DNA from: Aristolochia californica
Lineage: Eukaryota > Streptophyta > Magnoliopsida > Piperales > Aristolochiaceae
DNA length: 64,000 bases
NCBI GenBank assembly: GCA_029961685.1
Contig: JARWKL010000010.1
Coordinates: forward strand, 23,596,067-23,660,066
Reading direction: 5' to 3'
A program made the position numbers and the translations under genes. Below the pieces are notes generated by a model. That model had not been told where the DNA came from. It saw nothing but the letters and a program-made list of their open reading frames with translations, and made no database searches. This document shows, one piece after another, positions 1 through 64,000 of this stretch; the first letter of the stretch is position 1, and every line of letters starts with the position of its first letter.

Positions 1-427
1 GAATACTATAACTTGATTAATTAATTTATAATAATCCTTGGGAACTTATCATTCGGACCACAATTGGTCATATTATTTTTTATGGAGAAACAGAAAAAGC
101 CATCAAGTGTTTTGTTGGGAAAGAGCTAGGAGAGTTACGAGTGTCAGGGTTTACCTTAACTTTTATATTCTGTGGCAATTTTGTGACATAAATGTTAAAA
201 TATTTCTAATAAGAAAGAGTTATGAGTGTCAGGGTTTACCTTAACTTTTATATTTCGTGGCAATTTTGTAACATAAATGTTAAAGTATTTCTAATTAGAA
301 ACAACCGTTGAAGGAAGTTAGTTGTGATAGAATGGTAATGGGAGATGCAATGCACGATAGCGCACTTGATTGTCTCATTAGATATAAATCGGCAGTTTGT
401 TTAACTGCTATAATTGAGTTTTTTCAC
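1..427. other. AT-rich DNA without a recognisable gene
   Basis: No coding potential I trust here; the only open frame (68 codons) matches nothing I know. The stretch includes the short tandem duplication described separately at 131-300. Confidence 0.5.
131..300. repeat. 85-bp tandem duplication, two copies
   Basis: The segment containing GAGTGTCAGGGTTTACC recurs after about 85 bp (139 and 224) and both copies continue through similar text ending in TATTTCTAAT. The copies differ at a few positions. No function is apparent. Confidence 0.85.
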
Positions 428-1080
428 ATCACTTTGTAAGCATTGAACTAGACCTAATCTTATCCGGTCCAATTACGATAGGACCGAAGGGTCAGGTTCG
501 GTTCTATGCAATTAAATTTCTGCTTCTTTCCTGAAACGGTTGCTAAGTCAACAACATCTGTCACGCCCCATCGTCAGGTTTGTCAACCAATGTCCTGGTG
601 TCTTACAAGTTACAACTATTTTTTAGGTTTGTTACACCAAATTTTACAAGCGCATTCAATGACTGTGTTGTTTGTTATGGCCAGAAATGCGTAACCAAGA
701 GTTATATAAAGCAGGAGAGACTTAAGAGCGATGAGAGTAGGGAAAAATAATCAAGAGTGTTTTGTCTTTCCTTTCATCTTCTTCTTCTTCTTCTTTTAAA
801 TTTTTGTACAGAATCGCTGCAAAGATGAGGAACAACATTGCTATACTACAATCGATCCATTTGTAAGCCTTTTCTCATTGGTTCATCTATTTACAATGTG
901 CAATTCTGATGCTCTCTCCATTGCTATTTGAATCTTTCTTTGTTTTTTTCTTTAATGGTGCTTTCTTAATTCATCTGAACTCTATTTAAGTTCGTTTGCT
1001 TGCTTATCATAGGTAAACACTACGGAGTCCTAACAAGAATTTTACTGGAGCTTCACTTGAGATATTGACAAGTTGAACTA
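428..1080. repeat. F-box unit flank, copy 1, with promoter-like TATA box
   Basis: This segment is repeated in the same orientation at about 62549-63300. Shared landmarks are TTTGTAAGCATTGAAC, CACGCCCCATCGTCAGG, GAGTTATATAAAGCAG, AAGAGTGTTTTGTCTTTCC and CAATCGATCCATTTGTAAGCC. It holds a plus-strand TATA-like box (TATATAAA, 703-710), then a pyrimidine-rich stretch, a short ATG-containing segment and a plausible GTAAG donor near 862 with an AG acceptor near 1012. It may be the 5' end of a transcript on the plus strand, facing the F-box relic on the minus strand. Transcription is inference; the duplication is seen directly. Confidence 0.7.
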
Positions 1081-1089
1081 TTCAATTTT

Positions 1090-1503
1090 TCAAATTGAAA
1101 TGCTCAACCCAACCGGTATCGATGCTGAACTGGTTGGGTTGAGCATTCGATTTGACAAACATAATGGGTTGAGCATTGAATTTGAAAAATTTGTGTTCAA
1201 GTGGTCTACATCCTTGGATAGATAGAAGAAGATGACGAGGTCAAGGATGAGCATCTTGGTAGCTTCATTCAAGGAGGGGATCTTTGAAAATTGGCTGGTC
1301 AGAAACTCTACCCTCATCAAGTCTATAATAGTGTTATAAATCAATAGGGGTTTCCACATGTTTATCCATTGCCTAGATTGAATTGATGTCATCACTGCAC
1401 ACTTTAATGGAAGAAAAGAGAGTATGTAGTGAATAATATTTTTTGGTAGCTTGATGATACTGTCAGTCTTCTCAATGAAGGTTCTCTTATGCTGAAAGTC
1501 CAT
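1090..1503 (-). pseudogene. F-box N-terminus fused to an FBD/LRR-like tail (relic)
   Basis: The minus-strand frame begins MDFQHKRTF and runs into an F-box: LPKNIIHYILSFLPL, then SRQWINMWKPL, the usual F-box/FBD/LRR pattern. After about 70 residues it jumps to a tail (PSLNEATKMLILDL) normally found far downstream in this family, so most of the leucine-rich region is deleted. F-box proteins are SCF ubiquitin-ligase substrate adaptors; this 137-aa product lacks nearly all its substrate-binding part. A sequence like a 3' splice site (TTTCA-rich) lies just upstream of the ATG, as in the second copy. Nonfunctional by appearance. Confidence 0.75.
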
Positions 1504-1574
1504 TCACTGACTTTTTGTTTGTTATGCACTGCTATTTGTGATATGAAATAACAAAAAAATATTAAGTTAGTCAT

Positions 1575-1850
1575 TGTATTTTCTGGGCAAAAACTTGAGT
1601 TCAAGTGGACTACATCCCTGGATAGTTCGAAGTAAAAGTCAAGGTCAAGGGTGTGCGTCACGGTAGCTTCATCTAGGGAGGGGATGTCATTGAAAGTGGG
1701 CTTGTCACAAACTTGGCCCTTGTACCCAAGACTCTTCAGGTTCGGCTTACTTATCTCTATCTCTTCATCCTTAGATGATCAATCTTCACTGCTTTCGTTT
1801 TCAGTGTATAGTAATGAATTTTCTCTGGGATTAATATTTATTCCATAAGT
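1575..1850 (-). pseudogene. FBD/LRR tail of another F-box copy (relic)
   Basis: Read on the minus strand this segment resembles the C-terminal part of the F-box unit at 5315-5743: an equivalent of EIEI..PNLK, then FNDIPSL.EAT and DFYFELSRDVVHLNS. It sits directly upstream of the ATG of the relic at 1503, so a gene end and a gene start from tandem units have collapsed together. Frames are broken. Confidence 0.6.
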
Positions 1851-2829
1851 TATCCCCTCAATAGGTTTGTTTGTTGCATTGAAGAGAGGATGCGCTACTT
1901 CCTATCTGAGGTATTTTACATGTGCCAGTCGTAACTATGGCTCGCCTCATCTATTTTTATATCTATTTATATATCTAGATCTATCTATATACCAAAGGAA
2001 CGAGGTCGAGAGGAAATTGAAGTTCACCAACATCGCAACCCCTCCTCTCACTACGTCAGCCTCTTAAGCAAAACGAGAGTTGAGTGAAAATCTGAGAGAT
2101 AACATAAAATCAGATTGATTTAGGATCTTCAAAGAAACGAAAAAGATAATGACAAAATCGTAGGACTGAGTTGCAATTTCAGTTTGACGAGATAATGACT
2201 ATAGAGAATCAAGTTTGTGAAGTTGGGTCCAAGGCTTATCCAAAAAGACTTGACCCCAAGATTTAAAGTATAAGTTAGTAGTATACAGTAAAGGGAACCA
2301 GCTTAAAGAGTGGAAGAGGTTGTTCTCAGTGATTAACATTTTCACATCTTTGTAGACGACCCAACACCATTGGAACGTATACTGTAAAGGGATTTAAAAA
2401 TGGGAAAGGACCACGATTGTCAAATCAATCATCCACCAGTGTAATCACTATCTATTTCCTCCTTGAGGTAGTTGTGAGATTTGGCGTTGGTTTCTTGTTT
2501 TCCTATGCTTGTTCTTGTTTCCGGCACCAGGAACCAGCTTAAAGAGTGACCTCCCCCAGAAAGTATGAAGGGGAATCATGACACTGTCTAGGCAAACGAT
2601 AATCAATAGGGTTGTGAAGACTTTGATTATTTTTGGCATCTCCTTCCGGGGAAAGACCTGGGCCATCCCAGAAAGTATGCAGGTGCCTCACTTCAATATT
2701 TTTTTATTGAATTCTCCTTATCTTCTTCATAATTGTTCTTATTCTTGTTTATGATCTTACATATTGCTAGTTTGCACTGAAAGTCTGGAGTGCTAAGAAG
2801 GTGGGAGCATCAACTGTTTTTATTACAGA
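1851..2829. other. Noncoding stretch with small internal duplications
   Basis: No gene recognised. The phrase ACCAGCTTAAAGAGTG occurs near 2298 and 2529, and CAGAAAGTATG near 2557 and 2669, so the stretch contains internal duplications. A 72-codon minus frame at 2448-2666 matches no family I know. Confidence 0.5.
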
Positions 2830-3180
2830 TAACACTAAAGAATCGGCCACATATGTGCACAATATAACTATCCCATATTTTTTTGTCTGCATAAGTTTTG
2901 GCTAATTAGATTACATGAACCCCTATTTATAATAGAGGAAAGTAGTAGAGTCCTATTACAATTAAACTACCCTTGTCCCAATTACACCCAAACTCTAACA
3001 CTTAAAGATAAGTCCTAGCTTCATTAAATAACTCAACATAAATAGAAGACCAATATAACTAAAACACCTTTAAACTGAAACTCTTCTATGAGACCTCCTT
3101 CGTAATAAATTTTGGCTTCGTAAGACTTCTTATTGTGAGAGTCATGTAAGAGGCTTCCATATCTTCTCTTCAACAGATTC
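2830..3180 (-). repeat. LTR relic related to the solo LTR at 43604-44034
   Basis: About 170 bp (2918-3090) are close to 43655-43830: CCTATTTATAATAGAGGAA, GTCCCAATTACACCCAAAC and AAGATAAGTCCTAGC occur in both in the same order. The outer parts are diverged and clean TG/CA ends are not evident. It reads as a decayed copia-type LTR. Confidence 0.65.
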
Positions 3181-5314
3181 CTCGCTGCCAAACAACATAA
3201 AATAATTTTCTCTCTCCTTTTATTTTCTTTTCTTTTGTTTTATATGGGTTCCATACAGGTCCTTAGGGAAAGAGAGAGAGAGAAAGCGAAATCATGGGTT
3301 CTTGAGAGAATGCACTCTTTTGTGTTGATGTGCTCAAGATAAAGTGCACTAGAAAATAATTTTGTGTGTTTTAGAATGCTCTTTAAAAATATAATGGAAA
3401 GTACAAAAATAATTTACTAATAAAATACTTTTAAGTTAAATAGTTTATATCTTACTTAATTAATAATAAAAAATTTAAACTAAGGTTTTATATTTAATTA
3501 AATAGATCAAATAAAATTTTATTATAAAAGTACCAAAATACCCCCTAATTAAATGTTACTTTTATAATATTTAATTTCTCTATAAGTTATTAAATAAATA
3601 TAATATTAAAAATCATGAAATCATATCAATATATAAATAACCCTTTGCTGAAATTCTAACCTTTTTTTTCTTCAAATGATTAAAATCTAACTTGGATCTA
3701 TGTGCCTCATTAACTTGTTTTACTTGTCGTTGGAGAAAAAGAAAAATTATGGTTTTAAAAAATAGCCAAATCTTCAAATAGTGGACTTTAATGGAAAAAT
3801 GTCTCTTTTTTATTAAAAAGAGATATGTGTGTAACACAACACAAGTAGATTCAAAACAAAATTGGTTGAGTAATAAATACATAAATTGCTGACAAACACC
3901 TAAAAATGATCTTGATGCTAAAAATGATTGAATAATAAATACTAAAATTACTGATAAAAACTTAAACAACGAACCTAATAATGATCCTAAATTTTCTGTT
4001 CCCCGCCATGAAATTCTATTCTATGTTATTCACCCGATGAATAGAATTATGAGCTTGTTTCCTCGTAATCTCTGATGCCTTTTCCTCTTCCTGATGACCA
4101 GTAGAGCAACAAACACTCTAGAAGCTACAAAATCTTTTCCACCTTCAGAGAGAAAGAACAATCAAGTCAACTCAGCATGGCATCTTCCCTTCCTCGTTCA
4201 CTCCTTGATTTGAGAGGACAAAGTCTGATTTAACGAAAATTTAATACATAAGTCAGATTTAAAGAGAGGAGACAAAGAAAACCCAAATGCAGATTCAAAT
4301 TCTATTTTCAGTAGATCTAGAAGAGATCTGAAACAAGGAGAAGCGAAATTTGTTCAACTATTTCCCCTTATGGAAACCAACGATAAAAGCATGTTCAAAA
4401 CAAAAGGTGAAGATCTATACTTTCTCAATCCAATCGAACTCAACAAAAGGAAGTGATCCCGCATCCACAACAAAATAGCAAAACAAGTGAACTGAACTTA
4501 ATAGATGTCCAAGGAATGCATTTCACCTTTAAAAGATAAGTGCCCATGCTTCAGTAGTTTGACCAATGACAATTGCTACTTTTCATGTTCTTGGAGGACC
4601 TAGGAATATAAGAAAAGTGCAATGCATACTTAAAAAAATAGTTAACTTCAAGAGGATTTAACAACATAATCATTGTAGTCACCATACAATAGAGTTGCAA
4701 CTGGCCATATGCACACAATCAGGCAAGAGGGATGAAGTAGAGATTTTCACTATCCTAGTTTTGAGAAAAATTCTCTCCTTCATTAAATACTAAAGGGTTA
4801 GATTCCTATATGTTGGCACTAGAAAAAAAACTTCAAGAGGACTCTAGCTGCCACAAAATGTAAAACATTTGCATGACTAATGCACCAGAAGTCATCTTTG
4901 TGACATGACATTCAGTTATATCGTTGTATCTAGATATCTGATAAACGGAAGAAAAATGATGACTCCCTTGATTACTTCTGTATCAAGGGTATGACTCCAG
5001 TGTTCGGTTGAGAAAAAGTGATAAATTGAGCAAGCAGCCAATGAGGGGTTCCACTTAAGAAAACAACCAAATTTATCTCCTCTTATGTCATGCTGGTGGA
5101 AACAGGAAGTCAAAAAATAGGAGAAAAATTATATGATTACATGACTAGGACATTTATAAAAGTTCACCTGTATATAGATCTTTTTTTTTAAGGAGAAAAG
5201 GACAAAAGGGTGTAACTGAAAAGCTTAGACATCTTAGCTTGATCAACTCCAAATATGTAAAAGAACGTCGTCCACATGACCCTTCAGCAAGGAGCATCAT
5301 AGACAAGAAACTAG
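3181..5314. other. AT-rich noncoding DNA
   Basis: Long A/T runs at 3400-3620 and no frame that looks coding. I see no element ends, tRNA or rRNA. The 118-codon minus frame at 3613-3969 is low-complexity and was not accepted. Confidence 0.5.
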
Positions 5315-6312
5315 TCAGGTTGACCAAACCAGAATACGTATTTTTACAAAAACAGAAATGGGCAGATGGAAACGTACTGGATGAGTACTTGTGACTTTAA
5401 CTTCTTGGGAGCTTACATGTGAAAGCTTCTTCAAGAAATTCTGCCAGAGATGCAACTCGTAGTCAAGCTCATCATGGGTGAGCAGTAGGGTTGCTTCATT
5501 TATGGAGGAGACATCATTGAAAATAGGGTTGTCACAAACTTGACCCTTGTACTGAAGATTCTTCAGGTTTGGTGTTCTTATCTCCATCTCTTCAACATCG
5601 AAACATGACTCCAATGTTAATATCTTCAATTGAAGATGATCAATCTTTACTGATTTCAGGGAGTCACAGTAACTCATAGTTAAGTCTTCAAGAAGAGGGG
5701 ACCTACGAATTATCTCACCTAATTGAACACCATTAATTGTCACACCATAGAGAACAACACTTCATAGGGCTTTGAAACCCTTGAAATCATGTGGAGGCTC
5801 TAGTATGCACCAAGTTAAGTCGAGAGATGATATTGATAGACAAGAGAACAAAGAGTTTGGCATTCTGAATTTATTCATCCCCACCTGATACCATCATCAT
5901 CTGTCGAGTCAGGGTGCCTTACATTTCAACTCAAATCAAGCACAAGCTCTCCAACTCCTTTAACTTTGAAAAACTCAATCCACTCTATGAGATCAGATGA
6001 GTATCTGTCACCCGGACAAAAGAACATGCGGAATTTCTTAATCTTGTCTAGAGTATGGAGCTGTAAAAGTTGGTGGACAGCTTGTACATAATGTGTCTTC
6101 TTTAAATTTGTTGTGAATTCCTCATCGAAGTCTATAATAGTTGTGTATATCCATAAGGGTTTCCACATGTTTATCCATTGCCTAGATAGAATTGAAGTCT
6201 TCACTGCACACTTCAATGGAAGAAAAGAGAGTATAAGATGGATTATATTTTCTGGTAGCTTGCTAATACTGTCTTTCTTTTCAGTGAAGGTTCTTTTATG
6301 CTAAAAGTCCAT
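5315..6312 (-). pseudogene. F-box/LRR (FBD-like) gene, full-length relic with several stops
   Basis: This is the most complete F-box copy. From an ATG at 6310-6312 the minus strand encodes MDF, then a TAG in place of the CAG of the copy at 1503, then the F-box (..IIHLILSFLPLKCAV, SRQWINMWKPL), a middle part (ELVLDLS), LRR-like segments (EIIRRSPLLEDLTMSY, HLQLKILTLESC) and an FBD-like tail ending near 5315. Further TGA codons follow ELVLDLS and interrupt GFKAL/SVVLYG, with a frameshift near 5860. Intact relatives of this family are usually 400-500 residues, so length fits but the product is dead. It would have been an SCF ubiquitin-ligase substrate adaptor. Confidence 0.85.
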
Positions 6313-6929
6313 TGAGTGACCTTCTGTTTGTTATGCACTGCTGTTTGTGACCTGAAATAACAAAAAATGTATTAATTATGCTTTGAAAGGTATTTTTTGG
6401 ACAAAAAAATTGCAAAAAAATATTTGAAAGCTTTTTTTTTGACAAAAAAATTATACATATATCAATTGCATTAGAAGGAAATAATTTGTCCACTTTTTCA
6501 CTTAGGGATTAATTATGAATAAATCCCGTTAAAGAGATTAATCATTGCTTTTTGTTTCAAAGGCTCTACAAATGCCAATCACAACTACCACCTATGATTA
6601 GTCTCAACCCAGTTCATGTGGAACAATGCTTTGATATCCAATGATACCTATTGTGGGAGAAATAAGGGGCTTTTCAATTTTTTTCATTTCATTATTTGGA
6701 ATAGATGGCATTCAATAGAAAAATATCTCTTCGTGGATAAAGACTTTTGTATGTGTATTTTTTTTATTTTTTTTCTAACAGTTACAAATGTTTCCATCAA
6801 TTTAAACTAAAAGAAAAAAATTTAGCAAGAAGTTCAAGAATTGCTACTTGATTTGGGAAATCTTAAGATTCAATATTTAAAGTATCAAGATCTAACATAA
6901 TAATAAAATAAGAAATTAAAAATAAGAAC

Positions 6930-8100
6930 AACATAAAAATGGTTTATGTAACAATTTATGAAGAAATGTCGTTTGGATAATTTTGTTTGTAGATACTAAT
7001 TTTCAGCTTTATGGCTATTTTCCATTTCTTGTGCCTTAAACAACTTTGTTGATGTGAAAATTGGATAAGGTTGGAAAGAGAAGCTACAAAAAAAAGTTTG
7101 TCATTACTAATTGGTGCACAATTATTTTGTGTAACTAACGCTAAATAAGAATACCATAAGTATGGGAAATGTGTTTTTTTTTTTAGCAAAGATATGATGC
7201 TACAAAAAGGAAACAACAAAAAGTTGACATAGTGGGTAAGATCAAGTATGTTTTGGTATTTTCTAACATATCAAATAATATTCGATCTAATACATACTGT
7301 CAGCACCATGTGTTGCACTTTATCAGACATGTATAATCTTTCAGGGCTCTACGATACCATATATCCAATACGTCCCATTTGATATGTTATATGTCTTGGT
7401 GATATAGGCATCCTTGGGTAAGTGGACCAAATTAAGGAAATCCAAAACAATTTAAAAGTGCTTGAGGAAAGAGAAGATTATGTTCACATAAAAAATAATT
7501 AAAAGATAAAAAGAGGCAAGCATAGCTGTGGCCAAGAGAAGTAAACCAAAATTTGCATATGAGTTCTAGTAAAATCACAAAAGTTAATCGTAATAAGTTC
7601 TTATTGGAATCAAAATGTGAGGAGCACGATTATGTCAAGATTTAAAAGACAAGATTTGGGAGAAATCTCATCATGGAGGCACAAAGAAGTTTCATGTCCA
7701 TGACAAACGAGGTGATAAGGAGAGGTTTCAACTCAATATGGTCACAATAAACTTTGTTTAAAGGGTGCATCTTTTCACAATTAGATTATTGTCTATTTCA
7801 TATTTATGATAAGATGATTCTTGAGGCATTATATCCTCGTGTTAAGTTATTTTATAGTGTTTACATGTTCATAATTAGCTTTAAAATATCTTAATGCAAT
7901 TAGATCTACAGGGGGAATCAACTAGGGGTCTTAGCTTATTTATTTATTATTTAAGTGCCTTATCTTTGAGTATATTTTTGTTACCACAATTAGTTATCAA
8001 TGGGAATAGTAAGGCTTCCACTAACATTTTTTCTTAAAAAGGACACAACATGCATTTAATTTTTAACGAAGGGAAGTGAGTAGTAGGCAAGAGGAAAATG
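6930..8100. repeat. F-box unit upstream flank, copy 2
   Basis: Upstream (for a minus-strand gene) of the F-box relic. Related text occurs at 29040-30250, 32870-33510 and inverted at 48700-49400; shared words include TTCAGCTTTATG, ATGGGAAATGTG, AAAAGTTGACA and GGCAAG..GAAGTAAACCA. No coding function seen. Confidence 0.6.
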
Positions 8101-8122
8101 GAGCTGGTACAATCTAAATCTT

Positions 8123-8139
8123 GGGGGGGGGGGGGGGGG
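8123..8139. repeat. G17 homopolymer
   Basis: Seventeen consecutive G residues followed by TGTTGGGCG. A second run of exactly seventeen G lies at 33779-33795. Length may be an assembly or sequencing artefact. Confidence 0.9.
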
Positions 8140-8179
8140 TGTTGGGCGTTCATGCCACTAAATTGACAACAACAATTAA

Positions 8180-8345
8180 CTTACAAAAATTCATCTTCAC
8201 TTAGATTTACAATCACAAACTAGGCACACAATCTAGACCATTAAAGGGGTTTCTAGTAGCAAAGTAGACTACACGAGCCTAGAGCTTCACAAGGATTTAT
8301 AATAACTTGTTAGGTAAAGAGTGCTTGGCTACATGAGGACTTATA
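8180..8345. repeat. Dispersed repeat R1, copy a
   Basis: Shares CTTAGATTTACAAT, CACACTAG/CACAATCTAGAC and CTAGTAGCAAAGTAGACTAC-like text with 34381-34570 (same strand) and 37330-37560 (opposite strand). Identity looks moderate. Probably an old retroelement fragment; class unknown. Confidence 0.6.
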
Positions 8346-9604
8346 TCACACAATCATAGTAGCAATGCTTCACAACATTTATTTTTCAGCCACACATGGA
8401 TGCACTCAATGAAATTGAGGTTAGGATGGTCTTCTCTACCCAATGCTTGACCCAATTTACAAGGGTTACTAGCTTCCTAATTGGTTGATTTTATAATCTA
8501 AGAACAAATAATAAACACAACCAATTCTATGTACCTACCTATGTATGAAAATCTCAAATAGTCTTTAATCATTAGATTTCAAAATATAAGTCCAAGGTAA
8601 ATCTTGGATTGGTTTTTAAAATTAAGGGTTGCACTCAGCTCAATAGAATCAATGGTTTGAAAGTATAGCTCATGTGTAGTAGTAGTCTAAACCTCAGTGA
8701 TTGATTTAAAAGTACAATGACACTAGTTTAGTATTCTCAACCAAATACAATTTAAGATTTAAATGTAAATCCATGTATATACTTGGATTTTGAAATTCTT
8801 CCTCAAACTTCTAATACTATGTAAAAACAATTTTAAATACCCTAATAGAATGTATAATGTGATTAGAAAATAAGAAGCTCAAACAAGGGTTTGCAGAACT
8901 AGTTTTGAGTGGTAACCATTCAAACAATCAATCAAGTAATGATTCAAATATGATCTTTGAATCAATAGGCTTACATTCAACAATCATAGTTCTTAGTATT
9001 TAAACAATATTTAAAAGAAAAAACATTGATACTATTATTTCTAGGAGGAAATACTCAAGTTCAAGTTTTGACTTCCTTTGAGAGCTTGAGATGGTTAAAA
9101 CCTCAAATTTGAGTCTAGGACCATGAGCACTTCAAAATTTTTCTTTGGAAGCATGTTGAAAACAAGTTTGTGAGAGATCTTCTTAAATATAAATCTCTCC
9201 AACATTAAAAAAAACCCATTGGAGTTAGAAAATGTTATTTTGTCACTTAGAAAAACAAGGTAAGAAATAAGTCCAAAAAATCTAATCAAATATATATTAA
9301 ATCCTTTTTTATTACCAAACATATTGGTATGTCACTTATTGATCATTTGGGAGTGCCGTAACATCCAAATCTGGGCCTAACTTTTTGAAAAATTGAACTT
9401 TTGAAATAAGGGTCATCTCTTGTTTTGGGGCCAAAATCTTGTTTTGAAAATTTGGCTTGTTTGAGCAACACAAGTTGTTGATCCCTTGCATGGGGTTGTC
9501 TGCTTTCTTCTTAATTCACTCATAAGTAACTTAATTGTATGTTGTCATCAAAATTATATCCATGAGAATCTTGAGACCGGCACATTCATCCAATTTCTCA
9601 TGTG
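8346..9604. other. Noncoding stretch
   Basis: No gene or element ends recognised; open frames are short and A/T-driven. Confidence 0.4.
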
Positions 9605-9870
9605 GAATGATCCTTCTTAACTAAGTTATTTTGGTCGGTACTAATTAATTTAGCCCCAAAGGTTCTAGCTAACTACTATCTGAAACATAAATATGCCTAA
9701 AGGTATTTATTTATCATGCGTTGTCTCAAGTATATCTAGTTGAGCTTTCTTAACTATATTATTTTGGAGAGTACTAACTAATTTAGCCTCAAGGATATTG
9801 GCTAACTACTATAAGAAACATTCATATGCCAAAAAGTATGTATTTTGAAAACTTTCTCACAAGTAAAGTA
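9605..9870. repeat. 133-bp tandem duplication, two diverged copies
   Basis: TTCTTAACTA..TTATTTTGG, TACTAA.TAATTTAGCC and GGCTAACTACTAT-like text recurs with a period near 133 bp (9615 and 9748). The copies are clearly diverged, so this is an old local duplication. Confidence 0.7.
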
Positions 9871-11170
9871 TATCTAGCTTTAAAATTGATTTGGTAACAT
9901 AGAGTTCATTGCTTCCAAGATTCTTTTGTGTGATTAAGGGCATACATAGAACTGATATTTGGTATCACCCAGAACTATGATCACTTGGAAGACTTGTGCA
10001 CTTAACCACCCCCGAAGGATGGACCTCAACCACCGCATACTCATTTGATTTTTTTATCTTACTTTGACAAAAAATTAGTGGATTAAAATTTGATTTGGAA
10101 GGGCTAGTCTTTAAGTGTCACTCAAAAAATTTTGAATATAGAAGTACCACAATTTCCATATCCTAAAGATTGATTTGGAGGTTTGATTCAACAAGTAAAT
10201 TTATTGTTAGATCAGTGGTACGCATGATTTACTTGCATAGGGACTTAGATGGTTAATTAAGAAAATTAGATACTTCCTTGTATTTAGTAGTTTTTATGGC
10301 CAACTCAGAAGGATGAATGGCCTTTGACACTTTATCCAAAAATCTACAAAGTATATGTACGCAAATTTTCTTTTGCCTTATTCAGTATGCATTTCTATCT
10401 CAATATGCATGGTCTAAGATGTGTACTACATGTTGCGTACAATGAGTCTTGTCTTGAATTTTTCAAGAAAGCTACTTTAAATGGTTTTATCAATCAATTT
10501 AAACCAAGAGGATGTAAGCCATCTATTGTGCCCTTTTGGAATTGATAATATGGGTCAACAAGAAGGGGGCAATTCAATGAAAATTAGCACAATAGTAGGT
10601 ATTATATTATTTCCATATATTCTGCATTATAGGCCAGATTGAGCTGCCGTATTGCAATTTTCTCAAGAGTGTGCTTGCTTTGTTGAGCGTATGCCATTTG
10701 AAAATATATTTTATCAACGTTGCCAATGATAGAGGTGGACTACACATTGACTTTACTTTAAGAGAAATTGACTGAATTGCCTTGTTATGTGAAATAGATG
10801 ATTTTTTCTCTCAAATATCTGTTTTTTCCATCTAGGTACTCAAAATGGAGTTGTATTTTCTATGCAAGCTACCGGATTGTAAACCACCTAGGAGTGTGAT
10901 TGTCTTGTCGAGGTCTTTGATGTTTTCTGTATCGGCTACAAGTGACTTCAAGATTTTGAACCACTGTGGAGAATGAAACTTCTTTGCTTCAACAAATTTT
11001 TAGAATTTTGGTGATGAACCTGGTCCTCTTGTTAGGAAACTCAAGAGTTTTATCTTCCACTCAACTTTTGCTAGAAAAAAAATATTCCTTTGTGACTAAG
11101 AAGAGAAAAATGCAATGACAAGAACACAAAGTTTGCATTGTCCTTCTTTCGACCAATGCGTTGGATCGAA
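9871..11170. other. Noncoding stretch
   Basis: I see no conserved coding motif. The 73-codon plus frame at 10324-10545 matches nothing I recognise. Confidence 0.4.
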
Positions 11171-11184
11171 TGACTCTGATACCA
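11171..11184 (-). promoter_or_regulatory. tRNA-Met primer binding site-like sequence
   Basis: The minus strand reads TGGTATCAGAGTCA, the complement of the plant initiator tRNA-Met 3' end for its first eleven bases, followed by text typical just inside a copia element. A TATA-like stretch on the same strand lies about 70 bp away on the LTR side. A clean LTR could not be delimited and no gag or pol remains. Confidence 0.5.
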
Positions 11185-13957
11185 ATTAGTTTGGAAACAT
11201 AGATTAGGCTCAAACCCTTATATATAAATCCTAATTTTATACAAAATAGGCTTGTATTTTAGTGCCAAATACAGAAAACAAAAGCAACAATTTTGGGGTT
11301 TATCGTCTCGTTGCACATTGTTCCACTTAAAAAACATAATTTGAAGAATCAAAAAAAGGGTTAAACAACCCTAAGACAACGAACCCTAGCTAGTAATAAA
11401 GCCATTGACATTGTTATAAAAGAGGAAAGTAGGGTGTAAAGTGGAGTAAAAGAATCAAAGAGGAATTGAGTGTGGTACACATGATTTTGGTGTAAGAAGA
11501 GATTGAGATAGAGATTGAGAATAGTAGGAGAAAAGAGAGGGAAAAGGTTGGATAAGTATTTTAGGATAGGAATTCATGTTGAATTTTTATTATTAATCCT
11601 TGCTTTTCTAAGTACATTACAACTGAGAGAAAATGACTCGCACACTGGAGTAGTTAGATATTTTAGCTTATGTCCAAACCTTGTAATGTTTGGTTTAGTA
11701 CTCCATAGAAGAAATACTTACCTTCACTCCAATTTCATGATAAAAAGTCCACTAAAATGAAAGACACAACCCAATGATATTTTTGTCATCTCTAAATTTG
11801 TATGTAGTTTTAGTCAATCAATTAGGGCAAGTCCAATTTCATGAATCAATTGGAGTAGGTTCTAATTAATTTAGAGATTTTCTTTATTGGACTTACTCTT
11901 ATTGATTCACTTCATTGGACTTAGTTTCTATATTGGAATTTTCTAAGTGATTCAATTTGAAACATCTACAAGGAATTTTTTTTCGAATTTATGAGTCACA
12001 TAAGACGTATAAGTGCCTTGATAGTTTTGCTCCTCAGTGAGAGACCATTTTTTCATATCCAACAAAATATTTTGCTCCATCATATTGAAAAATTTTAAAA
12101 TGGCCTTCCACTTCTAATGATCAGTTAAATTGTGAGGTTAATCCGATGGTGCTCACATCCGCAGGAGCAATGGAAATGTCAATTCAATTGCTTACGGTGG
12201 ATCTATAACTATTGGTCAAATTTGTAGCTATAGGAATAAGGCTGCCATATACTTTTATTATTCTAGTTATCCTTTGATGAAAGATATTACATCTTCATCT
12301 TGGCCTTCATGATTTGAACACCTATCATTCACAGTGGCAAATTGAGAGTGTTAGTCCTAGTGTACAAAATGGCTTGACTTTGTATTAACTTTTATAAACG
12401 GAGAGAATATAAGCTATTTAGTCCCAAATGGTTGAGCTCACTTCAAGAATTAATAGTCTCGTTCTTAGAGAGATTACATTGGATTAGCATGACTAAACAT
12501 CCCAAAAGATTAGTTTAATGAGGATCCCAATATTGATTTGGCTTATTCGTTTGACCAATATTCTGACTCTTACCAAACCATGAAAGAGTAGAAGACACAA
12601 GAGATATGCTTTTTGATATGTTTTAAGGTAGAGTTTGCCTCATGATCGAAGGTATACTAGGGAGAATAGGCTGATGAATGCCAAGAGATTTTATGGATTG
12701 AGTCATTTGGCGCCTCAATGTTGACTCATTACATCATGTGGTTGAAGTAGGTCTCAAGGTGTTTTTGTATGCTAACTCAAGTGATATATCAGTTTGGTTT
12801 AGAATATTATGAATAGTTTTGTTCCTATCTACCATTGGTGTTAAAGGGAGAACTATGAGGAACCAACCTCCATGCGAGAGGACTAGGTTATTCCTATCTA
12901 TCATTTGGCGACTAAGTTAGTATGGAAGAACTACAAACTATAGGGAAATCCTCCTCTATACAAGTTATAGTACAAGGTTTCTAAACAAAGTGAGATAGGG
13001 AAGCATCACTAGGTATTAAGCAATCTCATAATTTTTTCAAGCATAAAATACTATTCGTTCCCATTTAGCGGGCATACATGAATGATTATATTATTAAAAC
13101 CTAAATTGCCATGGATCCGATAATTATACTTTAGTTTATTATATTAGTGCACATTGAAGGTGAAGAAGAGATTAATTGAAACCCAAAAATTATTTGTTTG
13201 CCTATTTTCTCTTTTTAGAAAGCTAACCGCCATTAAATCAGCCAAGGTTCCTACCTCAAAAGCAAAGCTGATACAATTTTTCTCTATGCCTATACCAATA
13301 TGGACGAAACCGAGCACAATGCTTTTCTAAAATGCATTCAATAGATAAATAAAGGAGACATACTTGATCAATTACACCCATAAAAGAATAGGACAGTTAG
13401 GGATATGCAAAAAAAAAAAAGAATTGCTGAAGAGATACTATTTTTACGTACCTTAGCTCATATCAATCCATGTTGCATGCATCTCAGTTGTTCAAATAGA
13501 AACAGAAAAGAAAAAGGAAACATATCGATAGGAAAAGAAAAAAATATAATAGAACAGAAATAATAAATCTATGTAAGACGAAGCAGTCAATGATAGAAGA
13601 AAGAGAAGTTCATTTGAGAAGAAAACGAATCTGTAGAGGTTGATGATTGGATTTAAAGAAGCTGAATACCCCGTAGAGCCTTGAGAATGGATTAGTAGCT
13701 TCAGAAGGAGCAGACAGAAGAGAGCCTCGAGGGAATTGTCTCACAAATACAGAGGAAAGCGAAGAGAGGAGAAAAGAGTGGAGAGGAGTTGAGCATAGAG
13801 GTTCAGGGGGATAGCAGTAAAGACTGAGAAGAAAGTGGGGCCGGTCATCAATGAGACATCGTATAAAATCTCTTATTGAACGACTGTTTTGTTTTATTTC
13901 CACGCCAGAGCTATTATTGATTTTGTTAAGCCAGCCAATCTTAAGTCTTTCAATTTA
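11185..13957. other. Noncoding stretch, possibly retroelement debris
   Basis: The first few hundred bases may be remains of an LTR next to the primer site at 11171. Beyond that I recognise no gene; minus frames near 13610-13903 show no known domain. Confidence 0.4.
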
Positions 13958-15827
13958 TTAGCTTGAATGCGAAATTATTGCTACGGCAGGTGCATCAGGG
14001 GATGGATCCACTTCAAGATTGAACGGCATAAGCGAACAAGGAGTAGTAGAAGGACAAGTCCATCTTGGAGGAGCATCATGGGAGGAGTAGAAGGGGGTGT
14101 CCTCAAAGAAAGTCACATTCCTAGAGATAAACATCCTCCTAAGGGTAGGATTATAACAAACATAACCTTTCTGGGTGCGAAAGTACCCCAAAAAAATGCA
14201 CCTCATAGACCGAGGATCAAGTTTATTTTTATGTGGGGATGCAACATGAACAAAACAAGTACATCCAAACACTTTCAAAGGAAGAGAAAAAGGATCTTCA
14301 CTATTAAATAACACAGAGTAAGAAGTTTTATGATGAAGGACTGATGAAGGTAACCTGTTAATGAGAAAGCATGTTGTAAGTATAGCATGAGGCCAATAGA
14401 AATAGGGTACCTTCATGGAGTAGAGGAGGCCCCTAGCAACTTCAAGAAGATAACGATTCTTCCTTTTAGCAACACCATTTTGTTAAGGAGTATAGGCACA
14501 TGATGTTTGATGAATAAGCCCATTACTCTCACAAAATGATTTGAAGTCGTGAGACATGTATTCCTTAGCATTATCAGATCTAAGGCTTTGAATTTTCTTC
14601 CCAAATTGTGTTAAGACCATAGCATGAAAATTTTTAAACAAAGGAAGAATTTTGGAACACTCTTTAAATAGATATAACCAAGTCACTCGAGTAAAATCAT
14701 CAACAAAAATGACAAAATATTTAACTTGGGTAATATTTGAGACACATAAAGGGCCCCATACATTAGAATGTATTAGCTCAAATGGAGCAGTACTTGTAGT
14801 TGTAAGACGAGGAGAATATGTACTCCTGACATGTTTACTTAATTGACAAACCTCACAACTGAAATTAGAAAGTCCTTTTAAAGATGGAACCAAAGAACGA
14901 AGTGAAGGGGTAGATGGATGACCAAGTCGATTGTGCCAAAGTTGGGCCTCAGATGTAGTGGACGATAATGCAACTAATGGTGGAAGAGTGAAGTAGTACA
15001 AACCCCCCCTTTCATGGCCGCCACCAATCACCCGCTTCGTAGTCAGATCATAAAAGACACAAGAAGACGGTAAGAAGGTGATAGAGCAATTTAATTGTTT
15101 GGTCAATTGACTAACTGAGAGCAAATTTAAAAGAAATTGAGGAACAAACAAAACATCTTGAAGGGGAATAGATGAAGTAAGAGAGGAGGAACCTTTGCCA
15201 AGGACCTTGGTTTGGGTACCATCAGCAATAGTAACGAATTTATGAGGATAATAAAGAGATAAGGACTGCAACAAGTGTTTGTTACCTGATAGATGTTCGG
15301 AGGCCCCGGAGTCGATGATCCAAGAGGAAGAGGAAGAAGAGGAAGAAAGCATACTTGAGGCAATAGTAGTGGCAGCAGTAGATGATTCCATGAAGGACTT
15401 CATTTTCTGAAATGTAGCATAGTCCTCAGCCGTAAGAGTCACATTTTTGGATGATGATTCAGCCTTATCTTTATTTTTCTCAACGTTAACTGAGACTGGG
15501 TTAGTTGTGGCCCAATTTGGCTTGCCATGAAGTTTCCAGCATGATGCCACTAGGTGGTTCTAACAGCCACAATAAGTGCAAAGTTGAGGCTCAGTACGAA
15601 AAGAATTCTGACCCGTTCTACCACCTCTATTTTCAGCCCCTCTCATAGTTTGACCCCCTCTCATATTTCTGCCCTGTCCTCGGGATGAGGAAGATGTTCC
15701 CCGATTGCCAGAGAGCATCGCCGATAGAGCATCAATAGGAGGAGGGGATGGATCCGGTATCTGAAGTAATGTAGCACTAATATTATCAAAGGATGGAAGA
15801 GCAGAAGAACTTAGAAGCTAAGTTTTG
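13958..15827 (-). pseudogene. copia gag-pol fragment (gag knuckle, protease, integrase)
   Basis: One reading frame continues across the fragment with three stops: a TAG early in the gag part, a TAG inside the zinc knuckle (CTYCGC then stop then NHLVASCW), and a TAA replacing a Gln codon just before QNGVA in integrase. Protease keeps the WIIDSGASEHL active site. Pre-integrase keeps LWHNRLGH and C..C. Two integrase catalytic acids look substituted: IHSNVWGP where Asp is normal, and VAKRKNR where Glu is normal; the central Asp in RSDN remains. No frameshift was found, so decay is by point changes plus the 3' truncation. It encodes the polyprotein of an LTR retrotransposon. Confidence 0.88.
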
Positions 15828-16375
15828 GCCACCTCATGGGGGACTTTAACGTAAAAAAAAAATTAAATTGTTGAGTTAAAAAAAAAGGGAACTACAAAGG
15901 GTAAATGACGCTGGAATTTCATCAAACATATAATGGGCATCCAACAACATAACACAAACCCATGAGCAACCTTAAGTAGGAGAAGATACAACAATATGTG
16001 CTGGAATTCTACCTCAAATGAGATGGATCCAAATTACATAAAGGTAATTGAATTTCACCTATCAATCTTAATAAGATGCAAACAGCAAATTATCTTGATC
16101 ATTCTTGTAATTGATTTAAAAGGAGTCAAAATTATAACATCAATTTAGTTATAGAAATAAATCTTTACAACATATAAAGATTTATCTTGACTTGATGTGA
16201 CTCAAATTCAAGAAGTAAAGAAAAACAGTAAAAAGGAGTATGTAAATAAGAAAAGGAAACAAAAAAAAAAAGTAAATAAGAAGAGCATGAACTTATCTCT
16301 TCATGACTGAACTCCTTTTACAACTTCTTGAAAAAATTTCATAATAATTCCGTGAAGAGAGATCCTAAAATCCTT

Positions 16376-16387
16376 TCTCTGATACCA
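16376..16387 (-). promoter_or_regulatory. Primer binding site, initiator tRNA-Met
   Basis: The minus strand reads TGGTATCAGAGA directly after the LTR end TACA. Eleven of twelve bases match the canonical plant tRNA-iMet site. It primes minus-strand cDNA synthesis in copia elements. Confidence 0.85.
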
Positions 16388-16778
16388 TGTAGAATTTAGG
16401 ATCTCATGAAAGGAACTTTAGATCAACAAGAAAGAAGAAGAAGAAGAAGAGAGAAGGAGAAGAGAAGAAGATTAATGAGGAAGGAGAGAGTTTGGATTAA
16501 GGGAGAAGAGGGTTGCGTCAAAAACAAAAATGAGGGCTAGACAGATTTGTGGAAAGAGAAGAGAGTGCTTCAATGCTCTACCTCTTAGCCAATGCCTTTA
16601 TTTATAGTTTTACAATGTCCTTAGGGCTACAACTTGATAAAACAAAATACATAAAAGGAACACATATATACACTTCTATGCCATATTTATGGAAAGTACC
16701 ATATTTTACATATATGCCACTCCTTTGACGTGTGGGCTTCTTGTCTTGAGCTCGTGGGCTTGAGCCCATCTTCCAACA
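16388..16778 (-). repeat. 5' LTR of the copia element
   Basis: On the minus strand it starts TGTTGGAAGATGGGC and ends TTCTACA, abutting the primer site; 391 bp. A TATA-like box (ATAAATAAAGG, minus strand) lies near 16600-16610, and a purine/pyrimidine-biased tract follows it. Its TGTTGGAAGAT start is shared with the solo LTR at 43604-44034, and its TATA region resembles those at 34.9 and 35.97 kb. No partner LTR is in the window. Confidence 0.82.
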
Positions 16779-19130
16779 AACCCATTACTAGGTAGTTTCC
16801 CATAGATGTAAGGATAGTGGGCCTGAGTTTGGATTATACGTTAAATGGGATTTGGTCTAGAAATAAGCCTGAGTTTTCTCCATCAACAGATTACTCTCAG
16901 AAATTCCTGGAATTTTGTCTACCATGACTGAAGGTATGCATCTTGGGTTTCAGATTTCTTTTTATGAATATTATATTGCCTTAGAATTTCTGATTTACAT
17001 TTGGAATCTCTTGTTTTGATTAAAATTTCATTATTTTTTTTGTAAAATGTTGTCTATATTTTTATTATGCCGTAAATAAAAATAAAAATTATGTGTCATT
17101 TTTTAGTAGAGGAGGATGTAGACTTACGATGAGGCCTTATGAGCCCCGCGTTTCTTCAATTGCCATTGGTGGCACGTGCAACTGTCAATACATTGTGTGC
17201 CTAGAGGATCTCAATCACGCTGGTGCTCCCCAACAAGATAGCGTCCAAGAGAGGTAGTGATGCTTCTGAATAGCGTCCCTGACTAGACAGGATGACTGCA
17301 CTGGAACACCAAAGTAGGTTGCTAAGTGTGCAGGAGGTGACATCATGTTAGTGGGAACAGATGCACCCGTGGGAAGAAAAGGATTACAACCAGCCATCAG
17401 CCGTCGTTAGGGTCTGCAGAGGGGATCATCGACGACGGGAGTCGAACAACGGGGCTCGTTGTGTGCTCTGGCTTCGAACCATCGATGTTTTGTGCGCATT
17501 TTCTTTCTGACTCCCGGTTGGTCTTGTTCCTCATTTCCAGTTACATGGAGACCATCGTTGCGCATAACTGATTCTCGTTCGAGAGACGTTGCTTCGGTGG
17601 GTGGCAATGAACACTAGACAATGTGTCAAAGTGTAGCCGAGAGGAGCAGTTACAGAGCACCGAGAGAGAAAGAGAGATGTTGTAATGGAAGCCTATGTAC
17701 ACCGACATACTGCGCTCGTCGGACCCACACCGGCGACAATGGCACCTGAGGAAGGAGACGGCGGTGCGGGGATGTGAGTAGAGTCCCAGACGGATGAGAC
17801 GCCTGGTTGTTAGCAGCCGAGAGTGGCACGAGGGAGCAGAGTAGAGACCGGTGTTGTGTGCACCGGTGTTCCGTGCTCTCATTGGTAGGGGCAGCAAAAC
17901 ATATTTGTATATATAGTTTGTTTTCTTTTTTAACGGTTCGAAATGTTCGGGTAGAAGTGAAGAGGGAAAAAACTACGATTTTGTTTTGTTTTCCATTATT
18001 AATGTAGTGCGGTGAAGTTTTGACACGGTCAGAGAATGTTTTATTTCTTTAATCCAATGACATAGCACTCCTTTTTAATTTTTTATATCTCGATTTTTTC
18101 TTAAGATTTGAATTTTTTCTTTTATTTTATGGAAAGAATGTGGAAAAGACCGAAAGAACACAAGGGAAGAAGGAAGAAAGGAAAGGGATTGGTAGGATGG
18201 AGAGGGTAACACAAACGACTGCGATCAATAAAATTTGGCGTTTTGATAAATGTGGTAGAAAGAAAAAATTCAGAGTAAGATATGAAAGCTAAAACACTTT
18301 TGCAATTTCAGTTAATGTAATAAGAATCAGTTTCTATTCTCTTTCTCCAATGAACTAACCCATCAGCTCATTTTCAATTTTAGTTAATGAAGCTAATGAT
18401 GACAGATTTCAGATCACCTTTGTGCTCACTCTAGGAAAACAACACACAAAGTAATTGACTTCAGTTCTAATAGGAGGGGTTAGTCAACTCACGTAGGAGA
18501 TGAGCTTCAGCCGCATTACTTGGTTCATCTCCTGACATCGTTAGTGGAACACCAGCGCATGATTCATGTTGATGAATTAGAAGAACCCAAAAATCATCTC
18601 TACAGTTTAATTTTAGGAATCCAAATTTTGTAGTATATTGATAATCATCTGGATGAAGCGGGCGGGATACCTCAAACCCTCGTCAAATTTTTTTCAGTCT
18701 CTCTTCTACACTATTCCCTCTCTCGGTCTAATTCTTCTCACGTCTCTTCTTCCTCCGAAAATTTTTTCCTCCTTTTGTCCTCTGTCACCCTTCTCCCTTC
18801 TCCCTCTCGTTGCGAATGTCTTCTCAGCCTCCCACTCCCTTGTTCCTATAGCTATTCTCTCATCGCCCAAAATACCTCCTGATTTCGTTTGATTTCCCCC
18901 ATTTCAATTTCGATTTTCTTTGATTTTTGACATTTCGGCGTCAATTTCTTCAATTCTACTTCGATTTGACTTCAATTTCACCCTTCGACTACGATTTTCA
19001 AAAAATTTAAGAAGGTATGCCTAAACCCTGACTTTTTTTTTATTTTAGTGTTATATTTGGTTTAATTTTAATTTTTGTGCGTAATGTGTATTAATTGTTT
19101 CTTAATTTTGGGATTTGGGGTTGGGATTTA
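16779..19130. other. Stretch without a recognised gene; GC-richer island 17130-17900
   Basis: 17130-17900 is visibly richer in G+C and CpG than its surroundings and open in several frames, but no family is recognisable. 18660-18990 is strongly pyrimidine-rich, like a plant 5' untranslated region, and is followed by a possible donor (AAGGTATGCC) near 19014. This could be the 5' end of a transcript that included the SANT-like piece at 19750; that is a guess. Confidence 0.35.
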
Positions 19131-19139
19131 TGATTCAAT

Positions 19140-19400
19140 TTTGTCTTCATATGGTTTAATTTCGGGATTAGGGTTAGGGCTTAGTGTATTTAGGGTTTGG
19201 TGCTTGGTATTTTAGGGTTTAGGTTTAGGGTTTTTTGTATTTTAGGGTTTAGTTTTTATTTTTTATTTTTTTAGGGTACTCAGTTTTTCAGTTTTTGGGT
19301 TTTAGGGCTTTTAGGGGTTTTAAGGTTAGGGTTTAGGGTTTAGGTTCTGGTTCAAGAATTAGGGTTTAGGGTTAATAGGGTTTAGGGCTTGGGGTGTTGA
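19140..19400. repeat. Degenerate interstitial telomere-like repeats
   Basis: Many imperfect copies of the plant telomere unit TTTAGGG and of GGGTTTAGGG occur between 19160 and 19385, separated by T-rich text. It is not a clean array; only two or three units in a row are perfect. Such tracts are also common in introns of plant genes (telo-box), so a regulatory or intronic origin is possible. Confidence 0.7.
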
Positions 19401-19749
19401 GTCCAGTTCAAACAATGTTGAGTCACCTACACAGGCGTCCATTAGCCGACGAAACCCGACCCCCATCACTGACGAGGTACAGTTTGTAGTGACTGCAAAA
19501 TCATATGGGGCTCTACCAGGGATGTTCGGTGAATTTGGACTTGATATGTGTGTTTTTACAGTGTTTAGTGTATCTACAATGGAAATAGTTTGGTTAATTT
19601 TGAAATGTTTTAGAATATTGTTGAAAATTATTGAAGTGCTATAGAATGAATTTGCCATGTGGAGAGGCGATTCAGGTGTTATAAATATCCACCACATAGT
19701 ATTTTATTTTTTGTGGTTTGATGAGGACCATCTCAGATTTAGATTATAA

Positions 19750-19968
19750 ATGGTTGTAAGAAGACTACAAATTGCTCGATATTATGACATGTGGATCTTC
19801 AAAAAAGACAACAAAATGCTCGATCTCTTGGTTGAGCAGGTCAATATAGGGAACAAGTTGCCCAACAGGGTTTGGAAGCATGAGGTATATATGGACTATC
19901 GCCCAAGCGTCCTATGCACAATACCCCAGGAGTTAACTTTCCTTGCATTCAATATTTCTTTTTTCTGA
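19750..19968 (+). pseudogene. Possible MYB/SANT-like domain fragment
   Basis: A 72-codon frame contains DNKMLDLLVEQVNIGNK, which loosely resembles the Myb/SANT-like domain found in proteins associated with PIF/Harbinger transposons and in plant nuclear proteins (W..D..LL..L...V..GNK). Trp spacing is not fully right and no transposase lies nearby. Weak call; it could be an unrelated frame. Confidence 0.2.
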
Positions 19969-20770
19969 GCTTGTTTCATCCCATTGAGATCATATTCCTC
20001 CAAGAAGAAAACTTTGAGATATGGATCAGATCGAAATACCCTAATATGGGGGTTTGCTATCATAAATGCCTCTAGATGGAATCTACCATCTGCAACAAAT
20101 ACAACAACATCAACTACAACACTAATAAGAATTGTAGGAGATGCACTTCCCCTCAGCTTATTTCATCCCATTGAGATCATATTCTTCCAATAAGAAAACT
20201 TTGAGATATGGATCATATCGAAATGCCCTAATTGTAGGTTTAGACTGTGGAACAATGATATCAATACTAGAGTCAGCTAAAGCAGATTTAACTACTCTCA
20301 CGACTGCTGAGAATTGGATGGTCCCTGCCACTGCAATCTTTTTGTCACAAAAAAACACTTTAATTGTATTAATGATATGGTCTACATCTATTTTTATTTC
20401 AACGAAAACATATAAATCAGGGATTTTGGTGTAATGTATTGGGACTAAACAGCTATGCCTGTAATGGATCAAAAGATCCAGAAAAATCATCCACACAACA
20501 GCATGCCCCATATGTGACGTCACCCAGAAGCAAAGGTTTCAAAAATGTCGGAAAGATCAAGTGAGTACATGAGGAGACCTTCGGGGAATTGAAAGGCGAC
20601 ACTTTTGGCGCCGGAAGATACAATTCGCCATATTGATTTATGAATTTTGAAGTTATAATTTGAGGGGAGCAGGGAGGGAAACTGCAGTGTTGAGGGAAAG
20701 ATTGTTAAGAATTGAATCAGGGACATGATTTCTGAAGAAACAAACCCTTAGGAGGGGGTCTCGGGTTTTT
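19935..20770 (-). pseudogene. DPH1: DPH1-like (diphthamide synthesis) intronless copy, broken
   Basis: Minus-strand frames give the DPH1 order: VPDSILNNLSLN, LPSNYNFKIHKSIWRI, AFQFPEGLLMYSL, GDVTYGACCVDD (Fe-S cysteine region), LIHYRHSCLVPI, YVFVEIKIDVDH, DIIVPQSKP, then VADGRFHLEAFMIANP and YDPYLKVF. The pieces lie in at least three frames, some residues are deleted after SDIFETFA, and none of the expected introns is visible, which points to a processed retrocopy. The block reading YDPYL.VF.LEEYDLNGMK occurs twice, at about 20158-20215 and 19983-20040. Intact DPH1 is an Fe-S radical enzyme subunit in diphthamide formation on elongation factor 2. This copy ends before the C-terminus. Confidence 0.88.
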
Positions 20771-21055
20771 GGAGGAAAGGGCAGTGTCGGGTTCCATCTG
20801 ATTAGCAAGCTACGTGAAAGAAGATTTCCAAGAAAGTCACGATAGAAATCACCTTTTCTAGAGAAAACAATGAGAAGCGAATCGGAACAAACAAAATACT
20901 TGAAGAGTAAAAAATACATTATGAACCAATATGCTTTACTTACATAACTTAGAATTCTTCTATAAAACCTTTACTTCACAAAGTTTCTGTAGAACCTGTC
21001 CTATGTGTGCAAAATTTGGGGATAAACCCTGCTCTCCCATTGAACCCGAACCCAT

Positions 21056-21679
21056 TCACGTTACCGTTCGATAAAATTTGAATCCGAGATCTGTGCTGGA
21101 GGAGCTCTGAGTCTTACCCCAAAACAATTGATCGGAAGGAAGACCAAGCCCCGTCTGAGACTGCTGAAACGGATTCATGTAAGAAATTGGAAGATAAGTG
21201 TTGTTGCTTCCATGAGATTCCATCTCACAGACGAGCCACAGATTATGCGAGTGATCAACTGTGGTTTGCGTCTCAATTTTTCTGTCTAATGCTCCTTCGC
21301 ACACCAGTCCCATTCCTTTGGGAAATTCCAATCTCTGTTTCGCTTCTTCCCATTTGCCAGAAATTTTGTAAGACAAATTCCGCAGAGATTCTTTCGACGA
21401 GTTGGCGCTTAAAGTGGTTGGATGCTTACGTATTTCTTCATTGCTTCGATTACTGTACTTTGTGAGGATGCGATGAACTTCAGGCTTATTTGGAGGCCAG
21501 GAATGAGGAGAGAATTTTTTCTCGCTTTCGGGAGGAGAACACAAGAAGAAGATGTCAATGCCGTAGAGCAGAGACAATCGATGGCACTTCTTCTTCACCC
21601 CTTCGACTCGGTTCTTGAAAATCTTGCAGCGAGCCCTTTCGTCGCCGATGAACTTCATGTCGAGTTTAGATCTCACCAT
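21056..21679 (-). CDS. Type I MADS-box transcription factor, intronless
   Basis: The protein is 207 residues from an ATG in good context (GCCATGG); the frame stays open 35 codons further upstream but the MADS domain starts at this Met. Residues 1-60 form a type I MADS domain (MVRSKLDMKFI, ERARCKIFKNRVEGVKKKC, LSLLYGIDI), followed by SWPPNKPEVHRILTKY at 60-75, the post-MADS motif of Mbeta/Mgamma proteins such as the AGL80 and AGL103 groups. No K-box, as expected for type I. The Arg/Lys-rich helix is somewhat atypical (KNRVEGVKKK where KRRKGL.KK is usual). Such factors bind CArG-like DNA and act mainly in female gametophyte and endosperm. No stop or frameshift; it is the only host gene here that looks intact. 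The DPH1 retrocopy lies just downstream on the same strand. Confidence 0.85.
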   Translation of the reverse strand: MVRSKLDMKFIGDERARCKIFKNRVEGVKKKCHRLSLLYGIDIFFLCSPPESEKKFSPHSWPPNKPEVHRILTKYSNRSNEEIRKHPTTLSANSSKESLRNLSYKISGKWEEAKQRLEFPKGMGLVCEGALDRKIETQTTVDHSHNLWLVCEMESHGSNNTYLPISYMNPFQQSQTGLGLPSDQLFWGKTQSSSSTDLGFKFYRTVT

Positions 21680-23528
21680 GGCAACTATGCGAAATCGAGA
21701 AGAAATTTGGGGAAACTGTGATAGGAGCATTGAAGTAGGAGAGTGAGTGCCAGTTGTTTTCCAGTTTCCGGTTTCCACTCCCACTCACAAGTCGACCACC
21801 AAAATGCCTAACCGACCAACCTTTTTCACGCCAAAAATATGGATTCTCTCGCCCCCTCATTGTCAAAGCAAACCAGAGATCACAAAAAATACAACAAATT
21901 ATGATTTTTTTTTTTAGTGACTACTTTGCTTCAAAGTGAGAGAGTAGTATATTGCCTACATCTTCAAGAATCGCCTAATGCCCATGTTTATTGATTTTGA
22001 ACAATCCTATTCATAAACTACTTGGAAATCTCTCTTGGTTATACCCATTGTCACTCTCCATATTAGCTATTTGATGATCAACTTCTTCTATGACAAAGCA
22101 CTGACATATATGACTTTTTCATTAGCAAAGTTATCACATTTTCTCTTGGTTGGTCATATATGACTCTTTCATATCTGCTCTTCATCTCATGTTCTTTTTC
22201 TTTTTTATAAGATTAACTTATTAGACTCAAGTTTATAAAGTACTGACACGTTTTTTGTTATTCAATTTGTTGTTCTTTAAGAAATCCTCTGGTAATGTCA
22301 TGAGTTACATTAGCACAAATGAGGAGAACCATGTTTTTAGTTCATGTTATGAAGTTATAATTGGATATCTTATTTTTCTACTATGTTTTATTTTCTATTT
22401 GTTTTATTTTAGTCATTAAAAATATTAGGCATAGGAATTGATTCTTAAAATATTAAGAGAGAAAACAATTAATTGATTGTATAATGAGTACATTGTTTCT
22501 CTATTTATAATAGAGAAAACTCACAAAATCAAAATAAAACTAAAATGGGGAAAGGAGGAAATTTAGGTTTTAAAGGATGGGCTGGCATGATGCTATATGG
22601 ACAAGCTTTACTAACGTGGGAAGTTGACGGATTGTATGAGGATTTCAATGGTTGAAATCAGATGATTTGGGAAATAAGTTTAAAAAGTCATTATTCAGGT
22701 AAATTAAAATTTTAAATCCAATATTCGGGTATAATTCCTTGAAATATAATAATAATAATAATAATTTTCCACAAAATACTTCTTATTACATGAGTTGGTA
22801 ATTGGGTGTAATTAGATTGGATAACAACAACCTTCATGTAGGGCATATTGAGTGAGAAATTCTTAAAACCACTAAAAATTCAAATTTTGATCAATTCATT
22901 TTCTATAATTTTTGTGAGAAAATTTTACTTTTGTGCAATGGTACCCCACCTATAAAGTAATATTTAATTAATCTATCTAATAATTACATAAAAAATTTAA
23001 AGCTACAACAATTCAAAGTAATATTTAATGAACTTCTTCTTTTAATTGTTGAAGATTAAAATATAATTTTAGTTATTGAGATTTATGTTTCAATTGTATA
23101 ATTCTAAACTTTTTTCAATCGATCCTTTTACTTTTTCTCCATAGCACAACAAGGTGCATCTATAGATGACAAAATTCAATATACTGGCGCTAGTACTACA
23201 TCATGACTTAAAAAATATCAACTGTGAAATCTCCAGTCAGCGAAATATCAAGGAAAGAAAGTAGAGCTCCATGTTTAGCAAGTATTACGTAAAAAGAAAC
23301 TCTAGGGAAACAAGGATTCCAAATCAGACTAGAATATGTGGCCTATTCGATTTATATATAATTGAGTTAGGAATTGCTCTCTTCTGCCTTGTAGCATTGC
23401 CGGATCGTACCATCTTCCTTTTGTCCACATTTTCCATCTTTGTTGTCGGATCTTGCTCTATTCTTGCATCTTGGGGATCGACCTACTACTGTAATATTGT
23501 TTTAATGGAGGTTAGCGAGCCCGAAGAC
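21680..23528. other. AT-rich stretch with an AAT microsatellite
   Basis: Contains the upstream region of the MADS-box gene, then AT-rich DNA. An (AAT)n tract lies near 22746-22764. 23271-23528 could be part of another LTR (TATATATAA near 23354, then a pyrimidine-rich tail), but ends are not clear. Confidence 0.4.
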
Positions 23529-24385
23529 TGTTAGGGAAAAATCATCAATGACAACAAGACAAGTAACAAGTAATCATGCACGACACAATATTTTACATGG
23601 TTCTGCAAATTGCCTACGTCCACGGGAGATGTTGAAGATTTTATAGATAAATTGAAGAATCACAATACAGTATGTTTCTCACACCAGAAATACAACCCAA
23701 AAGAGTATTCTCTCTATTTCGTCTCAACGGGTTTCAGCGAGACCGAAACTTCTCCCCGCTTCGTCTTCCTAGCGTACACACAAGCACCGATACGAAATCC
23801 CAAGGGAGTTCCGTAAACCTCTTTGTTCCGATAAGTCCAAGACTCTGTTCTTTAGACAGTAGTGTCGAATAGCAGCACTGGTAACAATGACGACAACAGC
23901 AACTAACAGTCACTCCGACAACGGCGATGACAATGTCATCGTTCTTCTTGAGTCTCTCTTTATGTCGAGAGACTCTGTTTATGTTTTAGAAATAGAGTCG
24001 AAGTCCCGCCCGTACAACACCGGCAACGGCGATGGCAGCGGCGTCGTATTGCAGCTCCAACAGCGATGATGGAAGTGGCATTGAGCCTCTGAGCACTCTT
24101 TTTCCTGACCAAGGCGTTGCTTAAAGGTCTCTCAAAAAACCCCTCTCTATTTTTCCAAGAGCTCCTCTGTCGCTCTCTGTTTTTCGCCCTGACCCTGTTT
24201 GGAAACGTTGAGGGTTTTTATTTCGCCAACAGAGTCGCAGTTTTCTCCCGAGAGACTCTCAATGTGCAACGTCTCTATTTTGGCAACATAGACGAAGTCT
24301 TCTTGTCGAGGGACTCTATTTGCACACCATCTCTATTTCGGCAACAGAGTCATGTGCAGTGGACTAGGCTCCACAATCCTCAACA
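23529..24385 (-). repeat. copia 3' LTR, 857 bp
   Basis: On the minus strand a polypurine tract (AAGTGGGAGAAT, 24386-24397) is followed by TGTTGAGG, the LTR start; the other end reads CCCTAACA at 23529. Inside are several variants of CTCTGTTT.CGGCAACAGAGTC-like text, giving local inverted symmetry. The 5' LTR is not in the window. Confidence 0.75.
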
Positions 24386-24770
24386 ATTCTCCCACTTGGA
24401 GACTGGTACACCAACTGCATCGCCCTCTTCCTCAAACATGATATCCTCCACCTCTATAAGTCATTGCCCCTGTCATCATACTAGAAGGCCAACTGAAGTT
24501 GCGCACAACTTCAGTTTCTCAAGAGTAACACCCTTTGTCAACATATCAATACGGTTCTTCCCTTGTGGAAATTTTGTCAACTCCCATGTTTGATCCCCTA
24601 ACAGGGAATCCATCTCATCCTTCATGCCCAGCTCCCACTTGCTAGAATATTCATCTTTCAAGATTTCTTCGTAACTCTGTAGTTCTCCACCATATGTCAA
24701 CAAAATATAATTCAAAGTAGGTGAGAAATGCTGTGGAGGACGACTTGTCCTTATATGTGAACTGCAGCTG
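24386..24770 (-). pseudogene. copia pol deletion derivative (RT start joined to RNase H end)
   Basis: The minus frame reads RTSRPPQHFSPTLNY, YEEILKDEYSSKW, MKDEMDSLLGDQTWEL, the start of copia reverse transcriptase, and then switches to DMLTKGVTLEKLKLC, the last residues of copia pol before the polypurine tract. The intervening catalytic reverse transcriptase and most of RNase H, normally over 1 kb, are missing while the frame remains open. Confidence 0.85.
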
Positions 24771-26879
24771 CAGGAATGGAAGGCTCTGGATCTGACTATG
24801 GAATAATAGGAGTTGATAATTTGGTTTGGATGCTTGTTATATGCTATATATGCATGGCAACAATAATAGTATGCTCAATTTTTTACCATGGAAGTCTTTC
24901 CACTTGCATAAAATTAATATAAATGTAGAACCCTTTATAATCTATTGTTTAGTACTAGATTTGCACATACCAATCATAACTTGGTAGAAGATTGTAAGTT
25001 GATAAGACCAAAAATGTCTAAGATGAGTTAGAAAGCATAACTTTTGGCATAGATTGTCGTCACTCCATTGTAGAGTATAAATGGTGGTTGAAGATTACAA
25101 GGTATGTTAATATGGTTTTATTTCAACAATATTTAGGGTTGAGAATAGTAATGGGGTAACTTCACTAGTTTTCTAGGCCTCATGTAGGGGTGGGCACGGG
25201 TTGAGTCAAGGTCTAGTTTTTCTAAACCCAAACCATGAACCCAAAACATGACCCAAAAAAAAAACTTGAAAAAATCCCATCCCCGAAACCTCGACTCCTA
25301 ACCAAACCCCGTCTCGAAACCCCATTTATCACCTTGTTCCGCTCCATCACCATATCTCCAGCCCATCCCCATGTCGTCTCTACCTAGTTTTCTAATCCTT
25401 GCCCCATCCTCGACCTGAAATCCAACGATTTATTTCCTCTACCCATGCTCATCCCTTGTCTCACGCTAATATAAAAATATAAATTAATTATTATCGATTG
25501 ATGATATATATGGATACTTTACCTCTAAAAAGTAAATTTATGTTTTAATGAAATGTAGAGAGCCTAGAAAATAATTTTGATATTATATAGTACAAATACA
25601 ATAAAAAAGTCGAAATACAACAATAACTCCTTTGTCCCTATTCTTGTCCATTTGAAATTGTGGGGCTCTTCATCTGGCATCTATTGACAAAATTGATACA
25701 CATATAGATAAAGTATTGTTCGACTTCCATATCACACCAATAGATTAATATTAGTAGCCCTTTAAGTGTCATATCTCTTGATTTTTAACTTTATTTATAT
25801 TCTATAGACTATATTGAATCTCATTCTAGGATACAGCCACAAAGATAGCAAAGACCACCATTTAGTGCCTATATGTGGCTTGAGGAGTCAAGGCCACAAG
25901 CTTGCCAACTCCCTTAATGGTGAAAAGCGAGTCAACATGACACATACATGACTAGTCCACAAAGGAGATTTATGAGAACAAGTACTTGAGGCAACACAAA
26001 TTCTATAGTAGGCCTATGAATAGATCACCTAAAGAAGGTAAAATTGTCCAAGGTTGGGGAGAGAAAACAAGGGTGTAACATTCTCTTCTACCCAATCCCT
26101 AAACATCACGACCTATGTTAAATTAAGTTGCTAGAGACTCCTTTGCCTTAAGGAGCCTAGGCCATTAGCCAACCCACTCCCTTGAAATTATGAAAATTAT
26201 ACTTAAGATAATACAAATTCATTAGTACACTCATTATTAACATGCTACATTAGATAAGACCTCACCTGCCAAGACATGGGAGAAAACAAAGGCTTAACAA
26301 TTAGACTCTTGTTCAAAATCAACCACCAACAAATGTGTGAGCAATATTGAGATTCTTTTTAGGTGTATGATATAGAGAGTACTTATGATTTTTTGGATCT
26401 CCATAATGAAGAAATAGAGGTTAATTTAATACTTCATATTTTTTAAGTAAAGTATTAGGTAGTATGGTGAATTCTTTATAAAAATTGCATATGTAGACCA
26501 TAAAACTCATAAGAAATTATTTTTACATACATTTTATCCTTTTCTAAGAGTTTTTCTTTTATTTCATAGCAATTTCATGGTTAAATGGACTCAAAATGAG
26601 AAAAAAAACTTTGTATATAATAAACCATTCGCTTATGCTAAATTCTTGAAACTCTATTTAGATTGTTAAATGATCTTAACAACAATCTTATTAACATAAT
26701 ATGACCCTAGGGTAGGTACTTTCTTATAACCTTGTCAAAAGTTGAAAGCATGAGTCAAATTTTAGAACTACTAGAAGGTGCAAGCACTTCATGACAACCA
26801 TAGCAAAAGTTGCAAGTTGCATGACTCACCTTTAAGAACTACTAGAAGGTGCAACTGATTAAAGAACATTTTTCTTGAA
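24771..26879. other. Noncoding stretch, C-rich patch at 25190-25470
   Basis: No gene seen. 25190-25470 has recurring CCCATCCCC and AACCC motifs, opening with GGGTGGGCACGGGTTG, as in short noncoding repeats found in many plant genomes; I could not define ends. 25850-26330 is unassigned. Confidence 0.4.
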
Positions 26880-27260
26880 CTTGGCCATGAGTTCATCTAG
26901 ATGTTCATTATGTTGAATCTCGGATTCCAATTCTTGTTCATATTGCTTCCTTTTCAGTTCCTTCATTCTTCGAAAGTTTTTTCTATAAGTTTTATCTTTT
27001 CTCGTTGAAATGTTGCAGCTTTGGTAAGTTGGCTCATAAGGTCTTCTTCATTTGGATGTTCTTGCCTGCAAGATAGAGTAACAAACTTAGGTAACTCATT
27101 CACATAAAAAAATGGCTCAGTATATTACGAAATGATGGTTATTGTTTTTAGTCTGTCATTTGTACCTGGAACGATCATCTTGCAAGCCCATTGGTGTTGT
27201 TGATTTGAGGGAATCATGATCACGATTACATTTTCTGAAAATTATAAAAGTGGTAGGGAA
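26880..27260 (-). pseudogene. Coiled-coil C-terminal exons of an unknown, possibly transposase-related, protein
   Basis: The minus strand shows an exon-like segment (CNRDHDSLKSTTPMGLQ) ending at an AG/GTACAAATG donor near 27170, a T-rich intron ending TTGCAG near 27065, then EDLMSQLTKAATFQREK and, after a frameshift, MKELKRKQYEQELESE..NEHLDELM ending at a stop near 26880. The tail is highly charged and heptad-like. Plant En/Spm-type (Ptta) transposase-like proteins often end in a similar coiled coil, but I cannot confirm it. Confidence 0.35.
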
Positions 27261-28570
27261 GAGGTATCACAAAATTTAGCTAAAAGATATTCAAGGAGAA
27301 CTTTGGCTGAAAATTTGTGTCTTATAAATAGCATAATCATCATGATGAATTATTATTTATTTGTGGAACCGAGGTAATACATAAGCCACAAATAACTTTG
27401 TAACTTCTCTTACAATGTGAGAAGGTCTAAAGTTATCTTTGTCACATGCCTAAAAGCATAGAAACCAAAGCATTCTTTCGAATGCTTAAGAGATGTTCTT
27501 AACTATCTATGGTGTTTATGACAATACTTGGATTTCAACTTGATAAAAGGGAGGTTATAACTATCAATATAGTTGAATTGTTCCTTAAACTTATGTCTAG
27601 TTAATAGATATGAACTAAGAGAAATCCATGTGGCCTAGAAGAGTGACATATGTGATACCTTTATATCTGGTTTGCATGAATTCCTCATATTTATAAAGAG
27701 AGAAGGAAACATGTTCTTAAAATCTTAGATTGGCATTAAAATTAAAAATTTAGATTTTAGTTGTATTTTTATTTTATTTTTAAAAGGTAAGATAAACATA
27801 TTTATGCAATAATGACACTTTAATGAAACTTTAAGGCCCTTTAAAAATAAATAAATGGTATTCAATGATCCTTTCCTTGTAACATTTAATATATAAAAAT
27901 TAGAAACAATTTGAAAAATTTCATATAAAATTTCTTCATTCTGATTGTTAATAAAAGTATTTTGGCATTTTAGTTCATTAAAATAAATAAGAAGCTTACA
28001 ACTTACTATTCTATTATGTGAAAGAGGTCAATATCAAATAAGGATTCCTGTAAAATGAATTCTATTATGACATATTTAATAGTTCAAAGCTAGTAAATGG
28101 TCTACAAGAAAAGCTCCTCATGCCAACAGATAAGGGAAAGTTTTGTAAAACATATATTTAAGTGAAACCATCTCTTAGTGAGAAAAAGAAAAGGATAAGT
28201 TTAAAAATCGTTAGTCAGACAAATCAATGCAAAATAATGCAAGCTAATGCATAAGTTTCAAAAGATGAGGAAAATTGTAACTTCTGTGTGTTAATGTAAT
28301 AATAGATTTTGAAAAATCTTCATATTGAAACAAGGTACAAAGACTTATAACTCAAAATTGGCCATAGAACATTCACAAAAAAATTCACTTGAAAATAAAA
28401 TTCTTATTGGCACAACTATTGAGAGTGTTTGTTTACTTCCTATTAGTACCATCATACTTATGCAAAATACTAGGATTGATTTCACTACATTTTGTAGACA
28501 GTAGAGATATGGGGAACTTGAAACTATATAGTCTAGTTCTCAACATGGAGCTATATTGTCTCCTTTCTTG
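27261..28570. other. Noncoding AT-rich stretch
   Basis: No gene or element recognised. Confidence 0.4.
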
Positions 28571-28577
28571 AGAACAT

Positions 28578-28680
28578 AGAGCTATAATGAAGCTGGTGTA
28601 CAACTTACACACATTCGTTGTTCTCAATAGAGCTATAACAAAGTTGGTGTACAACTTGCACACATTTGTTGTTCTTAATC
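28578..28680. repeat. 51-bp tandem duplication, two copies
   Basis: AGAGCTATAA followed by GGTGTACAACTT and CACACATT.GTTGTTCT occurs twice with a 51-bp period, immediately beside the F-box relic. The period is a multiple of three, so both copies read RTTNVCKLYT on the minus strand. Confidence 0.85.
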
Positions 28681-28860
28681 CAATAGTAAACCGATCTTCA
28701 AAGTCCACATTGGTATCATAAATCTATGAGGTTTTACACATGTTTATCCATTTATTGATAAAAAAATGATGTCCACATTGAAAATATCAAAGGAATAATA
28801 GAGAAACATGATGAATAAGATTTTCATTTGTTGAAACTGCATTGAGTGACATTTTATAGT
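28681..28860 (-). pseudogene. F-box domain relic (third unit)
   Basis: Corresponds to the F-box segment of 6120-6312: CACATGTTTATCCATT, then degraded equivalents of the SRQWINMW coding part and of the start region (TTGAGTGAC next to the former ATG). Many substitutions; no open frame survives. Confidence 0.55.
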
Positions 28861-29039
28861 ATTTTTATTCCTAACCTTTTTATGTTTTTGCTACACACTA
28901 CTATTTTTTATTTGGTCTTAACATTATGCTAGTCATAATCATTTTCCTTAGAGAAGAATTTTAAAAACACGTTCATTTTCTATTTACATCAATAGAATTA
29001 TATTCAGGCTAGAGGTTCTAAAATAAAAAATGTAGATTG

Positions 29040-30250
29040 GTATTTTTTCACTTCTTTGCTTAGTTTTCATTTATATCCCCCTTGTAAATTTAAAATTTTG
29101 TATATAATCTAAAGTAGCTTGCCATTTCTAATTTATGAGTAAACCTTTCGTAAGAGTAATACCATATATGAACATCATCATTATGCAAAAAGTGCCCTTT
29201 TAGCACAGTTTTGATGCTGAAAGTAGAAATAAAATAAAAAGTTGACTTAGTTTGTAAGATCACTGTGACATGTACAATCTCCAAGTATCATATACGATAA
29301 TATCCAATGTCATTACATTTGATGACGAATTGTATTCAACATATATCATTTCTCAAGGTTGGAGCAACACCCTTGAAACCAGACATGTATGACATGATAC
29401 ATGTGTCTCTCTTAATAGGTACCACCTCTAGGCAAAGGGATCAAATCAATCCCATAAACATGCCTCAAATTTTTTACAAGAGAGAAGATAAAGTTGTCAT
29501 AAAAGAAAATTTTAAAAGATAAAAAAGTCCACCATAGTCTATTGGCAAGAGGAAGTAAACCAATTTGTGGTAGATAAGATCTAGTATAGGATCTAACAGG
29601 CTCCTGCAGTTGTAAATTTTACTATGCAAAAATCTATACTAACAGGCTCCTGCAATTGTAAATTTTATTATGCAAAAATAAAAATAAAAATGCTAAATTG
29701 GTTCAAAATTATAAGCATTATACCTCCTTACTTGGGGCAAGATGGGTGGAACATGATTGATATCATAATTTGACGATAAAATTTGGAATAAATCTTGTCA
29801 TTGAGACAAGAAAGAAACTTTAAGTTCATAGCCAATTATATGCTAAGAAGTGGTTTAGCTTGAATTTGGCTTACATGATCATGACAAACTTTAATTTTAA
29901 GAGAATTATTGTTTTGATAATCACATTATGATCTATTTTCTGTTTCCTTTTAATGATAACATGAAACTTAAGCCATTAAATCCTCTTCTTAGTTGTTCTT
30001 AAGATATGAATGTGTTCACAACTAGCTTTAGCATATACCAAGTTTATTAGATCGAAAGGGGAATATTTTAGGTAGCTTAGTATGTTTTTATTTTCCATTA
30101 AAATAGGTTATGAATAGGATGAAGGGTTTGTCACAATAGATTTTTGGTAAAAGGATCAGCTAGGCATTCATTTAGATAATTTTGGAAAATGTGTGGAGGT
30201 GGCACAATTTGTTTGATTTCAATTGTGAATGGAGAGTACATACTAACTCA
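29040..30250. repeat. F-box unit upstream flank, copy 3
   Basis: Follows the F-box relic at 28681 in the same order as 6930-8100 follows the one at 5315. Shared text includes AAAAGTTGAC, TCTAATT.ATG, TTTTAAAAGATAAAAA and GGCAAGAGGAAGTAAACC. Noncoding. Confidence 0.55.
29595..29690. repeat. 46-bp tandem duplication
   Basis: AACAGGCTCCTGCA.TTGTAAATTTTA.TATGCAAAAAT-like text occurs at 29595 and again at 29641, almost identical, so the duplication is recent compared with its surroundings. Confidence 0.85.
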
Positions 30251-30694
30251 GCCGAAAGAGCTCTTGCCAGTTGTTATGAGAAACATGTATATGCCTCTAG
30301 GTATGAACTTTGCATGTTTGCTCCACTAAAGCTTTCAACATCATCCATAGAAAAGTAACCAATATTGTTATTTACTTGCTTTTAGGACTCTTTCATAAGA
30401 TTGAAAATGGAAATAGTATTGTTATTTGCTATCACCTACCAAATGAGTCTCAACCACCATATACTTAATACATTAATTTTCTTCTTGATTTGTCTACACG
30501 GTTTATAAAATTCGCATTCGGGTGTCATGTATTGTTGAAATAATTTAGAATGTGGAGATGACTAAATATCCCTACCCTGATAGATGAATTTTTAGATTTG
30601 AATTGATAGGCCATTTTTTGTTAATTTGATAAAAAAAAATATGATTGACTCATGCACAAAGTTGTAAGGCACCTTGTAAGAATTTAAATTTTAA

Positions 30695-31182
30695 TTATTC
30701 TTGACCCTTGTTTATGTGATCTAGATTGTGTGATCTTGATTGAGTATTTTTAGGTAAGTGCCTAGTTGGTGAATATCTCTTCTTCTTGATACGAGGAACG
30801 TGCATGAAAGAATTTTTTTGAACCACATGTATTTTTGATACAGCTGGACATGGGTCGTTTGAGTGAGATCTTGTAGCTGGCATGTTTTGTAATTTGTCTT
30901 GCATGGAAGAGAGAGAACATGGGTCCCTTGAGTGAGCTCTTGTAGGTGGCATGTCTTGTACGTTATCTTTCATGGGAGATAGAGGAGGTTGATTATTATT
31001 TTGCATGAATTCAGGCGTTCTTCTTTGCATGGAGAGAGATGTTTGAGTAACTTTTGTGATCTTGTGTCTTCACACAAAGATGTGATCCATATGGAAATAG
31101 AGGAATGACAAAGATTTAAAACAACACATATCACCTTATTTCCTTGTTTCTCGAGATGTTGACTTATTGAAATTTCATCCAT
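30695..31182 (-). pseudogene. Unrecognised protein fragment with two 23-residue repeats
   Basis: Two overlapping minus frames: 31182-30970 (starts MDEISISQHLEKQGNKV) and 31030-30695. The second contains a repeat of about 23 residues, seen as QDMPPTRAHSRDPC and QNMPATRSHSNDPC, encoded by a 69-bp tandem duplication (30848 and 30917). The tail is basic (RIKKKRYSPTRH). I do not recognise the family. It lies on the same strand as the coiled-coil exons at 26880-27260 and could belong to the same former gene, with about 3.5 kb between them. Confidence 0.35.
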
Positions 31183-32379
31183 CCAAAATCAGTTCAACTA
31201 CTATTCTTTACATTAGATCTAACTTTTTAGAATTGAGGCTTGTGGTGATGAAGCTGCCTTTGAATCAACTTTGTGATGCCAAATGGATCCAAAATTTTAT
31301 TGGGCATTTAAACTAAAATTTCTGTAGATTGATTCTAGGTCACCTCCATGGAGTCTTTGGTGGGAGTGGTATTTGAGATAATGACGGTAATGCTATAGTC
31401 TAAGTGGCCCTTCCATTTAAAGTGACAATGAACAATTGATCACTTTATTCAAAATTTTGTTTAAATACCTTACTAGTATGACAAACACAATACTGCATTA
31501 TTGAGGGTGATGCACCAAAGACTATTAATACCAAGCAAGATCGCTCCTCACTAGCATGTGGACCTCAATTGAGAGTGAGTCTTTCCATGTAGAGCATCTC
31601 TAGTTTGGAATCTATTTTGTTTTAGAGTGTCTCTCCTTGTGCCTGACTCTTTTCTGTCTTTTCCTTCATTTTGCTTCTATAGGGGTCAACTCCTATGCTA
31701 AAGGGCTGACTTTGGATAATGAAGGTCAACTCTTTTTTCTTTCAAAACATTTTATTTGTCATAATTGAATCCTTTTCCTCCTCCCTCTTGATGGAGTCAA
31801 CTCCTTTACCTAGGGGTTGATTCCTTTGATGGGGTCCACTCTGTTTCACCTTCAAAATTCTCTATTTCTTTGCACTCGACTCTCTTTATAAGTTTGCCAT
31901 GATATGGCGTCGGCTCCTTCCACAAGGGTAAACTATTTTTGCTCATTTTAACCAAATGCTTAATGTTTTTTCTCTTTCAGTTAAGGTCTTCATATTTCTT
32001 ACTAATGTGCTTGACTTCTATGCATGAGCTTGACTCTTTCAATTCTTGGCACTTCAATTTCTTCAATTTTCTAGCAGAAGTAGCTGATGTCTTGCTATGT
32101 GATCGACTCTTCTTGCCTATTTTACTCTTCTTGTCTCTTTTGGGTTCACTGTTTGTGTGAAATAAATCTCCATTTTTCTTGCTTGGTTAGACATTGTTGC
32201 TGAGTTGTCTAGATGATGTACTCTCTAGAATGAGCTACTTACTTTTCTTTTTGTAAGAACCGGTGGGTGGACCCTGGCCAGTCGAATGGATATATTGCCA
32301 GAAATTTCTTTTCAATGTTTTTTTAACTACACAAGATACTTAAAGCATATCATTAGTAATGTTGGTGTACATTGATCAT
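31183..32379. other. Noncoding stretch with GTCAACTCC / GACTC-type short repeats
   Basis: 31680-31960 repeats short phrases such as GGGTCAACTCC, GGTCAACTC and ACTCGACTC, resembling on the opposite strand the GTCGAGCACATG and GGAGTCAA phrases at 38095-38620. No gene seen. Confidence 0.4.
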
Positions 32380-32640
32380 CAAAATGATCTCAAAGGTTAT
32401 GTTAGGCCGACATGTAGACCCTTGAAAATTGAAGGAAAATCCATTTTTCAACAAGTCAAGTTCAAAGAAGATATCAATGACAAGAAAACAAACAATTTGA
32501 CATTCAAAAAATTTCCATCCAACGAATATCATAACCGATCAATTTGGAGTGCCTTATGCTTCCATTCAGATTTAGTTCAACCTCCTTGATTTCTTTTATC
32601 GAGGCATACAAACTCCATCCACTCTAAAAGATCGAATGAA
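32380..32640 (-). pseudogene. F-box/LRR relic (fourth unit)
   Basis: Parallels 5815-6000: GAAGATATCAATGACAAG, CAAACAATTTGACATTC, CCATCCAACGAATATCA and CATCCACTCTAAAAGATC. It covers the middle of the gene only (start of the LRR part); the F-box itself is missing. An antisense 76-codon frame here is a by-product. Confidence 0.55.
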
Positions 32641-32869
32641 AAAAAGGCTAGAAATAACCAAGAAAATATAAAAAAGGTATATCTTGTTCAATTATGCCTA
32701 ATTTTTTATAGAGGCATGTTCAATTTCTGTTTACTAAATGAAATATAATGGGATTGAGGAGATTAAATCGGAGGCTGTCTTTTGTCCCTTAAATGAGTTT
32801 CATTCAAGAGATAAAATCACTATTTGGTGACACTTATGGCAGGAGAAGCAAGGGCTGGCATTTCTAATA

Positions 32870-33510
32870 TCACCTTTGTAATTTAAAAGAGATGATTTTC
32901 AAGATGAAAACATCTCTATGTGACTTTCTTACGATCACAAACTTACCCCAGTTTGAAACCAAAAGAAATGTAAAGGAATATAAAGAATTTCTACATTGGG
33001 AACTCTTATGATTTAGAATATCCAAAAATATTCAAGATATAAAAAATATTAAAAATTGAAAGAAATAACGTAGAAACATTGTATAAGGTACTTGTATTCA
33101 GCTTTATGAATCATTTTCACTTCTATTGCCTTTAGACTAAATTTTTTTCCCTAAGGTGTAATTTTGATAAAATTGGAAAAACACCTACAAGATAATAATT
33201 GTCACTTCTAATTAATGTTAAAGGATAGCTTTATTATGGGAAATGTGGTTTTTTAGTTTAATTTTCTATAATTAGGAACCACTTAAAAGTTGACAAGGTG
33301 AGTTAGAGTAATGTGGCAGGTATCAACCTCAAGAATCACCATAACAGGTAATGCCCGTATGGTTACTTCTAATATGCACCGTGTTGGATTCGATTGGGTA
33401 TATTTCATCTCTCAAAGCCAATATCAACACCTCTAAAGTCCAACACATATTACTCACACGATATAAGTGACAATGGTATCCCTTGGTAAGAGAACTAAAG
33501 GAATGAAATT
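32870..33510. repeat. F-box unit flank, copy 4
   Basis: Same order and orientation relative to its F-box relic as copies 2 and 3. The inverted copy at 48700-49400 matches it closely over TTTACATTTCTTTTGG, TTTAGACTAAAT..TAAGGTGTA, GTTGACAAGGTGAG and CCAACACATATTAC. Confidence 0.7.
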
Positions 33511-33778
33511 CCAAATGATGTTATAAGTATTTGAGGGGAGCGATTACAAAGACATCCCATTAAATTTCGCATATAGGATAGATAATGAAGGTGATTGTGA
33601 AGTGTCCAAATGATGCAGGTATGTGTAAGACTCTTGTGAAGGGATCTAGGTTGATGACTGGTTCAATCTCAAATTACAACCTTATTAGAGAGCTTTGACT
33701 TTATCCATGACAACTAAAATCTCTCGTACAAGTGTATTAGAACCTTCACATATATGCATGGTCACATACATGCATGGT

Positions 33779-33795
33779 GGGGGGGGGGGGGGGGG
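33779..33795. repeat. G17 homopolymer, second
   Basis: Seventeen G residues after TGCATGGT. Same length as 8123-8139; both sit downstream of F-box unit flanks and upstream of an R1 copy. Confidence 0.9.
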
Positions 33796-34380
33796 TGATT
33801 ATGTATATTATAATGCCAATTGTATAGTAATGAAGGTACACATGGAAGCAATTATATAAAAAGTACACAATGGATTTTTAGAGGCTTCACAATCCTTATG
33901 TGGATTGCTTGTCCACCCCATAAATGTTTTTACACCTTGAAGCTATTCTTGTTAGGAAGTAGACACCATAGTTCCAAACCAATGATAGCAATAATAATAA
34001 ATATAGAACAAAGGAAAAGAAAACACGAAAAATAACAAGATTTATACAGGTTCGCTTCAAGGTGAGACTACGTCGTGCCTTCCACTGCTGTAGTAATCCA
34101 CTAGCAAGATGAAGTAGTTTACAAGAAAAATTACACACACTTACAAGTGTTCTCTCTAACCTCTCTCAGGATACAACTCCAGCTCATTCTTGGTGATGAT
34201 AAAACGCTAACAACAACGTCTCTCAATTATAAAGAGAAAATTAGGCAACCACGATACAAGAGTAAAATTCCCAAACTACCCTTAATGAAACAACAGTTAA
34301 TATATCATGGATCTGTGTACCGACTCAACGTAAGGCACTGATTAGGCTCCATCACTTAACACTTCTAAGCTTGCGTAGTC

Positions 34381-34570
34381 CTACAACATCTACAACAAAT
34401 AATCTCTAAGAACAATTATAATGTTATCCACAGTGACTCGCCAACCAACTCGCATACCACACTCTCACTAAGATTTACAATAGTTAATTAAGCACACTAG
34501 CCTAGACCCACAAAAGGATCTTCTAGCAACTAAATAGGCTATACAAGAATAGACAAGGGGATTTTCAATA
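34381..34570. repeat. Dispersed repeat R1, copy b
   Basis: Includes ATACCACACTCTCACTAAG, AAGCACACTAGCCTAGACC and CCACAAAAGGATCTTCTAG. The reverse complement of this text appears at 37330-37560, about 2.9 kb away. Confidence 0.75.
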
Positions 34571-34619
34571 CCACTTGCTTATGTCTGACACTCACGCCAT
34601 AGAAATTACAATTCCACCT

Positions 34620-36130
34620 ATCAGAAAGTACAATTGGGAAAGAAGACTAAAGAAAAAAGCGAGAAATTCCCCTTATTTTCCTTTTCTTTTTTTTTCTTTT
34701 TCCTCCTCCCTTTCCTCTCCATCTTCTTCTCCTTTTCCATCTCAGATCGTTGTCCGCTATGATACCATGTTGATTTCTAGTGCTAATACATTAACACGAG
34801 AGATTTCAAGGAGAGGAGAGAAGAGACTTTAGCTCGAGGAAGAGAGAAGAGAAGAAACTAAGGGAGACAAAAGACAAAACGAGAGAGAGGTATGGCGAAT
34901 TTGAGCAAAGAGGAAGTGACTTGAATGCTCTACCCCATACCTTGAGGCTATATTTATAGTTGTGAGTTTACAATTACTATAATCCCCTTAGGGCTACATG
35001 TTTAAAAAGGAAAGAAACATAAGTGGTCATACACCAGCTTGTATATTTACAATTCTCTCTCATCTCTATGGAAGTTCTCCTTATTTACTAGTCATGCCAC
35101 CCCTACACATGTGGCTGTCATTTTACATAATTTTCTCTTTCCTACCCCCATAGGACCATCTCCCTTACCGGTGTTGATATAATTGAACTACTTGGATTGG
35201 AGAAAGGAGGAGAATTCCTCCACCCAAACTATTTTAAAAATAATGTCGTTGGGATGCCATGGCAAGATCAATGAAAACTTGGTCTCAACACTATGTCAGT
35301 TTTAAATATAATTCTCAACATAAATTGCCAGTCATGTTGGTATAAACCGTTCAGAAAGTTGAGGCTTTTTTTTGCTACTTGACCATTTCTACTTCAAATG
35401 TCGATTTCTCTTTCTATAAAAATCTAATTGCAATAATTATTTTTGAATTGGAATTTAGACTCAAAGATATTTCCAAAAGTATATAATTTTCTATATGAAA
35501 ATCATCCTAAGAAGTGAGAAATCCAATGAAAAAAAAATTGGGAAAGAAGACTAAAGGTATAAATGAGAAACTACTCTTTTTTTCCTTTCCTTTTTCTTTT
35601 TCTTCTTCTTCCTCCTTTTATTGTCCATCTTCTTCTCCTTTTCCATGTCAAATCTTTGTCCACTTTAATACCATGTTGATTTCAAAGGACAACACACTAA
35701 CACAAGAGATCTCAAAGGAAGGAGAGAAGAGAGGAGAGAAGAGACCAAGGAAGAGAGGAGAGAAGAAACCAAGGAAGAGAAGAGAGAAGAAAGGAGAGGA
35801 GAGAAGAAACCAAGGAAGAGAGGAGAGAAGACACCAAGGAACAAAGGAGAGAAGAAACGAGAGGAGAGAAGAAACCAAGGAAGAGAAAAAAGAGGAAAAA
35901 AGATAGATGTGTATGAACGAATTTGAGCCAAGAGGAAGATGCTTGAATGCTCTACTTCGTACCTTGATGTTATATTTATAGTTGTGGAGGTGTTTATAAT
36001 AACTAAAATGCCCTTAGGGCTACATTCTACAAAAGGAAAAGGACATAAGAGGACATACACCAACTTGCATAATTATTTACTAGCCATGCCACCCCAACAC
36101 ACATGGGTGTCTTTTAACATTTTATAAAGT
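34620..36130 (-). repeat. Tandem duplication of a copia LTR plus primer-site segment (906-bp period)
   Basis: Two consecutive copies of the same layout on the minus strand: LTR (about 34768-35170 and 35674-36125), then a primer-site-like sequence (TGGTATCAT, 34759-34767; TGGTATTAA, 35665-35673), then a purine-rich leader (34640-34758 and 35525-35664). Starts are offset by 906 bp. Both LTRs contain CCTTAGGGCTACAT and TATATTTATAGTTGTG, as does the LTR at 16388-16778. No gag or pol follows either. Confidence 0.75.
35715..35890. repeat. Purine minisatellite within an LTR
   Basis: About six imperfect copies of a unit near 24-30 bp built on GAGAAGAAACCAAGGAAGAG. The plus strand is almost pure purine, which gives open frames (Lys/Arg/Glu-rich on plus) that are not genes. 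The sister LTR has only a short equivalent. Confidence 0.85.
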
Positions 36131-37329
36131 TTTTCAGTTAAAGCTAATTATTTTAGTGCTTGGATTTTAAAATATGATTCAAATACTTCATTACTTGATT
36201 TATGGAAGTTTTTCATTTGATTTTCATATCATAGAAGGCTCAACATCTTTGTATTGAGTGATTGATTAGTAGACTTCCTAGCATTACCAGTTTTGCAGCT
36301 GTATTTTTAATGTCTTTTATTTTAATAGTTATTCATTAGAGCTCCTAAATTTTTGGTAGATTCACCTTATGATTGAGTGTAATCTTGTTTTGAGTTTCAT
36401 TATAATATTTGTTTATCAAGAGGCTCAATTGTGCTTTAACTTAGACAAACAACCCTTGCATTTTTAAATCATTAATCAAGACTTGAATAAACTAATCGGT
36501 AACTACTGAAAATCCCATAATTAGATACAAGTACTAATACCTAATAGCTGTTGAAGGTCTCATCATGAGGGCATGAAGTAGCTTTATGTCCATGACCATT
36601 AGCATGATAAGAATAGGTTTAATCCTACAATAGGATGATAAATAACCAAAGGAAGGAGAAGACTATTGAACATGAACAATGTATAACATGGTTGAGAATG
36701 AGACTAACCTGGAGAACCTGGTGAAGAGAGACTAACCTGGACTGGAGCCGAAAGCCATGCAGAAATGGAGAGGAAAGTGGGGCGACTGCTTCTATGATTA
36801 TACAGGTTGTAGCGTCTCAGCGGAAGAACCTGTGACCTAGAAAAAGTAAACGGGGTTCACAACTGTTAAGCTCGTCAAAGCTTTCAAAAATGTAACTCTG
36901 CCAGCCAATCTTAACCTGCTCTAGTTGATGCTTTACCATCTCTGCTTGTCTCTACAACTCGTTGAGATCCTCTAACATTTTGATAAATGCAGGACAACCC
37001 AAGGTAACTCGTTGTTCATTTTGAAAGCCAATCCCAAATTTATATTGAACTTATATTTTTAAATCATCATTATTAAGTATATTATCAAATCAAGTTAAAT
37101 ACTATTTTGAATTGTTGATTACATTGAGTAGGTATATAGGATTAGAGTACCTGTTTGTTTGTGTCTTGATTATTAAAATCTACTTATTGAGAGCTAATTC
37201 ACAATGAACTATATTGTAAACAATCATAGCAATTTGGGTCAAGCCTTATGTAGCAAGACCTTGTTCACCCCAAAGTGTTTTGGAGAACCTATTGTGGTTG
37301 AGTAGAAGGTAAGAAGTTGTATTTTCTGT
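36131..37329. other. Noncoding stretch
   Basis: No gene or clear repeat boundaries recognised. Confidence 0.4.
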
Positions 37330-37560
37330 TGTGTGAGAATAAGACCTTGTGTAAGTAGGTGGTCCTAAAAATCCCTTAAATCTAGGCTTGTGTAGCCTAA
37401 ATTAGCTACTGAAAAATCCTTTTGTGGGTCTAGGCCAGTGTACCTAATTATTTGTTGCAAATCTAAGTGAGAGAGTGGTATGTAAGTTAGTTGTTGAGGT
37501 CAATCAAGTTGTGTCCCTATGTGGGCAATATTTCAATTAGCCTTAGAGGTGATTTGCTAT
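37330..37560. repeat. Dispersed repeat R1, copy c (inverted relative to copy b)
   Basis: Reads as the reverse complement of 34381-34570: CCTTTTGTGGGTCTAGGCC, AAATCTAAGTGAGAGAGTGG. Together with copy b it brackets about 2.8 kb containing the tandem LTRs. Confidence 0.75.
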
Positions 37561-38852
37561 AGATGTCATTGGACAACCCAAGGTTAGCGGAGCCTTAAGG
37601 TGGAAATCATTTTGGATTGTGGACTAACATTCTACAAAGGACTATGAGCCCTCTAAAAGTCATGTGTACTTTGTTTGTATTGCTTCCACATGTACCTGAT
37701 TACTTTGCTTGAATATTGGTGTTGTACTTTAAATTGAACCAACCCTCCAACCCACCCACTTTAGATTTGTTCTTCATCATACCTATTTGAGTTCTAATAC
37801 ACTTGATAAGAGATTTTGATTGTCTTAGATGAAAAAAAAGGTTCCTAATAAGGTTGTAATTTTATATTGAACCAATCATCAACTTAGAAGTTTGAGGAAG
37901 CGTAAGCTCAAAGTCTTCTCCATAAATCCATGTTTTGATGATAAAAAATATAGGCTATTGATTTTTTTATTTTGAGTGTGACCAAAGTATGAATTTCTCA
38001 AAAATAGTCAACTCCACAAGAAAGGAGTCAAGAACATGAATGAGTAGAAGGTTATAATATTCAAAGTTGCATTGCCTAACTCAATTGGAAGATGATGAAG
38101 TCGAGCACATATCCATGGAGCTGACTACTGTCAACAAAAAAGTTTAAACATTCGTTACAAGAAATGATTTAAAAGTTGATGGATTTGAGCACATGATAGA
38201 TGGAGTCGAGCACATGTCTCTAGAGCTGAATATAACCATCAATTGTTAAGAAAGGAGTTCAAAAGTCGTTATAAACAATGGTTGAAAAGAAGAGTCGAGC
38301 ACATGCACAAACAGCCAAACACAAACTCAAAAAATATCAATTTAGAAATATGGAGTTGACTGCATAATTAGGGAGTCAAACCCATGCACTCAACAATAAG
38401 CTAAAATCAGTCAAATCTAACTTACAAAAGGTTTTGATTTAATTAAGGAGTTGACCGCTATAGGAGGAACCAAGGTATAGGATTTTATCTCCACTCCAAG
38501 GAGTCAACCTCCTGTAGGAAAACATAAGATGACTAAACCTGAAAAGGGTCATTGGATCAAACGGGTTCGATCCCAAAGCAAAGGACTCGACCCCATGTTC
38601 CAGAAATGGAATTTCAAGCATATCAACATGCAATATCTTTGGTTGTAGACCTCAAAAATTTGTAAGTTTTATACCAAAATGACACTCACAAATATTTTAT
38701 TTTAATTATTTTTTCATATTTTTAAAATTTTATTTACTAAGTTTTTGGCAAGATCTAGAAACAAGCCAGTAAACAAGTAACAACTACTTTTTTTAATAGA
38801 ATTTCAATTCTTTAAATGCACAAGCCTTCTCTAGCTTTAAAAATCATCTTAG
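37561..38852. other. Noncoding stretch with GTCGAGCACATG-type repeats
   Basis: 38095-38350 carries three spaced copies of GTCGAGCACAT, with GGAGCTGA and AGAGCTGAA variants between them at about 110-120 bp. No coding frame is credible. 37570-37700 resembles 47540-47650. Confidence 0.4.
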
Positions 38853-40300
38853 TGTTGGCCCAAGTGCTTCTCAAGAGGGGGTGAATTGAGAATATCAAAT
38901 TAAAATTAAGTTGTGCGTGTAATAAAAAATCATGCATAAAAGCAATTCAATGTAAATCAAACATGCACACACCATAGGAGCTAAAAGAATTTTTTTTATC
39001 GATGTTCCCCTATCAGTATTCACCGCCCAAGAACCCTTGCTTGGGATATTCCATTATTCAAAATCTCTAATAGCCAGAATTATGTAAAGAGATTTTTGTC
39101 TCTCTTTAAGCCATGTGAAGCTCAATACACACTTTTAAAACACCGATCTCCTCAAGAGATTGCTGTTAGATTCTAGCTCTAACTAGCCCTTTCTATCTAG
39201 ATTCTATAGGTTCTAGATGAACATTTCAAAAATTTAAGAAAAAATAAAAAGAAAAATGTACAGCCTTAGTAGGTGAGATCCTTCTCCATGAGAGATCCAA
39301 ACTTCCTCTTCCTTGGCAATACTATGTTAAGTGATTGAAGGAGCTTGACTATATATGAATGCGAAGATGGGATGGAAAGAGATGTCAAATGTCAAAAAAT
39401 ATGGCTCACTCTTTCACTCTAAAACACTTTTTAGAGATTTTACAAGATTGAGAGTAAAGGCTTAATATATTTGCCACTAAATGTTCATTAACTTCTCAAT
39501 ACATGGTTTGGTGGGGTATTTATAACTTCTACAACTCAAACTAGTTATTTTTTGCCTATATGCAAAAATTGATACTTTGATTGATCGATCAATCGATCAT
39601 AACAACTGTTTTTCTTTTAGACAGTGACTTATTGATTGATGGACTGATTGATGAATATGTTATCGTTGGTGTAATACCGATCATTGACTAGGAGATGATC
39701 GATCAATTAGAATTCCCTCGGGCTGTGCAAAACAAGTACAATCAATCAGTGCATTTCTCATGATCGATCATGCTTTATGTCTCTGACTGGCAAGATTCTG
39801 TTTGATAGATCAATTAGGTAGGATGCTCGATTATTCCATGTAAAATTTGGTTGCCAAGGCAGAATTGATTGATCAATCCAAATGGGACGATCGATCATGC
39901 TTTATAACATGGAATGGCCATGTTCTGGATGATGGATCAATCTACTATGGTTGATTAATCATGCTTTATATTTCTGGCCTGCATACTTCTAGATGATCGA
40001 TCATTGGTAGAGGTTGTTCGATCATTCCAGTGCCAGTTCAAATATGTTGACTTTTTAAGCATCAGAATATTTTTCTCTAAGTGCTCTGTGATGTTTATGA
40101 TGTTCCTAAACATGTCTATATGCAATTGATGACCTAAAGCTCAAATTTCAAAATTTTACTTAAAGAAGGGCGATTAGGAATACTCTCTTACATTGTGACT
40201 AAGTTTGGACATTTGACTTTTATTTTGAACTCTAGACTTCTCGTTGTCTTCTTCCTTGAGAGTGATTCTTCAAGAGATGTCTTTCATTGATATTTGAGGT
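38853..40300 (-). repeat. 3' LTR of the nested copia element, interrupted
   Basis: Starts (plus) TGTTGGCCCAAGTGC and is similar along its length to 45580-47030. Its end is cut off at 40300 by the insertion starting TGTTGGAAGATATG. Contains many copies of TGATCGATCA-like palindromes between 39570 and 40040. Confidence 0.82.
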
Positions 40301-42950
40301 TGTTGGAAGATATGATGTAATTAGAGTGTCATTGATGTAATATATGTTTTTGTCTCTTCATGACTTTTACTAGGATAATTGTAATATTGTTACTCCATAA
40401 CCCCATTCTTCCTCCTTTTTCTCCTCAACGTGTGTTCTCTTCTTTACCCAAGATGGTATCAGAGCAGTGATTGGTTTTCAGGACTCATTGCTATGGACTT
40501 CTTTGCTGCTCGGATTATGAGGTATTAAGGCGTTGTTCGGTGTTGAAGATTTCATTGGCGTTCTGTTTGAAGAAGACTGCCCATGCTGATCTGAAGAAGA
40601 TATGCTCCCTCTATTGACTTCTCTATGAAACAATAGATATATCATGCTGGTCCTTGGCACCTATTTCATGCAAGAGGTATTTGTTTCTTGGTATTTGCTT
40701 CAGTAAGATTGGTGTTTCTTATTTTTGGAAAACAAGACCGAAGCAGGAAGACAAATGTGTGATCTACAGTTGATTATCCGCTACTGGTTGAACACTAATT
40801 TACTCTACTGGTAAAGTTTTTTTTTATTCCAAAACTTTTGTTGTTTCATCCACTCTAAAATTCAGAATGATTAGTTTGCTACTGCTATAAGAGAAGCAGT
40901 ATGAGATCCTGGAAAGCTAGTGTGTTTGTTGTTGTAAGATGTTAGATTATTTTGTTGAAAACTACTAATGATCATTATCTGAATTCTTGTGAGGCTTGAC
41001 AAATTCTGGAAATCTGCTCGAATTGAAGATTCAATTGCAAAGCTGGAGCATCCATCTGCTAATATTGGTTCCATGTATGCTAGTAATCGATTGTTTGCTG
41101 AATAATCTCTCTGGTTGTTGTTGATTAATTTGCTAATAATCCAAGGAAAAAAAGATTACTGTTTCAGTAACTTGCTCTATTTTGTTCATCGAAAGTCATT
41201 ACTTACTATGTTTGGTCATCATTGATTCTGTTGTTGGCAAATTTTAGTATCACGTAGCATGCTAATCATCCTGGTGGCTAGTATTCTACTAGACCTCACT
41301 GATTGATCTCTGGATGAGCTAGCATTCCTGTTGGACTTCGTTGATTGTTCTCTGGACAATCTAGTATTCTGTTGGCATCATAATTATTGAAAAGTTAGTG
41401 ATTTATCTGAATTAAGGATTGAGCAACATTGTTCCTTATCTTGGAAAGCTCTACTTTAAGCTATCTTGGCAAATTGCTGGATTGAAGGCATTACGTCACG
41501 GTGTTGCTTGGCTTGAATATTTTAAACTAGAAAGTTGTTGTTTTCATATCTTTCTTTGTTTTGCATTGCTATTTTCGGTTGGAACCTTCGTTGTTTCTGG
41601 CTTGTCTCCTTCGCTGGCCTTTCCATTATCTCCCGAGCCACCTTGGAGATTTAATCATTGTTTGGAAAGTTGTTTTTTTACCAGAAGGCCCACTTAATCT
41701 TTTGATCTTCTGCCAGTTTTTTATCTGGTCCAACACTGGCAGATGGAACCATTCCTTCAGATAAAAAAATCCCGGTCTGTGTTTCTTCATTTAGAAAAGT
41801 GTTGAGCTTATGGAGGAAGTCATGGCTGGTTTGGCAACAGAGTGTTTTTTCTCCGATTGATAATTTAATGTCCGAAGTATCTTTATTCTATATCTTTGCT
41901 TACTTTAATCCCAATTGGAACTGAAGATCTCTATTGCAGTTTTGGACGTCTATAATTGGATTAATCCTTATTATTCAGGCTTCTTCAAGTTGGCTATGTA
42001 TCTTGCTGGTTGGTATCTTCATTCAAAAACTTTCTTGATTAGCAGCTTCATTGGCTGGTATATTCATTCAAAAGTGATTTCAATATGAGCTGGAAATTTA
42101 TTTCAAGCCATGAATCCCAGCCGGTAGTTTTATTCTAAGCCATGAATCTCAATTGGTTTATTTGGCTTCCATCTAACTTCTGAAACCAAGGTTGGGGCAT
42201 GCCAGGATTGTGCAGTTCAAGGCACGAATGACACTTCAGAGCCCCTAACATTTGCTTGATAATACCGAATCAAGTTCCAAGCTTGGGTCTCTTGACTCAG
42301 CCTGACTCGGACCAGGTTAACTCAGACTCATGAGCCCATTATTCGGACTTTGAGCCCATTATTCTGAATTTTAGCCCATTATTTTGTCTTAATTTTTGGT
42401 AGAGCCAGATTGGTCTCTTGACTCAGCTTCACCCAGAATCTTGACTTGGGCCCTTGACTCTGCGTGACTCATTTTATTTTTACTTGGATTATTACCTTGG
42501 ATTATCATCAACTTATTACTTGGTGTACAACTTCCTTATTCAAGGATGGACTCATTGTAGTTTATTTCATGTGTCCTTATTAAGAACTTTCATTATTCAC
42601 CAGTTATCCGTTACTATATAACTGCATATTTGGTACGTGTTATTTGGGCTTTGGCTCATTACCGCAACTGCTATTGTGTCTTTTTTATTGGGACATTATT
42701 ATTGAAGAAGAAATCCTTAGTTGCTTGCCTCAGATTCATTATTTGCACTCTATTGTTGGCATTGGTTTGTATGATGATGAATTTGAATTACTTGAAAAAA
42801 TAAACCACATGATGACCCCGACTTCTTCACCTTATCTTCCTCATTACCCATATTATCCTTTTATTATTTGGCAGTCTTTCTCCTACCATCCTATATTTGA
42901 CTCTCACTTATCCCCTTAGCACTAAGGTGAAACGGTTCCCATTTAGACTT
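40301..42950 (+). mobile_element. Plus-strand retroelement fragment: short LTR, primer site, noncoding body
   Basis: A 151-bp LTR-like segment (TGTTGGAAGATATG to TTTACCCAAGA) is followed at once by TGGTATCAGAGC (40452-40463), a perfect tRNA-iMet primer site. The short LTR recalls TRIM-type or short-LTR copia elements. The following 2.4 kb hold no retroviral domain; they contain local repeats around TTGGCTGGTAT, TCATTCAAAA and GAGCCCATTATTC. No second LTR was found, and the old LTR it cut does not resume before the copia pol remnant at 42956. Confidence 0.6.
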
Positions 42951-42955
42951 ATTGT

Positions 42956-43590
42956 TCAAGTAGGTCCAATTAAGTCCATGTGGATTAGTTGAAGTGGACA
43001 ACAGGTTGAAACTATATTCTTGGCATTGAAATAAATTTTGTGTTGCTTTCCTAATTGGCAAGTATCACAAGGACTCTCTCTTACAAATTTTTGATCTGGT
43101 AGTCCTCTCACTAGATTCTTTTTCACTAGTTTGTTCAAGAAATTTATTCCTATATGTCCTAGTCACTTATGCCATAACCAAGATTTATCCATTTTTGCAC
43201 CCAAACAGATGGCACTTGTTGAGGGTAAATTGACTATGTTCACTACATAGAGATTTCTATTTCTATGTCTCTCTAGAACTAGTTCATCATTTTCTTTCTT
43301 TACTAAGCATTTGTCCTTTTCAAATGAAACTTTGTTTCCTTTATAAAAAAATTAACTAATGTTAAGCAAGTCATGCATCAACCCTTCTACATAATACACA
43401 TCAGATATGAAAGAGGTTGAGGCACTTATTTTACCAATTCCTTTTATGGTACCTTTGTTATTGTCTCTGAAACGTACATGACCTCCATCTTTGGGATTGA
43501 GTTCAATGAACTTCTTCTTATCACTGGTCATGTGCCTCGAGCAACCTCTATCAAAAATCCAAAATTTTTTTGGTGCCTTGGCTTGGAGAC
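42956..43590 (-). pseudogene. copia protease / pre-integrase / integrase start
   Basis: Minus-strand frames read IFDRGCSRHMTSDKKKF (protease; the Ser of the usual DSG is Arg), then ..VYYVEGLMHDLLN, KCLVKKENDELVLE, a pre-integrase with W.WH..LGHIG and SPCDTCQLGKQHK, and the integrase start LIHMDLIGP. It stops there, at the edge of the 40301-42950 insertion. There are frame breaks, and the protease substitution would abolish activity. Confidence 0.82.
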
Positions 43591-43603
43591 ATACCTATAT
43601 CAC

Positions 43604-44034
43604 TGTTGAATTTATGGGAAAGATAAAACTTTTTTTACTTGTTGTAATCAGTGTACAAGAACCTCTATTTATAATAGAGGAAGGTAGTAGAGTCCAATTA
43701 CAATAAAACTACCTTTGTCCCAATTACACCCAAACTCTAACACTGAAAGATAAGTCCTAGCATAATTAAATAACTCAATATAGATAAAAGACAAACCTAA
43801 CTCAAACTAAAACTCTTCTAGGACGTGACCATTAGATAAAGATACTTTCTTGAGTCCTTCTTGATCTTCCAACTGATGTGATAAGGATGCCAACTCATGG
43901 TAATCGTTGTGGGTCCTACTTATTATGGCCTTGGGCCCATCTTGTGACCTTCTTTGGTTATTTTGCCCATCTTATTATACTCTTAGATATGTGGGCCTCC
44001 TTGGTCGTGTGGGCTTGAGCCTTATCTTCCAACA
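43604..44034 (-). repeat. Solo copia LTR with target-site duplication
   Basis: 431 bp bounded by TGTTG and CAACA, flanked by ATCAC (43599-43603) and ATCAT (44035-44039), four of five identical. On the minus strand it starts TGTTGGAAGATAAGG. It has a TATA-like TATAAATAG near 43660. It lies between gag and protease of the older copia element, so it inserted after that element. Confidence 0.82.
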
Positions 44035-44049
44035 ATCATGAAAAGTTTA

Positions 44050-45512
44050 ACCCTTAAAGATCCATTTTAGGTTGGGTCCCTTTGGGATAACATTTGAGGT
44101 TCTAGCTTATTTGGGCCTCCAAACTTGTTTGCTCAACTTCTTTTGGTTTACTACAACCTTTTTGGTTGATTTGGGTTTGATGCCTTTTTAATTCTTAACT
44201 TCACAAATGTGATCATAGTGACTCATCTCATTGAAATAGTGGCATCTAATGTGAGGAATGGGAGAAAATTTATTGTTTTGCTTTGTACTATTCTTTCCAA
44301 CTTTCTTCTTAGGTGTGGATTTGAGAGAGAAGTTTGACTTGATGTTCTAAGTCTAAACTCTTCTTTTCAAATGCAAGTCAATCACATGGTAGCTTGTCTA
44401 TCAATCCATTTAGTCTTGAGGCATTTTCTATATATATTTCATTAGCTTCCTTCATGACAACAAGCTCTTCTTTGAGCCTTGCAATCTCATGTAATTGAGC
44501 ATTGCATTTTTCTTTATATTTGTTTAGACAATGAATAGACTTTTTTCTTCAATTGCATCCCAAGCTGAGATCAAGACTTTCTTCTTTTTGTTCTTGGGAT
44601 TTTTGCTTGTAGATGGGGTTCTTTCTTCAAGCTTTGGATATTTGTTCCTTCTATGTCCTAGTTTCCCACACTCAAAAGAAACATTAGTTTCCTTATAGAA
44701 TTTGTCATTTTGAGTTCTATATTGGCCTTTTATGAAATTCTTCTTTTTCCTATAGATTCTTTGAAGATGTCTAGTGATGAAACTTACGTCATTAGAGCTT
44801 TCTTCACTAGAGTTACTTTCAACACTCGTCTTGGCCGTAAGAGCAATTTTCTTAGCTTGCTCTTCCTCATCATCTTGAGGTTCCATGTCATAAGTGAGAA
44901 GGATTCACAGTAGCTCTTTTGAGCTTATAGTTCTAAAGTTACATTCTCATGCAAGGTTATCTTCCTCGTCTCTCTTGACTTTGGAAGTGCCTTGAGTAGC
45001 TTGTCATTTTGTCTATAGAAGGAAGTCTGTCCTCCTAGATTTTTCAACTCATTAATTATATGAGTGAACCTAGATTTCATCTCAGATATTGACTCACCTA
45101 GTTTCATTTTGAATTCATCGTCTTGGGCTAGCAATAAGCTAATTCTAGAGTCTTTTACTCTAGTGATTCCTTCATGTGTGACTTCTAGTTTATCCCAAAT
45201 TTTCTTGACAATTTTACATGTGGAGACCCTATTGAACTCATTTGGTTCTAGGTTTAAGGCCTTAGAGATTGTCTTGAGCTGCTCTTTGTCTTTCCTAGTT
45301 AGCTCATTGAATTCATTTTCAATTGGAAGGCCATATTCAAGTTTTTGAGGTTCAAAAGGACCATTCTTGGTTACATGCTATATTTCCAAATTCATAGATT
45401 GAAGAAAGAACTTCATTCTTACAATCGAATATCTATAGTTTGTTCCATTGAACAAAGGTGGATAATTGGCATATTGTTCTTCGGTAAGGAACAATTTGTC
45501 TTGAGATGCCAT
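44050..45512 (-). pseudogene. copia gag of the nested element
   Basis: From an ATG at 45510-45512 (MASQDKLFLTEEQ) the minus strand encodes a UBN2-type gag: YRYSIVRMKFFLQ, WDKLEVTHEGI, LGESISEMKSRFTHIINEL. A TAG interrupts soon after MNLEI and frames shift later. The zinc knuckle is degenerate: FECGKLGHRRNKYPK, with the first and last cysteines lost. The following part is Lys/Ser-rich. Gag would form the virus-like particle shell of the retrotransposon. Confidence 0.82.
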
Positions 45513-45565
45513 TTTTTTTTTTTTCAAAATCAAGAGGATTTTGATTTCAATTCAGTGTTTGGCCC

Positions 45566-45577
45566 ACTCTGATACCA
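45566..45577 (-). promoter_or_regulatory. Primer binding site, initiator tRNA-Met
   Basis: The minus strand reads TGGTATCAGAGT two bases after the LTR end CAACA. It fixes the 5' LTR boundary of the nested copia element. Confidence 0.85.
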
Positions 45578-45579
45578 AT

Positions 45580-47192
45580 TGTTGGCTCAATGGCTTCTCA
45601 AGGGGAGGATGAATTGAGAATATCGAATAAAAATTAAGTTGCACGTGTAATAAAAAATCATGCATAAAAGTAAATCAAACCATACATACACCATAGGAGA
45701 CAATTTTTTTTGTTGTTGTTATTGATGTTCTCCTATTGGTATTCACTGCCCAAGAACCATTGCTTGGGAAATTTCACTATTAAAAACCACTAATAGCCGA
45801 AATTACATAAAGAGATTTTGGCTCTCTTTAAGCCACTTTTAGATCAATACATTTATTTTACAACACCGATCTTCCGAAGAGATTGCTACTAGATTCTAGC
45901 TCTAGGAGGCCCTTTGTATCTAGATTCTATAGGTTCTAGATGAACCTTTCACAAATTTAAGTAAAAATAAAGAAAAATGTACACCCTTACTTGGAGAGAT
46001 CATTCTCCTTGAGAGATCCAAGCTTCCTCTTCCTTGACAACACAATGTGAAGTGATTGAAGGAGTTTGACTATATGAAAGCAAGGACGGGATGGAAAGAG
46101 ATGTGGGATTTGAAATAATATGACTCACTCTTTCACTCTAAAGCACTTTTAAGAGATTTTTCAAGATTGAGAGTAAAAGCTTAGGATATTTTCCAATAAA
46201 TGCTCATTAAATTTTCAATACAATGTTTGGTGGGGTATTAAAAACTTTCCCAACTCGAACTAGACATTTTTTGCCCATTTGCAAAAATCAGTACTTTGAT
46301 TGATCGAACAATTGATCATAACAACTACTTTTCTATTAGACAGTGACATATTGATCGATGGACTGATTGATCAATATATTACCATTTTTCCAAAAAAATT
46401 AAGTTGCTCAATCATTGACTAGGGGATGATCGATCAATCAGAATTTCCTCTGACTATGCAATACAAGTATGATCGATTTGTGCATTTCCTATGATCAGTC
46501 ATGCTTTATGTCCCTGACTGGCAAGATTCTGTTTGATTGGCAAGATTCTGTCTGATCGATCAATCAGGTGGGGTGATCAATCATTCCATGTAAAATTTGT
46601 TTGCCTGGGTAGAATTGATCAATCAACCAAATGGGATGATTGATCATGCTTTATAGCATGAAATGGCCATGTTCTGGATGGTGGATCAATCAACTATGGT
46701 TTATCAATCATGCTTTATATTTCCTGCCCCTACACTTCTAGATGATCAATCTTTCCAGTGTCAGTTCAACTATGTTGACATTTAAAACATGAGAATGTTT
46801 TTCTCTAAGTTCTCTCACAAGTTCTAAGTGATGTTCATGATGTTCTTAAATATATCTATATGCATTTTATGACTTAAAGCTTCAATTTCACAGTTGCACT
46901 TAACCAAGGGAGTTTAAGAATACTCTCTTACATTGTGACTGAGTATGGACATTTAACTTTTACATTTGAACTCTTGTCTTCTCATTGTCTTCTTCCTTGG
47001 GGTGCTTCTACTAGTGATATCTTTTAATTATGCTCGAGATCTTGTGTAGGCTTGATCTTTTTGAAGTTTTAAACCTTGAGATGCATTGACTCTTGATGGT
47101 GAAATAGATGAATACTTAGTTTTTCAAATTTTTGGATTAATTAGGTTTTGTTATCATAAAAAAATAACATAGGAGTCAACCTATGCTCAACA
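45580..47192 (-). repeat. 5' LTR of the nested copia element
   Basis: About 1.6 kb from TGTTGGCTC to GCTCAACA (plus reading). Direct repeat of 38853-40300. Carries the same dispersed palindromes (GATCGATCA..) with CATGCTTTAT modules at 46290-46760. Confidence 0.82.
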
Positions 47193-47395
47193 CGTAGCCA
47201 TGATTGAAAATCAAGAGACCTTTGCTACGTAGTCATTTGTTAACTTGCTAAACATCTATACTTAGTGTTGTCATAAGTCCCTATGTGAACAAGTGTTGTT
47301 CTTGCCATAAAACTCAATGAGGGCAAGTATTTGCTATTGCCATAAGACCTTGTCTAGGTAGTGTTTTTGTTTCCATAAGTCATTATGTGGGCAAG

Positions 47396-47426
<31 letters not shown>

Positions 47427-48699
47427 ATTTTAGTAAGTCCTTGTGTGTAAAAAAAGTGTTGTTATAGGTTATGTATTTAGAGTTTGCTAACTATAAGCCC
47501 CTAACTGTTTGGGAAAGGTGTTGTCATTGAATCTGTGTGGGTCTAATTTGTAGATGTCATTTGGCTTTACAGAGTAGATCCTTTAACTCCAAGGTAAGAG
47601 CTCCCTGGGAGTAGACCCACAATCTAAAATAGTAATTGTGAACCACTATAAAAGTTGTTGTGAATGTGATTATGATTGATTATTTTAAAGTTCTTAATTT
47701 TTTAGTAAATCTATTCGCCCCCTATAGGTTTACTTTGAACGAATCCTTTCCAAACTCTGTCTTAAGTCACATGCCAAGTGTTGCTACTCTAACGCTTTTA
47801 GCTTTGTGACGAAAAATCCATAGGAATTAGTTATTTGTTGTATTTTTTTCTTGTGAGTGTGGCACACACATGCATGGGAGTGGGGTCCCTACTCCAGAGT
47901 CTTACACTTGCCATCTACTACACAACCTAAAGCTACACGAAGAAACATGAACATAGAAGACATGCCCAAGTAATGAATCATGAACATAGAAATCATGCCC
48001 AAAGAAAACCTATAAGAAGAGAGGTTCACACCCATGCAAAGGGGGACGTCTTCATGCATGGATGAATCTCAGCCACCTCAAGGATCTTCTATAATTAGTT
48101 ATCCTACAATCATCCACACGAGGGACCCACCACAAACATAATTAGCTATTCAAGATTCTCCAACAAATCATACTATTAATAAAAATAAATCAAGGATATT
48201 TATCCTCACAAATCACTCAATAAAAGGGAGATAATCAAGGACAAATGAATCACTCAAGTGAAGAGGATCAAGATCCAAGAATCGTAGAAGAAGAATGGAA
48301 GGAACAACCCATTGATTTGTACAAAGTTTTAAAGACACCTAGTTGACACTAAGACACTTCAACATGTGGAATTCTAGACCTTTGTATTTCTTTTTTTTGG
48401 GGTTTTGAAAAACTATGTAAACCCTTGTATACTTAGTCTTCACACTGATTCAATTCAAGCAATTCCTTTTGTTCCTCTGTTGGTGGTTTGAAGACCTGTT
48501 CTCGAGCATTGAAGTGTCTGCCCAAATCTTCCATGATTGCTTAAATTTTCTCACCTTCATCATCTGGTTGCTTCACAATCACCACCTTTATCTATCCTAA
48601 AAAAGGTTGAGGAAGACCATACATGAAATTTAATGGGATGCCTTTTGTGATTTTCTCTTCTTAAACACTTAAAAACATCATTTTGGATCTCGATCATTT
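47193..48699. other. Noncoding stretch
   Basis: 47260-47480 has repeated GTGTTGTT / AAGTCC phrases and a GTT microsatellite (47398-47426). No gene recognised up to the inverted F-box flank. Confidence 0.4.
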
Positions 48700-49400
48700 A
48701 GTCCTCGTACCAAGGGATGCCCTTGTCACTTATTTCATGCATCAAGTAATACGTGTTGGACTTTGGGTGTGTTGATATTAGCTTTGAAAGATGATACATA
48801 CCTAATACAATCCAACAAAAGATGCATATTAGATGTAATGATATAGATATTACCAGTTACGCCAATTCTTGTGGTTGATACGTAACACATTACCCACCTC
48901 GTCAACTTTTTAGTGTTGCTTATTATAGCAAGTTAAATTAAAAAGATTAAACAAATCTTAGCTAAAGTGTAGTTTTGGATAAAATTGAAAAGTCACCTAC
49001 GAAATAATAATTGTCATTTCTAATTAATGTGAAAGGATATCATTGTTATGGGAAATGAGGTATCCCATAACAATGATATCCTTTCACAATAATTAGAAAT
49101 GAAAATTATTATTTTGTACGTGACTTTTAAATTTTATCCAAAACTACACCTTAGCTAAGATTTTTTGGTCTAAAGGCAATAGAAGTGAAAATTATTCATA
49201 AAGATGTTTTTTTTCTTGAATAGTTTTGCATATTCTAAATCATTAGAGTTCCAAATATAGCAATTCAATATCTTCTTTTACATTTCTTTTGGTTTCAAAC
49301 TATGAGTAAGTTTGTGAGAGTAAGAAAGTCTCATAGAGATGTTCTCATCTTGAATATCATCTATTTTAAAATCATTGATGATGAGATTCATCTTGGATAT
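48700..49400. repeat. F-box unit flank, copy 5, inverted
   Basis: Reverse complement of 32870-33510 along most of its length, for example CATTAGAGTTC, TTTACATTTCTTTTGG, CGTCAACTTTTTAG, CCAACACGTATTAC. It is interrupted internally by a fold-back duplication (48954-49162). Confidence 0.7.
48954..49162. repeat. Fold-back inverted repeat, two ~100-bp arms, 9-nt loop
   Basis: Arms 48954-49053 and 49063-49162 are reverse complements with only a handful of mismatches; the loop is AATGAGGTA. The arm tips read AATCTTAGCTAA and TTAGCTAAGATT. Only one of the two arms is expected from the parent repeat at 33130-33260, so the other is an inverted duplication. RNA from either strand would form a long hairpin. 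Confidence 0.88.
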
Positions 49401-49744
49401 AATAAATGTTTTGGCTGAATTTATTTTAAAATCCATCAATATATATGTGTTGTTTTGAGTCTATAGGGTAAATTAAGGAAATGAATAGTGTGCAAGAAGC
49501 ATGAATGAAGAAATGAGATAGAACTCATATTATAAAATCAGCAGATCTTTTTTGAGTAGTAAAAGAAGAAGAAAGCAACCTCATAAGGCGTTTGAGATAG
49601 AGGCCAGCAAATAAAGAAGCCACAGAAATGAGATAAGTTGAAAACCTAAAATCCCAAAATCTCATTTGATGTCTGCAAATGAAAAACTAAAGGCTCAAAA
49701 GGAACTACAGAGTGTGGTGAAAGAAATGGAGCCTAGGGCCCGTC
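49401..49744. other. Host flank left of the pararetroviral insertion
   Basis: No gene seen. The last bases before the viral sequence read GCCTAGGGCCCGTC. They do not match the right flank (TTTATAGAAG), so no target-site duplication is evident. Confidence 0.4.
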
Positions 49745-50562
49745 CTATCAGTTTACCATTAGGCTACTTTCCTGCTTCCTACCACATGTCACCGTTATGT
49801 ACTCGTTTGTGTCTATGTCATAGCTATCTAGTAGGCCCAACATGACTTCTGCTGCTACCTAGAACTTCTTCGGGGTTTGACCCTATTCCTGCCGGCTTAC
49901 CACCACGTGGGCAATTCCGTCGATGCGGTCCTCACGGTCTTCAGAGGGCCCCGAGCCGTTCCTATTAACCGTTGCGGCTCCATGGCTGCTTCAGCAGGGT
50001 AGAGCACAGCTCCGTTTCGTTTTCTACCTCGGAGCGTAGCCGAATAATTCCAAGTCTCTAGCTTCTGTCCTATTTGGCACTATTTCGATACTATTTCTTT
50101 TTGTCGAGTGAACAGTAAACATGAATAGTAACTATGAATAGTAAAAATGAACAGTACTTTTGAACAGTAACTATGGAACAGTAAAAACAAACACTGTGGA
50201 GATCAAGACATAGATGCGGAATATGAACAGTAATAACAACTACTATGGAGATCATATTTATAAATGCGGAACATGAACAGTAAAAACAGTTACTGTACGA
50301 ATCACAATATTACAAACATGCAGAAATATAAAAACATTGTCTGAAACAAAAACATAAAATAAAAAGGAAAAGAAAAAACAACTTATCTACATAACTCCCG
50401 AAGTTACCGACCGTGGCACCGGTCGGTTCCCTCTTTTCTACTCAGCCATTACGGTTGTTTAAGCACATACCGTGCTTGAGGAACTTGCCGGAGAAAGATC
50501 GCCGGAAATCGCCTTCTTCTTCGGAACTAATGCTCGTCTATTGGTGAGTTGCTCCAAGTTTC
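49745..50562 (-). repeat. Left leader arm (inverted copy of 59948-60612)
   Basis: Near-identical reverse complement of the right leader, from the predicted RNA start to the common breakpoint. Differs by about 170 extra bases (roughly 50183-50358) that contain two and a half copies of a ~49-bp unit beginning GAACAGTAA (50176, 50225, 50275). A shorter array of TGAACAGTA / TGAATAGTA lies at 50107-50180. Probably an untranslated leader; the promoter itself is absent from this arm. Confidence 0.85.
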
Positions 50563-51700
50563 GATTGTTTTGCCAATATTTTGTAACGTAGTCTTTTTCA
50601 GCTACATGTGCAAATGGTTCTGGCAATTTTGCATAAAAGATAGACAGATAAGGTTTTGGGTCTTCTTTTTGCAGTTTATAGAAGTAACTTGCAAACTCAC
50701 AGTAATACTTCTCATAAAAACAAATGTTACGGATTTGTAACTTGTTTAATTTTTGAAGAGTTTCTAAACGTTTTCTTTGTTTAGTATTCTCATTGTAGGC
50801 TTCTAGGGTTGGATGTATTCCTAGAAATTCCTTTGATATCTTAGCCACTAATCCTTTCAAGATATTGGCTATCGATATTGAGGTATTAGCTCGTTTTTGG
50901 TCTTCGGGAAGGTTGTCCCACCAAAGAGCTACATTACCCTGTAAAGCATGGGTAAAGAAATTAAATGCTGATTCTTGGTTCCAAGATTCATGCATATTTG
51001 CAGCATTGCTCATGCTTCTTTCCCAATCTTTAAGGACTTTTTCTCCATCCTTGGGGCAATCCAAGTTGAGGTAAAATCCAAAAGGGTTTATGCTATCTAT
51101 GGTTCGGTGTCCGTTAGTAGCATTTGAAGGATCGACATTTGTGTATTTTGTTGAATACCTTTGTCCTCCCAAAGATATTTTGGAGTGGGAGAAACTTTCT
51201 CGTTCTTGCGGATGAACCGCAGTACGGTTTCGGAAGTTATCTTGAAAGCTATCTTCCATGTGGGTATCTCGTACCCTTGAAGTTTCTGCTTCAAAATGGT
51301 CACTACCACGAAGCATTCGAAACCTTTTACCAAGATCATCTGCCTTTTTGTCTTTAGCAGAGTAGTCTATTTTCTTGGTATTTTCTTCTGCAACTTCATC
51401 AGATTCCCAGGCTTCTGGTTCACTGTCGTGTTGCTCTTGTTGTTTACTCGAAGAAGGTTTTTCTTCTTGAACATAATAAATCGGTTGACGACCGAAGGTA
51501 TTATATTCTGCGTAAACTTCATCATCGGTGGAGGATGATGCTTTTGAAGCGATCCTATAAGCAGGTGGTGCTGGATCTTTTCTTCTGGGTGCTATGCAAG
51601 GTGTTGCAAAGTACACTAGGTTTTTAAGCCATCCAGTGATGTCAGGAAGGCCTAATGGTAATGGAGTTTCCATATCCATTAAATAGAAAAACTCTGTCAT
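50459..51700 (-). pseudogene. Pararetroviral coat protein, C-terminally truncated and fused to leader
   Basis: Open frame of 413 codons starting MTEFFYLMDMETPLPL. The first ~378 residues match the right-unit coat protein, differing by about a dozen residues and a 2-residue indel. At 50563-50565 the coat sequence jumps to leader text and the frame continues through NLEQLTN and SPASSSSTVCA to a stop. The basic region and zinc knuckle are lost, so RNA binding and assembly would be impaired. The ATG overlaps the stop of the preceding small ORF (TATGA). Confidence 0.85.
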
Positions 51701-51912
51701 AGAGCTAATTCTTGAAGCTTCCGTTGAAACTTTTTAATTAGATACCGTAGTAGAATTTCTCTACGGGTTAATCTCCACCATTCATTCAAATATGCCTGAT
51801 AGGCTATATCGGTGTCAATTACTGGTGTGAGAGTTTCTCTGGCTTGCCAATTTTGGGCTTGCATTGACCGTACCAGACGAAGTTGATCTAGTAGTCTTGC
51901 TCTACTGATCAT
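51697..51912 (-). CDS. Pararetroviral small ORF, 71 aa, second of a pair
   Basis: Starts MISRARLLDQLRLVRS and ends FQRKLQELAL, the same framework (LLD.L, Trp-rich middle, basic C-terminus, LAL end) as the ORF just upstream, so the two are tandem duplicates. Absent from the right unit. Arg/Lys and Leu-rich, probably helical. Starts one base after the previous stop and ends overlapping the coat ATG. Function unknown; I know no named family for it. Confidence 0.6.
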   Translation of the reverse strand: MISRARLLDQLRLVRSMQAQNWQARETLTPVIDTDIAYQAYLNEWWRLTRREILLRYLIKKFQRKLQELAL

Positions 51913-51913
51913 T

Positions 51914-52129
51914 TTACAAAGCTAAAAGATTTAGCTTCCTTTTGATTTTCTTGATCTTGCATCTAAGGTTGTAGATGCGATCAGAATATCTTTCCCAAAA
52001 ATAGTAATACCATACCATTGCTGGGATTGTATTATCTTCTGGCTGAAGAGTATTTCTTTGGAGTAAAGCGAGGTTAAGGCTTTCTCTTTTTAATTTTAAA
52101 CGATCTAAAAGTTTCCTTTTATAGATCAT
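51914..52129 (-). CDS. Pararetroviral small ORF, 71 aa, first of a pair
   Basis: Starts MIYKRKLLDRLKLKRE and ends KIKRKLNLLAL. Its right-unit counterpart (55288-55503) has the same ends but looks only about two-thirds identical, far less than the coat proteins. The ATG lies within ATGA and overlaps the stop of the coiled-coil ORF; four codons further upstream are also open but belong to that overlap. Basic, helical, unknown function. Confidence 0.6.
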   Translation of the reverse strand: MIYKRKLLDRLKLKRESLNLALLQRNTLQPEDNTIPAMVWYYYFWERYSDRIYNLRCKIKKIKRKLNLLAL

Positions 52130-52545
52130 TCTGGTGTCCAAGGTGTAAAAGGTGTTTTATACCGTGATGGACTTGGAGAACCTAGAAGTTCTTTTGAACC
52201 TTGATGTTCTTTTAATGCTAAGACTTCTGTCAGAATTTCTTGCATTTTATCTTTGTTTAGATTATCTAAACTTTGTTTAAGTTCTGTTAACTCTTTGAAG
52301 AAAACAGGACTATTTCCATGGTCAATCTTTTCTAGAATATTTTCTAGGGTGTTTTGACACTTTATTATTTCTCTATGTTTATGTTCATCATAGAGGAAAT
52401 CTATTTTCTGTTGGAGGTTTTCAACAGTTTTTTCTAACCTATTAAGTGTCTTACCATAAGACTCTAAGGTTTGAATGGAATTGGTGACTATGTCACTATT
52501 TCCTATCTGTGGACCTAAGGTTTTGTATGGATTATGTGCCATCAT
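52126..52545 (-). CDS. Coiled-coil ORF, candidate virion-associated protein
   Basis: 139 residues. Residues ~25-105 show heptad-like spacing of Leu/Ile (LESYGKTLNRLEKTVENL, FFKELTELKQSLDNL), followed by a Pro/Ser/Thr tail (SPSRYKTPFTPWTPE). Size, coiled coil, proline-rich end and position between movement and coat genes resemble the caulimovirid virion-associated protein, which forms a tetrameric coiled coil and binds coat protein and nucleic acid. Assignment is by layout, not by sequence motif. Overlaps the movement ORF end by 14 nt. Confidence 0.55.
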   Translation of the reverse strand: MMAHNPYKTLGPQIGNSDIVTNSIQTLESYGKTLNRLEKTVENLQQKIDFLYDEHKHREIIKCQNTLENILEKIDHGNSPVFFKELTELKQSLDNLNKDKMQEILTEVLALKEHQGSKELLGSPSPSRYKTPFTPWTPE

Positions 52546-53488
52546 CTATGTGAAGAGGAACATAAGCATTGGGCCTTGGATTTCCTATTCCTTCGAAACG
52601 GGAACTAGTTGAGGTTCTACTTATCGAGGTAGAGGGCCTGTCCTGTTCGATGGAAAAGCTGGGTCTAGTGTTTGTGATCACTAGTTTTCCTTCTATCTCC
52701 TTTATGGTTTTTCGAGAGAGAGGAAGGTGTCTGGGTGCCAAAGGTTGAACTACCCATTCTGTTGGCCATGTTAACTCTCTTGGGTCGAGTTCTTCTATGG
52801 TCAAATTTTCCGAATAACCAATGTTTTTGGCTAATTCTGTGAGTTTCTTTGAATCTTTAACTGGAACCTTTCCAGTGTTGATTCCTCGGGCTACTATGCA
52901 TACAAGTATGCGCATAACTCTTCTTCCTGGTTGAATTCCATTTTTCGACCAGTTGTCTGTATAGATTTTTAGGGACAAGGTATCTTAGATGTGCTTGTCT
53001 TCTAAATCTATTTGTAGATTGGGCCATGTTGTAAAGGATACTGGGCCTAATCCTAAATTTGCTCTAACTCCTTCGAGTAGGGCCTTTTCAAAATTATTCT
53101 TCACAGAGTTATCTACTATAGCTGCTATGAAGGGTAAATTCTGATTGATTCGTATTAAGGGATCTAATCCTATACGAACTAGTCCATAATGGACATATTT
53201 GAATCTCTTTAGCTTGGCTAAGTCAGATACACTTAATAATCTGTAGCAGAAAGTACCTGAGTCGGTATCCTGTATTTCTACAGATAGTTCCTTCTGGAAA
53301 ATGAAGGATTTCTTTTGGAATTCAATCCAATCTTTGTTGTAGACTTCAGTTATCCTAGGGATACTTATTGTCCACTTTTGTCCATCCTGCATGAGATTAG
53401 GATGTTCATCGTATTCTCCCTGTGTTTCATGATGTATATGAACACTGTTTTGGAGAGAAGTACATTCGATTCCTATCTGTTCAGACAT
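52532..53488 (-). pseudogene. 30K-superfamily movement protein with one in-frame stop
   Basis: A 318-codon frame with a single TAA at codon 168 (52985-52987). Upstream of the stop are 30K features: FKYVHYGLVRIGLDPL, LPFIAAIVDN with the conserved Asp, then ANLGLGPVSFTTWPN and LQIDLED. Downstream the frame continues SLKIYTDNW, GRRVMRILVCIVARG and a Ser/Thr-rich tail. These proteins line plasmodesmata and move virus between cells. The downstream part has no ATG near its start and is not a separate gene. The ATG overlaps the end of the preceding ORF by 8 nt. Apart from the stop it is undamaged, so decay is recent or slight. Confidence 0.85.
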
Positions 53489-54164
53489 TTAGGAATTTTA
53501 TATGAGTTGAGGTCTCTTCTAATTTTTGGAACAGGAGTTCAAGCAATCGTTCCAATTGATACAAAGTGATGAAAGGAGTGATGTGTTGTATAACAAGTTC
53601 TCTCAATTCCTCATTTTGTGTTAAGGCACAGATATCGCGTATAAGACGATCTCTATCTGTTCCATGATGAGTTTTTACAGAAGATATTTTGCAAATTACT
53701 TCTTGTAACTCCTTTTTTGATGGTTTGTTATTAACCATCTTTATTTTCGCTTCTCGGATTGGTGCTAAGATCCTAGAAGGATTTATTTCTTCATCCACAT
53801 AGCTTTGTAGATCTGTAAGGAAACGTACTGTTTCATCAGTACTTCCTGTTTTAAGTACCTCAAGATGGGCATTAATTCTTCTCTTGAGTTTCTGTACTCG
53901 TTCATTAACGTCACTTTCTATTCCTAAGCATAGGAAAGCAACGCTTTCTGGGGTGTATTTTTCCCAGCATCTTTTCAGAAAGAAGCTGTGATGTATATCA
54001 CCAACTAAATCCATTATATTATTTAATATTGGATTATTCTTGTCATGCCATCCATGTGGATAGCCTATTATTGGACAAACATTTGCCTGTCCAGTTTTCA
54101 ACACGGTGTCGTAAGAAGGACCGATGAGTTCCTTCTGACCTACCAGTTGGGGTCTTTGATACAT
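53481..54164 (-). CDS. Unrecognised pararetroviral ORF, 227 aa
   Basis: First long ORF after the left primer site, starting MYQRPQLVGQKELIG about 150 nt downstream of it. No motif recognised. The middle is Lys/Glu-rich (NERVQKLKRRINAHLE) and the C-terminal third is Leu-rich and probably helical (LVIQHITPFITLY, LERLLELLFQKLEE). A similar-sized ORF before the movement gene occurs in some multi-ORF caulimovirids, but homology cannot be judged by eye. Intact. Confidence 0.55.
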   Translation of the reverse strand: MYQRPQLVGQKELIGPSYDTVLKTGQANVCPIIGYPHGWHDKNNPILNNIMDLVGDIHHSFFLKRCWEKYTPESVAFLCLGIESDVNERVQKLKRRINAHLEVLKTGSTDETVRFLTDLQSYVDEEINPSRILAPIREAKIKMVNNKPSKKELQEVICKISSVKTHHGTDRDRLIRDICALTQNEELRELVIQHITPFITLYQLERLLELLFQKLEETSTHIKFLNV

Positions 54165-54318
54165 TAGTACATTTGTTCCTTACAAATGTTACTTGGGATG
54201 TGACCGGTATGGGTCGTAACTGTTTGGGAGTATGTATACCTAAACAGAAAGAATCAAAGATAAGCTTTGACTTCTTTGACACATACAAAACCAAGTCTAA
54301 TACTTGGCTCTGATACCA
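54163..54318 (-). repeat. Primer-proximal inverted repeat, left arm
   Basis: Near-perfect reverse complement of 54498-54652: both read TAGACTTGGTTTTGTATGTG, GATTCTTTCTGTTTAGGTA and CCATACCGGTCACATCCC. Homology ends abruptly after AAATGTAC, where the two units switch to different genes. Confidence 0.9.
54306..54318 (-). promoter_or_regulatory. Primer binding site of the left unit
   Basis: The minus strand reads TGGTATCAGAGCC, a perfect match to the caulimovirid initiator tRNA-Met site, which by convention marks position 1 of the circular genome. Confidence 0.92.
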
Positions 54319-54497
54319 ATTTCACGAGACTGACAGGTAGCAGTCCCTAGGATTCTTGTTCCGCTGCCCTGTATCCCTAGGATGTCTTCCGCTGTGTGTA
54401 CAAGTCTATTAGAGACTTTGTGTCGATATCATAGCAATAGTGCTTTGGTATCAGTATCCCGCTGTCAGAGTCTGCTAGAGACTCCTTGTGTTTAAAA
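54319..54497. other. Central spacer between the two primer sites
   Basis: 179 bp holding the leader ends of both units. It contains direct repeats: CCCTAGGAT..CTT.TTCCGCTG twice (54347 and 54375) and AGTCT..TAGAGACT..TGTG twice (54405 and 54467). A partial primer site (TGGTATCAG, 54446-54454) occurs on the plus strand. Outside the repeats the two leader ends are not alike. Confidence 0.7.
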
Positions 54498-54510
54498 TGG
54501 TATCAGAGCC
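54498..54510 (+). promoter_or_regulatory. Primer binding site of the right unit
   Basis: TGGTATCAGAGCC on the plus strand, perfect match to the tRNA-Met site. Starts the right pararetroviral unit. Confidence 0.92.
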
Positions 54511-54666
54511 GAGTAATAGACTTGGTTTTGTATGTGTCAAAGAAGTCAAAGCTTACCTTTGATTCTTTCTGTTTAGGTAAAAATACTCCCAAACAGTTAC
54601 GACCCATACCGGTCACATCCCAAGTAACATTTGTAAAAAAGAAATGTACAAACCCAAAAGTCCATT

Positions 54667-54993
54667 ATGGAACAAAATAGGTCTAATCCAGAAATAAGAC
54701 TTATAAATTATTCGCGACTGCGAGAATTTATCATGACCAGAAGGTATGATAATCAAATCGAATTCCAGAGGGTCTGGATTCGACAGTTAAAAGATCGACT
54801 CGCACGAGTTCAAGCCAAACTCAAAGAGCTCGAAGAAAATCCTTTAGTTGTAGATTATAACAACGAAGGAAGAAGAATAATCCGAGATGGACGATTCTTA
54901 GGACTCGGTCCAGTAGGATTAAAACAAGTTATCAAAGACCTGAAACACCAAATCTGGATTGAACAACTTGAACTTCAAGAATATGCTATCTAA
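54667..54993 (+). CDS. Pararetroviral ORF, 108 aa, unrecognised
   Basis: Starts MEQNRSNPEIRLINYS. Residues 25-60 are a charged helix (IRQLKDRLARVQAKLKELEE), followed by a Gly-rich turn (GRFLGLGPVGLKQ). It replaces the 227-aa ORF of the left unit at the same distance from the primer site. The stop overlaps the ATG of the viroplasmin ORF (11 nt). No known motif. Confidence 0.55.
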   Translation: MEQNRSNPEIRLINYSRLREFIMTRRYDNQIEFQRVWIRQLKDRLARVQAKLKELEENPLVVDYNNEGRRIIRDGRFLGLGPVGLKQVIKDLKHQIWIEQLELQEYAI

Positions 54994-55291
54994 GAAATTC
55001 TTAGAAGATTTGGTAATCATTCTGCAAAGAGAAATCTACAGAATGACCCATGAAGAAATCGTATCTCAACCTGTAGACACCGCTTCAACAGGAGAAGCCT
55101 CTACAAGTACATACGAAAAGCCAGAAAAAACAAAATACTGGTATGTTGTCTTCATAGGAAGAGCAACAGGAATATATGACAGCTGGGAAGAAGCCCAAGC
55201 TCAAGTCATAGGATTTCCCAGAAATTCTCACAGAAAATTCCGGACAAAGAACGATGCTGAACAAGCCTGGACAGCATCCCGAAATAAATGA
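54983..55291 (+). CDS. Viroplasmin-domain ORF (Cauli_VI / RNase H1 N-terminal type)
   Basis: About 102 residues from the ATG at 54983 (an upstream ATG at 54959 lies inside the previous ORF). The C-terminal half matches the viroplasmin pattern closely: YWYVVFIGRATGIYDSWEEA, then AQVIGF, KFRT and DAEQAW. In caulimoviruses this domain sits inside the large translational transactivator/inclusion protein near the 3' end of the genome; the same fold binds RNA:DNA hybrid in RNase H1. Here it stands alone, before the coat gene. Its TGA overlaps the next ATG (ATGA). Intact. Confidence 0.8.
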   Translation: MLSKKFLEDLVIILQREIYRMTHEEIVSQPVDTASTGEASTSTYEKPEKTKYWYVVFIGRATGIYDSWEEAQAQVIGFPRNSHRKFRTKNDAEQAWTASRNK

Positions 55292-55503
55292 TCTATCGGC
55301 AAAAACTTTTAGATCGTTTGCAACAAAAGAGAGAAGGTCTAGCCTTCACTCTCTTGCTAAGAAACATGCTTCAACTAGAAGATGATACTACCTTAGCCAG
55401 GGAATGGTACAATTTCCATTGGGAAAGGTATACGAATCGCATCCATCTATTTCGATGCAAAATCGACAAAATCAAACAAAAGCTAAACCTCCTAGCTTTG
55501 TAA
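55288..55503 (+). CDS. Pararetroviral small ORF, 71 aa (right unit)
   Basis: MIYRQKLLDRLQQKRE to KIKQKLNLLAL, paralogous to the two left-unit ORFs at 51697-52129. Begins in an ATGA overlap and is followed two bases after its stop by the coat ATG. Unknown function; basic and helical. Confidence 0.6.
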   Translation: MIYRQKLLDRLQQKREGLAFTLLLRNMLQLEDDTTLAREWYNFHWERYTNRIHLFRCKIDKIKQKLNLLAL

Positions 55504-55505
55504 AA

Positions 55506-57251
55506 ATGAATGAGTTTTTCTATTTAATGGATATGGAAACTCCATTACCATTAGGCCTTCCTGACATCACCGGATGGCTTAAAAACCTAGTGTACTTTGC
55601 AACACCTTGCATAGCACCTAGAAGAAAGGATCCAGCACCACCTGCTTTTAGGATCGCTTCAAAAGCATCATCCTCCACCGATGATGAAGTTTACGCAGAA
55701 TATAATACCTTCGGTCGCCAACCGATTTATTATGTTCAAGAAGAAAAACATTCTTCGAGTAAACAACAAGAGCAACACGATAGTGAACCAGAAGCCTGGG
55801 AATCTGATGAAGTTGCAGAAGAAAATACCAAGAAAACAGACTACTCTGCTAAAGACAAAAAGGCAGATGATCTTGGTAAAAGGTTTCGAATGCTTCGTGG
55901 TAGTTTTGAAGCAGAAACTTCAAGGGTACGAGATACCTACATGGAAGATAGCTTTCAAGATAACTTCCGAAACCATACTGCGGTTCATCCGCAAGAACGA
56001 GAAAGTTTCTCCCACTCCAAAATATCTTTGGGAGGACAAAGGTATTCGACAAAATACACAAATGTCGATCCTTCAAATGCTACTAAGGGACACCGAACCA
56101 TAGATAGCATAAACCCTTTTGGATTTTACCTCAACTTGGATTGCCCCAAGGATGGAGAAAAAGTCCTTAAAGATTGGGAAAGAAGCATGAGCAATGCTGC
56201 AAATATGCATGAATCTTGGAACCAAGAATCAGCATTTAATTTCTTTACCCATGCTTTACAGGGTAATGTAGCTCTTTGGTGGGACAACCTTCCCGAAGAC
56301 CAAAAACGAGCTAATACCTCAATATCGATAGCCAATATCTTGAAAGGATTAGTGGCTAAGATATCAAAGGAATTTCTAGGAATACATCCAACCCTAGAAG
56401 CCTACAATGAGAATACTAAACAAAGAAAACGTTTAGAAACTCTTCAGAAATTAAACAAGTTACAAATCTGTAACATTTGTTTTTATGAGAAGTATTACTG
56501 CGAGTTTGCAAGTTACTTCTATAAACTGCAAAAAGAAGACCAGAAACCTTATCTGTCTATCTTTTATGCAAAATTGCTAGAACCATTTGCACATGTAGCT
56601 GAAAAAGACTACGTTACAAAATATTGGCAAAACAATCTAGAACTTGGTACTTTAACCATGGATATTTTCCTAAACATTGATACGTTAGGAAGAAGACATA
56701 GATTTGTACAAGACATGTTGGCAAATCTTTGTGAAGCCCAAAAACTACAAAAGAAAAGTAGTAAGGCAAATAAACAAACATTATGTTGTTCAAACCAGAA
56801 CAAAAATGTAGGAGCTTATGGTTGCAAAACCACCTCTCATAAGCAACGAAAATATCCTAAGAAATTTCAACAAAAAAAATTTAGGATACAAAAAAGTTTT
56901 ACAACAAGGTATACTCCTAAAAAGAGATACTTTCGAAAGAGAACAAATTCTGGCCCCACCACATCCAGTAAAGGGTCAAATGCATACTGCCCAAAGGGGA
57001 AAACCCCAAGCAAATGCAAATGCTGGATATGCCAGAAAGAAGGACATTTCGCCAGAGATTGTCCAAATGATAAACAACAACGGCGGTACAGTACATACAT
57101 GTTACTAGCCGAAGAAAACGGATTGGAAATCATCCATTACGATGACATCCAGTCAGAAGATGAGGTGTATGAACTTCATCTCGAAACTGAGTCCTCCTCC
57201 TCGGAAAACTCAGAGTACATGTCAGACTCTTCAGGTTTCTTCTCTGAATGA
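55506..57251 (+). CDS. Pararetroviral coat protein with CCHC zinc knuckle
   Basis: 581 residues from MNEFFYLMDME, chosen because it matches the left-unit start; an upstream in-frame ATG at 55404 lies in the previous gene. N-terminal third is acidic (Glu/Asp/Ser), the middle has a gag-like core (HALQGNVALWWDNLPEDQ, FYEKYYCEFASYFYKL), followed by a very basic Lys/Arg tract and a zinc knuckle CWICQKEGHFARDC at residues 506-519, then an acidic Ser-rich tail. That order is typical of caulimovirid coat proteins. The frame is fully open. The stop overlaps the protease ATG (ATGA). Confidence 0.88.
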   Translation: MNEFFYLMDMETPLPLGLPDITGWLKNLVYFATPCIAPRRKDPAPPAFRIASKASSSTDDEVYAEYNTFGRQPIYYVQEEKHSSSKQQEQHDSEPEAWESDEVAEENTKKTDYSAKDKKADDLGKRFRMLRGSFEAETSRVRDTYMEDSFQDNFRNHTAVHPQERESFSHSKISLGGQRYSTKYTNVDPSNATKGHRTIDSINPFGFYLNLDCPKDGEKVLKDWERSMSNAANMHESWNQESAFNFFTHALQGNVALWWDNLPEDQKRANTSISIANILKGLVAKISKEFLGIHPTLEAYNENTKQRKRLETLQKLNKLQICNICFYEKYYCEFASYFYKLQKEDQKPYLSIFYAKLLEPFAHVAEKDYVTKYWQNNLELGTLTMDIFLNIDTLGRRHRFVQDMLANLCEAQKLQKKSSKANKQTLCCSNQNKNVGAYGCKTTSHKQRKYPKKFQQKKFRIQKSFTTRYTPKKRYFRKRTNSGPTTSSKGSNAYCPKGKTPSKCKCWICQKEGHFARDCPNDKQQRRYSTYMLLAEENGLEIIHYDDIQSEDEVYELHLETESSSSENSEYMSDSSGFFSE

Positions 57252-58096
57252 GTATCCGCATAAACGCAGAGCATGTTGCATCTGGAAATTCTTATATCAC
57301 GGTCATGCTTAAACTACCCGGATATATCAAATTCCATATACACGCTCTCGTAGATACAGGAAGTTCATATTGTCTAGCTAGACAAAATCTACTTCCCACC
57401 GATCTATGGAAACCACTTGAAGCGCCCCTTCAAGTAACAGTTGGCTCCGGAGAAACTATCTCTCTTCCTGCCGAACCCCGCAACATTCATCTCGACATTG
57501 GAGGTGAAAAATTTATGATTCCAAAACTCATAAGTTTAGGATCAAACATAAATTTCGGACCAGATTTAGTCCTAGGAAATGAATGGCTCATGTTTCATGC
57601 CCCTGTCGAGCAAACACCAGCCTACTATAAACTTCGATGTCACACTCGACGTGAAATCGACAATACTGATGTCTTTGTCTACGCAGTAAAACCTACTGAA
57701 GCCTATGCCATTTCTGGCAATGGAGCTGTCCTCCATCAGGTCTTCAAAAAATGCCAAATCAATGATTCTGAAAGAATATGCAAATATACATCAGGAACAT
57801 TTTCATCTGCTGAAACAAACTATCATTCTTATGAAAAATAAATTTTAGCAGTAAAAAATGGGATAAAAAAGTTTTATATTTATCTCGCTCCCAAAGAATT
57901 TCTGGTAAGAACTGACTGTAAAAAATTTATCGGTTTTATGACAAGAAATTTAGAAGATTCACTTTGTCGCGATAGGTTACTCCATTGGCAGCAATGGTTC
58001 TTTCAATTCTCTTTCACTGTTGAACACATTAAAGGAGATAAAAACTATTTACCTGACACTCTTACTCGAGAATTTTCTTGTGTTACAGACAGGTAA
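57248..58096 (+). pseudogene. Protease-RNase H fusion lacking reverse transcriptase
   Basis: Starts with an aspartic protease: ALVDTGSSYCLA (catalytic Asp36) and DLVLGNEWL. Soon after FVYAVKPTEAYA the frame passes directly into RNase H sequence (GAVLHQVF, ICKYTSGTFSSAE), so the ~350-residue reverse transcriptase with its YxDD box is gone without a frame break. A TAA at 57839-57841 stands where Glu of EILAVKN is expected; beyond it RNase H continues (FLVRTDCKKF, RLLHWQQWFF, EHIKGDKNYLPD) to a stop at 58094-58096. The pol product is inactive. Confidence 0.87.
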
Positions 58097-58097
58097 A

Positions 58098-58361
58098 ATG
58101 GATCCCCTCAGCAGCACCCTGACGGACCTAGCAGCAGCAATTGCCGCACTCACGGTATTGCTCTCAACCCTACAGTCACTATTCGACAGTCTTTTAGTTC
58201 TCTCAGAACAAGAAGACATTTTTGAGAATTGTGCCCGTTACGGGTTAAGTGGAGAACTCTTACAACTCAAGGTTAAAGAATTAACTGAAGAGTTAAAAGA
58301 ACTCACCCTACGGCATGAAATGCCAAGCTCCTCCGGGACTTCTACCGGATCTCCATTGTGA
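58098..58361 (+). CDS. Pararetroviral ORF after pol, 87 aa
   Basis: Starts MDPLSSTLTDLAAAIA one base after the RNase H stop. Leu/Ala-rich helix at 5-40 (ALTVLLSTLQSLFDSLLVL), then a charged helix and a Ser/Thr tail ending GTSTGSPL. The tail resembles the repeats at the start of the next ORF. Possibly a separate gene or the detached start of the distal protein. Unrecognised. Confidence 0.5.
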   Translation: MDPLSSTLTDLAAAIAALTVLLSTLQSLFDSLLVLSEQEDIFENCARYGLSGELLQLKVKELTEELKELTLRHEMPSSSGTSTGSPL

Positions 58362-58412
58362 GAAAAGGAAGCTACAACGTCAGCTAATCAGCAGACGGAT
58401 GACTTTAGTGTT

Positions 58413-59573
58413 TTGATAAACACAAGTCGACCCGGGATTTCTACCAGTCATGCCAGGCATGAGAAGGAAATCACAACCCAATCTTCTCTGAAGATAGGGG
58501 AATCAGGGATTTCTACCTGCCAGTCAAGAGCTGGAAAGGAAACCTTAACGATTTCGTTGAAATCGGAATTAGGGACTTCTACCTGTCAGTCTAGAACTGA
58601 AAAGGAAGTCTTAACGGATCCATCCCTGATGGAAACGGACTTGTCTAAGAATGAGAAATCATTCAAGACAAAATTGGTTACCCCGTCTGAGTTTACAAGG
58701 TTGAAAAGCCTAAATAAACCAGATAAAACTAGTTTTAATGAGTTTGAGTTTTTAAAGAAATTTAAACCTTTAAAACTTTCGGACATTATGTCTGAGGAAC
58801 CCTCGCTACGCCCTCAACAGGTGGACAGCGTTCGTTCAAAGATCGAATCCGATCATACTGTTCAATTCCAGAGATGGAATGAACAAATTGGACAAGGGAT
58901 GAACACTCCCTTCTTCACCACTGAGCCCAGCAACAGTTGGAATCAAGTGAAGCTGAGTCATGAAATAGACTCAAAATATGCATCCATGCTTTATGCATAT
59001 GGATTCATAAAACAACTGGTATTGCCCTCCACCGACTTATCCGTATTGGAGAAAATGCCAAAGGAAATTATGGAGGCTTGCAAAAGTTTTATCTCCATAA
59101 CGAAGAGTAAAGGAATTCGACTGCATTTCGTTTCCTGTATTGCTGAAATTGTTACTGACACCAAAATGTTTCCAAGCATTTCCGTCGTGACTATTGAAGG
59201 CATCAAAGAAGGTGACGCCAACATGGAATATGATCCCAGACATGTTCCAAAAGCCTAGCCTTGCCCAGAAGCAGTCTGGCCAACCAGACGTATCCACGGG
59301 CTAAAACACCTGATACAGCTCATGAAGCAGCTGATTCAGAAAAAGAGAAGCTTCGTCTACAAGACCTCCGTCCCATTGACGATCATCTCTAAAAGCTATA
59401 AAGAGACTCCGGCCTCCATCCAGACCAGTCTTGAAGTTACGCTGAAGAAACTCCTTGGAGGAAATATCCCCTTAAGCAAAACAACAAAGGAAAGCTTCTG
59501 CCAGATGGCTCAGAAGACTTTTTCTAAGGAGCACACATGTAAACTGTGCACAGAAAGGCAGCTGTCCGAATGA
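58413..59573 (+). pseudogene. Distal ORF in transactivator position, with one in-frame TAG
   Basis: A 386-codon frame broken only by a TAG at 59256-59258 (codon 282). The first ~75 residues hold about three repeats of a ~24-residue unit (ISTSHAR.EKE, ISTCQSRAGKE, TSTCQSRTEKE). The centre (RWNEQIGQGMNTPF, KYASMLYAYGFIKQL) and end (HTCKLCTERQLSE) match nothing I can name. Position between pol and promoter is that of the caulimovirid transactivator/inclusion protein, but it lacks a viroplasmin motif, which is found instead at 54983. The frame after the TAG is open for 105 codons, so the stop is probably a mutation. Confidence 0.6.
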
Positions 59574-59611
59574 GCAGTCAGCAGCCACGACAACCAACTA
59601 GTCAGCAGCCA

Positions 59612-59950
59612 CGTCAGCAGACTAGGCCCACGACGAAAACAAAGTCAGCAAAAGCGGCTCAAAAGTCCGCAATGGCGACTACAAAAAGTCATCAATGACG
59701 GCTACACAAGTCAACAAAGATGGCTAAAAAAGATTCCTGTACGTCATCATCATGACATCACAAGCAAAAAAGACATTTCTACCCCTGCTTTCGACGCCAA
59801 AAGGTAATAATGCAAGGGCAAAAGAGACATGCCAAAAAGACAAAAGTTACCCTTTGTCTTTAAACGCACACCTTACAATCAAGGGTAAAGGTGGAAAAGC
59901 TGAAAAATCTTTAGCTATAAATACGATGCTCCTCCAGAGGAAAGATCATC
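59612..59950 (+). promoter_or_regulatory. Pararetroviral promoter (TGACG motifs, TATA box)
   Basis: CGTCA/TGACG motifs at 59612-59616, 59696-59700 and 59742-59746 resemble the as-1 element of the cauliflower mosaic virus 35S promoter. A TATA box (TATAAATA) lies at 59916-59923, so transcription should start about 59947-59948. AATAAA follows at 59971. In a circular genome it would drive the pregenomic RNA; in this insertion it points rightward out of the locus. Activity is inferred. Confidence 0.75.
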
Positions 59951-60612
59951 GAAACTTGGAGCAACTCACCAATAAACGAGCATTAGTTCCAAAGAAGAAG
60001 GTGATTTCCGGCGATCTTTCTCCGGCAAGTTCCTCAAGCACGGTATGTGCTTAAACAGCCGTAATGGCTGAGTAGAAAAGAGGGAACCGATCGGTGCCAC
60101 GGTCGGTAACTTTGGGAGATATGTAGATAAGTAGTTTTTCTTTTCCTTTTTTCTTTTACTGTTCCATAGTTACTGTTCAAAAGTACTGTTCATTTTTACT
60201 ATTCATGGTTACTATTCATGATTACTATTCATATTTACTGTTCACTCGTCAAGAAGAAATAGTATTGAAATAGTGCCAAATAGGACAGACGCTAGAGACT
60301 TAGAATTATTCGGCTACGCTCCGAGGTAGAAAACGAAACGGAGCTGTGCTCTACCCTGCTGAAGCAGCCATGGAGCCGCAACGGTTAATAGGAACGGCTC
60401 GGGGCCCTCTGAAGACCGTGAGGACCGCATCGACGGAATTGCCCACGTGGTGGTAAGCCGGCAGGAATAGGGTCAAAACCCGAAGAAGTTCTAGGTAGCA
60501 GCAGAAGTCATGTTGGGCCTACTAGATAGCTATGACATAGACACAAACGAGTACATAACGGTGACATGTGGTAGGAAGCAGGAAAGTAGCCTAATGGTAA
60601 ACTGATAGTTTA
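59948..60612 (+). repeat. Right leader arm
   Basis: Sequence downstream of the predicted RNA start, inverted repeat of 49745-50562. A short open frame through NLEQLTN to STVCA is kept in both arms. T-rich repeats of TACTGTTCA / TACTATTCAT occupy 60160-60245. Ends at AACTGATAG, after which flanking DNA begins. Confidence 0.85.
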
Positions 60613-61327
60613 TAGAAGAATTTGGGAGAAATGTGAATGAAACCAAATGAAGGGTCGTGCATAAAAGAGATGAAGAAGTCATCTCAAGTTGATAAAGTTG
60701 GTCACGAGACCAAGAGTGTCAAATGAGCATAATTGGTAAGAAAATTGAAAAGGAGAAAGAAACAGAAGGGTAAAGAACGAGAAACTATAGCCCAAAAGGA
60801 GGTTATACACTCTAGACAAGGGTCTTGAAAATTAGCTTATAGGGAACCACTTAGTAAATCTAGGTGAAACTAGAGCCTTGCTAGCTCAGCTTTAGAAGTG
60901 AAAATTGACTAACAATTTATACCAGTGTTTTAGTCATTGTGTATGGTTTTGTGAGTATGAAATGAGACATGTAGTCCCAAGATCCCTAAAAAGAGAGTTG
61001 TGTTTTGATTGTGATATTACTTGACTCTACAGAAATCTTGAAAGTATGAAAATAAAGGGAGGGTAAAATTTAAGGGGGAGTACAATTACAAGCTAATGTA
61101 CATATCTTAGGGGTAGTAGAATGCAATAGCCAGAGAGAGACCATTGCATGACGTCGGGGGAGCATCACTATAAGGGGAGCATCACTATAGTCTCCATTAT
61201 AAATTTTGATGATATCAAAAGGAGGATAAAATTTGGAGTGAACGTATAAAAATCCACACAAAGTCAACATAGCATTGAACTTTGGGGAGTTAAGATGAAA
61301 GAGTTTGATTTTTGTATTTGGTATTCC
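60613..61327. other. Host flank right of the insertion, no gene seen
   Basis: No recognised gene. It includes a small duplication (GGGGAGCATCACTATA twice, near 61157 and 61177). If the viral promoter is active, this stretch would be in its read-out transcript. Confidence 0.4.
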
Positions 61328-61695
61328 TTTTATGCATTCATAACATTTGTATCACTAAAAACTTATGAGTGTCTGCTATAAAAATGTAGGGAATGTTGGT
61401 TTTAAGAACCCCATTGAGATAATTTTTATGATAACAAACACTCAAGTTACCAATTATATGGCTTAAGTATGTTATGTAGTTTAAAAATTCCTCAAAGAAA
61501 TTTTTTGTGTTCATTTTATGCACTCATAAAATTTGTATTACTATAAACTTATGAATATTTATCATCATAAAAATTGAGGGAATGTTGGTCTTAAGATCTC
61601 CATTGAGATAATTTTGATGATAACAAACACTCAAGTTACCTATTATATGCCTTAAGTATGTTGTGTAGTTTAAAAATCCTTCAAAGGAAATTTCT
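61328..61695. repeat. 186-bp tandem duplication, two copies
   Basis: TTTTATGCA.TCATAA recurs at 61328 and 61514, and both copies continue through GGGAATGTTGGT.TTAAGA, GATAACAAACACTCAAGTTACC and GTAGTTTAAAAAT. The copies look roughly 85-90% alike. The unit is in the size range of plant satellites, though only two copies are present. Confidence 0.85.
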
Positions 61696-61699
61696 AGTA

Positions 61700-62050
61700 G
61701 CATATCCATTTGATTGGCTATGGTCCACTTCAACTATCCATATAAAATTAGAAATATTAGATTCTATGATTCCATTAATTTATCTTGAGTTTTCTCTTAA
61801 GGTTGAGCGTAGAAGAAGAAGAAGGAAGGAAATTGAAGAAGAGAGGAGAAAGAAGAGGAAGAAGGAGAGGAAGGAGAAAGCTACACAAGAGAAAGAGAGT
61901 AAAGAGGAAAAGAAAGAGAAGTTTAGAGCATGTTCCTCTCTTCTCCCTTGGAAAGACTAAATTTAGACAAAGTTGCCCATTTATATAAGTGATATAGATG
62001 GATAGACATATAACAAAAAAACATTATAATTTAGCCTTTTCCCTTCTCCA
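61700..62050 (-). repeat. copia 3' LTR remnant, adjacent to the RNase H relic
   Basis: On the minus strand a polypurine tract (TTGAGGGGAGCA) is followed by TGGAGAAGGG, the probable LTR start at 62050. A TATA-like TATATAAA (minus) lies near 61980. A purine-rich tract at 61805-61925 resembles that of the LTRs at 34.8 and 35.7 kb. The far end is uncertain. Confidence 0.55.
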
Positions 62051-62440
62051 ATGCTCCCCTCAAGTTGATGCAGACACATCATAGGCACCCAATTTGGAAC
62101 ATGTATACAAAAGTGGTCTCATTGCAATCTCTTTAGTGAAGATATCAGTCACCTAGCTTTGGGAAGAGACATATTGAAGGCAGATAATCCCAACTAATTT
62201 ATTTTTCTCAAATGAAATGATAATCAATCTCAAAATGTTTAGTTCCTTTAGAAAAGACTGAATTGTAGATAACTTAAATAGTTGTTTGATTGTCACAGTG
62301 AAGTTTCATTGAGGTAGATTCAAAGAGAAGTGACTTCACCCATACTATTTCACTCAATGTATGTGTCATTGCTCTCTATGTTGCTTTTGCACTGGATTAG
62401 ATAACCACGTTCTATTTCTTATTTCTACAGTCTAGGAACT
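62051..62440 (-). pseudogene. copia RNase H C-terminal remnant
   Basis: Minus-strand pieces read RAMTHTLSEIVWVKSLLFE, MKLHCDNQTTI and SKGTKHFEIDYHF, matching the end of copia pol (the RAMA..SEIVW, LHCDN and KHIEID motifs). There are several stops and at least one frameshift before the polypurine tract. Confidence 0.82.
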
Positions 62441-62548
62441 TATTTATATTATTGAACTCAAAATGTTTTTAGAATGAAATCTTGAAAAGCAAATGGAAAG
62501 AAACTTGATAACTCAACGAAATCCCAATAAAGTATAACAAAAAAATTT

Positions 62549-63300
62549 TCACATTACTTTGTAAGCATTGAACCGGACCTAATCTTACTTGGTCCAATTA
62601 CTATAGGACCAGACAAACGGGCCGGATCTTCCAATTTTAAGCTAAATCTATTTTCCCTATATAAGAAACAAAAAATCATTGAACCGATGGGTCAGTTTCG
62701 GTTCTGACACCACTCATCCATGTGGTAGTTTGCCTAATGGCACTTTATGCTTCCATCCTAAAATGGTTACTGACACAGCAACATCTGTCACGCCCCATCG
62801 TCAGGTTTTTTACAACCAATTTTATGAGTGCATTGAATGTCTGAATTTTTTGTTACAATCAGAAATGTGTAAACAAGAGTTATATAAAGCAGAAGGGAGT
62901 TAGAGCAGTGAGAGTAGGGGAAAGAGAATCAAGAGTGTTTTGTCTTTCCTTTCATCTTCTTCTTCTTTTTTGTCTTGTAAAGAAATTGCAACAGAGAAGA
63001 GGAACAACATAGCTGTTCAAAGATGTGATCCTCTTTTTTCTAGGAGAGTGGTTTCCTGTACTGCAATCGATCCATTTGTAAGCCTTTTCTTATTCATTCA
63101 TCTGTTTAAAATGTGCTAATCTGATGCTCTCTCCATCGCTATTTGAATCCTCTTTGTTTTTTTCCTTTAATGGTGCTTTCTTAAATCTTCTCAACTCAAT
63201 TTAAGTTCGTCTACTTGCTTATCATAGGTAAATACTACGGAGTCTGACAAGAATTTTACTGGAGCTCCGCTAGTACCTGAGATATTGACAAGTTGAACAA
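62549..63300. repeat. F-box unit flank with TATA box, copy at right end
   Basis: Direct repeat of 428-1080 in the same orientation, with an insertion near 62610-62770. TATATAAA is conserved at 62881-62888, as are the CT-rich tract and CAATCGATCCATTTGTAAGCC. Conservation of the TATA region in both copies suggests it mattered before duplication, or that the duplication is fairly recent. Confidence 0.75.
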
Positions 63301-63419
63301 TCCAGTTTTTCAATTTGAAATGCTCAACCCAACCAGTTCAGCATTCAATTTGACAAATATGATGGTTCAAACTAGCAGCTGGCTAGGTTGTGCATTCAAT
63401 TTGAAAGTCTCGAGTACAA

Positions 63420-64000
63420 GTGGTCTACATCCCTGGATAGTTCGAAGTAGAAGTCGAGGTCAATGGTGAGCATCTCGAAAGCTTCATTTAGGGAGGGGAT
63501 GTCTTTGAAAGTGGCTTGTCACAACTCGACCCTTGACCTTGAGACTCTTCAGGTTCAGCTTGCTTATCTCAATCTCTTTAGCCAAAGTTGATCAATCTTC
63601 ATTACTTTCATTTTTTAGAGATTTGAAACCATTGAAATTGTATGCATCAGGTTAAGTTGAGTGAAGATATCAATGGACAAGAGAACAAACAGTCCACTTT
63701 TCTGTAGTTCTTCATCCAACGAATATCATCAAGTTCAAGCTACTTAACTCCACTCTTAATCTCTTCAGTTGAAGATGATCAATCTTCACCGACTTTAGGG
63801 AGTTGTAGCAACTCAAAGTCAAGTCCTCGAGAAGAGGGGACCCACTAATTATCTCACCTAATTGATCACCAGTAATGGCCACACGATAGAGAGCAACACT
63901 TCTTAGGGTTTTGAAACCCTTGACAGCTTGTGGGGCCTACAGTATCCCGCAAGTTAAGTTGAGAGATGATATTGATAGACTAGAGAACAAAGAGTTTGAC
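63420..64000 (-). pseudogene. F-box/LRR relic running off the window
   Basis: Minus-strand text matches the LRR and tail parts of 5315-5870: AGTGTTGCTCTCTATCG, CAATTAGGTGAGATAATT, GAAGATTGATCATCTTC, then a second, diverged copy of the same LRR part (63570-63700) and the tail at 63430-63520. Part of the LRR region is thus duplicated within the relic. The F-box itself would lie beyond 64000. Several frames; no intact protein. Confidence 0.7.

What the first reader, a model, noticed from the sequence alone, without database searches (positions are those of the whole stretch)
52130..55287. Alternative gene modules at one genomic slot: movement versus viroplasmin
Left of the centre the slot between primer-proximal block and 71-aa ORF holds a 227-aa ORF, 30K movement protein and coiled-coil ORF. 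Right of the centre it holds a 108-aa ORF and a viroplasmin ORF. Both modules begin just after AAATGTAC and end in an ATGA overlap with a 71-aa ORF, while flanks match. This could mean a virus with two genome components sharing leader and coat, an organisation suggested for some florendoviruses but not, to my knowledge, with this gene split, or a modular recombinant.
Basis: partly seen in the sequence, partly recalled or inferred. Interest (0 to 1): 0.9.

Follow-up and report, generated by a model that had tools for sequence, protein, structure and literature searches.

The report
Two virus genome types, one locus
A plant chromosome holds two back-to-back fossil copies of one plant virus that share leader, coat gene and regulatory region but carry different gene sets between them, which suggests the virus travelled as two cooperating or parasitic genome types.

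Summary
Two head-to-head Caulimoviridae copies, each with a tRNA-Met primer site at its inner end, share leader (149 of 159 sites), coat N-part (1109 of 1129) and intergenic region, but between leader and coat carry different gene sets. Left: 227-aa ORF, 30K movement protein, coiled coil, two 71-aa ORFs. Right: 108-aa ORF, viroplasmin-domain ORF, one 71-aa ORF. The shared 71-aa gene is deeply diverged (dS 1.23, dN/dS 0.20) against coat dS 0.04: old gene sets, young flanks.

Two corrections. The right copy has no reverse transcriptase: protease runs in frame into the C-part of RNase H. The left copy lost everything from mid-coat to 32 nt after a TATA box, the predicted pregenomic RNA start, which looks like the scar of a misdirected strong-stop transfer; so its missing pol says nothing about a pol-less component.

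Best reading: two co-replicating genome types of one caulimovirid, the right one non-autonomous (no movement protein, no RT). Bipartite florendoviruses and non-autonomous grass pararetroviruses are published parallels. Recurrence could not be tested: the genome-search tool answered none of 16 tries.

The parts
54306..54318 (-). tRNA-Met primer binding site TGGTATCAGAGCC, inner end of left unit
   Evidence: exact match; 4 matches with up to 1 mismatch in the window, chance mean 0.06
54164..54322 (-). left leader, 93.7% identical to right leader
   Evidence: 149 of 159 sites
53481..54164 (-). 227-aa ORF, predicted helical at low confidence, no relative found
   Evidence: mean pLDDT 49.6
52532..53488 (-). 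30K movement protein in two pieces (53488-52985 and 52978-52532), same frame, one in-frame stop between
   Evidence: PF01107 3.4e-8 on the first piece, no Pfam match on the second; frame check
52126..52545 (-). 139-aa ORF, coiled-coil-like
   Evidence: many weak Pfam matches, several to coiled-coil families, none above its cut-off among the 25 shown
51914..52129 (-). left 71-aa ORF (75 aa from a TTG), counterpart of the right 71-aa ORF
   Evidence: 63.4% aa identity to right ORF; dN/dS 0.20
51697..51912 (-). second left 71-aa ORF, paralogue
   Evidence: 39.4% aa identity to right ORF; 0 of 200 shuffles
50554..51700 (-). coat protein N-part (about 380 codons), then jump into the intergenic region
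   Evidence: 97.6% nt to right coat ORF; Caulimovir_coat_dom 0.0015, below cut-off
50563..50565 (-). deletion junction (shared ATC): coat sequence joined to the predicted 5' end of pregenomic RNA
   Evidence: joins right-unit position 56634 to 59948, 32 nt after the TATA box
49745..50565 (-). left intergenic/leader region with a 164-nt stretch (50350-50187) absent on the right
54323..54493 (.). 171-nt centre between the two heads; about 29 nt near the left primer site resemble the downstream ORF of the right unit (about 58566-58592)
   Evidence: score 42 against best of 100 mononucleotide shuffles 30
54498..54510 (+). tRNA-Met primer binding site, inner end of right unit
54494..54652 (+). right leader
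54667..54993 (+). 108-aa ORF
   Evidence: no family above cut-off
54983..55291 (+). viroplasmin / RNase H1 N-terminal domain ORF (110 aa from a TTG at 54959; first ATG 54983)
   Evidence: PF01693 2e-15; PDB 3bsu RNase H1 1.7e-5
55288..55503 (+). right 71-aa ORF
55506..57251 (+). coat protein, 581 aa, zinc knuckle
   Evidence: PF00098 7.6e-6; PF22909 1.4e-4, below cut-off
57248..58096 (+). protease running in frame into the C-part of RNase H; RT and N-part of RNase H absent; one in-frame stop at 57839
   Evidence: PF02160 1.7e-15 and RT_RNaseH 9.6e-4 from profile position 16; RT_RNaseH 4e-5 on the next piece; both RT_RNaseH scores are below Pfam's cut-off (19.7 and 24.2 against 24.8 bits)
58098..59573 (+). 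ORF in the transactivator position, about 491 codons with two in-frame stops, no Pfam match above cut-off
59916..59923 (+). TATA box of the presumed pregenomic promoter
   Evidence: only TATA[AT]A[AT] on this strand in 56641-59960
59948..60608 (+). presumed pregenomic RNA leader with a long predicted hairpin; homology to the left unit stops at 60608
   Evidence: fold z -4.1, 0 of 20 shuffles

Best explanation
The locus is one compound insertion of DNA from two genome types of the same caulimovirid that replicated together. Type 1 (left) carries 227-aa ORF, movement protein, coiled coil and two 71-aa ORFs ahead of coat. Type 2 (right, at least 6.1 kb) carries 108-aa ORF, viroplasmin-domain ORF and one 71-aa ORF ahead of coat, and lacks movement protein and RT, so it needed type 1 or another helper. 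Shared leader, coat and intergenic region let type 2 be copied and packaged by the same proteins and were kept alike by recombination (inferred). The left copy is a dead-end product: minus-strand strong-stop DNA reached the RNA 5' end and transferred to a site inside the coat gene instead of the 3' repeat, deleting pol, the downstream ORF and the promoter (junction shown, process inferred). The copies then joined head to head at their primer-site ends in the chromosome (arrangement shown, process inferred).
For: Mosaic identity: leader 10 of 159 sites differ, intergenic 14 of 215 and 7 of 442, coat 20 of 1129, against dS 1.23 in the 71-aa gene and no alignment in the rest of the modules. dN/dS 0.20 in the 71-aa gene means both versions evolved under selection long before insertion. 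Coat nonsynonymous changes are rarer than noncoding ones (12 of about 885 sites against 31 of 816, Fisher p 0.0017), suggesting the two lineages replicated apart for a while. A 164-nt stretch only in the left intergenic region is a further lineage difference. Right unit: protease runs in frame into RNase H, and the ORFs from coat to RNase H are contiguous, so there is no room for RT. Left junction at 59948 is 32 nt after the only TATA box in that 3.3 kb; the sequences show no GT-AG at the ends, so it is not a splice. Homology of both units begins 4 bases before the primer site. Published parallels: non-autonomous pararetroviruses sharing homogenised intergenic regions (PMC5491270) and compound insertions of components A and B (PMC4241990).
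Against: One locus, one copy of each type; recurrence untested (genome search answered 0 of 16 tries). The coat differences alone fit neutral decay (8 of 20 synonymous; P 0.04 to 0.25 over six mutation models). The intergenic blocks are uneven (6.5% and 1.6%), so the noncoding yardstick is imperfect. The RNase H matches are below Pfam's cut-off. The RNA start is predicted from a TATA box, not mapped, and the left leader folds little better than shuffles (z -1.5, 1 of 20). The left copy may keep a promoter: a TATAAATA lies in its extra stretch at 50262-50255. The end of mutual homology (49745 / 60608) shows that at least one unit ends there, not that both do.
Confidence: 0.55

Rival explanations
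1. True two-component virus: both types needed, movement protein and RT on one, viroplasmin domain and an RT-less coat-protease block plus downstream ORF on the other.
For: The right unit has the gap reported for florendovirus component B (RT and N-part of RNase H1 missing, PMC4241990) and at 6.1 kb as bounded by homology falls in the reported 5.5-6.9 kb range. Among the ORFs scanned the viroplasmin domain occurs only in the right unit and the movement protein only in the left, so the sets are complementary.
Against: No copy with RT is seen; type 1 may be complete by itself (an inference: movement module plus coat, pol and downstream ORF would add up to an ordinary genome size), making type 2 a mere parasite. 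Single locus.
Confidence: 0.25
2. One-off modular recombinant: the right unit took its 108-viroplasmin-71 block from another virus species, and the pair is a chance co-insertion.
For: Sharp borders at the leader end and at the coat ATG; the 71-aa gene differs by 28% in nucleotides, a large distance for one virus.
Against: The recombinant would lack movement protein and RT yet keep its module ORFs and coat open; intergenic and coat differences suggest some separate replication.
Confidence: 0.15
3. One ancestral genome with both modules in tandem, from which each unit lost one module.
For: The 71-aa genes are a tandem family (two on the left), so duplicated modules are conceivable.
Against: Needs two deletions with edges at ORF borders and an ancestor carrying three 71-aa paralogues; no trace of the other module in either unit by BLAST.
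Confidence: 0.05

Closest known systems
Bipartite florendoviruses (VvinBV, VvinDV, OsatBV, SbicV; PMC4241990)
   Same: Complementary units sharing a >90% identical intergenic region; component B lacks RT and the N-part of RNase H1; compound insertions of both.
   Different: There one polyprotein holds movement protein, coat and protease, and component B keeps the movement protein. Here genes are separate ORFs, the RT-less unit has no movement protein, and coat rather than movement protein is the shared gene.
Non-autonomous grass pararetroviruses eRTBVL2, ePVCVL, ePVCVL2 (PMC5491270)
   Same: RT-less or coat-less genomes partnered with another virus; intergenic regions kept alike by recombination while coding parts diverge.
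   Different: Those are RTBV-like and PVCV-like with several copies each; here the differing block is the 5' gene set, coat is near identical too, and only one locus is known.
Transactivator-bearing polycistronic genera (Caulimovirus, Soymovirus and others; PMC5902531)
   Same: Separate ORFs with short overlaps or gaps, protease, coat with zinc knuckle, an ORF in the transactivator position, tRNA-Met primer site.
   Different: The viroplasmin domain sits in a small ORF before coat and was not detected in the ORF after RNase H; small 71-aa gene family; genus cannot be placed without RT.

Membership tests
Caulimoviridae | tRNA-Met primer binding site | tested here: met
   both units
Caulimoviridae | 30K movement protein | tested here: met
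   left unit only, PF01107 3.4e-8
Caulimoviridae | coat protein with zinc knuckle | tested here: met
   right unit PF00098 7.6e-6
Caulimoviridae | protease, RT and RNase H | tested here: not met
   protease and C-part of RNase H present in the right unit, RT absent in both copies; filed as defective relatives of the family, not as complete members
Florendovirus | ORF1 polyprotein with movement protein, coat, protease, RT, RNase H | tested here: not met
   separate ORFs with short overlaps or gaps
Bipartite caulimovirid (criteria of PMC4241990) | intergenic region more than 90% identical in both units | tested here: met
   201 of 215 and 435 of 442 aligned sites; a 164-nt stretch is in the left only
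Bipartite caulimovirid (criteria of PMC4241990) | complementary, together complete protein sets | tested here: inconclusive
   movement protein and viroplasmin split, but no RT in either copy
Bipartite caulimovirid (criteria of PMC4241990) | many independent copies of each component | not tested
   The genome search answered 0 of 16 tries
Non-autonomous pararetrovirus (PMC5491270) | lacks an essential domain yet shares the partner's intergenic region | tested here: met
   right unit lacks RT and movement protein
Non-autonomous pararetrovirus (PMC5491270) | multiple fossils show successful spread | not tested
Transactivator-type genera | transactivator with viroplasmin domain after pol (domain placement recalled) | tested here: not met
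   ORF in position but no PF01693 in its three pieces at E up to 1; the domain is in a separate ORF before coat

The most novel reading that the evidence does not exclude
A divided genome evolved in a polycistronic, transactivator-type caulimovirid: movement protein (and probably RT) on one component, and on the other an RT-less coat-protease unit in which a viroplasmin-domain gene stands in the movement module's place, with coat as the shared gene.
Probability: 0.27. Interest if true: 0.75.

Novelty: new variant of a known kind. Interest (0 to 1): 0.52.

Why it matters
In the papers seen here, divided or partner-dependent genomes among viral retroelements are reported for florendoviruses and for grass pararetroviruses. 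A case with separate genes, a different split and coat as the shared gene would show that division or helper dependence arises repeatedly across the family. Because both types sit in one insertion, the locus also records their co-occurrence directly, and the strong-stop scar gives a way to tell accidental truncation from a designed component.

Tried and rejected
Rejected: that the left unit is by nature a pol-less component (its deletion ends at the predicted RNA start and removes the TATA box before it). Splicing as the cause of the left deletion (no GT-AG at the ends, from the sequences). Florendovirus membership. Kinship of the two modules beyond the 71-aa ORFs: of 66 pairs among 12 proteins, 7 pairs had at most 2 of 200 shuffles reaching the score; three of them, among the 71-aa ORFs, stand out (z 12 to 40). 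The other four have z 3.2 to 3.8; one of these crosses the modules with 0 of 200 (227-aa ORF with the right 71-aa ORF), so a remote link through that family is not excluded. The 108-aa and viroplasmin ORFs gave no such pair.

Led nowhere: protein searches with the 227-aa ORF, coat and downstream ORF piece gave no hit at E 0.001. Viral-contig scans with coat, movement-protein piece, protease and downstream ORF piece gave no relative. A degenerate RNase H pattern brought two contigs; tblastn of 13 window protein pieces found nothing in them at E 0.1. The model of the 227-aa ORF was too poor to search. Against PDB, coat matched 15 chains, all over its zinc-knuckle stretch, and the movement-protein piece matched none. 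A paper search for the beet study listed nothing on topic.
Full report
What is there. The window looks like plant chromosomal DNA (by eye: retrotransposon and F-box-like ORFs) with two outward-facing pararetrovirus copies around a 171-nt centre. Each has an exact tRNA-Met primer site at its inner end (54306-54318 minus, 54498-54510 plus; four matches with up to one mismatch in the window against a chance mean of 0.06). Homology of the two copies stops at 49745 on the left (4,578 bases from the start) and 60608 on the right (6,115 bases); at least one copy ends there. BLAST shows shared leader, coat N-part and intergenic region, a 71.6% block for the 71-aa ORF, and nothing alignable between. 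A tblastn of 13 protein pieces found no further viral copy in the window at E 0.01.

Modules. The left module has the 227-aa ORF, a movement protein (PF01107) split by one in-frame stop, a coiled-coil-like ORF and two 71-aa ORFs. The right module has a 108-aa ORF, a viroplasmin-domain ORF (PF01693) and one 71-aa ORF. Both are 97% covered by ORFs, which 0 of 500 shuffles reach. Consecutive ORFs overlap or nearly touch, as in polycistronic caulimovirids described in PMC5902531 (passages seen).

Ages. The 71-aa ORFs differ at dS 1.23 and dN 0.25 (dN/dS 0.20, 71 codons), the coat N-part at dS 0.04 and dN 0.012 (376 codons). The modules are therefore far older than their flanks, and the 71-aa gene was under selection. 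The 20 coat differences alone (8 synonymous, 12 not, by site count) do not firmly reject neutral decay (P 0.04 to 0.25 over six mutation models). Nonsynonymous differences are rarer than noncoding ones (12 of about 885 sites against 31 of 816, p 0.0017), but synonymous ones are not (8 of 243, p 0.85), and noncoding blocks vary from 1.6% to 6.5%. I read this as partly pre-insertion divergence, not proof.

Right unit lacks RT. Protease (PF02160) continues in frame into a stretch matching RNase H from profile position 16, with more of RNase H after one in-frame stop; both RNase H scores are below Pfam's cut-off (19.7 and 24.2 against 24.8 bits). Among the ORFs scanned no RT and, on the right, no movement protein appears. 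The same gap, RT plus the N-part of RNase H1, is reported for florendovirus component B (PMC4241990, section 7 read). The viroplasmin domain, usually part of the transactivator (recalled), was not detected by Pfam in the three pieces of the ORF after RNase H.

Left unit is truncated at the predicted RNA start. The coat sequence jumps from right-unit position 56634 to 59948 through a shared ATC. Position 59948 is 32 nt after the only TATA[AT]A[AT] on that strand in the 3.3 kb. In reverse transcription the first cDNA ends at the RNA 5' end and must transfer to the 3' repeat (general knowledge); a transfer to an internal site would give this scar. The stretch after 59948 holds a short ORF before a structured region, with 27 bases identical in both copies. 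The right copy folds better than shuffles (z -4.1, 0 of 20), the left hardly (z -1.5, 1 of 20). The RNA start itself is a prediction, and the left copy has another TATAAATA in its own extra stretch.

Centre. About 29 bases near the left primer site resemble the right unit's downstream ORF (score 42 against a best of 30 in 100 shuffles), so the centre probably contains viral filler; the other three unit-and-strand comparisons did not exceed their shuffles.

Known context. Bipartite florendoviruses (PMC4241990: passages and section 7) and non-autonomous pararetroviruses with homogenised intergenic regions (PMC5491270: outline, abstract, passages, sections 8 and 9) establish the kind. The passages seen of PMC9719215, PMC10377300, PMC13308828 and PMC5766536 describe no division of this type. 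The ten paper searches (lists capped, open-licence papers only) listed, by title and start of abstract, no transactivator-type caulimovirid with separated movement and viroplasmin modules.

Verdict. Two genome types of one caulimovirid caught in one insertion, the right one non-autonomous; a new variant of a known kind. Whether it was a true bipartite virus, a parasite with helper, or a one-off recombinant needs more loci, which could not be searched.

Noticed in passing
window 51912-51697: Second 71-aa ORF on the left, paralogue of the first (0 of 200 shuffles): a small gene family before coat, no Pfam match.
   Followed up: partly
window 50350-50187 (minus): 164-nt stretch in the left intergenic region with near-repeats and a TATAAATA, absent on the right.
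   Followed up: partly
window 54323-54493: Centre contains a scrap resembling the downstream ORF of the right unit and a degenerate internal repeat.
   Followed up: partly
window 39133-46962: Direct repeats about 6.7 kb apart (83-88% alike) around copia-like ORF pieces on the minus strand (by eye): probably an old Ty1/copia retrotransposon.
   Followed up: no
window 48950-49166: 217-nt fold-back repeat (90%), MITE-like.
   Followed up: no
window 625-6367 and 62803-63998: Related repeats at both ends of the window, F-box-like by eye (ORF at 1090-1503): probably a dispersed host gene family.
   Followed up: no
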